DNA of 60,379 nucleotides from Candidatus Zambryskibacteria bacterium RIFCSPLOWO2_01_FULL_39_39 (lineage in GTDB: Bacteria > Patescibacteriota > Minisyncoccia > Phycocordibacterales > WO2-35-19), in the NCBI GenBank assembly GCA_001823925.1, contig MHWB01000009.1, positions 89,086 to 149,464 of the forward strand. Reading direction: 5' to 3'. The position numbers and the translations under genes were made by a program. Below, one piece after another: positions 1 through 60,379 of the stretch (positions are counted from its first letter, which is position 1; each line of letters opens with the position of its first letter). The notes beneath the pieces were generated by a model. That model saw only the letters and a program-made list of their open reading frames with translations. It ran no database searches and was not told the origin of the DNA.

Positions 1-52
1 AGATGTGGATTGCCTTTTCCTACTTTGGTGCAGTCGAGTGATCAAATAATTT

Positions 53-1234
53 TTAATTTGAGATATCTCGTATTTCTTTGGCGATAACCCCTTTGGCCTG
101 AGAGAGTTCTTCTTCAAACTGCTCTAGAAAATCTATTTCTTCTGATGTTAGGTTTCGTTCGACCCTAGCCTTTTTTAGTTTAGCAATGTGTTCATCTATG
201 TCACTACAGAGAAGTTTAAAAGATTTTTCGAGAGTTTGCCCAGCTTCAGATATCTCAATTCCTTGTTGTTTCTTTGTTTTTTTATAAAAGAACCATACTA
301 AAAGCAAAAGGGATATTATAAATAACAAGAGTAATACAAGAGCAATTATGATTGTAGAATAGTTAATAACGAAACTCCCCACTTTAATAAATGTTGGAGC
401 GATTACTTCTGTGGTAACTGGATCAGAAAGGCCGCTTTGATTTCCATCTTCCGCTATGTTTCGAGCCCAAACATTATAATATCCAGTCTTCACCTTATCC
501 GCGTATGTAAATCTGAATTTCCCATCAAAACCAGAAAAGGTGTAGCCACTTGTCAATTCTTCTGTGTCTTTCTGAATAATTACAGATATTTTGGCCAAGG
601 GGTATCCGAGACCTTCTATAGTTAAAGCATCATTTTCATTTAATTGTTTAGACCATTTTGTAATTATGGGCGTGGTGATTGGTCTCTCTGCCCCTTTGGT
701 AGATTCTGATTTGAGATTGGTGATAGTGGTAGCTTCAGAAGAAGAATCCAATGGGGTAATAGCATAGAGAGCTCCTTTTAAGCCATCTGCTATATTTGTG
801 CCTTGGCCGTCATTGGCCAAGACTGATCCGGATAGGAAGTTTACTGGCGCTTGACCGGAAGCCTTCCCTTTGAAGGTTATCCGGAGGATACTGCCTGAAG
901 CTCCGGTAAAACCTGGACTTGGAACTCCTCCAGAAAAATTGATGGTGCCGGCCGGATTTGAAAAAGATGGATTATCTGTCCAAAGACTAAATATGGACTG
1001 TGAATAACCCAAACTGACAACTTGAAGTTTGGAATTATCAAAATTAATCTGCCCCGTACTGGCATTGACGGACTCCCCTCCAGTATTTAGATTTACAATA
1101 ACAGAAAAAGACTCACCAACACGATAGCTTCCTGTAGATGGTGATAGAGATAAAATACCTTGAGCCGTTGCCGATAGAGGCACGAAAAGACATAAAAATA
1201 TAAATATTGTAAAATGATTCTTCAGTAAATTCAT
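53..1234 (-). CDS. Secreted cohesin-domain protein with C-terminal TM anchor and coiled cytoplasmic tail
   Basis: Signal peptide MNLLKNHFTIFIFLCLFVPLSATAQ; cohesin-like core (GESFSVIVNLNTGGESVNASTGQINFDNSKLQVVS...GSVLANDGQGTNI); TM segment TIIIALVLLLLFIISLLLLVWFFY; charged tail. Confidence 0.75.
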   Translation of the reverse strand: MNLLKNHFTIFIFLCLFVPLSATAQGILSLSPSTGSYRVGESFSVIVNLNTGGESVNASTGQINFDNSKLQVVSLGYSQSIFSLWTDNPSFSNPAGTINFSGGVPSPGFTGASGSILRITFKGKASGQAPVNFLSGSVLANDGQGTNIADGLKGALYAITPLDSSSEATTITNLKSESTKGAERPITTPIITKWSKQLNENDALTIEGLGYPLAKISVIIQKDTEELTSGYTFSGFDGKFRFTYADKVKTGYYNVWARNIAEDGNQSGLSDPVTTEVIAPTFIKVGSFVINYSTIIIALVLLLLFIISLLLLVWFFYKKTKKQQGIEISEAGQTLEKSFKLLCSDIDEHIAKLKKARVERNLTSEEIDFLEQFEEELSQAKGVIAKEIRDISN

Positions 1235-1243
1235 TTTGCGTTT

Positions 1244-2200
1244 TTATTTTATATGTGTATAACTATTTTTTGTAAATTTGCAAGTTAGCATTACAGAAAA
1301 TAGTATTAATATTATAACAAATATAATAGTGATGGTTGTTCCGAAAGGTTTGTTTGCGCTAGAGATTGTACTGTTGTTTGCTCCATCTATGGCTCTGACT
1401 TCAACTAAACTGCCCCAAGATTGAAAAGATAAGACATAAGGACTTTTGGCTTCAACCCATGGGGTGGAAAATCTATCTGTTAAAAGCCCAATTATTTTTG
1501 GCACTTCACGGACTTCGTATTTGGATACTCCAGAATCCTTATCTACCGCTGAAAAAGCGACAAAGTAAGAATCGTTGGCGATAGAGTCGTGGTGGCTAAC
1601 CATTGGCGCGAAATTTTCAGGAGGCACTTTGTCTGGCGAGATTATAGATCCCTCTGCTATTTCTACGGGAGTATCTTTGGCGGGGACTTCCGTTACTGTT
1701 TTGGCTGCAGTTATGTTTAAAGTGAGAGGTATCATCTTTAATCCCAAGAGCTCTCCCCCACTACCGTCATTTAAGAGAATATGGACATCTTTCAAATTGA
1801 TGGTTAGTACCCCTTCTTTTTTTGGTTTAACAATAAAAGTAAAAAGGTTCCCAGTATTACCGCTAAAGCCTCCCGGTACTCCCCCGGTAAAATTGATCTC
1901 TCCCAGAGAGTTATTAGCACTTGGTTTTAGCACCCACAATGAGATAATAGAGTTGCCATATCTAACATCAGAAACAGACATCAAATTGGGAGGAAAGTTA
2001 ACTTGTCCTTCCGCGGTGTTGATCTGTTGTCCACCGGTTTGAACCGAAGCAGTTACCAATATGCTGTCACCTACCGCATAGCTCGTCTTAGTGCTACTCA
2101 AAGACACGGACTCCGCTTGGAGTGAATTTGGAACAACAAAAAATACTAAAAACAAAGAACAGAAAAAACTTATAGTGGTGTATTTTTTAATCAGGGTCAT
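1244..2200 (-). CDS. Secreted cohesin-domain protein with C-terminal TM anchor
   Basis: Signal peptide; VGDSILVTASVQTGGQQINTAEGQVNFPPNLMSV...ILLNDGSGG parallels the 53..1234 cohesin; C-terminal TM TITIIFVIILILFSVMLTC. Confidence 0.72.
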   Translation of the reverse strand: MTLIKKYTTISFFCSLFLVFFVVPNSLQAESVSLSSTKTSYAVGDSILVTASVQTGGQQINTAEGQVNFPPNLMSVSDVRYGNSIISLWVLKPSANNSLGEINFTGGVPGGFSGNTGNLFTFIVKPKKEGVLTINLKDVHILLNDGSGGELLGLKMIPLTLNITAAKTVTEVPAKDTPVEIAEGSIISPDKVPPENFAPMVSHHDSIANDSYFVAFSAVDKDSGVSKYEVREVPKIIGLLTDRFSTPWVEAKSPYVLSFQSWGSLVEVRAIDGANNSTISSANKPFGTTITIIFVIILILFSVMLTCKFTKNSYTHIK

Positions 2201-2238
2201 TTTATTAAATAATTATACTACATATTATATCTATATTA

Positions 2239-4272
2239 CTAATCCTCAACTTGAATGACTATACTGTTGTCACTAAAGTTGTTGGCCTTATCAAATACTC
2301 TGACAACAATAGGATATTCTCCGGACTCTAAAAATGGGACATAAAAAGGCGGTTTAACTGGCAAGAAAATGCCTTTATTCATTTTCACATAAAATCCTGA
2401 TTGTAGACCACTCAACACGTCTTCTGAGGTGAAGTCAAATCTTACTGTATCCCCCTCTTTTATTATTTCATTACTTGCTTTAATCTTTGGCGCAAGTGGC
2501 GGAGTAGTGTCCACCATTATTTTGAAGTTAGAAACTGGTCCAGATTTATTTGTTGCATCTTTAGCTTGAAGGTTAAAGTAATATACACCGTCGTCTACGG
2601 AAGTATTAAGCTCATTACTCGTCGTTTTCAGGGTTTTATCCCCTACCTCTGTCTTGGGGCCACGACTCAAACTATAATAGTAGGTACTGCCACCGAGCTT
2701 GGGCCACAACAGTCTAATATTTTTATTCTTATACCAACGATTACTATTGGGGTGACTAGGGGAAAATATAGGAATTGGATTTTGAATATTACTCTCGGCA
2801 AATTTTTGACGAACAACCTGATAATAACCATTGGTGACTGTACGGAGAACATCTGTACCTAGACCATCATTTGCCAAGACTTGTGACCCAGCCGTAAATT
2901 CAAGGGAAATTGGTTTTAAGTCCAAAGGTTGTAGCAAAATTTCCGCTACGGTGCCGACTGTATCAAAAAATCCAGGATTAGAAATTCCACAGGTGATTTT
3001 GATCTCCCCATTTTCTTCATCTATATCTTTTTCTAAGAAAAGAGATGGGTCACAAAATGAGTTTATCGTTAAAATATCAAGAATTGAAACTGTTTCGGGA
3101 TCATATTTAACTCTTACGCTGACAGCATTGATTGCTTCACCGCCGGTGTATACATTGATTGCTATTGTTTTTTCTGAAGATTGGCTAATCACATCTGATT
3201 CTGGCTCAAATTTCATAGTAGAGTTATAAATGAGATAAGGCAATTTCTTGAGCTCTGTGGCTCCATGGTCTAGTTTAATGAAACCTATAAAATATGTCGT
3301 AATGAATAAGACGAGACCTATAAATAATAAAATTGGCAGACGATTTTTGTGATGTCCCAAAAACTTTAATAAAAAGAGGGTTATAAAATAAAAAATAAAA
3401 AGTGAAAGAGTTATACTACTCGCCCAAAAAAGACTATATAATTTGTGATTGACTGGGAAGAAGACAAATGCGCCACCAGGACTTTTTTCAATACCGGGAA
3501 AGACTATGTGGCGAATGGCGTAATAATTGCCATTGATTTTTATTTCCTTTGAAAGTCCCGCAAGATTTGGGGTGGTTAAATCAGGGCCTAGAGAAAAATA
3601 AGTACTGATAAGTCCGGTCTTTTCTTTATTGTTAAAACTGTCACCAAATATGCCTTCACTGGGTGTGTAGAAGACGATCTGTTCTCCTGTGTTTAAATAT
3701 TTTTGTTGGAAACTGGTGGCATATGAATCGTTGAGTGAATGGCCGATAGTGAGACCTCCAATGGCCACGCCTTTATCAAAAATCTGTGAAGAACTTACAA
3801 AAATTAAATAAACTCGGGGGCCCCGTTCAACTGCGGTTACAGCTTTAGTCTCGTCTTCGGCTATTATTCTGCCGTAAGCACTCGTTAGAAAAAAGTTGTC
3901 TCCCGTCTGGGTTGGTAGATGAGAGCGAGCAAGCACAAATCCGTCTTTATCGGTGATGACAACAAAATGTAAATTTCTTTTTTTTGCTTCAGTTTGGGCA
4001 ATTGCCAAGAGTTCCAGTGGGCTATTTCTTTTAAGGGCCCCGACCAATGTCTCGGAAGCAATGATTTGTCCTCGTTCCTCAGCAGTATTTTTAAGTTCTT
4101 TTTGTATTCCTTCTTCAACTTGAGACATCTGCTCTCCAATTACAAAGTTGCTCCAAAAAGTTATGAGCTGATTTGAAAATAACAAAACAATAGTGAATAC
4201 TAAAAGGCTGGTTGTTATTACAATAATCTCTCTACGATGCAAAAAAGGAGATTCTAAAATTAACTTCCACAT
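2239..4272 (-). CDS. Multi-TM protein: extracellular Cache-like sensor domain + cohesin-like domain + Ig-like domain
   Basis: TM1, ~240-aa extracellular region with PDC/Cache-like pattern (LHFVVITDKDGFVLARSHLPTQTGDNF), two more TMs, then cohesin-like core (AINVYTGGEAINAVSVRVKYDPETVSIL...GSQVLANDGLGTDV) and a C-terminal Ig-like domain. Confidence 0.65.
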   Translation of the reverse strand: MWKLILESPFLHRREIIVITTSLLVFTIVLLFSNQLITFWSNFVIGEQMSQVEEGIQKELKNTAEERGQIIASETLVGALKRNSPLELLAIAQTEAKKRNLHFVVITDKDGFVLARSHLPTQTGDNFFLTSAYGRIIAEDETKAVTAVERGPRVYLIFVSSSQIFDKGVAIGGLTIGHSLNDSYATSFQQKYLNTGEQIVFYTPSEGIFGDSFNNKEKTGLISTYFSLGPDLTTPNLAGLSKEIKINGNYYAIRHIVFPGIEKSPGGAFVFFPVNHKLYSLFWASSITLSLFIFYFITLFLLKFLGHHKNRLPILLFIGLVLFITTYFIGFIKLDHGATELKKLPYLIYNSTMKFEPESDVISQSSEKTIAINVYTGGEAINAVSVRVKYDPETVSILDILTINSFCDPSLFLEKDIDEENGEIKITCGISNPGFFDTVGTVAEILLQPLDLKPISLEFTAGSQVLANDGLGTDVLRTVTNGYYQVVRQKFAESNIQNPIPIFSPSHPNSNRWYKNKNIRLLWPKLGGSTYYYSLSRGPKTEVGDKTLKTTSNELNTSVDDGVYYFNLQAKDATNKSGPVSNFKIMVDTTPPLAPKIKASNEIIKEGDTVRFDFTSEDVLSGLQSGFYVKMNKGIFLPVKPPFYVPFLESGEYPIVVRVFDKANNFSDNSIVIQVED

Positions 4273-4295
4273 AGTATTATAATTGTAATACTAAA

Positions 4296-5603
4296 CTATC
4301 CATTCCACCAGAAGAGCATAATAGAGAAGTCAAAAATATTAACTGCTCCGTCCTTGTTTACATCGGCGCAAGGATTTTTTGGTATTTTTTGATTCCAAAA
4401 GAATAAGAGTATAGAAAAATCTATAATATTTGTTTTTTTATCATTATTTAAATCTCCATTTTTATTACAACTGCCGGCTGGGGCAGATATTTTACCAAAA
4501 GCGACATCCTTGTCACCAACCCTAAAAGCCAAACTTTCAGAGAAAGGTGAGGTCACGCTATCTGGTGCTACCACTTGAGATTTTGAGGTATGCGACCCCA
4601 ACTCCAAGGGTTTTGAGTTTAAGGTATAAGTCCAAAACCCAAATTTGTCTGATAATGTTTTATCAACTAAGGTGACCTCGGAATTTATAACAACATTGAC
4701 GTCTGACTTTGGATAACCGAAACCATAAAATTTTATATTATTTCCAGATTTTACTTCTGATTTATCGGATCCAATGGTGGGGGCGATAATAATATCAGAT
4801 AAAGTGGTTGTTTGGCCGGTTGGGATATTAGCCGTAAAACTGGTGGTGAGCGACCTTCGGTTATCACCATCTATGGCATAAGCCGAAAAAGTATAGATGC
4901 CTCCGACTACAGTGGTATCTAACTGCCAGTTACCATTATCATCTGCTGTGGGGGTAGCAACGGTGGCACCATCTTTAAAGATTGTGATGGATGCTTTGGG
5001 ATAGGCGCGCCCTTTTAAAATAACTTTAGTGGAACCTTGTGAACTACTTCCACCTCCTCCGCCACCACCACCTCCCCCGCTTCCACCAGAAGAGGCTGGA
5101 GCACCCGAACTTTCAGTAGAGCTCGCGATGCTATTTCCAAAAATATCTTTGACGACTATCACAAAATAATAAGTTGTGCCATTAGATAATCCTGTTCTGG
5201 TAGAAGAAGTGACATTTCCCAAGGATGTGTAAGAGTAAGGACCACCTGATGTAGTAGATTGCGCTACGTTGTATCCAGAAGCTGTCCAACCCAAAAATCC
5301 TGTAGAAGCAGTCCAAGAGAGAGCCACTTGAGTATCTCCAGCAGTAGCTCCTATTACCGGAGATGATGCAAAAGGATAATACAATGAGCCAGCATTAACG
5401 CCGTATAAAACCGAAGTACTGGTACCTACCGCTACTTCAGAAATAGTGCTCCAAAGTTGAAAATTGGTTGAAGTTGCATATCCAGATGGGGCAATGACGG
5501 TGTCCAACATCTTAAAACTAGTAGAAGTGGATTCCTCCGAAAAAACTGGCTTGGCGCCAAAAATCATGGTGAAAAAAATAACAAATAAACAAAAGTTTTT
5601 CAT
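4296..5603 (-). CDS. Secreted protein with fibronectin III-like and Ig-like domains and C-terminal type I dockerin
   Basis: Signal peptide; FnIII-like AGDTQVALSWTAS...SGYNVAQSTTSGGPY; poly-Gly linker; C-terminal duplicated Ca-binding repeats GDLNNDKKTNIIDFSILLFFW / ADVNKDGAVNIFDFSIMLFWW. Confidence 0.85.
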   Translation of the reverse strand: MKNFCLFVIFFTMIFGAKPVFSEESTSTSFKMLDTVIAPSGYATSTNFQLWSTISEVAVGTSTSVLYGVNAGSLYYPFASSPVIGATAGDTQVALSWTASTGFLGWTASGYNVAQSTTSGGPYSYTSLGNVTSSTRTGLSNGTTYYFVIVVKDIFGNSIASSTESSGAPASSGGSGGGGGGGGGGSSSQGSTKVILKGRAYPKASITIFKDGATVATPTADDNGNWQLDTTVVGGIYTFSAYAIDGDNRRSLTTSFTANIPTGQTTTLSDIIIAPTIGSDKSEVKSGNNIKFYGFGYPKSDVNVVINSEVTLVDKTLSDKFGFWTYTLNSKPLELGSHTSKSQVVAPDSVTSPFSESLAFRVGDKDVAFGKISAPAGSCNKNGDLNNDKKTNIIDFSILLFFWNQKIPKNPCADVNKDGAVNIFDFSIMLFWWNG

Positions 5604-6581
5604 TTATGGTGTAAGTTCTGCCTCGCCCGCCGTAGCATTTTGCAAAGGCTGGGCCTCGCTCGCCGGACTGTGTTCGTCCGTAGTCTCAGACGAAGGCGGA
5701 GCTTCTGGCGAAGGTTGTGAGTCATTTGTGGGGGTTGAATCTGGAGCAACTTCTACACTCGGTTCTGACACAACTTCTGGCTCTGGTAATAGCTCCTCTA
5801 CCACTTCTTGAATCAATTCTTCGTCAACCATTTCTGCTGGTGTGGGAACGACCTCATCACCTACCCCTTCCTCAACTACTTCTTCGGATGTAGGTTCTGT
5901 TGGTGATTCCTGTTGAGGGGCATTTTGAAGATGCTCTTCGGTAGGAGTAGATGCGGATTTATCTGATGGTTCATAGTATGGAGTAGAAAGTATGACTGAT
6001 GCTGGATCTGATTCTACTGTGGCAAGTTCTTCCAATACTACTTCTGGTATGACTGGACTGTAGCCCTCTATCACCTGTTCTTTGGGATCCAGCAATTTTC
6101 CAATAAGGCCGGAGTATTCTGTGGTGACTATCTTTTGGGACTCCCCTTTTTCTTTTTCCAACGCCTTTACTCTTTTTAGGTAAGACAATTCATAGCTCAC
6201 ATTTTCCCCCAACTCTTTGGCTACATAAAGTCCGAGATCTTTGCCATCTAGCGCTTCCTTATTCACAGTCAAAACCTTCTCTATTTCTTTGTTTTGCCAA
6301 ATACTATTTTCAACCACCAAGGTTTGATATGTATAAGTGGCATAATAATTTTTTTCATCCTCGGTAATAGAATTTATTCTCAAATTAAAATTAAAATTAT
6401 CTAAATCAGCTGAAACAATTAAACTATTATCAATAGAGACGACAGTTTCAGAACTTGTATAAACACTTTCACGCACATCGGGGCTAGTGGCAAAAGCAAC
6501 TCCAGAACCAAAAAACAATAAACCTATAATAATAGTGAATGCATTATTATATTTTATAAAATTGAGAATCTTTTGATACAT
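5604..6581 (-). CDS. Secreted/membrane protein with long acidic Pro/Glu/Ser-rich disordered tail
   Basis: N-terminal hydrophobic segment, ~120-aa globular region, low-complexity PTEEHLQNAPQQESPTEPTSEEVVEE... tail; stop abuts the dockerin gene ATG. Confidence 0.6.
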   Translation of the reverse strand: MYQKILNFIKYNNAFTIIIGLLFFGSGVAFATSPDVRESVYTSSETVVSIDNSLIVSADLDNFNFNLRINSITEDEKNYYATYTYQTLVVENSIWQNKEIEKVLTVNKEALDGKDLGLYVAKELGENVSYELSYLKRVKALEKEKGESQKIVTTEYSGLIGKLLDPKEQVIEGYSPVIPEVVLEELATVESDPASVILSTPYYEPSDKSASTPTEEHLQNAPQQESPTEPTSEEVVEEGVGDEVVPTPAEMVDEELIQEVVEELLPEPEVVSEPSVEVAPDSTPTNDSQPSPEAPPSSETTDEHSPASEAQPLQNATAGEAELTP

Positions 6582-6617
6582 ATCTTAATTATAATAAATC
6601 ACACACGTAAAGCAACA

Positions 6618-9600
6618 CTAGACACTCCAATCTAACCCATTTACTTCTTTAATTCCCGCTCTTGGAATTCCATTGACTGTTTTTATAGAAGCTTCACCTA
6701 GATCATTTATTGTTTTTAGTTCAGTAACTGCTATAGACGGGCTGGCTGAAGGAGAGTTGGAAGAAGATGGAGATAACGAAGCACTTGGTGAGAGTGATGA
6801 AGAAGTCGAACTGGATGGACTGAGTGATGGCGACGTTGAGGTAGATGGGGAAAGTGAAGCTGATGGTGAGAGAGATGGCGAGGCTGAACTACTTGGCGAG
6901 AGAGACGGTGAAGACGAACTGCTAGGAGAAATTGAGGCACTCGGTGAAAGTGAAGGAGATGTTGATGATGATGGGGAAAGTGATGGGGACTCGGATGAGG
7001 AGGGAGACAATGAAGCACTTGGTGAGAGAGATGGCGAGGCTGAACTACTTGGTGAAAGTGATGCTGACGGGGAGATGGATGGTGAATCAGAAGCTGATGG
7101 GGATAAAGAAGCGCTTGGTGAAAGTGATGGTGAGGCCGATGAGGACGGTGAAAGTGATGCCGATGGAGAAAGAGATGGACTTTCCGAACTAGATGGAGAT
7201 AAAGATGGGCTGGCAGAAGATGATGGTGATAAGGATGGACTTTCTGAAGAACTTGGTGAAAGTGATGGTGAATCAGAGGCCGACGGAGAAAGAGATGCTG
7301 ATGGAGAAAGAGAGGGAGAGGTAGAAGATGATGGAGAAAGTGAAGCAGATGGAGAGAGTGATGGAGAAGCCGATGAACTTGGACTAAGACTAGCAGATGG
7401 ACTGAGGGACGGTGAAGAAGATGAAGACGGGGAAAGTGAGGCGCTTGGAGATAACGATGGGCTTTCTGATGAGGAGGGAGATAGAGATGGAGAATCGGAC
7501 GATGACGGGCTAAGTGATGGAGATTCGGAACTACTAGGTGACAGAGATGCCGAAGGGGAAAGTGAGGGTGAGGATGATGAGCTAGGGCTTAAACTTGCTG
7601 AAGGAGACAGCGATGGACTAGCCGATGAACTTGGACTCAAACTTGCGGAAGGACTAAGTGAAGGACTATCAGATGCCGATGGAGATAACGACGGAGAATC
7701 GGAAGACGAAGGTGAAAGAGATGGGCTTGCTGAAGAAGATGGAGAGAGCGATGCTGACGGTGAAAGAGACGGTGACCCAGAACTAGAAGGAGAAAGTGAT
7801 GCGCTTGGAGAGAGTGAAGGAGATGCAGAATTTGAGGGTGAGAGTGACGCTGATGGTGATAGCGAAGGTGATGCAGAGCTACTAGGCGACAAAGAAGCAC
7901 TCGGTGAGAGAGATGGACTTTCTGAAGAACTTGGTGAAAGTGATGGTGAATCAGAGGCCGACGGAGAAAGAGATGCTGATGGAGAAAGAGAGGGAGAGGT
8001 GGAGCTACTTGGTGAAAGAGAAGCTGATGGGCTAAGTGATGGCGAGGCTGATGAGGAGGGAGAGAGGGATGCAGATGGACTAAGTGAAGGAGATTCGGAA
8101 CTACTAGGCGAGAGAGATGCCGAAGGGGAAAGTGAAGGTGAGGATGATGAGGATGGAGAGAGGGATGGTGATTCGGATGATGAGGGACTAAGTGATGGCG
8201 AATCAGAGGCCGATGGTGAGAGTGAGGCTGATGGAGATAATGATGGTGATGCAGAACTAGATGGTGATAACGAAGCCGAAGGGCTCAAAGATGGCGAGGT
8301 GGATGAGGATGGTGAGAGAGATGCAGATGGACTAAGCGAGGGTGAAGCAGATGAACTTGGACTTAAGCTTGCCGATGGTGATAAAGATGGAGATTCAGAA
8401 CTGGAAGGTGAAAGTGAAGCGGATGGCGACAAGCTTGGGCTGGCCGAAGAAGACGGTGATAAAGAGGCCGATGGAGACAAAGATGGTGACGCTGAACTGC
8501 TTGGCGAGAGAGAGGCCGAAGGACTTAGAGATGGTGATGCCGATGAGGAGGGTGAAAGAGATGCTGAAGGTGAAAGGGATGGACTTTCTGATGATGATGG
8601 CGACAGTGATGCTGAAGGAGACAACGAAGGTGAGGTCGAAGAACTAGGACTTAAGCTAGCAGATGGAGATAAACTTGGTGAAGCAGAACTGCTTGGAGAA
8701 AGTGAAGCAGATGGACTCAATGAAGGAGATGCCGAGGAAGATGGTGAAAGCGAGGCAGACGGTGACAAACTTGGTGAAGCTGAGGAACTTGGTGAAAGCG
8801 ACGCCGACGGTGAAAGCGATGGACTAGCCGATGAACTAGGACTTAAGCTGGCAGATGGAGATAACGATGGAGAGCCAGACGAGGATGGAGATAATGAGGG
8901 CGAGTCAGAACTGGATGGAGAAAGAGACGGAGAGGAAGAAGATGAGGGAGAAAGAGATGCTGAAGGAGAAAGAGACGGAGAACTAGACGATGATGGTGAA
9001 AGAGATGCGGATGGAGAGAGTGAAGGAGATGCAGAACTTGAGGGTGAAAGTGACGCCGACGGTGAGAGGGATGGCGAGGCTGATGAGGAGGGAGATAGAG
9101 ATGGAGAATCGGACGATGACGGGCTAAGTGATGGAGATTCAGAACTTGAAGGAGACAAAGAAGCACTCGGTGAAAGAGATGGACTAGCCGAAGAACTTGG
9201 ACTCAAACTTGCGGAAGGACTTAGCGAAGGACTTTCTGATGATGATGGAGATAGTGAAGCGGAAGGAGACAAAGAAGGTGAAGATGAGGAAGAAGGAGAA
9301 AGAGATGGACTTTCAGAAGAACTTGGAGAGAGTGATGGTGATTCAGAACTAGATGGAGATAGAGATGCAGATGGACTAAGTGATGGAGAAGATGAAGAAG
9401 AAGGAGAAAGAGATGCCGACGGTGAAAGCGATGGACTAGCCGATGAACTAGGACTTAAACTAGCACTTGGTGAAAGTGAAGGCGAAGAAGATGAGGATGG
9501 AGATAAAGAAGCAGAGGGAGATAACGACGGGCTTGCTGAAGAAGATGGTGATAAAGATGCTGATGGAGAAAGTGAAGGAGATGCTGAACTGCTTGGAGAA

Positions 9601-10406
9601 AGTGACGCGGAAGGAGACAAAGATGGAGATTCAGAACTTGAAGGGCTCAAACTTGCTGAAGGTGAGAGTGATGGTGATGAAGAACTTGAAGGACTGAGTG
9701 ATGGAGACTCAGAGCTTGATGGAGAAAGAGAAGCACTTGGTGAAAGTGATGCTGAGGCCGATGATCCTCCTGCGCTAAAAATCACATAAGATAGTGCACC
9801 GTCTTCATTATTCGCTCCACTACAAGTTCTCGTTGCTGTTCCTGCTGTTGTTGACGTAGCAGTCGTAAACCTGAAAGCTCCAGCATCAGCATCAATATCT
9901 TCTGAAAGATTTGACCACGTTCTGGCTGTCGTATCGGTGGCAAAAGCAGCAACAGCTAACATTCCACCACTCGCTGGTATTGTTGTTGACCCAGTAGTTA
10001 AAAGGTTGTCTTGAGCATCAGTGGTTCCGTCTCCGCCTTCTGCCGATAAAGTAGCGCTAGCACCTGCCACATTATAAACCGCTATATGGTTGTCGGTATT
10101 ACCTGGACTGACGGCTGAAAAAGTAATATCAATATTGGCAGTAGTTCCCGTTGGCACGCGCAAGTAAAATATCTGAGTCTGCATCGCCGCAAAGTCACCC
10201 CCCGTAGCAGCCGTCATCGCAACAGCCCCGCCACCAGAGTCTATGGTACAAGCACTTGGATTAGCACCTGCAAGTTCTGTCCCGACAACAACTGCAACAA
10301 TTCGGTCAGCTGCCGCTACACCGATAGAAACACTTGTATATGTAGCTACTGTTGAAGAAGCTGCGACTCCGGCAGGGTTAGCGGTTTGTGTAATTGCTAC
10401 AGCCAT
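6618..10406 (-). CDS. Giant mucin-like Ser/Pro repeat protein with N-terminal globular domain and C-terminal KT(V/I)NG-type motif
   Basis: 1262 aa; ~1000 aa of alternating SASLSP and SSSxSPSLSP modules; ordered N-terminal domain (~200 aa, no evident signal peptide); C-terminus LKTINDLGEASIKTVNGIPRAGIKEVNGLDWSV. Confidence 0.8.
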   Translation of the reverse strand: MAVAITQTANPAGVAASSTVATYTSVSIGVAAADRIVAVVVGTELAGANPSACTIDSGGGAVAMTAATGGDFAAMQTQIFYLRVPTGTTANIDITFSAVSPGNTDNHIAVYNVAGASATLSAEGGDGTTDAQDNLLTTGSTTIPASGGMLAVAAFATDTTARTWSNLSEDIDADAGAFRFTTATSTTAGTATRTCSGANNEDGALSYVIFSAGGSSASASLSPSASLSPSSSESPSLSPSSSSSPSLSPSASLSPSSSESPSLSPSASLSPSSSASPSLSPSASLSPSSSASPSLSPSASLSPSSSSSPSLSPSASLSPSSSASPSLSPSASLSPSSSSSPSLSPSASLSPSSSESPSLSPSSSESPSLSPSSSSSPSLSPSASLSPSSSESPSLSPSASLSPSSSASPSLSPSASLSPSSSESPSLSPSSSDSPSLSPSSSASPSLSPSASLSPSSSASPSLSPSASLSPSSSSSPSLSPSASLSPSSSSSPSLSPSSSDSPSLSPSSSGSPSLSPSASLSPSSSASPSLSPSASLSPSSSASPSLSPSASLSPSSSASPSLSPSASLSPSSSASPSLSPSASLSPSSSTSPSLSPSASLSPSSSESPSLSPSASLSPSSSASPSLSPSASLSPSSSASPSLSPSASLSPSSSASPSLSPSASLSPSSSESPSLSPSASLSPSSSASPSLSPSASLSPSSSTSPSLSPSASLSPSSSASPSLSPSASLSPSASDSPSLSPSSSESPSLSPSSSSSPSLSPSASLSPSSSESPSLSPSASLSPSSSASPSLSPSASLSPSSSTSPSLSPSASLSPSASDSPSLSPSSSESPSLSPSASLSPSSSASPSLSPSASLSPSNSASPSLSPSASLSPSSSGSPSLSPSASLSPSSSASPSLSPSSSDSPSLSPSASDSPSLSPSASLSPSSSASPSLSPSASLSPSSSSSPSLSPSASLSPSSSESPSLSPSSSDSPSLSPSSSESPSLSPSASLSPSSSSSPSLSPSASLSPSSSASPSLSPSASLSPSSSTSPSLSPSASLSPSASDSPSLSPSSSESPSLSPSSSASPSLSPSSSESPSLSPSASLSPSSSASPSLSPSASLSPSASDSPSISPSASLSPSSSASPSLSPSASLSPSSSESPSLSPSSSTSPSLSPSASISPSSSSSPSLSPSSSASPSLSPSASLSPSTSTSPSLSPSSSTSSSLSPSASLSPSSSNSPSASPSIAVTELKTINDLGEASIKTVNGIPRAGIKEVNGLDWSV
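6740..9776 (-). repeat. Degenerate 18/30-nt modular coding repeat (6-aa SASLSP and 10-aa SSSxSPSLSP units)
   Basis: Protein-level periodicity with extensive synonymous variation; some longer exact copies (e.g. 7234..7322 = 7912..8000, 89 nt). Confidence 0.85.
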
Positions 10407-10482
10407 CTTTTATACAAAATTATTTATACAAGTCGCAACATCTCCGACCTTTTTTGATTCGGGCACTGTATTCATAAATAAA

Positions 10483-12126
10483 TTATATAATAGTATTCCC
10501 CTTTCCCCAACCATAGATTTCATCAGCTTCTTGCCAATTTTGGCAATTTTTTTGACTTCTAAATTCCGACTGATGCCATCTGGCCGAAGTCAGGTTTTTA
10601 TTGTGTTTAACATCAACATTTGGAAATTCGGAACGGAAGCCTTCTGCTTTGAAATCGTCTACTCTCTCTGGTCTATTATGAGTCCCCGGTTCAAAACCCA
10701 TTCGGCGACTAAAACCCAATTTCTCTATGAGTTCAATGCGTTTTTTGAAATGCTCAATCAAAAATTTTCTATCACCACAAAGTTGGCTTAATCTTTTGGC
10801 ATCAAAATACACGGCATGACCATCGCTAACCCGCAGTTGCCAAATATTCATATTGTAATAATAAATATTTTTTTGTGGTGGTCTAAATTTGAAGTGAGTT
10901 TGATGATATAAAACATCATGCTCGCAGAGAAAGGCCACATCCGTGTCCAACTCTTCTAAACCAGCTAAAATTTGCTTGAACATAGTTAAGTATCCCCTCT
11001 CCAATGGCAAAACAATATTTTCATCACCAAAGTCCAAAGGCTTTAGAGTGACACTGACTATCGGCAAGCCCGACTTCTTGATCCTCTTTTGACAAGCTTT
11101 CATTATTTTTTTGTCTAACAGGTTGTCAGTATAATAAACAATACCGGCTGTTGGTGCTGATGGTTTATTCATTAAAGGCCAAGCTTTTATTTGGGCTCTA
11201 GCTTCTTCACTCCAACCCGGCACTGGCCAGAATTTTTCTAAAAGCCACGAGAGTGGATAAATTTGACCATCCCATTTGTTATCAAAAAAGAGTTCGCGGA
11301 CTGTTTTTTTGGCGTGCTCCACTTTCTTGCCCGGATTCTCATAAGGGAAACCAAAATCGCCACCTTGAGTGCGAAACATATGGGCATACCAAGTCTTGTG
11401 ATTGCAGACGACCCTACCTCCAGAAAGCCAAGTTTTACCAGCTACCTCAATACCCTGCGAACCCCACGAACCTAAAGATTCATCACATATATTCAGTTCC
11501 CAATATTTATCACGAGTGAGCATAAAACAAGAACCTTGGATAGACATAGTCTCAGTCAATTTTTTATCTTCAAAATCTTTGGCATATTCCGGTCTTTTCT
11601 TAAAAAGATTGAAATACTGAAAATGAGGTTCGCTATCAAAACAATAAGACACGCTTTGAGGATTGGTTTTGGCAATCCAAACCACATCTTTTTTAGTTGG
11701 TCCGTTACATTCCTTACAGGGACCCGAAGGACCTTGATACCTACTATGTCCTTCTTCGCAAACCCAATTAAAAGCATGTAGATTTCTCATCACAGGTATC
11801 ATGGTTATGTTGTCTCCGACTTCTTTGAATGCTTCTATCATCTTTCGGTCAAACCCTTTGTCAAAAGCACAGTGGGCATCTGTTTTCATCACATATTTTG
11901 CTTTGGAAAGTCTGCAGGCTTGATTGGTTGCAGCTCTTTGGCCAATACTTTCTGGATTATGAATTACTTTTAGTCTGGGGTGAGTGGGTAGGTCGGTCTC
12001 ATAGCCGTCCAGAACCACAATAATTTCTGTATCCGCTTCAATATTGCTCAAAATATCCTCTATAGTTCGTTTGAGAAATTCTTCGTTGCGTGCCGGTATT
12101 AAAATAGATAAATCAAGATTTTCCAT
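10483..12126 (-). CDS. Bi-domain glycosyltransferase: GT2/GalNAcT-like domain + second GT-A-like domain
   Basis: LSILIPARNEE...EIIVVLDGYE; DAHCAF (DxH); WGSQGIEVAGKTWLSGGRVV; C-terminal domain GLPIVSVTLKPLDFG...CEHDVLYHQTHFKFRPP. Confidence 0.8.
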   Translation of the reverse strand: MENLDLSILIPARNEEFLKRTIEDILSNIEADTEIIVVLDGYETDLPTHPRLKVIHNPESIGQRAATNQACRLSKAKYVMKTDAHCAFDKGFDRKMIEAFKEVGDNITMIPVMRNLHAFNWVCEEGHSRYQGPSGPCKECNGPTKKDVVWIAKTNPQSVSYCFDSEPHFQYFNLFKKRPEYAKDFEDKKLTETMSIQGSCFMLTRDKYWELNICDESLGSWGSQGIEVAGKTWLSGGRVVCNHKTWYAHMFRTQGGDFGFPYENPGKKVEHAKKTVRELFFDNKWDGQIYPLSWLLEKFWPVPGWSEEARAQIKAWPLMNKPSAPTAGIVYYTDNLLDKKIMKACQKRIKKSGLPIVSVTLKPLDFGDENIVLPLERGYLTMFKQILAGLEELDTDVAFLCEHDVLYHQTHFKFRPPQKNIYYYNMNIWQLRVSDGHAVYFDAKRLSQLCGDRKFLIEHFKKRIELIEKLGFSRRMGFEPGTHNRPERVDDFKAEGFRSEFPNVDVKHNKNLTSARWHQSEFRSQKNCQNWQEADEIYGWGKGNTII

Positions 12127-12607
12127 AAATTTTTACTATATCCTTAACTAACAATCTTTTGCCTGTGATATTCATCTCGCAATTCCAAGTGGGAATAAGA
12201 CTAATCCAATGTAAAAATTCATCCTTATCTACCAGATATCTATAGACAGGTTGAATTTTTATTTTTTCTTTATTTTTTAATTTATTACGTATAAAGTTTA
12301 TTAAAGTATGTGGATTTTTACCCCAAGTGATGTTGCCAAGCCTTATGATGGTGTAATATTTAAAATTATTTTTAACCATTTTTTCCATCTCAATTTTATG
12401 TTGAGCGTATCTGGTATCAGAATAAAAAACACACAAAGAACTAAAATAAACCAAATGTTTATTTTTATTTTGCTCCATCAACAAATCTCGTTCTCTTTTA
12501 TATTCTGACTCTCTAGTTTCCTGACTATTACTTACACCAGAGGCAAAATACAAGAACTCCTTCTTGTCTTTCAGTGCGCTTGCGATGTCTCCGTCTCCTA
12601 TTATCAT
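12113..12607 (-). CDS. Short SDR/NAD-dependent epimerase-like protein
   Basis: GDGDIASAL N-terminus; YFSSLCVFY...YAQHK resembles the SDR S..YxxxK motif; overlaps the GT gene start. Confidence 0.5.
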   Translation of the reverse strand: MIIGDGDIASALKDKKEFLYFASGVSNSQETRESEYKRERDLLMEQNKNKHLVYFSSLCVFYSDTRYAQHKIEMEKMVKNNFKYYTIIRLGNITWGKNPHTLINFIRNKLKNKEKIKIQPVYRYLVDKDEFLHWISLIPTWNCEMNITGKRLLVKDIVKIYGKS

Positions 12608-12619
12608 AGAGTTTGCATA

Positions 12620-13843
12620 TTATTTACTGTCGGCTTTGTGGCCTTTAGAAGTTAAAAAAGTGCAATCGGTAATATTATCGGATTTTAAATTTATTTTAAG
12701 ACCGCTCTTTTTGAGCACATAAGCAAAAGATATTTGATCTTGGATAATATAGCGGGAAGTATGATACCACCACTCTTTGAGCATATTTTGGACACCCTTA
12801 GTATTCCTATACATAAAGGCGCCACCGTTTACCAAAAAATCATCCACAAAATCTTTATCGGCTTCAATTTCCTCCATCTGTTCTTTCAATAACTCATTTT
12901 CATATCTGGCTATTATATACTTAGATCCTAGATTTTTGGACTGTTGCTTTAGGCCTTTTCGGGTATACCTAGCTTCTTGCCGGACATTGGGGTGTGTTGG
13001 GTGTTTAAATACCACAATGTCATAACATTGGCAATTATCATAAAAATATTTGAGCGAGTCAGTATTAGATAAAGACAAAGTACTGTCAAGCCACAAATAG
13101 TAGTCATAATCGGGCGCCATCTGCCAACCAAAAATTTTTGGAATTTTGGCTTGAAGTCTTGGGGTCATTGCATTAAAACGTGGCGGAAAATTGCTATCTG
13201 TAAACATAAAATTGTCATATGGTAAAGATTGTGGTGCGTTTGATATTGTTTTGTCCATACCACCCAAATTGGCTGAAATAACTGCTATTTTTGGTATATT
13301 TTTTTCCACATAGTAAATATATTCTACTCCATAACTAGTTTTGGTCTTATGAGTTTCCATCCGCCACTTGAGTCCAACAAAAAACTTTTCTATATCTTCT
13401 TTTCTGAAAGCCAAATCCGGCACATCTACTCCATATTTTTTATTGTGAGCAATTTCGGAAGTCTCATCTTGAAATGGTGTAAAAATTATCAAACAAAATT
13501 TTCTTCTAAATGAAGAGACTGCTCTAGCTAATACATTTTGCCAATCATAATTATGCTCCAAAACATGTCGCATCATAATACTTTCTACATCTGATCTGTA
13601 TGAACTTAGATCAGCTACTTTATCGACAAAAGTATTTTTACTTCCATCAATACCGACATACTTGCCTTTATAAAATCTCTTAAACCCGCCGGTGCCACAA
13701 CCCCAATCTTCTACTTCTTTGGTATCAGCCAAAAAATCAGAGGCTAGTTTATAGGTAATGGTATCTCCATATCTAAAAGCCCCCATTGTCTTTGCGTCCT
13801 TGTACCATCCATCCCATTTACCCAACATACTTTCTTTTGTCAT
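12620..13843 (-). CDS. SAM methyltransferase fused to DUF616-like glycosyltransferase
   Basis: DWGCGTGGFKRFYKGKYVGIDGS (class I MTase motif I); C-terminal YDYYLWLDSTLSL...ARYTRKGLKQQ resembles the DUF616 family. Confidence 0.6.
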   Translation of the reverse strand: MTKESMLGKWDGWYKDAKTMGAFRYGDTITYKLASDFLADTKEVEDWGCGTGGFKRFYKGKYVGIDGSKNTFVDKVADLSSYRSDVESIMMRHVLEHNYDWQNVLARAVSSFRRKFCLIIFTPFQDETSEIAHNKKYGVDVPDLAFRKEDIEKFFVGLKWRMETHKTKTSYGVEYIYYVEKNIPKIAVISANLGGMDKTISNAPQSLPYDNFMFTDSNFPPRFNAMTPRLQAKIPKIFGWQMAPDYDYYLWLDSTLSLSNTDSLKYFYDNCQCYDIVVFKHPTHPNVRQEARYTRKGLKQQSKNLGSKYIIARYENELLKEQMEEIEADKDFVDDFLVNGGAFMYRNTKGVQNMLKEWWYHTSRYIIQDQISFAYVLKKSGLKINLKSDNITDCTFLTSKGHKADSK

Positions 13844-13860
13844 TTATTTTTTATACCATA

Positions 13861-14514
13861 TTAATAACCAAATCCATTTCTAACATCTCCTATATGCATC
13901 ACCTTGGGTTTATCAGTACTTTTTCCCCAATAGGCACATTTTGCATTTGAATCGTTGAATAATATTCTTCCATATATACGCTCTGAATATGGCATATCCG
14001 GCCAAGGATGTTTATAAATGAGAGATTTGTTATAAACACTAGGGTTAGTAGAATAATTAACCCTATGTTCTACCCAATAATTGGTACCGTCAGTTTTATC
14101 TTCATACCGTTCCGGATGTGAGGCGATTATCCCACCCTTCCTTCTTTCCCGGCTACCGATTGGTTGTCTTTGAAGCACTATCTGTTTTATATAATTATTG
14201 TGCTTAATAACATCAATCATATTATTAACATAGATATCTTCTGTAAAGACAAAATCATCCTCCAAATGAAAAACCCACTCATTAGAATCTTCTTTGAGTT
14301 TCTCCCATCCAGAAATCACGGCTTTTGTAAAACCAACTTTATTGGTGGTAGCAATTTCATAATTAATTTTTTTAAGCCAATTATGGTAATTTTCATCTCC
14401 GGAATCATCATGAATTAGTATTCTTGAAAAATTACCATGAAGTTTTTCTAGTGCAGATAATGTTCGTTCAAGATACTCTCCGCGACCATTTGTCATAATA
14501 AGAAGCGTTATCAT
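13861..14514 (-). CDS. Family 2-like glycosyltransferase
   Basis: ITLLIMTNGRGEYLERTLSAL; EDDFVF acidic motif. Confidence 0.65.
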   Translation of the reverse strand: MITLLIMTNGRGEYLERTLSALEKLHGNFSRILIHDDSGDENYHNWLKKINYEIATTNKVGFTKAVISGWEKLKEDSNEWVFHLEDDFVFTEDIYVNNMIDVIKHNNYIKQIVLQRQPIGSRERRKGGIIASHPERYEDKTDGTNYWVEHRVNYSTNPSVYNKSLIYKHPWPDMPYSERIYGRILFNDSNAKCAYWGKSTDKPKVMHIGDVRNGFGY

Positions 14515-14520
14515 AAGTTT

Positions 14521-15207
14521 TTAGTAACCATGTTTTTTAAATATTTCAATCAAATGATTGGGAATAAGGGGTTTAACTTCTTCATAAAGTTGTCTCATCC
14601 TAGGATGAAAATGAAATACTTTGATGGGCTTATCGGCTTTTTCAAAAGTAAGTTCATTGTGGCGCATTCGCCCCAAGTTATAAGTGTTGTTAAGTTTTAT
14701 ATAACGCTCATTGATATTGTTTATATTTCTTAAAGTTAGTCGGTGTAGAGCCACTTCTTCATTGGTAAGCTTTGCATTCATAGTCTGACGTATAAGTTCA
14801 AAAATGTCTTTCGCTTTTGGGGTAAAAAAGAAACTACCGGTATTCCACATTGTATTAAAACCATAATCGGTAAAAGCGGCGTCTTTGTCCTTCAATATAT
14901 TTTCCGGAAATATATCAACTTGATAAGCATCAAAATCATGGAACCAGCATATATCATCTATCATCTGATTGTCTATCATATAGCAAATGACATTTATTTT
15001 GCTGGCTCTTCTGCGATGACTACAAAACAAATCATCAGGTACTACTATCGAATTAATCCCTTCATAGGAGTAAGGAAAATTAGTTACCAACAGAATATCT
15101 TTTTTATTCCATGTTCGTATAGAATTATCTATTTGCACCTTAACCAGATCGATATAATCTTCGGTAAATTTTTTTGACGGATTTATATAGATCATTAAAT
15201 TTTTCAT
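14521..15207 (-). CDS. GT-A-type glycosyltransferase-like protein
   Basis: WFHDFDAYQ (DxD-type); MWNTGSFFF; position in GT cluster. Confidence 0.45.
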   Translation of the reverse strand: MKNLMIYINPSKKFTEDYIDLVKVQIDNSIRTWNKKDILLVTNFPYSYEGINSIVVPDDLFCSHRRRASKINVICYMIDNQMIDDICWFHDFDAYQVDIFPENILKDKDAAFTDYGFNTMWNTGSFFFTPKAKDIFELIRQTMNAKLTNEEVALHRLTLRNINNINERYIKLNNTYNLGRMRHNELTFEKADKPIKVFHFHPRMRQLYEEVKPLIPNHLIEIFKKHGY

Positions 15208-15223
15208 AAAAATATCTTTGAAT

Positions 15224-15904
15224 TCACACGATCATATTTTTTATTAATTCCCCAACATCACCCCAGTATGGAAGAGTAGTGACTGGTTTATACTCTCGTA
15301 TTGGTAGACGTGAAGAAAAACGGCTCACATTGTTGAGAGTTTTAAAAGTTACAACAGGATTTTCTCCCATCCAGATAAACTTGGGATCTGTTTTTGGAGT
15401 GCGAATTCTTCTCGGCTTATTTTCTTCAGTAAACCATTTATCTTCATCCCCAATCATTTTTCTGATGAAATCTAGCCAAAAATCTTTTCTCATAATCTGG
15501 GCACCATCAGAATATTTTTTAAAAAATGCCCTTTGTACAGCTTGAGAGTCATCTTGGGGTCGAATATAACTGAGCCAAATATTTCCATAACGATAACAAT
15601 CACCTCTAGTTGGTTGGAATTTGAAATATTCGGGCGGATATAGCACATCCGCTTCTGCTGTAATAACATAATCAGTTTTAACTTCTTTTAAACCAATCTG
15701 GATCTGACGAAATTCGTTACCATAACAAGCATGATGTTTACCAACACAAATATTTTTCCCAAAATCCAAAGCCGGTTCTTGAGTAACCGAAACTAACGGT
15801 AAATCTCCCATATTGGCAATAAGCTTCTTTCTGATGTTAGCTTCAAATATCGGATCTTCAGTGTTAGCTGAATAATACAAAACTGTTAAATTATTTATTG
15901 ACAT
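15224..15904 (-). CDS. GT-A-like protein, same family as the C-terminal domain of 10483..12126
   Basis: LPLVSVTQEPALDFGKNI...AEADVLYPPEYFKFQP. Confidence 0.55.
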   Translation of the reverse strand: MSINNLTVLYYSANTEDPIFEANIRKKLIANMGDLPLVSVTQEPALDFGKNICVGKHHACYGNEFRQIQIGLKEVKTDYVITAEADVLYPPEYFKFQPTRGDCYRYGNIWLSYIRPQDDSQAVQRAFFKKYSDGAQIMRKDFWLDFIRKMIGDEDKWFTEENKPRRIRTPKTDPKFIWMGENPVVTFKTLNNVSRFSSRLPIREYKPVTTLPYWGDVGELIKNMIV

Positions 15905-15932
15905 GAACGAATTTATTTTTTCTATTTCTCTC

Positions 15933-17135
15933 TTAATTCATAAGGGTCCAATCTGAACTGCTTGAAGTGCCTGTTGAAATATACACTTTGGTGGCACTTG
16001 TATCTATATACATTTGACCTAAAGCTGCAGGGGTCGATGATGGTGCCGAAGAACCAGAAGATACTACACAAATATTAGCGGCATGTAAATTTGCATTACC
16101 CGAAGATGAACCAAAATAAACATCTGTTACGTTTGAATTTCCAATAACTGCTTTATTGGCTCCTGCACCGATTGCATTATGACCAATTACAATACTATTA
16201 TCGTCACTATTATCATAACCTCTGGCACCAAAACCTATATAAATACTATTGTCTGCGGAAGTTAACTGCGTAGTTCCGTCAGCCTGTTCTCTTCCAGCAT
16301 CTACTCCAACTGCAACATTATATACTCCATTATTCCATCGCAACGCAGATGTACCGATAGAAGTATTACCATGTCCAGTCGAATTACCATAATTTGCAAG
16401 TGCTCCTATACTTGTATTTTCGTTACCAGATACATTATTAATGGCTGAATTTGAACCAACTGCCGTATTATTAACACCACTTGTATTATTTTGCATGGAC
16501 CTATGCCCGACAGCAACATTATCTACACCGCCTTGATTCAAAGTGAGTGACAAATTACCGATTGCTGTATTATGACTTCCTGTTGTATTCCCATCCAAAG
16601 CTTTTGCACCAAAAGCAGTATTATCATTAGAGCCTCCTGAATTAGGTCCTTTCCCCGCAGTTATTCCATTTACCATCAAATCAAACACCCCTAAATTAAC
16701 TGGTCCCGTCGCTCCAGTATAAGGAACTAAGCCTGACAAATTTTGATCTCCAGTATTTGTGCCTGAAAGGTTACCCGCAACAATATTGTTACCAATGTTT
16801 AAATTACCACCGATCGTTAATGAATGAGTTATGTTGTCCCAAAATAAATTTGAATTATTTTGAGTAATGGATGTACCATTAGAAAAGAGTATGGAACCAT
16901 TGGTAAATGAGCTTGCCCCTGTTCCACCCCTAGATACTGGCAAAAATCCACTCCATCCCAATGAGTGAGTATTGCTAGCGGAGTTTATGGTTATGTTTGC
17001 ATCATTGGCAAATAATTGTGTTTGTCCAGATTGTCCATTCAATGATTGAATTACCGCTGATGTTGTTGTTGGGAAAATAAATATCATTAGTATAATCAGC
17101 ACCATTAAGATTTTTGATTTAATTAGTTTTTTCAT
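15933..17135 (-). CDS. Secreted YadA-head-repeat / tail-fibre-like adhesin (paralog A)
   Basis: Signal peptide; VSRGGTGASSFTNGSILFSNG; NTAIGNLSL/NVAVGHRSM/NTAVGSNSA YadA-head repeats. Confidence 0.8.
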   Translation of the reverse strand: MKKLIKSKILMVLIILMIFIFPTTTSAVIQSLNGQSGQTQLFANDANITINSASNTHSLGWSGFLPVSRGGTGASSFTNGSILFSNGTSITQNNSNLFWDNITHSLTIGGNLNIGNNIVAGNLSGTNTGDQNLSGLVPYTGATGPVNLGVFDLMVNGITAGKGPNSGGSNDNTAFGAKALDGNTTGSHNTAIGNLSLTLNQGGVDNVAVGHRSMQNNTSGVNNTAVGSNSAINNVSGNENTSIGALANYGNSTGHGNTSIGTSALRWNNGVYNVAVGVDAGREQADGTTQLTSADNSIYIGFGARGYDNSDDNSIVIGHNAIGAGANKAVIGNSNVTDVYFGSSSGNANLHAANICVVSSGSSAPSSTPAALGQMYIDTSATKVYISTGTSSSSDWTLMN

Positions 17136-17292
17136 TTTGATTAAATTATTTTATTAATATAATATTATTTTTTTAAAATTAAAAGGTTTTGACTATCTTC
17201 TTCGTGTTCGAAATTTTTATATTTTGCAAATTTCATTTATCTTTTTACCTACACCCAAAAGGATCCGAATCTTCCACACAACACTGAACAAA

Positions 17293-17955
17293 TCATTCGA
17301 AATATTTTCTTAATTCTTCTGCTCGACCCCATTTTGGGATATCGAAGGCCCTAACCGGCCAAGGTTTTTTACAATGACGTCTACATGCTCGATCCATTGA
17401 AAAGTCATGATAAAAACTGACAACAGGATAATGTGTAGAAAATGAAATATATCCAGCCCCATCATATTCAATGACACCATTTATGCTTCCTAGTTCGGTC
17501 ATGTAATCTAATGACAATGGTTTATTGATCCGAAACCTTTTTTCCAATGCATTGACAATAAGTTCTCTCGATGCAATCAATAATCCATTACCGGGACGAG
17601 GTTTATGAAAATAAAACGGTTCACCCCATGTAAATAAATGCCATCGATTAAAGTTATAAGCAAATCTATCCATTGGCGGTCGATATTGAAAATGCTCACT
17701 TGGATAAAGTGTATCGTCATCCGCTATCCCCACATAAGTGGTGGTGGCAAGTTTCGCACCTCTTAGCATTTGTTGGTAGAGGTTAATTAATCCATACTCT
17801 GTTTGTATTAAATTAATTCCCCAGTCTAATGGTTTGCTTGAAATTGTTATTATGGGAGTATTTCCAACCGCCTCCAGCAATTTTTCTTTATGAAATGCCG
17901 CCCACTGCTTGGGAACGCGATTGGGGGTCATCATTATAATGGTTATATCGTCCAT
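17293..17955 (-). CDS. GT-A-like protein, same family as 15224..15904
   Basis: TPIITISSKPLDWGINLI...ADDDTLYPSEHFQYRPP. Confidence 0.6.
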   Translation of the reverse strand: MDDITIIMMTPNRVPKQWAAFHKEKLLEAVGNTPIITISSKPLDWGINLIQTEYGLINLYQQMLRGAKLATTTYVGIADDDTLYPSEHFQYRPPMDRFAYNFNRWHLFTWGEPFYFHKPRPGNGLLIASRELIVNALEKRFRINKPLSLDYMTELGSINGVIEYDGAGYISFSTHYPVVSFYHDFSMDRACRRHCKKPWPVRAFDIPKWGRAEELRKYFE

Positions 17956-18302
17956 TTGTTTAAAATTAGTCGATAATAGTACTTATCAGTTTTTTCAAAT
18001 TTATTTTTTTCATACAATTTAATGGCAACCCCGTTGTCTTTATTGACTTGTAATTCCACCGAATCTATATCTTGAGTTTTAGCAAAATCAATAACTTCTT
18101 TCATTAATTTTTGTCCATACCCTTGATTACGATACTTCTCTGGTGTTTCAAAATTATCAATAATCATAATTTTTGCTTTACCGTTATGATAAATAGTACA
18201 AAGGCAAGAAGATACCCCACCCAAAGATACTCTGGCTTGTTTTGCGGAGTTTTCTATCCAATCAACTTTCGTATCTTTTCCTATATTTTTTTGTTTTTCC
18301 AT
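17943..18302 (-). CDS. GNAT-family N-acetyltransferase
   Basis: YRNQGYGQKLMKEVIDFAKTQDIDSVELQVNKDNGVAIKLYEKNKFEKT. Confidence 0.85.
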   Translation of the reverse strand: MEKQKNIGKDTKVDWIENSAKQARVSLGGVSSCLCTIYHNGKAKIMIIDNFETPEKYRNQGYGQKLMKEVIDFAKTQDIDSVELQVNKDNGVAIKLYEKNKFEKTDKYYYRLILNKWTI

Positions 18303-19372
18303 TGAATAATCGTCTTTTTGATGAAGTCTATATCATTTCTGGTAATTTTGCTATTGAGTGGAAGATACATATATTTTTTTTCCAGTTCATTCATTTTAGG
18401 TAAATTCTGTCTCTTACCACCAAACACTTTGAATATGTCATTTCGTAATTGAACAATATCACATTCAATTCCATTTTTTCTTAAATATTCGATTAAACCA
18501 TCCCTTTGCTCGGTAATGATTGCAAATAACCAATAAGAACCGCCATACACACAGCGAATATCTTCTGGCATACCAACTGTATAATAATCACATAAATCAC
18601 GTCGATAATCTAAAATCTCATCTGTATGTTTGAGCCCGACCAAACCAACGGCAGCAGCTATATCGTTCATATGATATTTATAACCCGCTTCTTCAATTTC
18701 CATTGCTGTTTTGTGATTAATTAAACAATTCCAACCTCTTTTGCGTTTTGCTTCTCTGTCTATCCCAAACCACCTTAATTTTTTAGCTCTCTTATAATTA
18801 TTTTTATTTCTAAGAATTAACATGCCACCGTCTCCAGTAGTGAAATGTTTAATTGCTTGAAACGAATAACACACATAATCTCCATACGATTCAGAAACTC
18901 CCAGTGATTGCGCGGCGTCAATTACTACTGGTATATTTAAAGACTTTGCTAATCTAAAAATTTTCTTATCAATTGGTATTCCCCCCAATGTCACGGCTAC
19001 AATAGCTTTTGTTTTGGGTGTCACCCTTTTTTCTACATCTGCATAATCTATAACAAGATTTTCATTTATATCAGCAAATACTAGTCGTGCCCCGCGTCTC
19101 ACTAAAGGAATATTAGTGGCTGTACAAGTAAAACATGTGGTAATAACTTCGTCACCCTTATCTATACCAATTAGATGATAAGCAAGATCCAAAGCTGAAG
19201 TACCACTATTTAAAGCTAGACAGTATTTATAATTAAATTTTTCTCCAAATTTCTTTTCAAATTCTTCTACCAGAGGTCCTTGACCAAGCCAGCGAGTATT
19301 AAAAACGTTATTTAGAGATTCTAACCATTCATGCTTGAATTGCTGTGGCCAAAATAATGGAATATTTTTCAT
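18281..19372 (-). CDS. DegT/DnrJ/EryC1-family sugar aminotransferase
   Basis: ALNSGTSALDLAYHL; VVIDAAQSLGVS; YSFQAIKHFTTGDGGML (PLP lysine). Confidence 0.9.
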   Translation of the reverse strand: MKNIPLFWPQQFKHEWLESLNNVFNTRWLGQGPLVEEFEKKFGEKFNYKYCLALNSGTSALDLAYHLIGIDKGDEVITTCFTCTATNIPLVRRGARLVFADINENLVIDYADVEKRVTPKTKAIVAVTLGGIPIDKKIFRLAKSLNIPVVIDAAQSLGVSESYGDYVCYSFQAIKHFTTGDGGMLILRNKNNYKRAKKLRWFGIDREAKRKRGWNCLINHKTAMEIEEAGYKYHMNDIAAAVGLVGLKHTDEILDYRRDLCDYYTVGMPEDIRCVYGGSYWLFAIITEQRDGLIEYLRKNGIECDIVQLRNDIFKVFGGKRQNLPKMNELEKKYMYLPLNSKITRNDIDFIKKTIIQWKNKKI

Positions 19373-19489
19373 ATATTTGATTTGTATTTATGACTAAGAT
19401 AGCTAAATATACAATAAGGGATAAAAGAATTTTTGTATAGGAAGCTATAATTACTGGGTGATTTAATTAAATAAATCCATTTTTTTTTA

Positions 19490-20215
19490 TTATTTTTTCC
19501 TCGGTTGAGGAATTTTTTCATGACTTAAACTATGAAATAAGCCCATAGGATTATTGTTTCCTTCAATATGGTGTTTTGAAACCGGAAATATATAGATATT
19601 TGGTCCAACAATCTGCTTTACTCCTTTTTTGATAGCATAAGCATCCCATACTCTATTGAAAATAGTGTCGTCTCCAGTGTGGTATCCGCGCCTACAAACT
19701 TCTTCATCATAGCCACCCAGTAATTCAAAAACACCTTTTTTCATCGCCCAAGTATTGCCATGGAAACTGGCATACAGACCTCTTTTGGTCTCGAGCCTTT
19801 CCATTTGCATCCCGTATTCTTTTAATACTGACAGGTCTTGAGTAAGTGTTCCATCTTCCAACAAGACTCCAAAATATCTCGGGAATACCATCTTGTCTCC
19901 GGTAAAATTATAAGCAGTCATAATCGCTTCTTTGGAAAGGATATGATCAATGTCGGTCATTAAAAGATACTCTCCTTGAGCTAATTTGGCTCCCATATTA
20001 CGAGCTAATCCTTGTGTCCAAGGCCGTTTGTCACGAGTGGCGTACAGTCGCAGATTTTTTAAATCATAATGAGCTTGTTTGTGAGGTGGAGAACTACCAT
20101 CATCAACAAAAATGAATTCAATATCATCAGGCAGATTCATCATTTTGAAATATTTGACCTGTCTTGCGACAGCTCTATGACTATTATAAAAAGCGATGAT
20201 AATAGATAATTTCAT
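19490..20215 (-). CDS. Family 2 glycosyltransferase
   Basis: LSIIIAFYNSHRAVARQV; EFIFVDDGS; LLMTDIDHIL. Confidence 0.85.
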   Translation of the reverse strand: MKLSIIIAFYNSHRAVARQVKYFKMMNLPDDIEFIFVDDGSSPPHKQAHYDLKNLRLYATRDKRPWTQGLARNMGAKLAQGEYLLMTDIDHILSKEAIMTAYNFTGDKMVFPRYFGVLLEDGTLTQDLSVLKEYGMQMERLETKRGLYASFHGNTWAMKKGVFELLGGYDEEVCRRGYHTGDDTIFNRVWDAYAIKKGVKQIVGPNIYIFPVSKHHIEGNNNPMGLFHSLSHEKIPQPRKK

Positions 20216-20218
20216 ATT

Positions 20219-20848
20219 TTAAGGTGTCCATGGTTTTTGTTTTACCCACATCCAACTTCGTTCATCGGGACCAAGCTTGGAATTGAGAATAAACCAAGGG
20301 TGAACGCGTTTGGCCTTGGTCCAAGCGCGCACTACCGCCTCAACACAACAAAACAAACTTCGGGGACTTTCACCAAAATCATGCCCAGAGATAATCCCTC
20401 CCAATTTCACTTTTTGACCCCAATATATAATATCTTGAGTGATATATTCAAAATCGTGGTTGGCATCAATGAAAACAAAATCCAAAGACTCATCTTCAAA
20501 TTGTTTAACGGCATCCATTGACCACTCTTTTATAATTTGGCAATTATAAGGTTTCAATCTTTTAACGGTATTTTGATAATATCGGTTATATTGCCACTGT
20601 TTCCGGTGATTTTTGTGGATCGGATATTTTTCCCATTTGTCTATCGAATAAAGTTTTAAATCTGGGTTAGCCTGACAAAGTTTTTCTGAATACTCACTGC
20701 CGAGTACCCCAATTTCTGCACCAATCTTAAATCCCAATTCTTTAAACAACACTGGTAAATCCACAATGCGACAAAAATCCAATTCAAAAGGTGACCCTTT
20801 TGACAAATCAATCCTAAATTTTTTAACTACAAAATCCAAGGTGTCCAT
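20219..20848 (-). CDS. Class I SAM-dependent methyltransferase
   Basis: KIGAEIGVLGSEYSEKL; LYSIDKWE; LDFVFIDANHDFEY. Confidence 0.75.
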   Translation of the reverse strand: MDTLDFVVKKFRIDLSKGSPFELDFCRIVDLPVLFKELGFKIGAEIGVLGSEYSEKLCQANPDLKLYSIDKWEKYPIHKNHRKQWQYNRYYQNTVKRLKPYNCQIIKEWSMDAVKQFEDESLDFVFIDANHDFEYITQDIIYWGQKVKLGGIISGHDFGESPRSLFCCVEAVVRAWTKAKRVHPWFILNSKLGPDERSWMWVKQKPWTP

Positions 20849-20850
20849 AT

Positions 20851-21651
20851 TTATCTAAATCTTGCCATTAACCAATCTAAATTGTGAACTCTCTTTTCCC
20901 ATCTGTTGTTTAACCAATAATCTTGCGAGTATCTATTGCCCGCGTCTATTTCATAGTTTTTGACTGGTGAAATTCTACCAAATTTGCGGTGCTTGTGAGC
21001 ATACCAAGTTTTTTTGTTGACCATCACCTTACCTCCTCCCAACCAAGTTTTCAAAGCAATTTCAATCGCTTCTTGAGCAAATGTACCATACCCCTCCTTT
21101 TGCAAGCCACCCAAAAAATCCCAATGTTTGCGAGACATAAACCAACAAGAACCTTGAAAAACCATGGTCTCGTCAATTAAAATATCTTTTCTTTCTTTGG
21201 CCCTCTGGGGCCAGTTGAGCCCACCAATTTTTTCCGGCCGGTTGATGACTAGTCTTTCATAATCAATCGGTTCCTTGTCATCCTTACATATCACCCACCT
21301 ATCGGTATCAAGCTTGTATCTTCTGGGAATTACTACCCAATCATCTTCAATATCATCAAGAATTTTTATATCCAAACCCTCATCAAACATACAATGCTCG
21401 TCACATTTCATCAAATATTTTCCTTGAGATAATTTCATACCAGCATTTATAGCATCTCGCATCCCCACATTTTTTTCTAGCGCCAACACTTTAATTCTAG
21501 GGTCATTTTTGATTGGCACATCTGGAATATAACCGTCCAAAACCACAATTATTTCAAACTCTCCCCGCATATTTTGCAACAGCGATTCAATTGTTTGATG
21601 AATTAGCGGGTCTTTATGGGAAGGTATAATAATAGATAATTTCATTTCCAT
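20851..21651 (-). CDS. GT2/GalNAcT-like glycosyltransferase with DxHC motif
   Basis: MKLSIIIPSHKDP; DEHCMF; FAQEAIEIALKTWLGGGKVMVNKKTWYAHKHR. The ORF-track start (21666) is TTG; ATG at 21651/21645 preferred. Confidence 0.85.
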   Translation of the reverse strand: MEMKLSIIIPSHKDPLIHQTIESLLQNMRGEFEIIVVLDGYIPDVPIKNDPRIKVLALEKNVGMRDAINAGMKLSQGKYLMKCDEHCMFDEGLDIKILDDIEDDWVVIPRRYKLDTDRWVICKDDKEPIDYERLVINRPEKIGGLNWPQRAKERKDILIDETMVFQGSCWFMSRKHWDFLGGLQKEGYGTFAQEAIEIALKTWLGGGKVMVNKKTWYAHKHRKFGRISPVKNYEIDAGNRYSQDYWLNNRWEKRVHNLDWLMARFR

Positions 21652-21659
21652 AATAGTTC

Positions 21660-21693
21660 TTTCCAATCAGTCGGCCAATTGGGCAGGGGCCAA
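21660..21693. repeat. 34-bp exact copy of GT coding sequence from 23823..23856
   Basis: tttccaatcagtcggccaattgggcaggggccaa present at both sites in the same orientation. Confidence 0.9.
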
Positions 21694-21740
21694 CTATAAT
21701 ACGAACCGACCCAAGTTCTTTTGTAATTTTATATTTTCCC

Positions 21741-23009
21741 TTAATTAATAAGGACCCAATCTGAACTGCTTGAAGTGCCCGTTGAAATATACACTTTAGC
21801 TGCACTGGTGTCTATGTATACTTGGCCCAAAGCTACAGGAATTGATGATGGCGCCGAAGAACCAGAAGATACCTCACAAATATTAGCAGCATGCAAGTTT
21901 GCATTACCAGCAGATGAACCGAAGTAAACATCTGTCACGCTTGAATTTCCAATAACTGCTTTATTGGCTCCTGCACCTATAGCACTATTCCCTATAACAA
22001 TAGTATTATTATCGTTATTATCAAAACCAAGAATTCCATTGCCAATGTAAATACTATTAACTGGATTGGTGAGAAAAGTATTTCCATCAGCCTGAACCTG
22101 GGCTGTACTATCTCCTATTCCTATATTTCCACCCCCTGTAGTAATTCTACCCATAGCCCTCTCTCCAATAGCAATATTATTATTACCACTAATTAATGCT
22201 ACTAAAGATAAATTTCCAATTCCAATATTTGCATTTCCTGTCGTAAGGGCAGATGTAGAATCATGACCAACTACAGTATTATAATTTCCTGTTGTTAGTT
22301 TATTTAGTGCTTGTCGTCCAATTCCTGTATTAAAACTACCGGATATCGCATTCGATAATACTCTTGACCCTACTGCTGTATTTGATTCCGATGATAATGG
22401 AATTTCGCCGGTTAATGTTGCAAATCCAACAGCGGTATTATCATTTCCGGTTGTAAAACCTTCAAGAGCGTTGTATCCAATAGCGGTATTTGTTAATTCG
22501 TTCCCACCACCATGACCAATAGTCATACTTTGAACGGTCAAATCAAAAGCGCCTAAATTTACTGGTCCCGTCGCTCCGGTATAAGGAACTAGATCTGACA
22601 AATTTTGATCTCCAGTATTTGTGCCCGAAAGGTTACCCGCTACAATATTGTTACCAATGTTTAAATTCCCACCGATCGTTAATGAATGAGTTATGTTGTC
22701 CCAAAATAAATTAGAATTATCTTGTGCGATAGACGTACCATTAGAAAACAGTATGGAACCATTAGTAAATGAGCTCTCCCCTGTTCCACCACGAGAAACT
22801 GACAGGATACCGCTCCAACCCAAAGAATGGGTGTTACTGGTGGAGTTTATGGTTACATTTGTATCATTGGCAAATAATTGTGTTTGTCCAGATTGTCCAT
22901 TCAGTGATTGAACTACCGCTAATGTTGTTGTTGGAAAAATAAATATTCCCGATATTATTAATAGAGTCAAAATTTTTGAGCTAATTATTGCTTTGATTAT
23001 TTTTTTCAT
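21741..23009 (-). CDS. Secreted YadA-head-repeat / tail-fibre-like adhesin (paralog B)
   Basis: N- and C-terminal segments nearly identical to 15933..17135; central NTAIGYNAL/NTAVGFATL repeats divergent. Confidence 0.8.
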   Translation of the reverse strand: MKKIIKAIISSKILTLLIISGIFIFPTTTLAVVQSLNGQSGQTQLFANDTNVTINSTSNTHSLGWSGILSVSRGGTGESSFTNGSILFSNGTSIAQDNSNLFWDNITHSLTIGGNLNIGNNIVAGNLSGTNTGDQNLSDLVPYTGATGPVNLGAFDLTVQSMTIGHGGGNELTNTAIGYNALEGFTTGNDNTAVGFATLTGEIPLSSESNTAVGSRVLSNAISGSFNTGIGRQALNKLTTGNYNTVVGHDSTSALTTGNANIGIGNLSLVALISGNNNIAIGERAMGRITTGGGNIGIGDSTAQVQADGNTFLTNPVNSIYIGNGILGFDNNDNNTIVIGNSAIGAGANKAVIGNSSVTDVYFGSSAGNANLHAANICEVSSGSSAPSSIPVALGQVYIDTSAAKVYISTGTSSSSDWVLIN

Positions 23010-23066
23010 TTTATTTTGATTTATTTTTTATTAATATAATATTATTTTTACTAAAATAAAGGGATT

Positions 23067-24713
23067 TTAACCACCATTGTCATATTCATAAATATTCGTA
23101 TTCTTTTGGCACACCCATTCACGCCGGCTTATACCAACGCAAGTGTACCACTTAGATAATTTTTTAAGTAACTCATTTCTGACTTCTCTGCTACCATGAA
23201 TTTCTACCGAAATCTGCTCTATCTTTTTTACTAAATCATCATCTAAATCTCTAATAATATCTTCTTCACTTCCTTCACAATCCAACTTCAACAAATCACA
23301 ATATTCAATATTATAATTATTAAATACATCTTTAATAGATATAAAATTACATATTTCTGGATTATCAATAATTAACCCATTATTCTGCTGTTTGGAAGAA
23401 ATCATTCCAGAATTTTTTTGGTGCATAAATAGTTTTGTTTCTCCTGGATTACCAACACCGAGATTTATGCATTTGATTTTATCTGACAAATTATTGACCA
23501 AAACATTGTGACTTAATGTTTCAAAATTATATATTTCTGGTTCAAAAGCATAAACTGTCGCCCCGTATCTTGCGGCTCTCAGAGAAACACATCCAATATT
23601 AGCTCCAATATCAATTACAACTTTTGCATTACTCGGTATTTTATAAATATCCAATACCTCATTTAAAATTTCGTTAATGATTTTTTCGTCATGGAAATTC
23701 TCACGAGTCCTCACTTTAAAACCAAAGAACTCCTTATCTGGTAAAATCGGGTGGTTCATTTTTAATTGTTCTATTGGACTCATAAGATTTAACGAGGCAG
23801 TTTCTTGTGGCCATAATCTTTTTTTCCAATCAGTCGGCCAATTGGGCAGGGGCCAAAATTTTTCGATTAACCACTCAAAGTCGTGGATTCTTTTGTCCCA
23901 CCGATTATTAACAAAAAAGTCATACCAATAATCCTCTCCTTTTTTGATTGCTTCTTTGCTTGTAGGGTACATTCTCCCATAGTGCTTGCCTTTGTGGAGG
24001 TGGGCGTACCAAGTATTTTTATTAACCATCACCTCACCACCGGAGAGCCAAGTTTTGAAACCCACTTCTTCCCCATCTTGAAACCAGCCATTGTGACCTT
24101 CGGTCTGCATTAGTCCCAACTCTTTAAAATATTTTTTGGTCATAAACCAGATACTGCCTTGGATGGTCATCGCTTCATCAATTGGTATATTGGCTCGAGC
24201 CAAAGTTCTTTGGTCCCATTTAAAACCGTGCAGTGATGGGTGACCATCTTTTTTGGGTTCGCGCGGATTATTAGGGGTTTTGCCGCTATCTAATGGGAAC
24301 ATCAAATATTCATAATCAATTGGTGGCCTGCTGTCTGACTGTTCTTGGATACACCAATTGTCTGCATCTAGTCTATGTCTGCGAGGCACTTGAACCCAAT
24401 TGGGCTCATGATCTTTTATCAGTTGTTCATCAAAACCTTTGGCCATCATACAATGAGCATCCAGCGCCATTATGTATTCGCCTTTACAAATATCAACCAT
24501 CATATTGATAGCCTCTCTCTTGTGGCAATTATTATCTCCTAAAGATAGTCTTAAATAATGCACTCTGGGATCGGTCACTATTTCTTCTGGAGGCAACTCA
24601 TAACCGTCTAAGACGGGAAAGATTTCAATTTCTCCGGTAGCATTAGAGAGCGCGTCAAGTATGGTTTGCCTTAAAAATTTCTCATTTCTGCTTGGTATTA
24701 CAATAGAGAGCAT
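23067..24713 (-). CDS. GalNAcT-like glycosyltransferase fused to FkbM-family methyltransferase
   Basis: MLSIVIPSRNEK; DAHCMM; FQDGEEVGFKTWLSGGEVMVNKNTWYAHLHK; C-terminal VVIDIGANIGCVSLRAARYGATVYAFEP and LLKLDCEGSEEDII. Confidence 0.85.
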   Translation of the reverse strand: MLSIVIPSRNEKFLRQTILDALSNATGEIEIFPVLDGYELPPEEIVTDPRVHYLRLSLGDNNCHKREAINMMVDICKGEYIMALDAHCMMAKGFDEQLIKDHEPNWVQVPRRHRLDADNWCIQEQSDSRPPIDYEYLMFPLDSGKTPNNPREPKKDGHPSLHGFKWDQRTLARANIPIDEAMTIQGSIWFMTKKYFKELGLMQTEGHNGWFQDGEEVGFKTWLSGGEVMVNKNTWYAHLHKGKHYGRMYPTSKEAIKKGEDYWYDFFVNNRWDKRIHDFEWLIEKFWPLPNWPTDWKKRLWPQETASLNLMSPIEQLKMNHPILPDKEFFGFKVRTRENFHDEKIINEILNEVLDIYKIPSNAKVVIDIGANIGCVSLRAARYGATVYAFEPEIYNFETLSHNVLVNNLSDKIKCINLGVGNPGETKLFMHQKNSGMISSKQQNNGLIIDNPEICNFISIKDVFNNYNIEYCDLLKLDCEGSEEDIIRDLDDDLVKKIEQISVEIHGSREVRNELLKKLSKWYTCVGISRREWVCQKNTNIYEYDNGG

Positions 24714-24781
24714 ATATTTTGTTACTAAAAAATACCACAAACAGTGGCTATTTAAAATTGCTTTTTAATGCCAGTCATGTT

Positions 24782-25381
24782 TTAAACGTGGGTCAAATAT
24801 ATCATTGATGGGTTAAAATAAACACAATCGTCAGAGAGTGCCCAGCCTACTGGTTGAATAATATCATCTGTTCCAGAAGGCTGGGTTTGGGTGAGAGTAC
24901 CCGTGACGGTAGATACATAAATCAAACTGGCGCTCCCCGGTCCGATTGTCCAATTCCAAGCATCTACCCGGAGAACACCATGAACAAGAATTTTTTTACT
25001 GCCGGTTCCTGTCTCCATAGCCAAGGCCACACAAGGGGAAGTGGTATTTGAATCTGCGTCGGCTGTATCTAAATGTCCATCCGCAGACATAAACAAAGGT
25101 GCCCCAATCCCTTCAGCATTGGTGTCTACAGTCGCCGTTATAATTAAACCAGAAGCAGTGGTGTCTGCTGTGGGTTCGTTCATCAGTTTAATACCAGCCA
25201 CACTATTTATAGGCAACTCACCCATATCCAATCGGAACCGAGATATTTTGATGGTCTGAATACCCACCTTTAAATCTCCGCATTTTAAACAAGTAAAAAG
25301 AGAGGTGGGGACACTTTTGTTTTTATCAATCCCTAAAAGAGGGATCCATTTATGATTGTTGCATTCTGTTTTTTCTGCCAT
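24782..25381 (-). CDS. Protein with N-terminal Cys/His zinc-ribbon-like segment and virion-surface-like beta domain
   Basis: CNNHKW...FTCLKCGD; C-terminal PLFMSADGH...IIQPVGWALSDDCVYFNPS resembles small phage capsid/tail decoration proteins (recollection only). Confidence 0.4.
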   Translation of the reverse strand: MAEKTECNNHKWIPLLGIDKNKSVPTSLFTCLKCGDLKVGIQTIKISRFRLDMGELPINSVAGIKLMNEPTADTTASGLIITATVDTNAEGIGAPLFMSADGHLDTADADSNTTSPCVALAMETGTGSKKILVHGVLRVDAWNWTIGPGSASLIYVSTVTGTLTQTQPSGTDDIIQPVGWALSDDCVYFNPSMIYLTHV

Positions 25382-25412
25382 GGTAAATTTTGATTAAGTT
25401 TTATTATTTATG

Positions 25413-25507
25413 CTCCCTTATACCTCTGATTACCTCGGCATAAGTGTTCGCTACGCTCCCTTGCACCTCGGACTACCTCGGCATAAGTGTTCGCTACGCT
25501 CCCTTAT
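25413..25507. repeat. 43-bp tandem direct repeat, ~2.2 copies
   Basis: ctcccttatacctctgattacctcggcataagtgttcgctacg / ctcccttgcacctcggactacctcggcataagtgttcgctacg / ctcccttat. Confidence 0.9.
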
Positions 25508-25742
25508 CTATTTGAAATATTTCTTCTCCCGAGTTGTCATAAATAGACAAACTTTTTTTATCCTCAACAACTCTAAAAGCATGGGAGTCACCCCCATTAA
25601 TTTTGGTGAGAGAATTAGTTTTAGCCAACGGCTCATCCGAAAACAAAGACTTTGAAAATAAAGGCTCCAAAATTTTTCCTACTAAAAAAGTTCCGCTACC
25701 AATCAATATTATTTTTAGAAATTTTCTTCTGTTTATATCCAC
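25494..25742 (-). CDS. 82-aa twin-arginine signal peptide protein (putative Tat substrate)
   Basis: MDINRRKFLKIILIGSGTFLVGKIL matches the (S/T)RRxFLK Tat motif plus hydrophobic region; stop codon lies in the tandem repeat. Confidence 0.75.
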   Translation of the reverse strand: MDINRRKFLKIILIGSGTFLVGKILEPLFSKSLFSDEPLAKTNSLTKINGGDSHAFRVVEDKKSLSIYDNSGEEIFQIDKGA

Positions 25743-25770
25743 ACTTTTCTATTTATCTTTTATTTTGAAT

Positions 25771-25950
25771 TTACCGCAACCCTTTTCCGGCCTTTTTAAT
25801 TTCTTTTTCCATTTCGGTTTTACCCTTCTTAAATTCTCCAGTAAATCTGCCCAATCCCCTTGCTATTTCTCCTATTTTTTCTCCACCAAAGAAGAAAATT
25901 ACTACCACTACTAGAATAATTACTATTTCTGGAAGTCCTAATCCAAACAT
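25771..25950 (-). CDS. tatA: TatA/E-family twin-arginine translocase subunit (59 aa, absent from ORF track)
   Basis: Manual translation MFGLGLPEIVIILVVVVIFFFGGEKIGEIARGLGRFTGEFKKGKTEMEKEIKKAGKGLR; TM + FGG..KIGEIARGLG amphipathic helix. Confidence 0.9.
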   Translation of the reverse strand: MFGLGLPEIVIILVVVVIFFFGGEKIGEIARGLGRFTGEFKKGKTEMEKEIKKAGKGLR

Positions 25951-25991
25951 GTTATTTTTTTATTTAACCTTTACCAATTCGACCATTCCAT

Positions 25992-26087
25992 TTATACCTT
26001 ACCCTTTTTATTTCTCCAGTAAAGAAAAAATAGAACTGCGGCGACCGCTAAAATTATTATTATTTCTGAAATTCCTAATCCAAACAT
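25992..26087 (-). CDS. 31-aa truncated TatA-like small membrane protein (absent from ORF track)
   Basis: Manual translation MFGLGISEIIIILAVAAVLFFLYWRNKKGKV; same MFGLG.(P/S)EI start as TatA, no amphipathic helix. Confidence 0.65.
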   Translation of the reverse strand: MFGLGISEIIIILAVAAVLFFLYWRNKKGKV

Positions 26088-26128
26088 GTTATTTTTGTAT
26101 TTAACTTTTTACTAATTCGACCTTTTTA

Positions 26129-26899
26129 CTAATTATGCTCCCTACTTAATTTATTAGCAAAAACGTACCCGACAAAATAAAGTGCCGAGAGCGGAAGAAA
26201 CAGCATAATCATGGTGATTCCTGTTCCATCTGGAGTAATTATAGCCGAAATAATCAAAAAAAACAAAATAGCATGTCGCCACCTACCTCTCCAGAAACTG
26301 GCGGGGATTATTCCTATTATACTTAATAAAATCATAAATAGAGGTAGCAAAAACATCATCCCGACGGCGATCATTAGACTGAAAACATAGTAAATAAATT
26401 CATCTATTGAGAAAAAAGGCACAGCGCCAATAGTTGTAGCATATGGGTAAAGTACTTTGAAGGTGGCGGGGATTAGAAAAAAATAAGAGAAAGCGGCACC
26501 AGCAAAAAATAGGAAGACAAATGGAAACAAAGACCACAAAACTGCCTTCTTTTCGTGTGGTAATAAGGCGGGTGCTATATATGTGATTATTTTATAAATA
26601 AAAAATGGAATAGTAAACAAAAAACTAAGTAATATTGAAAGTAACATTTGAGACACAAAGGCACTCATGGGGTTGGTAACGACTAACTGTACATTTAGTG
26701 GTAGGAGGTCAGATCTGATTTTATTAAAAACTTGAACAGAAAAAGAAATCTCAGTTGGTAATGGTAAAAAATAATCTTTACCCCAAATTACTACTTTTTT
26801 TAAGCCAAAAATAAAAAAGAAAAAAGAGAAACCAACAAAAGAATAAATCCAATGCAGAATATTTTTTATAAATATTTTGAGTTCTTCAAAAAGAGTCAT
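26129..26899 (-). CDS. tatC: Sec-independent protein translocase TatC
   Basis: Multi-TM; FFLIPATFKVLYPYAT, FLLPLFMILLSIIGIIPASFWRGRWRHAILFFLIISAIITPDGTGITMIMLFLPL. Confidence 0.93.
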   Translation of the reverse strand: MTLFEELKIFIKNILHWIYSFVGFSFFFFIFGLKKVVIWGKDYFLPLPTEISFSVQVFNKIRSDLLPLNVQLVVTNPMSAFVSQMLLSILLSFLFTIPFFIYKIITYIAPALLPHEKKAVLWSLFPFVFLFFAGAAFSYFFLIPATFKVLYPYATTIGAVPFFSIDEFIYYVFSLMIAVGMMFLLPLFMILLSIIGIIPASFWRGRWRHAILFFLIISAIITPDGTGITMIMLFLPLSALYFVGYVFANKLSREHN

Positions 26900-26911
26900 T
26901 GAAATACAATA

Positions 26912-27946
26912 TTACGGTCCACCAGCCTCATCAAACTCTAGGATCACACTATCGGTTGTATCGTACATAATAGTCGTTGAGGCATCAATTTGTTTAAGTT
27001 TAAACTTATTGTCAAATATCACGGCAGTTTCAACTATTATATTACCCTTAGTTACCGGAGTCTCTACTCCACAACTACCGCCAGAACAAACCCATAAATT
27101 TTCATCATTACCCCTCAAGTTACCTCCAGTTGAAGAAAGTCTGACATCACCAGCAGAATCAGCATAAAATTCACCATAGACAGCACCAGTCTGACTCAAT
27201 CTTAATTGGGGAACGCTGTTTACATCTAAGAGGTTTAACTTTCTATTTGGCGTTGTGGTGCCAACTCCTACATAACCACTACTATTGACTACGAAAAGAT
27301 TTGCTCCTGTTGAATCCTGAATCTGGAATAAATCTGCAATTTGACTAAGTGCTGCGCGGATAGTGAGTCCAATTGATTGTGTTGAAGTGGCTTCAATAGA
27401 AACTACTGAGGCACCCAATGGAGTAGTTGTCCCAAAAGAAGATTGGCCAGTACCGCTTACTGCGCCACTTAATCTTGCAAAAGGTGCAGCACTTATCCTC
27501 TGTCTTGGGGAAAGAGTTTGGAAAGACGCATCATCGGAGGATACTTCAATTTGTAAGTAGATATCGCTTGATGTATTAAAATTATAATCAAGAGTATGGG
27601 GAAAACCATTTGCGGTATCGCCAATATTTACATTAAATACTCCTTGGCGAACAGAAGTAGCAAATGAGGAAGGGTCAGTTGTGGGCCAGAGACGATTGGT
27701 GCCAGAGGTGCCACCAGTTGCCACATTCCAAATAGAAAATTTAAAATAATAAGTTGTTCCAGCAGAGCTCCCCAATAGATCGCCACTAGCATCTGCCAGT
27801 CGCCCTTGATAACTTATAATAGACGGTATGCCCACAGCCGCCAAAGCGGTATTTATACTATTGAAAAAGAAAAATAGAAGTAAAAACAATAAACAAAGAA
27901 TTTTTTTAATATTTGAACCCATTAGATTCAATTTTACCATATCCAA
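26912..27946 (-). CDS. Secreted tail-fibre-like surface protein
   Basis: Hydrophobic signal; ISYQGRLADASGDLL; GYVGVGTTTPNRKLNLLDVNSVPQLRLSQTG; start codon uncertain (TTG/ATG). Confidence 0.65.
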   Translation of the reverse strand: MDMVKLNLMGSNIKKILCLLFLLLFFFFNSINTALAAVGIPSIISYQGRLADASGDLLGSSAGTTYYFKFSIWNVATGGTSGTNRLWPTTDPSSFATSVRQGVFNVNIGDTANGFPHTLDYNFNTSSDIYLQIEVSSDDASFQTLSPRQRISAAPFARLSGAVSGTGQSSFGTTTPLGASVVSIEATSTQSIGLTIRAALSQIADLFQIQDSTGANLFVVNSSGYVGVGTTTPNRKLNLLDVNSVPQLRLSQTGAVYGEFYADSAGDVRLSSTGGNLRGNDENLWVCSGGSCGVETPVTKGNIIVETAVIFDNKFKLKQIDASTTIMYDTTDSVILEFDEAGGP

Positions 27947-27982
27947 AACTAGTCTATACAGACTTTGTGTATAAACAATAGT

Positions 27983-29764
27983 CTAATTTTTCTTGCCAGA
28001 TTTCACTCGCTCAAGTTCGGTCAGGAGTTTTTTGCGAAGGCGCGTAGATTTGGGAGTGATTTCTAGATATTCATTTTCGGCCATGATTTCTAAGCCACTT
28101 TCAATAGTGATGGGGGTCGGCGGTGCCAGATATATTTTGTCATCTGAGCCTGAAGCGCGCATGTTGGTGAGTTGTTTCCCTTTTGTTGGATTTACGCTCA
28201 TATCATCCCCCTTGGAAGTGTTGCCGATGACCATACCTTCGTAAACTTCGGTAGTAGGTCCTATATATAAAGTGCCCCTAGTTTGTAAGTTGTCTAAAGC
28301 AAAAGCCAAAGCCTTACCAGAGAGCATTGAGACCATAGAACCGGTCGGTTTCTTTTGTATTTCTCCGGCCATAGGTCTGAAGCCGATCACTCTGCTAGCA
28401 AAGACACCTTCACCTTTGGTATCAATTACAAATTGATTGCGGTAACCCAAAAGACCTCGAGTGGGTCCTTCAAAAACAAAGCGCAAGTGGCCTTCGTGAG
28501 ATTTGCTACTAGTCATCACTGCTCCCCTCTTACCTAGTTTTTCTATAACTACTCCCTGCATTTCTGCGGGAACGTCAATAGTAATTTCCTCAAATGGTTC
28601 ATTTTTGTGGCCGTCTATTTCTTTTATAATGACTTGGGGTTGGGAGACTTGCAATTCAAATCCTTCGCGACGCATATTTTCTAAAAGGATGGCGATATGG
28701 AGTTCTCCTCTACCACAAACTTCCATATTATCCCCCTCCAAATCAACTTTTAGTCCCACGTTTACTTCCAATTCTTTTATCAAGCGGTCTCTGATTTGCC
28801 TTCCGGTCACAAATTTACCTTCTTTGCCGGCAAAAGGAGAATTATTTACCAAAAAATTCAAGGCAATGGTTGGTTCGTCTACTTTTATAATAGGTAAGCC
28901 TTCTGTTTCTTCGCTGTCTGTCACGGTATCTCCGATATATATGTCTGGCAAGCCGGCGATCATCACTATATCTCCAGCTTCTGCTTCTTTTATTTCTTTT
29001 CTACTGATTCCTTCAAATGAAAATATTTTAGTTATTTTACCTTCTTCTGTGCCACCAGAAGTCTTCTTTACAAAAACTTTCTGACCATCTTTCAATGTCC
29101 CTTCATAAATTCTTGCAATCGCCATTCTGCCCAAAAAATTATCATAAGCCAAATTAAAAGGCTGGGCTTTGAGAGGCGCCTCTTTATTGTTTTTTGCTTT
29201 TGGCACTTTTTCTAAAATAGTATCAAGTAAAGGTTTTAAATCCTCGCTCTGGTCACCCAAATTTTTCATAGCTACCCCGTTTTTGGCTATCGCATAGACA
29301 GTAGTAAAATCAAGCTGTTCCTCACTTGCGCCTAAGTCAAAAAATAATTCAAATATTTCATCGTGGGCTCTCTTGGGGTCGGCGGCTTTTTTGTCTATTT
29401 TGTTTAAAACTACGATTGGTTTGTGGCCAATTTCTAATGATTTTTTCAAAACAAAACGGGTTTGGGGCATAGGCCCCTCTTGAGCGTCTACTACTAAAAG
29501 CACGCAATCAATAGAACGAAGGATGCGCTCTACTTCCGAACCAAAGTCAGCGTGCCCGGGAGTATCTACCAGATTTATTTTTGTATCTTTATATATGACA
29601 CTGGCATTTTTTGAATAAATAGTAATGCCACGCTCTTTTTCGAGCGCGTTTGAATCCATAGAAACCCCCTCTTCTTCAAAGCCTGTTTGCCTTAGTATGG
29701 CATCAGTCAAGGCTGTTTTACCATGGTCTACGTGGGCTATGATCGCTACATTTCTTATTTCCAT
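27983..29764 (-). CDS. typA: Translational GTPase TypA/BipA
   Basis: IAHVDHGKTALTDAIL; DTPGHADFGSEVERIL; NKIDKKAADP; full-length elongation-factor-like architecture. Confidence 0.97.
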   Translation of the reverse strand: MEIRNVAIIAHVDHGKTALTDAILRQTGFEEEGVSMDSNALEKERGITIYSKNASVIYKDTKINLVDTPGHADFGSEVERILRSIDCVLLVVDAQEGPMPQTRFVLKKSLEIGHKPIVVLNKIDKKAADPKRAHDEIFELFFDLGASEEQLDFTTVYAIAKNGVAMKNLGDQSEDLKPLLDTILEKVPKAKNNKEAPLKAQPFNLAYDNFLGRMAIARIYEGTLKDGQKVFVKKTSGGTEEGKITKIFSFEGISRKEIKEAEAGDIVMIAGLPDIYIGDTVTDSEETEGLPIIKVDEPTIALNFLVNNSPFAGKEGKFVTGRQIRDRLIKELEVNVGLKVDLEGDNMEVCGRGELHIAILLENMRREGFELQVSQPQVIIKEIDGHKNEPFEEITIDVPAEMQGVVIEKLGKRGAVMTSSKSHEGHLRFVFEGPTRGLLGYRNQFVIDTKGEGVFASRVIGFRPMAGEIQKKPTGSMVSMLSGKALAFALDNLQTRGTLYIGPTTEVYEGMVIGNTSKGDDMSVNPTKGKQLTNMRASGSDDKIYLAPPTPITIESGLEIMAENEYLEITPKSTRLRKKLLTELERVKSGKKN

Positions 29765-29850
29765 CCCTATTTAATTAATTGAAAAATAAAATCCCGCCTA
29801 GGGAAGTTATCCCCAGTATACATTATTTAATCAAACAAAACAAATAAGAC

Positions 29851-30105
29851 TTAAGAAAGGTGCTTGGAGATGTGTCCGGCCATCTTCATCATGTGGACAG
29901 TCTTTTCGCCACCAAATACTTTCAAAAGTTTTTCATCAGACATAATCATTTTCTTGTCGCTTGGGTTTTGAAGGTTATTAGCCTTGATATACACCCATAT
30001 TTTAGAAACTACTTCTGATCTGGGCATTGGACCATTACCTACTACCGCTGCTAGCTCTGGGCTAACTGTCATCGGCTTCATAAAAGCTGAATTTGTTTTT
30101 GCCAT
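29851..30105 (-). CDS. SWIB/MDM2-domain protein
   Basis: MTVSPELAAVVGNGPMPRSEVVSKIWVYIKANNLQNPSDKKMIMSDEKLLKVFG. Confidence 0.9.
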   Translation of the reverse strand: MAKTNSAFMKPMTVSPELAAVVGNGPMPRSEVVSKIWVYIKANNLQNPSDKKMIMSDEKLLKVFGGEKTVHMMKMAGHISKHLS

Positions 30106-30191
30106 GTTTTTTACTTATCTCGAGTTTATCGAGAGATTATTAATAAGGACACTACAATCATAACACTAAATTAAAATAGTAGCTACAAACG

Positions 30192-30225
30192 AAAGTCGCC
30201 CCGATGGGTATCGGGGCGACTTTTT
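30192..30225. terminator. GC-rich hairpin downstream of csp gene
   Basis: aaagtcgccccgatgggtatcggggcgacttttt. Confidence 0.85.
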
Positions 30226-30229
30226 GAAA

Positions 30230-30439
30230 TTAGGCGCGTGCTACGTTTGTAGCAGAAGGGCCTTTGCCCCCCTCTTCACCCGGTGTGATATCAAAGGTGA
30301 CCGCATCACCCTCTTCCAATTCTTCAAGTGTGACGCCGACGAGAGCGCTTTGATGAAAAAATACATCTTTTTCACCACCCTGAGGAGAGATAAATCCAAA
30401 CGTTTTCCCTTCCATAGGTTTTTTTATTGTTCCTGTCAT
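30230..30439 (-). CDS. Cold-shock-domain protein
   Basis: KTFGFISPQGGEKDVFFHQSAL (RNP motifs). Confidence 0.93.
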   Translation of the reverse strand: MTGTIKKPMEGKTFGFISPQGGEKDVFFHQSALVGVTLEELEEGDAVTFDITPGEEGGKGPSATNVARA

Positions 30440-30574
30440 GAAGTTATTTTTTGTTTATTTTATTTAATGTATAGATAAAAACTCGACTTTATTTTTGTCT
30501 TCTTCGTATACTCTCTTATGGTATCTTATAAATTATCACTTAGCAAGTATGGCTAAGTAAGGATTTTACCATAC

Positions 30575-30979
30575 CTACATCTTCTTTGAATTTAGAGCTA
30601 ATTCTAAGTTCTCAATAACCTCACTAGGAGAAACAAGAGCTTTAGTCAAATATCTAAAAGCTCCTAAACGTATGCCCTTTTCAACATCTTCAATCCGACC
30701 CAAATTTGATAAGATCACTACGGGTATATTTTTAAGATTAGTGTCTCCTTTGATTTTTTCAAGTATGGCAAAACCGTCCATACCTCCCGGTAACAAAAGA
30801 TCTAAAATTATCAAATCTGGTTTGTCTTTTTCTAATGCAGACATGGCCTGCTCGCCATTTATGGCGTTCATCAAGACGCAGCCGAGACCTCCCAGTTTCA
30901 TAGAAATCATATTTGCAAAAAACATATCATCTTCAACAAAAAGGATTTTTTTACTAGCTAAGGTATTTTTATTAGTCAT
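30575..30979 (-). CDS. Single-domain response regulator receiver
   Basis: KILFVEDDMFFANMI; PDLIILDLLLPGGMDG; PVVILSN. Confidence 0.93.
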   Translation of the reverse strand: MTNKNTLASKKILFVEDDMFFANMISMKLGGLGCVLMNAINGEQAMSALEKDKPDLIILDLLLPGGMDGFAILEKIKGDTNLKNIPVVILSNLGRIEDVEKGIRLGAFRYLTKALVSPSEVIENLELALNSKKM

Positions 30980-31016
30980 AATTTTATATTTAGATTAGTT
31001 TAGCATATTTACTGTA

Positions 31017-34000
31017 CTATTGGCCACTTCCCATTTCTCCGACAGATATTTCTGATATATCTATCTCTTTATTTACAACACCAATTTTACCAACTTTTAC
31101 GTGGGTTTTATATATTTCTAAACCAGATTTTGAATTCCTAACAGAGAGTATATATTTACCGGGGAGAGTTTTTAGAAAATATCTACCATTATCTGAAATA
31201 ACAGCATGTGACACTACTACATTAGAGAGCCCTTCATAATATAGAACTATAGAAATATCCCTATTTTTATCGTCCTTTACCCTACCCCATAGTTTGCCTT
31301 GAGGTATGGCCCGGGAAACAAACATCATAATTATAGTCAGAGCAAGGGAGATCGTTGTAATTAAAGAAGTATTAAATATAAATAGATATAGAACAACAGC
31401 TGTTAAGGAAAGTGAGAGAACTTTGAATATATAAGAAAGAATGTAATCAACCCTTGGGTGTATATGGACTGTTTTAAACTCCTGATTCCAGTCATAGAAC
31501 ATTCTGTCCATAGGTATATTGGGAGTTATGAGGTCATCTACTTTTTCTATATTTATAACTTCTCCATGATAGACGTTGTTAAACAAACCATCAGAATCAC
31601 CAAGGATCTTATTAGATGGGAATAAGTAATGGGTTTTCTTGGCATCAATTCTAAACTGTCCCATATAATTCATAAAACCATATCTTCCGTAAAGATCTGT
31701 TACTGCCGTCTCAACAATCTTATCTGTATGTATGTTGATAAGTGTTACTATTGCTGGATCTATCGGTTGTTTGTTTTCACTGTCATAAACCATACCCCAA
31801 TATCTTCTCTTTGTTCTTAGATGAGACCATGTAAGAAAATTATTGAAAACGGATAGTACGCCCGCGTATAAATCAAAGAAATTTCTTATTGCAAAAGGAG
31901 AAAGCATATTCCTTAATACTGTTAGGATTGGTATTGCAACAGCACCTGAAATAATTGCTACCATATCAGGATTTGATTTTATTAGACCAACCAAAGACTC
32001 TAAAAGAGCGAGTAATATTCGCAAAATAGAGAAGATCTGTGGCAATAGGGATGTTAGAACATTAAATATTTTATTTTCTGAAAGATCTGCAAATATGCTA
32101 GATGCAATATAGCTTGTATGATCTACAAAAGGAATCACAACATCAGCAATAACTCTGTCTATTGTACCCTCTCCATTTTGAGCCCCACCTGGAGGGTTAT
32201 TTGATATAGGTGGAGTAGTAGTACTTAATATAGGGGGGGTGGAAGTTGCTACTGGTGGAGTAGTTGGGGGCGTAGAAGTTGATATGGGAGGGGGTGGAGC
32301 TGGGTCACTACCCACAACAACAAACATTTGCGAAGTAGATACCAAACTTCCGTTTGTAGCAATTAAGGTAACAGTATATATTCCACTCTGTGTGTAGAGA
32401 CAGGTATTCCTTGCTATGTATGTAGTCCTCGTAGTCTTCTTATACTCTCTATCTACAATACCGGAGGAATCACAACTTATATTATAACTATACCAACCTT
32501 CTACATTACCAAACGATTCAATACGAAAACTAACCGTTGAATCAATAGGCGCATACAAATTAGTAGTCCAATTTTTTCTGTCCAAAGATCCTGCTATAGT
32601 AGATTCAAATTGTGGATTTTCTACAATTATACGAGCTCTGGATGTGGCTATAAAATCAGATGAGCTAGCTCTCACAAACACAACGTACTCTCCCGGTATG
32701 GTAAAATTGTGTACTGAAGTTGTTATCGTTTTAACATTTGAAGACAGGAGATCATCAAAAATGCCGTCACTATCCCAATCAATTTGATAATCTATTTTAC
32801 TCTTTATAGAAGTCTCTGTATTTATCCTAAGTTTAAAGTCTGTAAGAGTATTACCGTAAGATATTGGTAGGAAATCTCCCCCATCAGATGAGACGGTAGC
32901 TGTAATTTTTAAAGATTCTATTGTCCCACCACCATTACCAGGAGGAGAAGTGGGGGGATTACTATTCCCAGGATTGGTTGATGGAGGAATAATAGGAGGA
33001 GGTTTTACTGTGGTAGTTTGTAAAATAATACTATCCGATACTTTGCTTAGAGTCTTATCTTTATTATCCAGATATTTAACGTATACAAAATACTCTCCGT
33101 TTGGGCAAGAAGAGAGACTACACAAGACCCAGTCAAATATTGGTGTTATTGGAATACTAACAAAACTAGAGAAATCGGAAGTATTAGAAACTAGAAAAGT
33201 TACCGCATTACTTTGAGGAGGGTACTTAAGATTAAGTATCACATCTTTTGTGTTTGTATAAAATTCTCCGTTATTTATAAGTACTGAAAATAAATCAGAA
33301 ATACCTCCTCTACCATTACCACTACTACTTCCGCCACCAGAATTACCACCACCACTATCACTCGGAGAAGAAGGACTCAAGGTAGATCCCGATACCGAAC
33401 TGGTAGTAGCAGAGTTTCCATAAACATCATAGACGCCGACTTCAAAAGTATAAGATGTTCCGTTACTCAATCCTGTTGAAGTGGCGTAAGTTGAAGAAGT
33501 GGCAGTAAAATATACATCGGTAGTTATATTATGAAAAACATATGGCAGTGTGGCTAAAGCCGTATCATCAGAAGCTCCAGAAATTTTAACAGTAAGGGCA
33601 TCTAATTGAGTATCGGTTATAGTGACACTTCCAGCCGTTGGAGCATTGGTTTCAAATCTCCAATTTGTGTTTCCCCCACCATCGGTAGAATTAGTACCCG
33701 CAGCTTCTATAACTGTAGCATTAGAGTTATAGGAATCATTTACATCAAGATAAGAAATACTTCTGGTGCTCTGTGGATCTATATACCAAGGTGACCCGTT
33801 TGTAGAACTTTGTAGTGTAAGCACATTTCCTGATGCACCACGTAATGTCATTGTTCCAGCTATGGTTGTGGTTGCCCCAGCTTCAAAGGTAAGGGTATCG
33901 GTGGAAGTGATTACTTTGTATAAATTATTAAATGTTGTGGAATCATTGACCGCCTGACTTGCGCCATTCAAATGCACCGTACCTGAATTATGGGTAAAAG

Positions 34001-37000
34001 TACCTGCCGTACGAGTGATATTGCCGGCAATTGTTGTTGTTGCTCCAGCGGCAGTAAAGGTTCCATCAGACTGGATAAAGCTACCACCGATAGTTAGAGG
34101 GCCCGATGTTGCAGTAAATGAACCAGAACCTGTTATATATAGATTGCGGTAAGTGTATCCTTTAATAGTATAACTACTACTTCCTGTGTACTCTACCGTA
34201 GAGCTTCCGGTAAGAGTCGGGTAGCCAGAGTTTATAGTAAGAGTCTCTCCTCCTTGGAATTTAAAAGTACCTCCATCTTGTACAGGGAACGTTCCTGATG
34301 AGCCATTAACCGTTAGAGTATTTCCATTGATATTAAAAGTGCCTTCTTGAATAGTTAGATCTTGAGAAGCAGCATCCATTGTAAGAGTAGAAGCAAGTTG
34401 TACTTCCCCGCCGGATTTATTGATTGTTATATCTGCGTTATAACTTCCGGTGGCACCGGTTAGGTTAAAAGTTTGAGTATCGCTACCGCGAAATACTAAA
34501 GCGGTAGTTTCTGTTGTTGAGACAGTTACATCACCATAAGCTTCAGTGGTACCGCCAGCAACAACAGCACTAAAAGTAATATCACCCAAAGCAGTTATGG
34601 TGTCGCTAGAAGTAATTGTTCTACTATAGGTTGCACTACTAAAAGTAATATTATGAAAGTTTTGGCTTACATTTACATCAATAGTGGTTCCACTATTTGT
34701 TCCCTGGAAGACAGTAGTTGATGCAGAATTGTATGTACCTCCGGTCACAGAAAAGCTTCCAGAATAGTTTGTAGTATTAGTACTTCCATTGAAAGTGCCT
34801 CCAGTCATTACAAAAACATTATTGGAGTTTGGAGGATTATATGCACCGAATTCCCAATCTCCTTGGTTGAAAGTACCTGCGGCTTGATACCAGCCAGATG
34901 CTCCAATCCTAACGTTATACCCTCCAGCATTAGAGATGGGTATTGTGCCTGAGAAAGCAGCTGTAGTTGTTACTCCGTTAAGCATGCTTGTAGCGTTAAA
35001 TAAAATTGTGTCAGAGGCATCAAATGAACTATTGAGCCTTAGGTTTATGCCTGTACCGCCATTAAGATTATAAGTCTGATTTACAGCATCATCACCAAAA
35101 TCTAAAACTGCCGTACCACCATTAAATGTAGAATATTGGTAAATATTTCCCCGAGCGTCTATGGTACCCGTAGTTAGTGCCCCATCTACAAGAAGGAGGT
35201 TTCCGGTTACTATCAATGTATCACCAGAAGCTATAATACGCGTATATGGATCACCGGAATTACCAAAGGTTACATTATGGAATGTTTGGGTTGTCGGGAC
35301 ATCTATATTTGTAGTTGCACCATTTGAAGCGCGGAACAGTGTCGTGGAGGCTTGATTAAATGTACCACCAGAAATCGTGAAGTTACCAGAAAAAGATGTT
35401 GTAGCGGTACTACCAATAAAAGTACCTCCACTTAAGACAAAAGGGTTATCTGCATTTACTAAATTATACGAACCAAATTCCCACGGACCTTGCGTGAATG
35501 TACCCGCTGCCTGGTACCAGCCTCCAGCAGTAAAAGCCACTGTATAATTTCCAGGATTAGAAATTGGTATATTTCCTACGAAAGAAGAAGTTGTAGTAGC
35601 GCCATATAGAGTACTTGCGGCATTAAATAATATAGTATCAGAGGCATCAAATGAGCTGTTGAGTCTTAAAATAAGACCTAAACCACCATTTAATTCGTAA
35701 TTCTGATTTACAGCATCATCACCAAAATCTAAAACTGCCGTACCTCCGTCAAAGGTTGAAGCTTGGTATATATTTTCTCTAGCATCTATGGTGCCGGTGG
35801 AGAGGCCACCGTTTGTTAAATATAAATCTCTAGTTGCAATCAAAGTATCGCCGGAAGTAATGGTGCGAGTATAACCATTGGAATCGTTAAACTCTAATCT
35901 TTCAAAAGTTTGGCTAACATTTATGTTCATAGTAGTACCCGCAGATGCTCCCAAAAATACAGTACTTGAAGCGGCGGTAAATGTTCCTCCGGAAATTGTA
36001 AACCAACCTGTAAAAGTTGTGGTTGCTGTACTTCCTGTAAATGTTCCTCCCGTCAATGTAAAAACACTGTTACCATTAGGTACATTAAGAACTCCAAATT
36101 CCCAAGGCCCTTGTGTAAATGTACCCGCTGCCTGGTACCAGCCAGAAGAAGCGATAGAAACATTATAATTACTCGGATTGGAAATAGGTATTGTCCCCAC
36201 AAATGCTGCGGTTGTAGTGACCCCATAGAGTGTACTCGCAGAATTGAATAGAATCGTATCAGAAGCATCCGAAGCGCTGTTGAGCCTTAAGTTTAAACCA
36301 ACCCCACCGTTTAGATTATAAGTTTGACCAACACCATCATCACCAAAGTCTAAAACTGCCGTACCTCCGTCAAAGGTTGAAGCTTGGTATATATTTTCTC
36401 TAGCATCTATGGTGCCAGTACTCAAACCACCGTCTGTTAGATATAAATCACGCGTCACAACAAAAGTATCACCGGAAGTAATGGTCCAAGTGTAATTACC
36501 AACCGAACTATTGAAATCCACTTTTTCAAAAGTTTGACTAGAATTTATATTAATTGTTCGAGGTGCCGGAAGTGCGCCGAACACAGTTGTTGAAGCTGCA
36601 GTGAAAGTACCACCAGAGATTGTAAATGTATTTCTAAATGTGGTGGTACTCATGCCACCAATAAAAGTTCCACCCGCTTGAGAAAAAGTACCGTTTACAG
36701 TAAATGTATTTCCATCTGATTGGGTAATTGTGCCTGCATATGTAGATGCTATCGTCAGACCAGCAATCGTGGTGTCTGCAGCTATTGTTGGACTACAATT
36801 TGAAACGCATGTATTATCAAAAGTTACAGTATCAGCCGATGTTGGTTCAATATCTGAACTCCAATTTGCGTCAGTTGACCATAAAGCATCTACCCCACCC
36901 CCATCCCAAGTGTAAGCCGCATTAAAGGCTTCAGCTTGTGTATCTCCAAATTGAAAAAGAAGGTGGTGACTTCCCGCCTTTAAAGTAAGGTGTGAGACTC

Positions 37001-38243
37001 TAGCAACTTCTTCACAATTCCAATTTGGATAAAAGATTACATCTCCTGATAAAATCTGAGCATTTGAAGTACGATCTTCGTCACCACAAAAAAGAGAAGT
37101 AAATTCATCATCAGAAATAGTGGCTTCGTCAGCTGGAGTTATGGCGAGATCGCCTTCTCCGATTGTAGTAAAGTCTACATTCCAATATTCACCTTCTGCT
37201 GGATGTGAGTGGACATTTAAGACGACAACCTCAACGGTTGGGTCAACTATGATTGGGTAGAAAGCTCTGTTAAGCCACTCTTGATCAGGAGTAATAACTA
37301 ATTTTCCATCTATCAAATTTAATTCAATAAGAGTGCTTACATTACCATTACTATCTGTCATGTATGGAGCAGAAATTTTGTAGAGCAGGAAGAGTTTATT
37401 GCCAACTTTTCCCTTTTTATAAAGCTCTAGGACGGCATCATTTAAGACATAGTCATAACTTTCTAAATTAATATTGTAAACAAATGCACTTGGATGCCCA
37501 GTATTTTTTAATATTATATTTTCTTTAAGGCCATTTTCAGTTATTTTATATTCAATGTCAGTATCTAAAAATACATCTCTATAAATAGTATAATCATTTT
37601 TTGTCTCAGCGACTTCTGTTGAAATACTGTCGGCAAGTGAAAGTCGCAAAGGTGATGTCTCGGTACTGTTTGTGGGGTTAATTAGTATTTCATCTGATGA
37701 GATATTTTGAGGTAAAATCAAATCTAGAGTATTATTTTTGAAATTAAGCTTTGGCGAGATTTTTTTCTCCGTGATCTCTTCAGCAGAATTTACAACTTCA
37801 TTGGTAGAAGTGGCAATCGGGGTTGAACTCGTCGCGTTCTCTATAATTTTAATCGCAGGAGTATTTGCAGATTCGTCTGAAGTTTTATTCAAAATTATAT
37901 CTGTAGTTGAGGTTGAATTATTAGAATTTTCTATTAAATTTTCTGCACCTGATACTTTAGGAGTGGTTGTAGACCCTTCAGTCTCGGTACTATTTTCTTC
38001 TAAAATTTCAATGCTAGTATTTTCCTCTATTATAATTTCAGGCGTAGTTTCTTTTTGGGGTATTGCTTCCTCTTTCTGTAATAGCACTTCCTCTTGTATT
38101 CCTATTGGTTCTGGTTCTAAAATCTCTTCTGCTAGAATTAAAATAGGTGATGAAAATATATACCAAAAAGAAAAAAACCAAAGTAAGATTTTAGTCCCAA
38201 TATTATTAAATTTTAAATAATATAGTTTTTTATTACTACGCAT
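31017..38243 (-). CDS. Giant (2408 aa) secreted surface protein: beta-repeat modules, FnIII/PKD-like region, TMs, carboxypeptidase-regulatory-like C-terminus
   Basis: N-terminal hydrophobic signal; repeated YQASTFDGGTAVLDFGDD...NLRLNSSFDASDTILF modules; late TMs; RYWGMVYDSENKQPIDPAIVTLINIHT. Confidence 0.8.
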   Translation of the reverse strand: MRSNKKLYYLKFNNIGTKILLWFFSFWYIFSSPILILAEEILEPEPIGIQEEVLLQKEEAIPQKETTPEIIIEENTSIEILEENSTETEGSTTTPKVSGAENLIENSNNSTSTTDIILNKTSDESANTPAIKIIENATSSTPIATSTNEVVNSAEEITEKKISPKLNFKNNTLDLILPQNISSDEILINPTNSTETSPLRLSLADSISTEVAETKNDYTIYRDVFLDTDIEYKITENGLKENIILKNTGHPSAFVYNINLESYDYVLNDAVLELYKKGKVGNKLFLLYKISAPYMTDSNGNVSTLIELNLIDGKLVITPDQEWLNRAFYPIIVDPTVEVVVLNVHSHPAEGEYWNVDFTTIGEGDLAITPADEATISDDEFTSLFCGDEDRTSNAQILSGDVIFYPNWNCEEVARVSHLTLKAGSHHLLFQFGDTQAEAFNAAYTWDGGGVDALWSTDANWSSDIEPTSADTVTFDNTCVSNCSPTIAADTTIAGLTIASTYAGTITQSDGNTFTVNGTFSQAGGTFIGGMSTTTFRNTFTISGGTFTAASTTVFGALPAPRTININSSQTFEKVDFNSSVGNYTWTITSGDTFVVTRDLYLTDGGLSTGTIDARENIYQASTFDGGTAVLDFGDDGVGQTYNLNGGVGLNLRLNSASDASDTILFNSASTLYGVTTTAAFVGTIPISNPSNYNVSIASSGWYQAAGTFTQGPWEFGVLNVPNGNSVFTLTGGTFTGSTATTTFTGWFTISGGTFTAASSTVFLGASAGTTMNINVSQTFERLEFNDSNGYTRTITSGDTLIATRDLYLTNGGLSTGTIDARENIYQASTFDGGTAVLDFGDDAVNQNYELNGGLGLILRLNSSFDASDTILFNAASTLYGATTTSSFVGNIPISNPGNYTVAFTAGGWYQAAGTFTQGPWEFGSYNLVNADNPFVLSGGTFIGSTATTSFSGNFTISGGTFNQASTTLFRASNGATTNIDVPTTQTFHNVTFGNSGDPYTRIIASGDTLIVTGNLLLVDGALTTGTIDARGNIYQYSTFNGGTAVLDFGDDAVNQTYNLNGGTGINLRLNSSFDASDTILFNATSMLNGVTTTAAFSGTIPISNAGGYNVRIGASGWYQAAGTFNQGDWEFGAYNPPNSNNVFVMTGGTFNGSTNTTNYSGSFSVTGGTYNSASTTVFQGTNSGTTIDVNVSQNFHNITFSSATYSRTITSSDTITALGDITFSAVVAGGTTEAYGDVTVSTTETTALVFRGSDTQTFNLTGATGSYNADITINKSGGEVQLASTLTMDAASQDLTIQEGTFNINGNTLTVNGSSGTFPVQDGGTFKFQGGETLTINSGYPTLTGSSTVEYTGSSSYTIKGYTYRNLYITGSGSFTATSGPLTIGGSFIQSDGTFTAAGATTTIAGNITRTAGTFTHNSGTVHLNGASQAVNDSTTFNNLYKVITSTDTLTFEAGATTTIAGTMTLRGASGNVLTLQSSTNGSPWYIDPQSTRSISYLDVNDSYNSNATVIEAAGTNSTDGGGNTNWRFETNAPTAGSVTITDTQLDALTVKISGASDDTALATLPYVFHNITTDVYFTATSSTYATSTGLSNGTSYTFEVGVYDVYGNSATTSSVSGSTLSPSSPSDSGGGNSGGGSSSGNGRGGISDLFSVLINNGEFYTNTKDVILNLKYPPQSNAVTFLVSNTSDFSSFVSIPITPIFDWVLCSLSSCPNGEYFVYVKYLDNKDKTLSKVSDSIILQTTTVKPPPIIPPSTNPGNSNPPTSPPGNGGGTIESLKITATVSSDGGDFLPISYGNTLTDFKLRINTETSIKSKIDYQIDWDSDGIFDDLLSSNVKTITTSVHNFTIPGEYVVFVRASSSDFIATSRARIIVENPQFESTIAGSLDRKNWTTNLYAPIDSTVSFRIESFGNVEGWYSYNISCDSSGIVDREYKKTTRTTYIARNTCLYTQSGIYTVTLIATNGSLVSTSQMFVVVGSDPAPPPPISTSTPPTTPPVATSTPPILSTTTPPISNNPPGGAQNGEGTIDRVIADVVIPFVDHTSYIASSIFADLSENKIFNVLTSLLPQIFSILRILLALLESLVGLIKSNPDMVAIISGAVAIPILTVLRNMLSPFAIRNFFDLYAGVLSVFNNFLTWSHLRTKRRYWGMVYDSENKQPIDPAIVTLINIHTDKIVETAVTDLYGRYGFMNYMGQFRIDAKKTHYLFPSNKILGDSDGLFNNVYHGEVINIEKVDDLITPNIPMDRMFYDWNQEFKTVHIHPRVDYILSYIFKVLSLSLTAVVLYLFIFNTSLITTISLALTIIMMFVSRAIPQGKLWGRVKDDKNRDISIVLYYEGLSNVVVSHAVISDNGRYFLKTLPGKYILSVRNSKSGLEIYKTHVKVGKIGVVNKEIDISEISVGEMGSGQ
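35728..36416. repeat. Direct repeat inside giant surface protein gene (68-nt exact copies at 35728..35795 and 36349..36416)
   Basis: tctaaaactgccgtacctccgtcaaaggttgaagcttggtatatattttctctagcatctatggtgcc at both positions. Confidence 0.9.
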
Positions 38244-38536
38244 ACATATATTTATAGACTCATTTTTTATTATATGCCTTTTTGTGCCTCTATTGTTTTA
38301 TTTTTTGTGTATAAACCCGCCTATATGACTAGTAATTTAATCTATCAATCCTCTTAAAAATAGAGATTAAATTTACATTTAAAACTATTTAAAAAACTTT
38401 GTTGTATTATTTTTAATAAATTCAGCCTAAAAACCAGAGGTTAAAAATAACTTCCGATTTTTAGTTAACTATAAACTGTATAAAACATTATTAAACCTTA
38501 CTACTAAATGTTTAAAAATGTCTATATGTAATATAC

Positions 38537-39796
38537 TTAATCAACAAATGTCAGCGCCTTACCCCCTTTTCCCGCTCTACCTGTACGGCCAATCCGATGG
38601 ACGTAGTCATCGTGAGTAGCGGGGATATCATAGTTTATTACATGAGATACATCAGCGATATCCAAACCTCTCGCGGCCACATCAGTCGCTACCAGTATTT
38701 GGACATGGTTATCTTTAAACAATTTGAGCGCCCGCTCTCGTCTATTTTGGTTTTTGTCGCCATGGATTGATTCTGCTTTAAAACCCCTCTCTGTTAAAAC
38801 TTTAGAAAGTTTTTCGACGCCGTGTTTGGTGCGACCAAAAATCAAGACTTTGGTCAATTCTTTTTGATTGAGTAAATCGTGGAGAGTATCTATTTTTTCC
38901 TCCCCCATTTTTACGCGCACTATATCTTGGTCTACGTTTTTTGAAGTGTCAGAAGTTTTAACTGAAATACGGATGGGCTCTTTTAGAAACTCACCAATAA
39001 GTTTTTCAATCTCTAAAGAGATGGTTGCAGAGAAAAATAATGTCTGGCGACTTTGTGGCATACCAGCCATAATGGCGCGCATGGGATTTACGAAACCCAT
39101 ATCTAGCATACGATCGGCCTCATCTAAAACAATGGTGTTAAACTCAGAAAGAGTTATAAGTTTGCGGTCTATCAAATCTTTGAGCCTGCCTGGCGTACCG
39201 ATAATAAAATTGTACACATATTGCAAATCTTTGATCTGCCTACCAATGGGAGCACCTCCAACACAGCAAACAGAAAATATTTTCATACCTTTTACAAATT
39301 CTCTCAGCTCGTTGTCTATTTGGATGGCGAGTTCGCGAGTTGGTACGATCACCATCACCTGTTCTTTTTTGTTTTGTAAAATCTTGTGGATAAGTGGCAA
39401 AAGAAAGGCCGCCGTCTTGCCGGTGCCGGTATTGGCAATACCAACCACATCGTGACCCAAAAGCACCTGCGGTATTGCTCGGTCTTGTATCGGTGTTGGT
39501 AAAATATAACCCTTTAGAACGACAGAGGCTTGAAGTCTTGCATCTATTAAAAAATCTTGAAATTTATGAGTAGGGGTAAAGTGGCTAACCTCTTCTGTGA
39601 CGGTAACTTTATTTATAAAGCGTGTTATATCTATCCTTTCGCTCTTGCCACGCCTACCTCCGCTGATAGGTCTACTTGAGCGAGAAAATCTGTTTGGGGA
39701 GTGAGCCCCTCTCTTATTGTGAAATGGTTTACGCGCAAAATTTACCGCTCTAGGACGGACTGAATTTCTTGATGACGATCGTGTATTTGTATACAT
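38537..39796 (-). CDS. DEAD-box RNA helicase
   Basis: ANTGTGKTAAFLLPL; VLDEADRMLDMGF; FSATI; HRIGRTGRAGKGG. Confidence 0.97.
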   Translation of the reverse strand: MYTNTRSSSRNSVRPRAVNFARKPFHNKRGAHSPNRFSRSSRPISGGRRGKSERIDITRFINKVTVTEEVSHFTPTHKFQDFLIDARLQASVVLKGYILPTPIQDRAIPQVLLGHDVVGIANTGTGKTAAFLLPLIHKILQNKKEQVMVIVPTRELAIQIDNELREFVKGMKIFSVCCVGGAPIGRQIKDLQYVYNFIIGTPGRLKDLIDRKLITLSEFNTIVLDEADRMLDMGFVNPMRAIMAGMPQSRQTLFFSATISLEIEKLIGEFLKEPIRISVKTSDTSKNVDQDIVRVKMGEEKIDTLHDLLNQKELTKVLIFGRTKHGVEKLSKVLTERGFKAESIHGDKNQNRRERALKLFKDNHVQILVATDVAARGLDIADVSHVINYDIPATHDDYVHRIGRTGRAGKGGKALTFVD

Positions 39797-39966
39797 AAAA
39801 ATATAAAAGGCTAAAAGCCTATAACTTTTGGTCTTATATTAAAAGGGTGACCAAAGATGTCCCAAATAGTGAGTGCAAAACAAAAATGCCAAAAACTAGT
39901 GAGATTTAGTTACTAATACAGTATATACTAAAACCAATATCTTGTCAATATTGTGCGCAATGTCTA

Positions 39967-40026
39967 CTAAACTTTCACTTTTTTTGGTTTCTTTTTTTCT
40001 TTTTTGTGTCCATCTCCTTTTGCCAT
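39967..40026 (-). CDS. Putative 19-aa lysine-rich microprotein
   Basis: Manual translation MAKGDGHKKEKKKPKKVKV*, with TATAAT (40033..40038) 6 nt upstream of ATG. Confidence 0.4.
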   Translation of the reverse strand: MAKGDGHKKEKKKPKKVKV

Positions 40027-40117
40027 ATAAAAATTATATCATAGATATGTTTAGATTAAAATATCAAAAGTGCTATTATGTGAGAAGAAGATCATTGGCA
40101 TAAGGAGGCCATAATTT

Positions 40118-41515
40118 ATGTCATTCTCGAAGGCTTTTAGACCTAAAATAATCCAAGGCGGTATGGGGGTAAATATCTCCAACTGGCACTTGGCTAAGGC
40201 CGTCTCAATGTTGGGACAACTTGGCACTGTTTCTGGAGTAGCTTTTGAAAGAATTTTTGCCAGAATACTTCAAAGGGGTGATCCGGGTGGGCATTTGAGG
40301 CGAGCTCTCTCCCACTTTCCTTTTCCAGAACACGTAGCAAGAGTTTTGGAGGCGTTTTATGTGGAAGGTGGAATTCCTCCAAATACCGCTTTCAAAGCAA
40401 CACCCGTTTTTAGTACCAACCCATCTTCACTTCTGATTTCGCTTACCGTTTGTGCAAACTTTGCACTTGTTTGGTTAGCAAAAGAGGGGCATTCAAACCC
40501 GGTGAGCATAAACTACCTAGAGAAGGTGGCATTGCCCCATGTTTATGCCATCACTGGTGCGATTTTTGCTGGAGTGGATTTTGTCACTATGGGTGCTGGT
40601 ATACCGCTCCAAATTCCTGAAGTGATAAATGCGGTGGCTGAAGGTCGGGTAGTGAAATATCGTGTTCCAGTAGAAGGGAAAAATATCACAAGTTACGAGA
40701 TGAGTTTTAATCCCGAGCGTTTTTTTGGAGGTAGACCACTCTCTGTGATAAAACCAGGGTTCATTCCCATCATTGCTTCAAATCTTTTGGCGACCATTCT
40801 CATGAAAAGATTACCAGAAGGAAGTATTGATGGTTTTGTTATAGAAGAGCCTACAGCGGGTGGACACAATGCTCCCCCAAGAAAAGGGGGTGTCTATGGT
40901 GAAAAAGATCTGGTGGATTATTCTAAAATTGCAAGCCTTGGTTTGCCGTTTTGGATTGGTGGCTCCTACGCCTCTCCAGAGAAACTAAAATGGACGCTTG
41001 AAATTGGGGCTTCTGGTATCCAAGTTGGTTCCATCTTTGCTCTTTGTGAGCAGTCGGGTATGGATAATGGACTTAGAAGAAGAATCAGGAAACTCGGTTT
41101 TGAGGGTAAACTTAACATCAGGACAGACATAGTGTTTTCTTCAACGGGGTTTCCATTCAAGATAGTGGAATTAGAGGGAACGCTTTCTAACCGAAATGTC
41201 TACGAAGCTCGAGAGCGCAGATGTGATCAAGGTGTGCTGGTTACTCTTTTTGAAAGAGAAGATGGCTCGATCGGTTCTCGTTGTCCGGCCGAACCTGTAG
41301 AGAAGTTTGTTCCCAAAGGTGGGAACGAAAAAGATGCAGTTGACAGAGGTTGTCTTTGCAATGCTCTTATCTCTACAGCTGGTTTTGGCGATGAAAAAGA
41401 GCCTCCGGTTGTTACCCTTGGAGATGATGTTTCTTTTCTACCCCATCTGATGGCGTCTGGTGATGGTTTTTACGGCGCTGAAGATGCGGTGAACTATCTT
41501 TTGGGCACAAAATAA
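40118..41515 (+). CDS. Nitronate monooxygenase-family FMN protein with extra Cys-containing C-terminus
   Basis: KIIQGGMGVNISNWHLAKAV; EEPTAGGHNAPPR; GGSYASPEKLKWTLEIGASGIQVGSIFALCEQSG; SD aaggagg upstream. Confidence 0.8.
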   Translation: MSFSKAFRPKIIQGGMGVNISNWHLAKAVSMLGQLGTVSGVAFERIFARILQRGDPGGHLRRALSHFPFPEHVARVLEAFYVEGGIPPNTAFKATPVFSTNPSSLLISLTVCANFALVWLAKEGHSNPVSINYLEKVALPHVYAITGAIFAGVDFVTMGAGIPLQIPEVINAVAEGRVVKYRVPVEGKNITSYEMSFNPERFFGGRPLSVIKPGFIPIIASNLLATILMKRLPEGSIDGFVIEEPTAGGHNAPPRKGGVYGEKDLVDYSKIASLGLPFWIGGSYASPEKLKWTLEIGASGIQVGSIFALCEQSGMDNGLRRRIRKLGFEGKLNIRTDIVFSSTGFPFKIVELEGTLSNRNVYEARERRCDQGVLVTLFEREDGSIGSRCPAEPVEKFVPKGGNEKDAVDRGCLCNALISTAGFGDEKEPPVVTLGDDVSFLPHLMASGDGFYGAEDAVNYLLGTK

Positions 41516-41519
41516 AAGA

Positions 41520-41549
41520 CCGTCCCGACAAACATCGGGACGGCATTTT
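41520..41549 (+). terminator. Rho-independent terminator of 40118..41515
   Basis: ccgtcccgacaaacatcgggacggcattttt. Confidence 0.9.
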
Positions 41550-41573
41550 TATAAATTATTTAGGGGTTTTTCA

Positions 41574-42368
41574 TTAATCTTTTTCTTCCTCTCTTTCTGA
41601 TTTATCCAATTCTTTTTCAAGCTCTTTCAATCTTCTCTCTACTATTTTATCTATTTTTTCTTGATCTTCTTTTTCTCTTTCTTCTCTATCTTTCTTTTCA
41701 TTTTTTGACTCAACTTCTTTTTTACGTTCCTTTTCTTTCTTATTTTTTTGTATTGCTCCCGACACATTTTTTTCAAAGATATCAAGTTCGGCACTGTCTA
41801 TTTTGCTCTTATTCTCATTGACCTTCTCGGCTACTTTTGAGTGAGCAGAGATGCGTCTATTGAATTCAGATTTTATATCTTCTAGTCTATTGTTATCAGA
41901 TGATGTTGCTAGTCTGCTTACGCCGTCATCAAAGTCTGAAATGCTTTTTTCAAATAATTTCTCTATCCTGTCTCTTTTTTTATCATCAAGTCTGTTTTGT
42001 ACAGATAGGATTTCGGCTTCCATTAGGCGACGAGTGGCTTTTTCTGCTTGCCATTTTATTTTTTCTTCGGGCTTTATTTTTATGATGTCTCTCAATGGTT
42101 CAGTGACACTTACTTTCATTGGATACAAGACGTTGCCGGGTAGAGAATTTTCTGCCGCCACACTCACCCCTCCCAAAAGTACAAGTACCAAAGACATTGA
42201 TAAAATAGGCGCATGGCTTCTCACAAAAAATAAGAAGGGGCTAAGTATGGGTACTCTGGGGGTTGAAGAACCCTCTAATATCTGCTTATACAAAAGATCC
42301 TTCTCATCTTTTGAAAGTTTTATGTTCTTGAGATCTTCTATTCCTTTTTTCCAAATCTGGTTATTCAT
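41574..42368 (-). CDS. Membrane protein paired with ECF sigma factor (putative anti-sigma, DUF5667-like)
   Basis: One TM; EKIKWQAEKATRRLMEAEIL; start overlaps the sigma-factor stop. Confidence 0.6.
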   Translation of the reverse strand: MNNQIWKKGIEDLKNIKLSKDEKDLLYKQILEGSSTPRVPILSPFLFFVRSHAPILSMSLVLVLLGGVSVAAENSLPGNVLYPMKVSVTEPLRDIIKIKPEEKIKWQAEKATRRLMEAEILSVQNRLDDKKRDRIEKLFEKSISDFDDGVSRLATSSDNNRLEDIKSEFNRRISAHSKVAEKVNENKSKIDSAELDIFEKNVSGAIQKNKKEKERKKEVESKNEKKDREEREKEDQEKIDKIVERRLKELEKELDKSEREEEKD

Positions 42369-42948
42369 TGTCTGTTATATCTATTTTAAACTCTTCTCGC
42401 AACTTCAGGATCAATCTCGTAATACGGATGGATATACTGTTACTAGAGACACCTAGCTCCTCTGCTATTTCTTGTGGCCTCAAACCATCTACAAATCTCA
42501 GTATCATGATTTCTGCGTCTTGCGGATTTAAATTTTTAAATACTGCTATCACCTCTTTGGCTTCTGCCGAAGCCATGATTTTTATATGAGAATCCGGATC
42601 TCTAATCTGGGGAATGAATTTACCATCTCCATCTTCGCTTTCAAGCATCTGGTCTAAGGATACAGCTTTCTTCTTTCGGTACCAGTCTATTATCTTATTG
42701 CGTGTTATGGCAAAGAGAAATGCTCTAGGGTTATCTATTTGTTTGTCGTTGTACATTGTCTGCCAGAGTTTGAGAAAAACATCTCCCGTGATATCTAAAG
42801 CCTCGTCCTTTTTTGAGATCCTAAGAAGCACAAACCGAAATATCCTATCTGCTTCTTTACCGTATATCTCTTTGAAGAGGTTTTTTTGTTTTTCTAAGTC
42901 CATATGTTGTGACGTTTCAGGTGGGATTTTCTTTCGTTCCCACCCCAT
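42361..42948 (-). CDS. ECF-type RNA polymerase sigma factor
   Basis: YGKEADRIFRFVLLRISKKDEALDITGDVFLKLWQ; LRFVDGLRPQEIAEELGVSSNSISIRITRLILKL; ATG at 42948 chosen over track start 43026. Confidence 0.9.
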   Translation of the reverse strand: MGWERKKIPPETSQHMDLEKQKNLFKEIYGKEADRIFRFVLLRISKKDEALDITGDVFLKLWQTMYNDKQIDNPRAFLFAITRNKIIDWYRKKKAVSLDQMLESEDGDGKFIPQIRDPDSHIKIMASAEAKEVIAVFKNLNPQDAEIMILRFVDGLRPQEIAEELGVSSNSISIRITRLILKLREEFKIDITDNE

Positions 42949-43058
42949 AAAACATACAATGTAAATTTTATTTTGTCTACGAAAGGAGTTGTCTCTACCA
43001 CCGTCTCCTATTACTAAGCGGTGCAAAAGTGCCGTAATTAAAAGTTAAATTATAATTT

Positions 43059-44003
43059 ATGAATTATTTATTAAGAAATCTCGTCTTAACTTTGGTGCTA
43101 ACGCTCGTTGTAGTAACACCAGTTAGCTCTTTTGCCGACTCTAAAAATAGGGTCGAAAAAGAGCGTGAAAAAATAGAAAAGAGATTAGAAAAGCAAAAAG
43201 AGAAAGAAGAAAAAAGATCAGAAAAATTGCAAGAAAAATTAGAAAAAAAATTGAATAAAAATAAAAATGATGACAGTAGACGTTGTTGGAATAGCTTTTT
43301 CCATAGAGTACTACCGTTTAGTTGGTTGACAAGCAATCTAAACAATATAAATCTAGATGATGATTGTTTCTTTGGAATACACAAAGCTACCACAACTCCA
43401 GATATTACTGCCCCAACTATAACCAATATCACAACAAAAACAGGCCAGAAGAGAGCGCTCATCTTGTGGAATACAAATGAGAAAACTCGAGGTAAAATTT
43501 ACTACTCTACTTCTACTCCAGTAAATATAGCCAATTCTTCTGTTGTCTCTGTTAACAAACAAGTCTTGGGAGGCAAAGATCATTATGTAGTTCTAAACAA
43601 CTTAGTACCTGGCACAAATTATTATGGAATAATTGAAGCAAAGGACAAGGCTGGTAACACCGCTACTTCAAGTGAGTTTCAGTTTATAACAAAAACCGCT
43701 ACAACTACTACAGACACTCTAGCCCCTAACATAAGTTCTACAAGTATAGTAGCGGGAACATCTACAATAAAAGTTTTGTGGAATACAAATGAAAACGCGA
43801 CTTCAAAAGTTTACTACTCTACTTCTACTCCCTTAAATATTTCTTCTGCTTCGTTTACACAAAGTGGCACATTTGTAACTAGCCACAATCTTACAATAGA
43901 AGGTCTATCTACTAGTACTCTTTACTACTTAGTAATAGAATCTAGCGACTCATCTGCAAATACAGCCACCTCAAGTCAATTTTCTTTGACTACTAGCCCG
44001 TAA
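43059..44003 (+). CDS. Secreted protein with Lys/Glu coiled-coil and two FnIII-like domains
   Basis: Signal peptide; KEREKIEKRLEKQKEKEEKR; duplicated ILWNTNEKTRGKIYYSTSTP / VLWNTNENATSKVYYSTSTP; divergent from the sigma factor. Confidence 0.7.
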   Translation: MNYLLRNLVLTLVLTLVVVTPVSSFADSKNRVEKEREKIEKRLEKQKEKEEKRSEKLQEKLEKKLNKNKNDDSRRCWNSFFHRVLPFSWLTSNLNNINLDDDCFFGIHKATTTPDITAPTITNITTKTGQKRALILWNTNEKTRGKIYYSTSTPVNIANSSVVSVNKQVLGGKDHYVVLNNLVPGTNYYGIIEAKDKAGNTATSSEFQFITKTATTTTDTLAPNISSTSIVAGTSTIKVLWNTNENATSKVYYSTSTPLNISSASFTQSGTFVTSHNLTIEGLSTSTLYYLVIESSDSSANTATSSQFSLTTSP

Positions 44004-44043
44004 GTGGTGTAGGTCAAAGGGTTAAAGCGAAGGCTATAATTTC

Positions 44044-44074
44044 ATTAAAACGCTCTAAAAATGGGCGTTTTAAT
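44044..44074. terminator. Bidirectional hairpin between convergent genes
   Basis: attaaaacgctctaaaaatgggcgttttaat. Confidence 0.8.
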
Positions 44075-44084
44075 GTGCTATATA

Positions 44085-44855
44085 TTAAAAAATAATCAGC
44101 CAGAGTAAAATTGGAAGTAAAATGCGATAAAGACCAAACATTATAAAATTATGTTTTTGGATATAACGCAATAAAAATACAATACTCCCCATAGCCACGA
44201 CGAAGGAGGAGGTGAAGCCTATTGAAAGTACCCCGAGTTGGTCTACCGAAAAAGAGTTATAATTTTTGATGAGGTCTAACCCACTAGCCGCTAGCATGGT
44301 TGGGACAGCGAGGAGAAATGAAAACTCAACGATAGTGGTACGTCTGAGACCTAAAGAGAGTCCTCCTACGATGGTAGCCGCAGAACGTGAGACACCGGGA
44401 ATAATGGCAATCGATTGGAAAAGTCCAATCAAAAAAGCTTCCCGATATGAAATAGAAGAAATATTTTTCTCTACAACAGCCCTCTCTTCTTTGTGGAAGT
44501 ATTCAAATATAACGAGAGCAATACCTCCTAAAAAAAGTGACCAGAGGACAATAGATTCATTACCCAAGAGATATGTTTTAACTACCTTGTACAATAAAAG
44601 ACCAATCACTCCTGTCGGGATAAACGCCACAATTAATTTTTTGATTGTCTCAATATTCCAAAGTGTTTTAAAATAGAGAAAGATAACAGCTGAAATAGCG
44701 CCAAGTTGAATAATAATCTCAAAACTTTTGGTAAAATCATTTTGAGGAATATGTAATAGCTTACTCAATAAAATGAGATGGCCAGTTGATGAGATTGGTA
44801 AAAACTCGGTTATACCTTCTACTATTCCGAAAATAATACTTTGTAAAATATCCAT
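44085..44855 (-). CDS. uppP: Undecaprenyl-diphosphatase
   Basis: GIVEGITEFLPISSTGHLIL; PGVSRSAATIVGGLSLG. Confidence 0.97.
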   Translation of the reverse strand: MDILQSIIFGIVEGITEFLPISSTGHLILLSKLLHIPQNDFTKSFEIIIQLGAISAVIFLYFKTLWNIETIKKLIVAFIPTGVIGLLLYKVVKTYLLGNESIVLWSLFLGGIALVIFEYFHKEERAVVEKNISSISYREAFLIGLFQSIAIIPGVSRSAATIVGGLSLGLRRTTIVEFSFLLAVPTMLAASGLDLIKNYNSFSVDQLGVLSIGFTSSFVVAMGSIVFLLRYIQKHNFIMFGLYRILLPILLWLIIF

Positions 44856-44920
44856 AATTTATATTATAGCACCCTCGTTTTAAGTAATGATTGAAAGAAG
44901 TTTATTTAAAATTTAAAAAA

Positions 44921-44950
44921 GCCCACACCAATTTTTTCAATGGTGAGGGT
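44921..44950 (-). terminator. Terminator after 44958..45269
   Basis: Minus strand CCCTCACCATTGAAAAAATTGGTGTGGGCTTTTTT. Confidence 0.8.
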
Positions 44951-44957
44951 CTCCAGC

Positions 44958-45269
44958 TTACGATTTTGTCAAGAAGCTGGACAAGTTGAATTGAGCTGCC
45001 TCATAAAAGGTCATGAGGCCGTAGCGAATTATTAAATCCTCTGTCTCTTCAAAAGGATTATTGTTGGACTCTGATCTAGCCTTGAGTCCCGCAGCATTTA
45101 AAGCACCTTGGAGTGCCCACAGAAACCCCCTCTTTTGTCCAGGTGTTCTGTGCTCCAAAAGGGTGATAACTTCCTCAGGATCTGCGCCCTCTTCAACAAA
45201 AAATGCTTCTAAAAGATCTGCCAAAATCTCTCTCACCTCGGAGACAGATTTCTGATTAGTGTGTACCAT
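44958..45269 (-). CDS. Small protein of unknown function
   Basis: MVHTNQKSVSEVREILADLLEAFFVEEG; SD GGGAGG; own terminator. Confidence 0.7.
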   Translation of the reverse strand: MVHTNQKSVSEVREILADLLEAFFVEEGADPEEVITLLEHRTPGQKRGFLWALQGALNAAGLKARSESNNNPFEETEDLIIRYGLMTFYEAAQFNLSSFLTKS

Positions 45270-45337
45270 TGTCTTACCACCTCCCAAAACAAAATATAAT
45301 ATTTTACAACAAAAATCAATCGTTGATAAAAAAGAAA

Positions 45338-45360
45338 ACCGCGCCCTGAAGGGGCGCGGT
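45338..45360 (-). terminator. Terminator after kinase gene
   Basis: ACCGCGCCCCTTCAGGGCGCGGTTTTCTTTTTT on minus strand. Confidence 0.92.
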
Positions 45361-45383
45361 CATAAAGAACAGATGGAAGGAGG

Positions 45384-47108
45384 TTACTTCATACGCAATG
45401 ACCATACTGCACCATTTTGTATATAGATTACCCTATCTTCCCAATTTGAAAGGATCATGTCGGTCCCGATTCCCTTGTCTTCCACTCTGTTGATGTCTTG
45501 GTTCTTGATGGGGACAAAGATATCGAGTTCACCGTCTTTAATAATCGTCGCGCAGACCCCTTTCGGAAGAATGGCTAAATTGAGTTCCGGACCGTCGGTT
45601 TCGGCGACCCAAACTTTGTGCGATTGATATTCACGGTCGAAAGTGATTTCCACCTTATGGTAAACACCACTACGATCGATACCAATGAGCGAGACGAAGC
45701 GATTACCTGCTTTTGCCGTCACCACCTTAAGTTCATCGAGTTCTCGGATACGCGTTTGAATACCCTTTTTCTCTCCGAAAGGTGTGATGATAAACTTGGC
45801 GCCCATAGTGTCCATAACACCGACACCCTGGAACCACTTTGTTGAATTAACCATCGCATTCCAATTCTTACCGATCGATACGATTGGTTTATCAAAGAAT
45901 TTTAGATCAACTTCACTCAAGCCGGCATCCGTCACAACAAAAAGCCGATTCTCAAAACTGACTAAATTGTATCCGTTGAGACGGAGTGACAACTCAGTAG
46001 ACTTGAGACTACTTTCTTCTACATATTGGAAGTGAATTTCTCGATTCCGCATTTCTGCGACAAGCCACCCATTTCCAGATTTTACGACTTCGCAATTTCG
46101 AGAAGTGACCATACAGATCTCTCTCTTGGTTGCCAAGTCGATCATTCTACCAGAAGAAAGCAGAACTGCTCCGCAATGGAATGTTTTCACCGCCGGATCG
46201 CCAGGAAAGTCTGCGAGTTTTTCGAACACAAGTAACCCCGTCCTTCCTGTAGTAACCATCCGCAGAACCTGAGCGGCACGCGGAGTGACAACACTTGTAT
46301 CGAATGGCGATGGAGGATTATTTCTCTCACCATTTTGAAATGCAGCTTCGTACCAACCAAGAAGCGGGTTCGGTATGGTCGAGAAATCTCGAACAGCCCG
46401 ATTCAACCTTACTCCTTTGCTAAAAACAGAGGCGTTTGCTTTCATCCGTCCTTCAAGGTCTCCGCGGTCGAAACCGTCGAGAGTCCCTTTGTAAGGATGA
46501 AGCCCAGTGTAAATCTGGAATGTGACAATCCCCCACGCGAACCAGTCTGTGCGTTCGTTGAAGGTTTTCGAGTGCCAATCCCGAATCGAAGGCATGATAA
46601 CGCTAGCCCCCCATCTGCCAATCGACCAGGAATCGACATCGATCACTCGTGGCTCCGGATCACGACCTCCGAAAAGCGTAAACCAATTGAGCTCGTTAGC
46701 GTCAACTAGTACAGCTTTATTCTGATGAGCGAAAGAAAACACTTCTCGCATGCGATTGACCAAAGTCGAAGCATGGGCTTGAGTGAATCCTTCTTTCAAC
46801 CAGAAGTCGTTAGTGAACACTCTCGCGAGAGGATGTCCATCAACATACGGTAAGTAGTGTCCGGCAAGATCTCCGTTTGGTTTGGTAACCAAACCTAGAG
46901 GAGAACTCACGCAGGGATGTTTGAGGTGAGCGAGAAGTCGGATTTTATCCGGCATACCTCGCTGTTTTGCTTCTTCCGGCTTGTGGTAGATTTTCACCAC
47001 CATGTCGGAGATTTTATAGATCGTGCCCTCGCCACCACTCGCAACATAGTTGCTATCGCGGAGAGTTACAGCGCCTTTATGTTCGAGCACAACAGAGATG
47101 TTGCTCAT
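45384..47108 (-). CDS. Ser/Thr kinase-like domain + C-terminal repeat (possible beta-propeller) region
   Basis: ASGGEGTIYKI glycine-rich loop; MVVKIYHK; VDANELNW; RVIDVDSW in place of DFG; DWFAWGIVTFQIYTGLHPYKG. Confidence 0.8.
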   Translation of the reverse strand: MSNISVVLEHKGAVTLRDSNYVASGGEGTIYKISDMVVKIYHKPEEAKQRGMPDKIRLLAHLKHPCVSSPLGLVTKPNGDLAGHYLPYVDGHPLARVFTNDFWLKEGFTQAHASTLVNRMREVFSFAHQNKAVLVDANELNWFTLFGGRDPEPRVIDVDSWSIGRWGASVIMPSIRDWHSKTFNERTDWFAWGIVTFQIYTGLHPYKGTLDGFDRGDLEGRMKANASVFSKGVRLNRAVRDFSTIPNPLLGWYEAAFQNGERNNPPSPFDTSVVTPRAAQVLRMVTTGRTGLLVFEKLADFPGDPAVKTFHCGAVLLSSGRMIDLATKREICMVTSRNCEVVKSGNGWLVAEMRNREIHFQYVEESSLKSTELSLRLNGYNLVSFENRLFVVTDAGLSEVDLKFFDKPIVSIGKNWNAMVNSTKWFQGVGVMDTMGAKFIITPFGEKKGIQTRIRELDELKVVTAKAGNRFVSLIGIDRSGVYHKVEITFDREYQSHKVWVAETDGPELNLAILPKGVCATIIKDGELDIFVPIKNQDINRVEDKGIGTDMILSNWEDRVIYIQNGAVWSLRMK

Positions 47109-47983
47109 GTAAGTGTTTCCTCCTCTGTGTTGTCGATCCTAACGACTGCATATGAAATGTCGTCGGCAGGACCTTTTCCGGATTGTTGCATGTCCTTGAT
47201 ACCTCGGATCATTCGCCGTTTGGCAAATTCTCCACCAGTATTTTTGAACGAAAGAAAAGCTGACACAGCATCTCTCCAAGAAACATTTTCGATTTGAGTG
47301 ACTCCGTCTGAAAAGACGGCGACAAACCCAACTTCGTCCAGTTCCTCTTGCGAGATTTTTGTCACAACTCCTTCGAGTCCTTCACGAAGAGTAAATTCTT
47401 GCGAACTTTCTTCTGTATAAGAACCGTCAGTCTTGCGAATCACAGTCGAACACGAAAGGCGTTTTGCCTCCAAGTCTCCACCGTGTGCACCGACAAACTT
47501 TTCGATACCACCTTCTCCGTACGAAGGATAGAATGGTGTATTGTCGGCCCATTCGTAACGGGACATTTTAATATGCCCATCGCGATATTTTAATCCAACA
47601 ACTCCATCTCCTTGAATGTGCACGAATCCGCCATGTTTGGTGAGATATACATACCCGCATGTTGCAAGCATGTCTACTCTTTCCAGACCAAGCATGAGTC
47701 GTGCAGTGCCGATAATTTGCTGTTGGCGAGATGTAATACTCACCACAGCAGTGTTTAGTGCTCCTCCCGAAGCCTTCGCATGATCGCGAATTGCTTGGAA
47801 AGTTGAGAGCGTAAGAATTCGGGAACCCACATCAGTGTGCCCTCCAGTCGAACAACCGTCCGAAACGATGGCACAGGCGATTGTGTAGTTTGAACCAGAA
47901 CGTGAATAGTCCTGGCAAGGTTTGCCATTTGAATAATGAGCAGAACCTATTTGGAAATAATGGTCGGTGTGGAATATTATCAC
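47105..47983 (-). CDS. PP2C-family protein phosphatase-like
   Basis: IVSDGCSTGGHTDVGSR; FSDGVTQIE; ADDISYAVVRI; GTG start preceded by AGAAAGGAGA. Confidence 0.85.
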   Translation of the reverse strand: MIIFHTDHYFQIGSAHYSNGKPCQDYSRSGSNYTIACAIVSDGCSTGGHTDVGSRILTLSTFQAIRDHAKASGGALNTAVVSITSRQQQIIGTARLMLGLERVDMLATCGYVYLTKHGGFVHIQGDGVVGLKYRDGHIKMSRYEWADNTPFYPSYGEGGIEKFVGAHGGDLEAKRLSCSTVIRKTDGSYTEESSQEFTLREGLEGVVTKISQEELDEVGFVAVFSDGVTQIENVSWRDAVSAFLSFKNTGGEFAKRRMIRGIKDMQQSGKGPADDISYAVVRIDNTEEETLT

Positions 47984-48014
47984 CTTTTCTCCTTTCTTTA
48001 ATTTTCAAAGAATA

Positions 48015-48045
48015 AGGGGCGGTGCGCATTGCTGCGACCGCCCCT
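48015..48045 (-). terminator. Hairpin after vWA gene
   Basis: aggggcggt...accgcccct. Confidence 0.75.
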
Positions 48046-48061
48046 CTTGGCCTTCTGTTTA

Positions 48062-48820
48062 TCAGATGGTGGCCGAAATCTTTTGACTTGGTCCTTTGCT
48101 TCCCAACGCTTGGGACTGGCTTGAGACCGATTGAGAAACGAACTCCGCGAGCTTCGCCAACTTACCTTTGGTTGCTTCACCAGCGTCGATGAACTTCAAA
48201 CCAGAGGTCTGAGCGAACTTGTCGAGTTTGGGCGCGTACTGCATTGCATTCACGCCGATCAGAATTCCGACGAGCGATTCGATTTCTTCGCCCTTCGTAG
48301 CCCGATCCATCTCCTCCTTGATCATCCGCATCGTTACCGATGAAGTGTTGTCGTCGCCGTCAGTGATGACGAAAACGATTCCGTTCGCCAGGAAATCCTG
48401 ACTCATCAGTTTCTTTGCGTATGTGTTGGTCGCTCCGACCGCCGAAAATGTCGCATCGTAAAGATTCGTATTCCCGTACGGATTGAACGGCTGATACTGC
48501 GTCGGATCAATCTCGCCAAGCGGCTTGAAGCCGTGGATTTCCTCGATGCCGGTTGGCCTCAAGGATGACGAGAAGAGAATTACGCGAAGCAGCAAGTTAT
48601 TCGAACGCGGCGACTTCTTGCACGAATCCACTGCCGCCTTCAGGCATTTGAGGAGTTCATCCGCAAAGCCTTGGACGGACCCAGTGACGTCAATGACGAT
48701 CGTCACAAGTGTGTATTCAGTTGCACCGAGATGCTCGATGCGAGTTGCGGAAAACTGGAAAGCTTGCGCTCCGCCGATTTTCCCCGTTTCCATCGTAGTG
48801 TCAGTCATCATTCTTGGCAT
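48062..48820 (-). CDS. von Willebrand factor A domain protein
   Basis: LVTIVIDVTGSVQGF (MIDAS-like), NTNLYDAT, GIVFVITDGDDNTSS. Confidence 0.88.
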   Translation of the reverse strand: MPRMMTDTTMETGKIGGAQAFQFSATRIEHLGATEYTLVTIVIDVTGSVQGFADELLKCLKAAVDSCKKSPRSNNLLLRVILFSSSLRPTGIEEIHGFKPLGEIDPTQYQPFNPYGNTNLYDATFSAVGATNTYAKKLMSQDFLANGIVFVITDGDDNTSSVTMRMIKEEMDRATKGEEIESLVGILIGVNAMQYAPKLDKFAQTSGLKFIDAGEATKGKLAKLAEFVSQSVSSQSQALGSKGPSQKISATI

Positions 48821-48852
48821 AGTTTTTCTCCATGTTCCTTTCTGATTCTGTC

Positions 48853-49680
48853 CTACGACAGGAAATCGGTTGAAGTGGTGATCGTCATACCGCGGCTCTT
48901 CATATCTCGGAAGAAATCCTCGGCAAACTTCGGAAAGTCCGGACCGCCAGGCGTCTGAGGGACCGGTGACATGCAGTCGCGCAACAAGTGAAATTTCTTG
49001 ATGTGCGCGTCGCCGATGTGATCGGCAATCTGCTGTACAGTCTTCAGAACGCAGTGACTTGAAGCCTCGCCGGCGACTCCCACAATATCTGCTTCGGAAA
49101 GCATTGAGAGGAAGCCGGTGTTGAGACTGGTCGACGGATCATTCGGATCCGGTACTTCGGCCATGAGAGCGCCGTAGTGTTCGGTCCAAGGGTTGGAACC
49201 CTTCGTAACGTAGTCGACCATCGCATATTGCTCGTCCGACCACTTTTGAAGTGCGTCGTTGAGTTTCGAATGGACATTGTGTCCCCATGTGCCGATGAGG
49301 CAATGGGGCGGCCAGACGAAAATCATGTAGTTGCTCGCCGTTGATTCCAGAGCGTGCGCGTATTCGAGAGTCCGTTTCCGGAATCCCGGGTTACGCGGCG
49401 TCCAGATGCCCGCTTCGATGTCGGCCGCCGAGATCATGATGAAAGGATTCGGCTGATTGCCGTTCCCGTCCATCCACCACGCCGGATGCGCGATGTCGAT
49501 GAGGCGATGACTGTCGAGAGTGACGTGAATGTCTTCCAATTTCCGGCCGGTGCGATCGATGAATTTCGAAAGTCGCTCCATGTCGGAGTTGGCTCCTGTG
49601 ACAGGGAGTTTTGCTCCCGGAAGATCACAGAAATCATTCTGAGGGTCGATTACCACTAAGTGAATATTGGCCTTAGCCAT
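48853..49680 (-). CDS. pncA: Isochorismatase-family nicotinamidase
   Basis: VVIDPQNDF; VTLDSHRLIDIAHPAWW (metal D/H/H); VTKGSNP (Lys); GEASSHCVLKT (Cys). Confidence 0.85.
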   Translation of the reverse strand: MAKANIHLVVIDPQNDFCDLPGAKLPVTGANSDMERLSKFIDRTGRKLEDIHVTLDSHRLIDIAHPAWWMDGNGNQPNPFIMISAADIEAGIWTPRNPGFRKRTLEYAHALESTASNYMIFVWPPHCLIGTWGHNVHSKLNDALQKWSDEQYAMVDYVTKGSNPWTEHYGALMAEVPDPNDPSTSLNTGFLSMLSEADIVGVAGEASSHCVLKTVQQIADHIGDAHIKKFHLLRDCMSPVPQTPGGPDFPKFAEDFFRDMKSRGMTITTSTDFLS

Positions 49681-49779
49681 AGGTCGTTTCTCCTTTTTTT
49701 AAGTCAAATTGCATTTTAGAGCAGTTGCTCTGTCCGGGATGACCCTATCATATCTATATAAAAAGTCAGGGTAATAAAA

Positions 49780-49803
49780 GCGCCCTGGTTTGACCCAAGG
49801 CGC
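49780..49803 (-). terminator. Terminator after NMNAT-Nudix gene
   Basis: GCGCCTTGGGTCAAACCAGGGCGCTTTTATT on minus strand. Confidence 0.85.
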
Positions 49804-49826
49804 CTGTTTAAAAACCTCTATTTCAC

Positions 49827-50714
49827 TCACTTTTTAATGATCAGAGCGAGTGGTTTGTGACAATCCACAAGAACTTTTTCAAGATTATTCAAATTGACCC
49901 AAGTTACCTGATTGACACCCCTTCCTGGAAGAGGCAGGCCTCCTAAATATCTAGTCTGCAGAAGAATTGTGACAACTCGATCATGTGTCTTACGAAATCT
50001 CCAGTCATCCAACTTTAATGATTGAAGAAGTTGTAGTGAGGTAGTGGTTATGCCTGGAATTTCTTTGGCAATACACCGAACTCCCGCACTTTCATACGAA
50101 TCATCAAGTTCTGGATCAAAAAAGACTCCAGGAAAACGCAGCTTGCCTTCCTCATCTTTCTTTCCAACCAGTAAAATCTGTTGAAAAGTTGAATCAAGAA
50201 CAGCCACATCTACTGTCGGGTACCCAGATCGCTTTCGATGCAAGTTGGCGTAAATTACTCCCGAGCGAAAATCAGTAGAATCGATCACATCGACCTTCTC
50301 TCGGATTTTGGTTGCACTTCCAGAAAAAATTGTTGGTACCTCGTGAGTTTCGAACACACCTTGGTAGGTATGTACAAAACTATCTCGCGAACCGTAGATA
50401 ATTGCAGTACGATTCGAAAATGTATTTCTAATGACCTCATCGATTCTCCTAGATCGTTCTTCGTAAGAAGACGGTATGGAGTCTGACGAAACGATTGCAA
50501 TCTTTTGAGGATAAACACTCTCGATCATTTGTCGGCGCATCTCAAATGACAACGGATTTCTATCAGTCATAATCGGAGAACAACCAAGTATAACCAGAGT
50601 AGTTTTGTGCCTTTCGAGCACATAATCAAGAATGTACCGGTGCCCCTCATGGAGAGCCGGTACCTGAAAACGAGCGACAATTACACCGACCACTTCATTT
50701 TGTATAAGGGACAT
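49827..50714 (-). CDS. Bifunctional nicotinamide-nucleotide adenylyltransferase / Nudix-fold protein
   Basis: VGVIVARFQVPALHEGHRYIL nucleotidyltransferase motif; C-terminal Nudix-like domain with degenerate box; ATG 50714 with SD GGAGGAA chosen over 50732. Confidence 0.85.
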   Translation of the reverse strand: MSLIQNEVVGVIVARFQVPALHEGHRYILDYVLERHKTTLVILGCSPIMTDRNPLSFEMRRQMIESVYPQKIAIVSSDSIPSSYEERSRRIDEVIRNTFSNRTAIIYGSRDSFVHTYQGVFETHEVPTIFSGSATKIREKVDVIDSTDFRSGVIYANLHRKRSGYPTVDVAVLDSTFQQILLVGKKDEEGKLRFPGVFFDPELDDSYESAGVRCIAKEIPGITTTSLQLLQSLKLDDWRFRKTHDRVVTILLQTRYLGGLPLPGRGVNQVTWVNLNNLEKVLVDCHKPLALIIKK

Positions 50715-50762
50715 CTTAAATTCCTCCGCCACTTTTATACCACAGATTAGATAAAAATAAAA

Positions 50763-50797
50763 CAGCTCGTATCCGCCGATGTGGCGAATACGAGCTG
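50763..50797 (-). terminator. Terminator after nadE
   Basis: CAGCTCGTATTCGCCACATCGGCGGATACGAGCTGTTTTATTTTT on minus strand. Confidence 0.9.
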
Positions 50798-50818
50798 GTA
50801 TAAAAGGTACTTTATGAT

Positions 50819-52747
50819 CTAACTAGCGGTGTCTGTACAGCTTAGAGGCTTTTCGAGCCACTCTGCCGATTGGACCACTGGCAACTGAAGTGCACGTTCC
50901 CGATCGAGATCGAGCGAGCCAAGATGCACTGATTGCGGTGCCTGGACCCACTTGAAAATCGAGATTCGGAAAAGATACATAAAGCGGTCGACCCACTCCG
51001 TAAGCTCCTTCTCTGCGTATTCTGGGAACATGTAGTGGAGAACATACGAGACTTCCTCTGGTGCCATCTTCTCTCCGGCAAACAACGCATAGCATGCGTC
51101 GAGTACCGGAAATGGCATAAGGTCGCGCTCGTCAGCCTGATTTTCCGCAAGTTCCGCCGAAGCTGTACTTGCAATTAATCGATCGAGCGGATCCAAATTG
51201 AATACCGTTCGATTGAGATATTTAATGAGCTCGATAACCACTGTCTTCGGAAGATTTCCGGACAGTGAATATGCTCCCATCATATCTCCGCCAATCGTCG
51301 TGTAGCCTACCGCCTTCTCCGACATGTTGCTCGTCTGGAGCCACATACCGCGATTTGCATTTGACCAATCCCACATCCGTTTTCCACGAATGCGAGCCTG
51401 GATGTTTTGCATACCAACCTTAGTGATCTTTTCACCAGGAGCAAGCATTTTTTCCACATCCTTAACAGCCTGCTCAAATTCGTCTTCAATGGACAGCTCG
51501 GCAAAACTTACACCGAGTGTCTCACAGAGATCATATCCGATTTCTCTGCTTTCCGAAGAGTTGAATCGAGTTGGCATCGAGAAGCACCGGATAAAATCCG
51601 AAAGCTCCCTTCCGCTTTTCTCGAGTTTCTTCGTCGCGTAGAGGTGAGCGATGAGGAGCGTAAGTGCCGAATCTTTACCGCCAGACATGGCGATGCCGAT
51701 CCGATCAAACGCTCCCGTTTTACGAAAGTATCCATCAAGTCCTGTGAGCATCGCTTGTACCAAATCAGAGAAATATTCTTCCTGAGGATTTGGACTGGTC
51801 GTTGCGGCGGGAATAAAGAAATTTTTCGTAGCTGGAACCGGGTATGGATAATCAGAATTACCCAGTCGGACTTTAATATCCGTATGAATTACAACTGTTG
51901 GTTCTTCGTCTCGCAAGAATCTCTCGCGATCCGAACGCCAAGTTGTATTTTCTCGCCGTTGTCGCGATGTGCGATCGAGATCAACAACTTTAGTGGAAAA
52001 TCCTTCATCCCAGCGCCGAGCTTCAAGAAGCATACGGCCACATTGATTTATAAACCCTCCACCATCAAACGCCAATCCATCGTTTCCACCGAATTGATTT
52101 ACATAGACGACTGTCGCGACATTGTCTGCCGCTCGGGTCGAAATGAGTTCGCGTCGTGTTCCTAAAACGCCCGCACGATACGGTGAGGCAGAGATATTAA
52201 TAATCGTTTCTGCCCCGCTATATGATCGTCGTCGCATTGGTCCGTCAGGTGACCAGATGTCCTCGCAGACTTCAATCGCCATTTTCCCGAATGGGAATTG
52301 GAAGATGAGATCTCCAAAAGGAACATCATTCACACTACTGACAAACCCAGGAATTCCTGCCGAGTATGTACGCTTCTCGTAGAAGACGCCATAAGTTGGA
52401 AGTTTCTCTTTGGGGACGAGTCCGATGATATGACCTTGGCAAACCACGGCCGCAACATTGTATGCGTTCGATTCGTACTCCACAGCGAGACCTACAACGA
52501 AAACCGTATTGAGTCGCCATGTCGCTTCTGTGAACCGGACGAGACCTTCCCATTGACCCTCGATAAACTTTCCCCATAACACCAAATCCTCGACTGGATA
52601 GCCGGAAATTGACTGTTCGGGAAAACACACGATAGTGCAACCTTCTTTAGACATCTGCCCTGCAAGTTGCACCAAACGTTCAGTATTTGACCTGAATGCC
52701 CCAACGGTTGGGTCGGGATTTGCAAGACCAATCTTGATGAGATTCAT
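50819..52747 (-). CDS. nadE: Glutamine-dependent NAD synthetase
   Basis: Nitrilase domain (CFPEQSISGY, PKEKLPTYGVFYEKRTY, AIEVCEDIW) + synthetase domain (GIAMSGGKDSALTL). Confidence 0.95.
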   Translation of the reverse strand: MNLIKIGLANPDPTVGAFRSNTERLVQLAGQMSKEGCTIVCFPEQSISGYPVEDLVLWGKFIEGQWEGLVRFTEATWRLNTVFVVGLAVEYESNAYNVAAVVCQGHIIGLVPKEKLPTYGVFYEKRTYSAGIPGFVSSVNDVPFGDLIFQFPFGKMAIEVCEDIWSPDGPMRRRSYSGAETIINISASPYRAGVLGTRRELISTRAADNVATVVYVNQFGGNDGLAFDGGGFINQCGRMLLEARRWDEGFSTKVVDLDRTSRQRRENTTWRSDRERFLRDEEPTVVIHTDIKVRLGNSDYPYPVPATKNFFIPAATTSPNPQEEYFSDLVQAMLTGLDGYFRKTGAFDRIGIAMSGGKDSALTLLIAHLYATKKLEKSGRELSDFIRCFSMPTRFNSSESREIGYDLCETLGVSFAELSIEDEFEQAVKDVEKMLAPGEKITKVGMQNIQARIRGKRMWDWSNANRGMWLQTSNMSEKAVGYTTIGGDMMGAYSLSGNLPKTVVIELIKYLNRTVFNLDPLDRLIASTASAELAENQADERDLMPFPVLDACYALFAGEKMAPEEVSYVLHYMFPEYAEKELTEWVDRFMYLFRISIFKWVQAPQSVHLGSLDLDRERALQLPVVQSAEWLEKPLSCTDTAS

Positions 52748-52750
52748 ACC

Positions 52751-53713
52751 TTACCCTTTCTCTTCTGTAAGTTTTTTTATTGCGTCGACAAAAAGATGCG
52801 AAACATCCTTCACGACGAATTTTGAGAATTGTGACGAACGAACAACACGCTGATGATTACTCATCGGGTGAGAATTCGTGATGATAACCTTCTGAATTTT
52901 TGAATATTCCAGAAGTTCAATCGCTTTGTCGTCATTGAACGCTCCATGACTTGCCACAAGGTAAATTGCAAGAGCCCCCTTTTCGAGGTAAGCATTTGCG
53001 GCGTCTACTGCAGTCTTCGCACTCCGGAGCATATCGTCATAAATAATGACATTCTTTCCGTTCACATCGCCGATGACATCGTGGATTTTTGTCTCCTCGA
53101 AATCACGAGATTTGCGTACGAGCGCAATGGAAGTGCCAAACTTTTTTGCAAAAGTCTCAACCCAGAGCGGACGCCCCAGATCAGCCGATGCAAATATAAA
53201 GTCGGACAAATTGAGCTTTTTCACAGCTTCGGTCAAAACTGATTCTGCATAGAGCTCGAACCGTAAGCACTCGCCTTCAAAGTAGTGGACGAGGCCTGAG
53301 GTATGTAAGTCGAGCATGAGAAAGCAATTGCGAACATCGCCGTGCGGAAGCTGAGACAGCATCCGCGCATTGATTTTCGCCGTTACAATCTCACCGGGTC
53401 TCACAGCCCGTTCCATCGTTGAATATCCGAAGAATGGTAAACAGAAGATGATCCGGTGCGCGCCGTATTTAGCGGCAGCGGTTCCAACACGGCAAATTTC
53501 GGTAAAGTCTTCGTCAGTGTGAGTACTTCCCACGATGACTACGTCTCTGCCGAAGAATTCCATACGTTCTCCCATATCAATTCTCAGGTATTTCTCTCCG
53601 CCACCGAAAGTTTTACGAATTAGCGGCCATTGGTCAAGATCGTAAAGTTTTTTGCCGACAAGGTCAGCAAAATAGTCCGACGATGGAGTCGAAAGAATAA
53701 TCGGTTGTCTCAT
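52751..53713 (-). CDS. prs: Ribose-phosphate pyrophosphokinase-like
   Basis: GSTHTDEDFTEICRVGTAAAKYGAHRIIFCLPFFGYSTMER; NVIIYDDMLRSAKTAVDAANAYLEKGA; ATG 53713 with SD GAGGAG preferred over 53773. Confidence 0.85.
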   Translation of the reverse strand: MRQPIILSTPSSDYFADLVGKKLYDLDQWPLIRKTFGGGEKYLRIDMGERMEFFGRDVVIVGSTHTDEDFTEICRVGTAAAKYGAHRIIFCLPFFGYSTMERAVRPGEIVTAKINARMLSQLPHGDVRNCFLMLDLHTSGLVHYFEGECLRFELYAESVLTEAVKKLNLSDFIFASADLGRPLWVETFAKKFGTSIALVRKSRDFEETKIHDVIGDVNGKNVIIYDDMLRSAKTAVDAANAYLEKGALAIYLVASHGAFNDDKAIELLEYSKIQKVIITNSHPMSNHQRVVRSSQFSKFVVKDVSHLFVDAIKKLTEEKG

Positions 53714-53800
53714 GTAGAGTTCTCCTCTTCTAGTTTTTATTTCAAAGATCAATTCCAATTTCGAGCCACCCACAATAAATTGTGAGGGGCTTGAAAAAGG

Positions 53801-53829
53801 AGGCGAGCAAAGCCGAAGCTAAGCTCGCC
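53801..53829 (-). terminator. Terminator-like hairpin after pncB
   Basis: GGCGAGCTTAGCTTCGGCTTTGCTCGCCTCCTTTTTC on minus strand. Confidence 0.75.
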
Positions 53830-53848
53830 ATCCAGATATAAAAGATAC

Positions 53849-55096
53849 TTACGATTTGCATGCTTCAGCAAAAGTGTTGGTGTAGCCAACCATCTGCTTC
53901 ATGCGCTCGACTGCCACTCTTGGGCCAGTAGCCTTCGAGATGTTGTCCGAGAGTTTTGCCACTGGATGTCCGGCAGCCTCAACCGCTTTGACTACGATAG
54001 AAATTGATTTGAAGCCCAGATCATTTGTAAGATCTGTGCCCCAACCGAAGGTGTAGCGAATACGGCCATGAAGTCGTTCCGAGATTTCCTTCATCGTTTC
54101 TACTCGAAGACCATCAGCGAAGACGATCAATTTTTCTTTTGGATCGATCCCAGCATCCTGATATTCCTGAATCCGTTTTTCGGCGTATTTGAGCGGAATA
54201 CCAGAATCCTGTCGTGACCCTTTCCAGTTTCGAAACTGCTTCGGAGTCACAGCATTAGAGAAGAACCAGTCACTGCCAAACGTGTCTGGCAGAAAAATGG
54301 AGAGGCCCATTCCGTACTCTTCTTCCCAGTCCGCGAGGACTCGGTGTTGGGAGTAGGTTGGATTTTTCTCCGTATCTTCTTCGAAGTAGATGCCGCTGTA
54401 AACCATCGGCAGCTCATGGGCGTTCGTGCCGGTTGGCATGAGCCCGTACCTTTGAGCAAGCAGAACATTGGAAGTACCCTTGAATTGATCGGGGCATTCC
54501 TTAGCGAGTATTGAAACCACGTAATCCTGCCACTGCCGACTGAAACGTCGACGAGTGCCAAAATCAGAGAACGTGATGTTCGGATTTCTTCGTAGCTCCC
54601 GAATTTTTCTTCCGAGAGCAATCTTGCCGTCCGACTCCACCAACTCCCGTTCGAAGGGAGAGTATTTTTGCATCAGAGCGCGGTAGTAGAGTTCATTCAC
54701 GATCGACATAGCTAAGGTTTCCCAATAGGTCGCCTCCGCCCAATCGCCCGGAAAAGAAATCTTCAGTTGATCGCCGTCAATCTCGAGATTAAACTCCGGA
54801 AGAGCAAGGCCCTTCAAAAAGTTAATATAGTCGAGTTGAAACATGGGCTGTTCGTATTCATAAGTGCCCATGATGTAGTGAAGTTCTTGAGATGAGAATC
54901 GCAGAGTTCGGCAATGCTCGAGTTCTTCTCGAAGACGGCCGATACTCACGATTTCTGCAAGTGGAACTCTCGCAGTACGGTTGATGAAAGACAGAGTGAC
55001 CGGAACTTTTGGGTGCCGGTGAAAAATCATTTGCCCCATCGATAACTTGTAGAAATCGATGTCGAGTAAAGACTCGATAATCGGCTTGTCACACAT
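53849..55096 (-). CDS. pncB: Nicotinate phosphoribosyltransferase
   Basis: LLDIDFYKLSMGQMIF; FSDFGTRRRFS; LPDTFGSDWFF; WKGSRQDSGIPLKYAEK. Confidence 0.93.
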   Translation of the reverse strand: MCDKPIIESLLDIDFYKLSMGQMIFHRHPKVPVTLSFINRTARVPLAEIVSIGRLREELEHCRTLRFSSQELHYIMGTYEYEQPMFQLDYINFLKGLALPEFNLEIDGDQLKISFPGDWAEATYWETLAMSIVNELYYRALMQKYSPFERELVESDGKIALGRKIRELRRNPNITFSDFGTRRRFSRQWQDYVVSILAKECPDQFKGTSNVLLAQRYGLMPTGTNAHELPMVYSGIYFEEDTEKNPTYSQHRVLADWEEEYGMGLSIFLPDTFGSDWFFSNAVTPKQFRNWKGSRQDSGIPLKYAEKRIQEYQDAGIDPKEKLIVFADGLRVETMKEISERLHGRIRYTFGWGTDLTNDLGFKSISIVVKAVEAAGHPVAKLSDNISKATGPRVAVERMKQMVGYTNTFAEACKS

Positions 55097-55136
55097 CGTT
55101 TAAGCATCCTTTCTTTACAAGTTGCTTCCGCGTGTG

Positions 55137-55164
55137 ATTATATCATATTTATAAAAAATTGCAA
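55137..55164 (-). promoter_or_regulatory. Sigma70-type promoter of pncB
   Basis: TTGCAA-16 nt-TATAAT on minus strand, ~40 nt upstream of the pncB ATG. Confidence 0.75.
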
Positions 55165-55187
55165 TATCTTTTTATAAAATAAAAAAA

Positions 55188-55212
55188 TAGCCGCAAGCAG
55201 AGCTCGCGACTA
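55188..55212 (-). terminator. Terminator after Nudix gene
   Basis: TAGTCGCGAGCTCTGCTTGCGGCTATTTTTTT on minus strand. Confidence 0.9.
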
Positions 55213-55229
55213 CATAATTTGGGGTGGAT

Positions 55230-55958
55230 CTAAATTTTTCCAAACTTCTTTGCTGTCTTGTAAAGCATGAGGGCCGACAAAGCCTTGGCATCTGGCGTTT
55301 CCAAGGGCAGATCCTCAAGTGGTATCACCTTTAAAGTAATTTGCTCATTTTCAGCAACCAAGCCGGTGCACTTTCCCTGAAGATTTTGGATGTATTCATG
55401 GCTTACCGAAATCTTAAGAGCAAAAATCCGCAAAAATTCATCCGAACCTCCAATTGTTGGGAAGACCCCCCTGAACTTGTTGCCGTAAATTAAAGATGTA
55501 ATATCAACAAGATCTGTTCTTTTTATTTTGATTCCAGTTTCTTCCTCAAGTTCTCGTGTGGCACCCCCGACGAAGTCGTCTCCATCTTCCATTGTCCCTG
55601 CTGGAATTTCAGGGAAAGCAAAATAGCCACTTGGAAATCTTGGTTGCAGAGTGAGAATTGTATATTCCACCCCTTCGCATTCCAAAATAACGAGTATTGC
55701 CACTGATCCGCCGCGCATGAAAACGATTCCAGAAAATGGTTTGCCTTTAACATCTACCACCTCTGCCATGAACTTTATGAATTTGATTTGGTGTTTTACT
55801 CCGTGGTTCGCAAAATCAACAGACTGAAATTCTATTGACCGGACAATGAACCGGGGGTCTAGGTTAGCAACCCAGTCCCTAAATTGTCTTGAGTCGATGG
55901 CTAGCTCTTGATGCGATCCAGAGACTCGGACGGCTTTACCATGTATTTGGATTTGCAT
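55230..55958 (-). CDS. Nudix hydrolase (ADP-ribose/NDP-sugar pyrophosphatase type)
   Basis: GTMEDGDDFVGGATRELEEETGI matches the Nudix box. Confidence 0.92.
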   Translation of the reverse strand: MQIQIHGKAVRVSGSHQELAIDSRQFRDWVANLDPRFIVRSIEFQSVDFANHGVKHQIKFIKFMAEVVDVKGKPFSGIVFMRGGSVAILVILECEGVEYTILTLQPRFPSGYFAFPEIPAGTMEDGDDFVGGATRELEEETGIKIKRTDLVDITSLIYGNKFRGVFPTIGGSDEFLRIFALKISVSHEYIQNLQGKCTGLVAENEQITLKVIPLEDLPLETPDAKALSALMLYKTAKKFGKI

Positions 55959-56018
55959 GACAGTAATTCTCCCCCTTTCTATTTTAAGTATAACACAAAT
56001 ATTTTTATATCACAAATT

Positions 56019-56903
56019 TTATCTAAAATAATCAAAGAGAGCTTTGATACCAGAGAGATTCTCTTTCCACTCCACAGTATTATGGGTTGTAAGCTCTACT
56101 GTAATTGCTGGAATGTTTAGAGATGTGAGATAGCCTTCAGCGTCCCCCGTCACCTCGTAGCTATCAAAAGTCTTGATTGCTTTGTACCCTGAGGCTCTTG
56201 CATAAGTATTCATAATATCAAAAGTGACCGGGAGTATACCGTCTCTGCATTCCGAAGCATAGACTGCTCCTGCTTGACTGTGCCAGAAAACAGTAGCCAC
56301 TAGATTGGATTTGTTTTTCAAAACAAAATCACGGAGAGCTTTGGCCTCTGGCTCGGAGAAGGCCGTAGAACCGGCAGAGACCTTTTTACTTTTCCAAGTG
56401 CTTTCAGGTTTCCATTTACAATCAAAGTTGCGGTTGAGATCTACGTCGTTTGCATTAAATCTTGCTTTTTCAAGTACACTAGTTGTTTTAGAAATATTTG
56501 TAATATCATCAAAACCGAAGCGGCCTTCCTTCCCCAAGACTTTATAAATTCCATCTGGGTTTAATGACGGGATGACCGTCACTTTTATATTTGGAGGTAA
56601 AACGAGAGAGTTTGCCTTAAGATAATCCATAAATTTATACGAAAGGAGCACGCTATTCCATTCATAACCACCGTGCACGCCACCCACAAAAAGAAGATGC
56701 TTTTCTCCATTTCCGTAGGTGTAACTTTCTATCGCACGACCTTCTACAGAAGTGCCGATTACTTCTCGAATCTCTCTTTTGATTTCTTTGACGGCTGGAG
56801 GTGGTGGTTTCAATCTATTACTCACAAATAGAAATCCGCCAACACCAAGGAGCAAAACAAAAATTATTACAAGAGCAATTCTCCTTGGGGAGGACATGAG
56901 CAT
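56019..56903 (-). CDS. M14-family zinc carboxypeptidase-like, membrane-anchored
   Basis: N-terminal TM; VHGGYEW, DLNRNFDC, FWHSQAG, ITVELTTH. Confidence 0.85.
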   Translation of the reverse strand: MLMSSPRRIALVIIFVLLLGVGGFLFVSNRLKPPPPAVKEIKREIREVIGTSVEGRAIESYTYGNGEKHLLFVGGVHGGYEWNSVLLSYKFMDYLKANSLVLPPNIKVTVIPSLNPDGIYKVLGKEGRFGFDDITNISKTTSVLEKARFNANDVDLNRNFDCKWKPESTWKSKKVSAGSTAFSEPEAKALRDFVLKNKSNLVATVFWHSQAGAVYASECRDGILPVTFDIMNTYARASGYKAIKTFDSYEVTGDAEGYLTSLNIPAITVELTTHNTVEWKENLSGIKALFDYFR

Positions 56904-57806
56904 TTATTCAGCGTAATATTTGAGTAAAGCCAAGATACCTTTTTGATTTTTAGACCATTCTGTATCCGTATGGTTTGTAAGTAAGACGCTCACCGCCGGG
57001 ATATTGCTTTTGGCAAACCAGTTGACCATATCCCCTGTTATTTCATAGAAATTAAATTCGTTATAAGCTTTATACCCCGAAGCGTCTGCAAAGATTTTTG
57101 TGATTGCGCTAGTTTCGCTAGAGACTCCGTTGTGACAATTTGACGCAAATACCCCACCTGCCGAGCTGTACCAGACGACAATAGCCACTGGTTTATTTGT
57201 TTCTACATAATTTTTTATGGCCAAACTTTCCGGTTCAGAAAAAGCTTTGCTTCCGCCACTTACTGTTTTGTTTTGCCAAGTGGCAGAAGTTTGCCAATCA
57301 CAATCAAAATTGCGGTTAAGGTCTACATTGTTTGCATTGAATCTGCCAACTACGGTTGCGCTAGAGGCGGGCACACTAGAAGGAGTGAAGCGTCCAGAAG
57401 TCCCTACAACTTTATTTAAGCCGTCTGGGTTTAAAACCGGCAAAACGGTCACCTTTATATTAGCTGGGATGACGCTTGGATTTGCTTTTAAATAATCAAT
57501 CGCCTCAAAAGCTAAAAGTGAGGTATTCCATTCATAACCACCGTGTATGCCACCTATAAATAAAATTTCTTTGTTTCCAGTGCCGAAATGATAGGCGATG
57601 ACATCACGGCTCTCTGCTGATTTGCCGATAACAGTCTCTGGCTCATTTTGATTTGTGGTACTTGTGGCATTAAGGTTATTTTCTGCTCCCGTATTTATTT
57701 TGGAAGTATCCACCACTTCGCTGTTACTTGATAATTTTTTGCTAACAAAATAGATAGCCGCTCCAATAATAGCTAAGACTACAATCCATATAATAAAGTT
57801 TTTCAT
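56904..57806 (-). CDS. M14-family paralog, predicted inactive
   Basis: N-terminal TM; IHGGYEW and DLNRNFDC kept, but VWYSSAG (His to Tyr) and VSVLLTNH (Glu to Leu). Confidence 0.85.
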   Translation of the reverse strand: MKNFIIWIVVLAIIGAAIYFVSKKLSSNSEVVDTSKINTGAENNLNATSTTNQNEPETVIGKSAESRDVIAYHFGTGNKEILFIGGIHGGYEWNTSLLAFEAIDYLKANPSVIPANIKVTVLPVLNPDGLNKVVGTSGRFTPSSVPASSATVVGRFNANNVDLNRNFDCDWQTSATWQNKTVSGGSKAFSEPESLAIKNYVETNKPVAIVVWYSSAGGVFASNCHNGVSSETSAITKIFADASGYKAYNEFNFYEITGDMVNWFAKSNIPAVSVLLTNHTDTEWSKNQKGILALLKYYAE

Positions 57807-57839
57807 ATAATTTCATTATAGCATATTATACTTAAGAAA

Positions 57840-58316
57840 TCAGTATTCAACGTTGATTTGGAAAGATATAGAAGCATCGTGCTCTGGAAGGCCGGAAGGA
57901 TTGTCTTTCTTGAGTACAAGGGTTGCTTCTCCTATATAATTTTGTGGTACTTTTATATCTGCTTTAAACGGTACAAAATTTTCTGTCATCCAGTTAATCT
58001 CGTTTGTTTCAGGGTCAGGTTGCGCTTGGGCAATAGCTGTTGCAATCACTTTGCCATTTTTATCTACTACTTCTATTGGAAAAGATGCTTCAAAAAACCA
58101 AGTTCCTCTTGCCTCACCTATTACAGAAAATTCTTTACCCACTACGGCTCCGGGGAAAGGCAACTCTACTTTTATTAGATTGTCTGAAGAGTTGGTATAA
58201 GTTATTAGGGACGTTATAGGGGCTTCACTTTTTTCTGATCTAGAAAACGCAAGCCAAATTAAAGTACCGATTACTACGAGAATAATCACTATATAGAGAG
58301 TAAACCCTTTTTTCAT
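57840..58316 (-). CDS. Membrane-anchored Gmad2-like Ig-fold protein
   Basis: VELPFPGAVVGKEFSVIGEARGTWFFEASFPIEVVDKNGKVIATAIAQ. Confidence 0.75.
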   Translation of the reverse strand: MKKGFTLYIVIILVVIGTLIWLAFSRSEKSEAPITSLITYTNSSDNLIKVELPFPGAVVGKEFSVIGEARGTWFFEASFPIEVVDKNGKVIATAIAQAQPDPETNEINWMTENFVPFKADIKVPQNYIGEATLVLKKDNPSGLPEHDASISFQINVEY

Positions 58317-58356
58317 ACTACAATTTTAACATAAAAAATAAATTCATATAAAAAAG

Positions 58357-58386
58357 CCGCCCGAGGAGCGGATGGCTCTCAGGCGG
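58357..58386 (-). terminator. Terminator after 58399..58884
   Basis: ACCGCCTGAGAGCCATCCGCTCCTCGGGCGGCTTTTTT on minus strand. Confidence 0.8.
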
Positions 58387-58398
58387 TCTGGTGGTCGG

Positions 58399-58884
58399 CT
58401 AGTAGCTGTTATCACCAACCCACATGATCCAAAACACGAAACCCAGAAAGAAGCTAAGGATACTCCACATTGCGTATGATCCGTTACTTGGGTAGATCGA
58501 AATGCCGGGTGGAGAGGTAATGCTGTTCTGGTCGAGAAGAGTTTCCCTCAACTTCATTAGAATATTGGTTTTCTCTAGTTGTGGCGTATCCGGTTTGACC
58601 ACCCGAAGCTCCTTGAGAGAAGCTGTCAGGTTCTTGTACCAGAAGCCAATATCTTCATTTGGCGTGCGATACATAATGGATGTGAATCCAGATGTCATTC
58701 CATTTTGTTCGGCATATTTTGTAGCTACTTTAAGATTTTCAATAGCCAAATCGATGGTATTGGCGTCGGCCGCTCTTTTGAGATAACCCTCGCAGTTGCG
58801 ATCGAAATTGATTCCGGCAATGGTTCTCACTCCCACCCAGATAAGAAATGACGCTGTGAACAGAATAGCAAAAGCTAGTTTCAT
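58399..58884 (-). CDS. Membrane protein of unknown function
   Basis: N- and C-terminal TMs; SD AAGGAG upstream; own terminator. Confidence 0.7.
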   Translation of the reverse strand: MKLAFAILFTASFLIWVGVRTIAGINFDRNCEGYLKRAADANTIDLAIENLKVATKYAEQNGMTSGFTSIMYRTPNEDIGFWYKNLTASLKELRVVKPDTPQLEKTNILMKLRETLLDQNSITSPPGISIYPSNGSYAMWSILSFFLGFVFWIMWVGDNSY

Positions 58885-59001
58885 CCTCTTTCTCCTTTTT
58901 TGCGTATTATGCTCGCCAGCAATTTCAAAAGATCTTACTCTCTGGGTATAGCAGGTTCTAAGTTATATGTCAACCGCAACGGCGCGAGATGTTTTATTTC
59001 T

Positions 59002-59526
59002 CTACCTTATCCCAGTATCACAAGAAATATCTACAACACTATTTTGGCCAGATTCAACTTGTACTGTCGTAGAGCCACAGCTTGGAAAGACTGAGCCACC
59101 GGCTGGTTTTAACTCATATGATCCAAGAGGGAGCTCTGTATTAAATTTACCCAGATCATCACTTTTAATTGTTTTTAAAATGAATGTTTTCCCTATTTGT
59201 TTGATTTCTATAGATGTAGCGTAAGGCCTTGGCGCGCAACCCGGTTCTGGCGGTATGCGCTCTACGGGGCAAGTGGGGCTAGTTGTTATCGTACCAGAAA
59301 TAGTCCCCGTCTTTGTCGTTGCTTCTTCTTTTATTTCTGTAGTAGGACAGAGTGCAAATTCACAATTTGGTCCAGTCCGACCGACTGTGGAACCGTCAGG
59401 ACAAAGTTTGGCCTCCATGTTACAAGCGATCGGTCTCTTTTGCTCCACTTTTTTATTATAAAAATAAAACCCCCCAGCAAGAGCCACTAGCACCAATAAA
59501 ATTATTATAATAATTTTGTTACCCAT
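59002..59526 (-). CDS. Membrane-anchored Cys-rich domain + carboxypeptidase-regulatory-like domain
   Basis: TM; CNMEAKLCPDGSTVGRTGPNCEFALCP; GTISGTITTSPTCPVERIPPEPGCAPRPY. Confidence 0.7.
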   Translation of the reverse strand: MGNKIIIIILLVLVALAGGFYFYNKKVEQKRPIACNMEAKLCPDGSTVGRTGPNCEFALCPTTEIKEEATTKTGTISGTITTSPTCPVERIPPEPGCAPRPYATSIEIKQIGKTFILKTIKSDDLGKFNTELPLGSYELKPAGGSVFPSCGSTTVQVESGQNSVVDISCDTGIR

Positions 59527-59615
59527 ACTTTTTTATGTCTCTTTAGTTATAGCACACTTTTAAGGTATTGAAGATTTATTTTTTGTTTTATTGTATGATG
59601 CTTTTGGAGAAAATT

Positions 59616-59831
59616 ATGCCTAACAACTTTTGGGTTGATGTATTATCGGGGGCTATGACAAGTTATTTCAAACAACGCATAACAGACAAAGCTTTTGAAG
59701 CGGGCAAAAACGGACAACCACCTCCACAGTACAGTATTTTAGAGGTACAACAAATATCAGACAATGCCTATTCACAAGGTCAAAAATCAGTACTTGTGGA
59801 TATAGGTAACAAAGTAGCAAAGAGAGAGTAA
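59616..59831 (+). CDS. Small protein of unknown function
   Basis: MPNNFWVDVLSGAMTSYFKQRITDKAFEAGKNG; SD tttggaga before ATG 59616; downstream terminator. Confidence 0.65.
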   Translation: MPNNFWVDVLSGAMTSYFKQRITDKAFEAGKNGQPPPQYSILEVQQISDNAYSQGQKSVLVDIGNKVAKRE

Positions 59832-59854
59832 GTTCTTTGCCCCATTGATTTTAG

Positions 59855-59877
59855 AGCTACCAAGTCGGTAGCTTTTT
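59855..59877 (+). terminator. Terminator after 59616..59831
   Basis: agctaccaagtcggtagctttttg. Confidence 0.8.
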
Positions 59878-59941
59878 GTTTATGAAAAGCGCATTAAAAT
59901 ATCAAATTTTGGACTATTTTTGCAAAATTTTTACAAAAGAA

Positions 59942-59970
59942 AGAGGGCTGATCCGAAGAACAGCCCCTCT
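59942..59970 (-). terminator. Terminator with TTCG loop
   Basis: AGAGGGGCTGTTCTTCGGATCAGCCCTCTTTCTTTT on minus strand. Confidence 0.85.
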
Positions 59971-59983
59971 GGACACATTATTT

Positions 59984-60112
59984 TTATCGAGGCCTGTTGG
60001 CCTCAACTGTCTGCTGCCACGCTCTCCACACTGACTTGGCCGCTGGTGGCAAATAGATCCAAAGTCCGATGCCTATCAACAACAGTAATAGTGTTAGTGC
60101 AACCTGCTTCAT
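59984..60112 (-). CDS. 42-aa single-TM small protein (absent from ORF track)
   Basis: Manual translation MKQVALTLLLLLIGIGLWIYLPPAAKSVWRAWQQTVEANRPR; SD CGGAGG upstream; terminator downstream. Confidence 0.6.
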   Translation of the reverse strand: MKQVALTLLLLLIGIGLWIYLPPAAKSVWRAWQQTVEANRPR

Positions 60113-60124
60113 TGGGATCCTCCG

Positions 60125-60280
60125 TCAGACTGTGAAAGATTGTCGAAGAATCTCTCTTCGCACCTTTTGTGCCTCAACAATTCCCTTCTTGTGCTCCCTA
60201 ATCACAGGAGCTTGATCTTTTAACTTTTGGACAAGTCTCTTGAGGTCTTCAGCAGTAATGATTGGCTCTTTGGTCTTCAT
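60125..60280 (-). CDS. 51-aa small charged protein (absent from ORF track)
   Basis: Manual translation MKTKEPIITAEDLKRLVQKLKDQAPVIREHKKGIVEAQKVRREILRQSFTV; SD GGGAG; TATAAT at 60299..60304. Confidence 0.6.
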   Translation of the reverse strand: MKTKEPIITAEDLKRLVQKLKDQAPVIREHKKGIVEAQKVRREILRQSFTV

Positions 60281-60310
60281 CTTGTACTCCCGTCCGTTAT
60301 TATACCACTT

Positions 60311-60379
60311 TTATTTTTTTAGTCTTTCTTCCAACTCCCCCACTCTCATCTCCAATTCTTTTAGTTTGTTATCATCTTC
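60311..60379 (-). CDS. C-terminal end of a coiled-coil protein, truncated by window edge
   Basis: EDDNKLKELEMRVGELEERLKK*. Confidence 0.5.
   Translation of the reverse strand, partial: EDDNKLKELEMRVGELEERLKK

Follow-up and report, generated by a model that had tools for sequence, protein, structure and literature searches.

Four genes, encoding a long nicotinamidase-fold protein (PncA'), a vWA protein, a PP2C protein phosphatase and a Ser/Thr kinase, form a conserved unit, and their linkage is not a local accident. We found them within a nine-gene NAD island of Candidatus Zambryskibacteria bacterium RIFCSPLOWO2_01_FULL_39_39. On balance we consider it probable that the island is a horizontally acquired set for rebuilding NAD, in which a nicotinamidase controlled by the kinase, the phosphatase and the vWA protein gates Preiss-Handler NAD+ synthesis.

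The window, that is, the whole stretch of DNA analysed, comprises 60,379 nucleotides of contig MHWB01000009.1. Positions 45384-55958 carry nine co-directional open reading frames on the minus strand, with intergenic gaps of -4 to 146 bp in the ORF list of the window (Table 1). The gene set proposed by the first-pass annotation (Nudix, PncB, Prs, NadE, NMNAT-Nudix, PncA-like, vWA, PP2C and kinase) was confirmed in position and strand, and the full Preiss-Handler complement that it had claimed, PncA, PncB, NMNAT and NadE, is present in the window according to Pfam and NCBIfam models, fold search and a PDB match. PncB, NadE, Prs, Nudix and the phosphatase (as PP2C_2) pass curated Pfam or NCBIfam cut-offs. 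The other four (the PncA-like protein, NMNAT, vWA and kinase) have diverged and score low or not at all against the models; they were therefore checked through structure prediction, conserved residues and solved or related proteins. A family search of this 98.9%-complete, 800-kb genome gave the Prs-like protein as the sole PF14572 match; it has an unusual loop, DDMLRSAKT, despite its TIGR01251 pass. The Nudix box of the NMNAT fusion looks degenerate, and the best PDB match of the separate Nudix hydrolase is a weak one to ADP-sugar pyrophosphatase (E=4e-4).

Table 1. Genes of the NAD island, in window coordinates.
Product	Position	Strand	Basis
Ser/Thr kinase (YegI-like), C-terminal all-beta propeller-like domain from about residue 282	45384..47108	-	catalytic residues, YegI profile, AlphaFold2 model
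PP2C protein phosphatase	47105..47983	-	PF13672 55 bits, over cut-off; PphC match 28 bits
vWA protein, MIDAS and Ser-rich tail	48062..48820	-	conserved residues, tail alignment
PncA', long nicotinamidase-fold protein, 275 aa	48853..49680	-	catalytic and metal residues, AlphaFold2 model
NMNAT fused to degenerate Nudix domain	49827..50732	-	NadM-Nudix 2qjt, E=2e-5; weak NCBIfam PRK05379
NadE, glutamine-dependent NAD synthetase	50819..52747	-	PF00795 (CN_hydrolase) and PF02540 (NAD_synthase), over cut-offs
Prs-like PRPP synthetase	52751..53773	-	TIGR01251 156 bits, cut-off 113
PncB, nicotinate phosphoribosyltransferase	53849..55096	-	TIGR01514 316 bits, cut-off 270
Nudix hydrolase, possibly ADP-ribose pyrophosphatase	55230..55958	-	PF00293 over cut-off

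PncA' and its homologues keep the catalytic residues D12, K160 and C210 and the metal-site residues D56, H58, H65 and H126 (94-96 distinct sequences per site, H65 in 89); the roles of active-site residues, here and in the vWA, PP2C and kinase families, are those we take from general knowledge of such proteins. The AlphaFold2 model of PncA' has a pLDDT of 94, and ranks 1-11 of a PDB fold search are all nicotinamidases, ahead of other isochorismatase-like proteins. Scores against curated PncA models stay below threshold (NF008623, 25.5 versus 174 bits; PF00857, 20.1 versus 27). Insertions make PncA' longer than canonical PncA (275 versus 210 aa) and the WPxHC motif lies at residue 123 instead of 87. 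Judged by its sequence and model, PncA' would hydrolyse nicotinamide. That it is the nicotinamidase of the pathway is supported by two Variovorax loci, L031, where it stands with PncB and NadE in the absence of the triad, and L030, where it is accompanied by the vWA gene only; these loci also suggest that the vWA protein is its closest partner. The insertions of PncA' and the Ser-rich tail of the vWA protein are candidate regulatory contacts.

Catalytic residues are essentially invariant in all four families (91-99 distinct sequences per family). The MIDAS residues D44, S/T46, S48, T118 and D154 of the vWA protein are present in 91/91 sequences, and the alignment reveals a conserved Ser-rich tail, SxSSQSQxLGTGGPSQ. 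Pfam recognises nothing in the window protein and matches a phage homologue weakly. In the phosphatase, D42, D226 and D274/D275 are invariant among 93 distinct sequences. Kinase residues K39, D136, N141 and D157 are kept in 96-97 of the 97 sequences read at those sites, and the window kinase falls under the Pfam cut-off in a scan of the window ORFs. Its AlphaFold2 model combines a kinase fold with an all-beta C-terminus whose fold matches include BamB propellers, and 'propeller-like' is as far as we would take this model.

A PP2C search of 148 related genomes found the cassette in three, the source genome among them; the other two belong to different families and have the same order, PncA'-vWA-PP2C-kinase, then PncB, with NadE near. 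A vWA profile search returned 12 contigs from genomes, chiefly MAGs of the Parcubacteria group, and 11 from IMG/VR, with the four genes in all; the complete cassette is also present in each of three deposited records of huge phages (462-595 kb). The four-gene core was present in all 26 loci examined first (Patescibacteria, IMG/VR and the three huge-phage records), and the cassette is known from roughly 15 other Patescibacteria genomes and more than 130 IMG/VR contigs, mostly large phages, IMG/VR labels being predictions and LR records deposited phage genomes. Broad IMG/VR scans located PncA' genes on 134 stretches and kinase genes on 142. All four genes lay within the fetched stretch in 73 of the best 80 of the 134 and in 75 of the best 80 of the 142; contigs overlap between the two sets, kinship among sequences inflates the counts and cassette records may be fragments. 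Order and strand are usually kept in these loci, several of the exceptions being contig ends. Four more distant Patescibacteria have the rearranged order PP2C-kinase-PncA'-vWA, with NrtR, PncB or NadE adjoining in 3/4, and a Lloydbacteria genome encodes both the cassette and a short PncA. For the prophage-like isolate locus L037, a plasmid and phage search matched no close relatives. A topoisomerase DNA pattern, a badly chosen motif aimed at control huge phages, retrieved one contig, itself a cassette carrier. The vWA/PP2C/kinase triad had initially been described as lying next to NAD genes; that linkage stands, while the extent of the conserved unit, four genes with the PncA-like one included, the distinct long form of this PncA and the mainly phage carriers had been missed.

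Absence of the triad and NAD genes together from other genomes had been named as the observation that would speak against a link; we find them together, far above chance, in large phages and in further Patescibacteria genomes. Among the 148 related genomes, 10 have PncB and 7 a strong NadE (PF02540 matches of about 30 bits, seen in most relatives, were left out of this count), and the cassette carriers have both in 3/3 cases (p=2e-4 for PncB, p=7e-5 for strong NadE). PncB is present in 0/7 same-genus genomes. In 29 large cassette-bearing phage-type records the NAPRTase family was detected in 20 (19 over cut-off), NadE in 21, a CTP_transf_like protein in 20 and a terminase profile in 19; strong PncB and NadE occur together in 13/29. 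The phage PncB and NadE proteins pass specific models, PncB being over the TIGR01514 cut-off. A strong PncB or NadE lies within 5 kb of the cassette in 14 of the 23 records having either, against 2.0 expected, a comparison good to an order of magnitude only because, for some cassettes, the ends are estimates derived from locus ranges. As background, a different method counted 14 PncB matches among 50,697 phage records, a set not size-matched to the cassette phages. Some cassette records, the 411-kb L041 and three prophage-like isolate contigs, have no detectable NAD gene and are possibly fragments.

A single-protein PncB query of IMG/VR found nothing and alignment queries were needed; seeded with phage PncB, the scan gave 234 stretches encoding a relative. 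Among the best 80 of these, NadE is near in 55, and 36 hold a short canonical PncA, none of them with the triad (0/36). The long PncA' is always accompanied by the triad (9/9; p=1e-9 versus short PncA, a value that overstates independence because some rows are near-copies), and four further weak matches of 26-35 bits that are nearest to PncA' lack it. Chance neighbourhood is rejected on the two seeded scans (73/80 and 75/80), the proximity count (14/23 versus 2.0) and the split between nicotinamidase forms (9/9 versus 0/36). Among loci L007-L018, 8 of the 11 from Patescibacteria have near the cassette an NrtR-type regulator, a kind that responds to ADP-ribose and here passes the NrtR_WHD Pfam model; some phage cassettes have one nearby too.

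The island has a G+C content of 47% in surroundings of 38%, and GC3 reaches 64-66% in the vWA and PncA' genes. Most rows of the PncA' tree are phages; the Patescibacteria nest among them, intermingled with phage rows in a clade with an SH-aLRT of 99. The higher G+C of the island and this tree point to horizontal exchange between Patescibacteria and phages, which, as far as the sequences tell, probably happened more than once; the direction of transfer we infer. In an empty-site comparison, the genes flanking the island are present in the same-genus genome G003, on short separate contigs.

NADases leave nicotinamide and ADP-ribose. We propose that PncA' would turn nicotinamide into nicotinate at the entry of the route, PncB, with PRPP supplied by Prs, would convert nicotinate to NaMN, NMNAT would take NaMN to NaAD and NadE would complete NAD; the Nudix enzyme may feed Prs with ribose-5-phosphate regained from ADP-ribose, in which case both NADase products would be re-used. 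The kinase would phosphorylate, and the PP2C dephosphorylate, PncA' and/or the vWA protein, the latter serving as an Mg-dependent adaptor that holds PncA', and the triad would turn ATP-costly NAD synthesis on only at need. Since the triad of phage NAD operons is tied to one nicotinamidase form, regulation of that enzyme by the triad is the simplest reading. Less favourable to the scheme are the cassette records with no detectable NAD gene, the two Variovorax loci that lack all or part of the triad, the coexistence of a short PncA with the cassette in Lloydbacteria, and the sub-threshold scores of PncA' against PncA models. That NAD synthesis would be under phospho-control is a reasonable presumption from these loci; direct phosphorylation by the kinase, the trigger of control and a benefit against NADase immunity are presumed, and countering such immunity or starvation of an episymbiont is no more than a plausible role. 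The cassette is carried mainly by large phages, with which Patescibacteria would have exchanged it. A fuller version, in which large phages reconstitute NAD+ by the Preiss-Handler route upon host NADase immunity, its entry switched by their own kinase, phosphatase and vWA protein, and Patescibacteria adopted the system, we put forward tentatively, as somewhat short of an even chance.

Stand-alone anti-phage TerY-P-like modules with a kinase-OB fusion have been reported (PMC11090510), the kinase is a YegI homologue and the PP2C a PphC homologue, and the distribution is sporadic and mobile. This would suit a conflict system, for defence or superinfection exclusion, in which the triad senses invasion and PncA' is an effector that alters nicotinamide or nicotinate pools, the NAD genes adjoining because such conflict costs NAD. 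However, the cassette replaces canonical PncA in NAD operons, its carriers are mostly phages, the core has no toxin-like partner, and PADLOC gave no match for the nine proteins save two below noise (Prs to pVip, 13 bits, and Nudix, 15 bits), which we rejected. We regard a conflict system as unlikely.

The triad might instead regulate other host or phage proteins, with PncA' merely clearing nicotinamide, which as a product inhibits enzymes that consume NAD (ADP-ribosyltransferases and sirtuins, for example), and the NAD genes serving as a parallel metabolic aid. The large propeller-like domain of the kinase could recruit other substrates and PncB or NadE go undetected in some cassette records, but the triad accompanies one nicotinamidase form and not phage NAD operons generally, which makes this quite unlikely. 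PncA' might also be an isochorismatase-fold amidase whose substrate is some metabolite other than nicotinamide, in agreement with its poor scores against PncA models and with its insertions and displaced motif; its Asp-Lys-Cys triad and metal site are nevertheless complete, nicotinamidases fill the top of the fold search, and it occupies the PncA slot in PncB/NadE operons, including that of Variovorax without the triad. We hold this to be very improbable, and keep to PncA' as a regulated nicotinamidase.

In the literature compared (PMC9503650, PMC12774641), phage NAD+ restoration proceeds by NadV/NadM/NadR or NARP1, without a kinase module. We found no paper on a nicotinamidase-vWA-PP2C-kinase cassette in the open-access literature; priority is uncertain, subscription papers being mostly outside that scope. 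For one class of orphan kinase triads, the pairing of a nicotinamidase with a dedicated kinase, phosphatase and vWA protein suggests a concrete substrate, and four genes suffice to make two questions testable, the phosphorylation targets of TerY-like triads and the timing of phage NAD+ repair. The host of this phage-type NAD island is a reduced-genome bacterium; PncB and strong NadE are missing from most genomes of its order.

The TerY-P triad likewise consists of a vWA protein, a PP2C and a Ser/Thr kinase (PMC11090510, after Anantharaman 2012). The island likewise groups these three proteins in a single operon, with the MIDAS, PP2C and kinase sites intact, but the cassette kinases have no C-terminal zinc ribbon (two CxxC after residue 230 in 0/26), carry an all-beta propeller-like domain instead of an OB fold and have a near-obligate nicotinamidase partner. 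No Ter-gene or restriction-system family was found among the window ORFs scanned, and PADLOC gave no TerY match. TerY-P identity is ruled out by the missing zinc ribbon, which together with the lack of Ter genes among those ORFs bears out the description 'non-Ter variant' in the first-pass annotation. The corresponding profiles best match E. coli YegI-PphC-YegL (kinase 62 bits and PP2C 28, both clear, and vWA a marginal 7.7), although no NAD genes lie beside the E. coli set.

NARP1 reconstitutes phage NAD+ by Adps and Namat, which join ADPR-PP and nicotinamide in two steps (PMC12774641). NARP1 and the system here share the phage-carried rebuilding of NAD+ from NADase products, but the latter uses nicotinamidase, NaPRTase, NMNAT and NadE with a signalling triad, and NARP1 identity is rejected: the transferases of the window and of phages exceed the TIGR01514 cut-off and so are NaPRTases, not Namat. 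The Prs-like protein, with its TIGR01251 pass and unusual loop, is read here as Prs and might alternatively be an Adps. Phages also salvage NAD via NadV-NadM/NadR, as surveyed in PMC9503650; the words nicotinamidase, Preiss and NadE do not appear in the main text of that survey. Both systems have large phages encode NAD synthesis, and both include the NMNAT step; NadV, however, takes nicotinamide directly, whereas the route here is nicotinamidase plus PncB and NadE, so we reject NadV-type salvage as its identity. In the bacterial Preiss-Handler pathway with NrtR the enzymes are the same, and its kind of ADP-ribose-sensing regulator is found in most Patescibacteria loci; the island adds a phosphorylation triad and the long PncA'.

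Among the best 80 of the 234 IMG/VR stretches seeded with PncB, NadE lies near PncB in 55, and a plain Preiss-Handler operon, made up of short PncA, PncB, NadE and often NadD and lacking the vWA-PP2C-kinase triad, occurs on many of these contigs, examples being L264, L311 and L331. PncA', the long nicotinamidase-fold protein, is also found apart from the full triad. On two large Variovorax replicons it is present while kinase and PP2C are absent: its neighbours on one (L030) are vWA, an HD-like protein, a deoxyribosyltransferase and NAD kinase, and the gene set of the other (L031) is PncA'-PncB-NadE. A lone homologue of PncA', at 31% identity, sits on an 882-kb Vibrio plasmid record.

In Lloydbacteria (L006, L014, L015), the genes that come after the cassette of PncA' and triad encode a second PncA of canonical type, NadD, PncB and an ADP-ribosylglycohydrolase. 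On JAGVDA010000006.1 (L016), assigned to a Thermosynechococcus MAG and probably a phage contig, the cassette lies amid tail-like genes. In one locus (L007) two overlapping ORFs make up the kinase, through a frameshift, a sequencing error or a true split. Weak and divergent NAPRTase-like proteins occur in the large cassette-bearing records G522, G523, G532, G518 and G543, in three cases near NadE and the cassette.

Elsewhere in the window, neither of two very long ORFs matched a Pfam family at E 0.001. Beside the island stand M14-type zinc carboxypeptidase genes in tandem; a genome of the same genus (G003) shows this tandem arrangement as well, there with no adjacent island.

Coordinates of the features discussed
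Feature	Record	Positions
ORF, 1262 aa	window	6618-10406
ORF, 2408 aa	window	31017-38243
NMNAT fusion	window	49827-50732
Prs-like protein	window	52751-53773
M14-type genes	window	56019-57806
Lloydbacteria cassette locus	L006	14939-18979
Two-ORF kinase	L007	5319-7078
Variovorax PncA' locus	L030	11998-15774
Variovorax PncA' locus	L031	11983-15777
Vibrio PncA' homologue	L032	12004-12843

Within the island, the Nudix box of the NMNAT fusion looks degenerate, and its Nudix domain may be a sensor or a relic. In the Prs-like protein the PRPP/ribose-phosphate loop reads DDMLRSAKT, whereas related enzymes have a DDMIDTxGT-type loop, and its substrate could differ from theirs.
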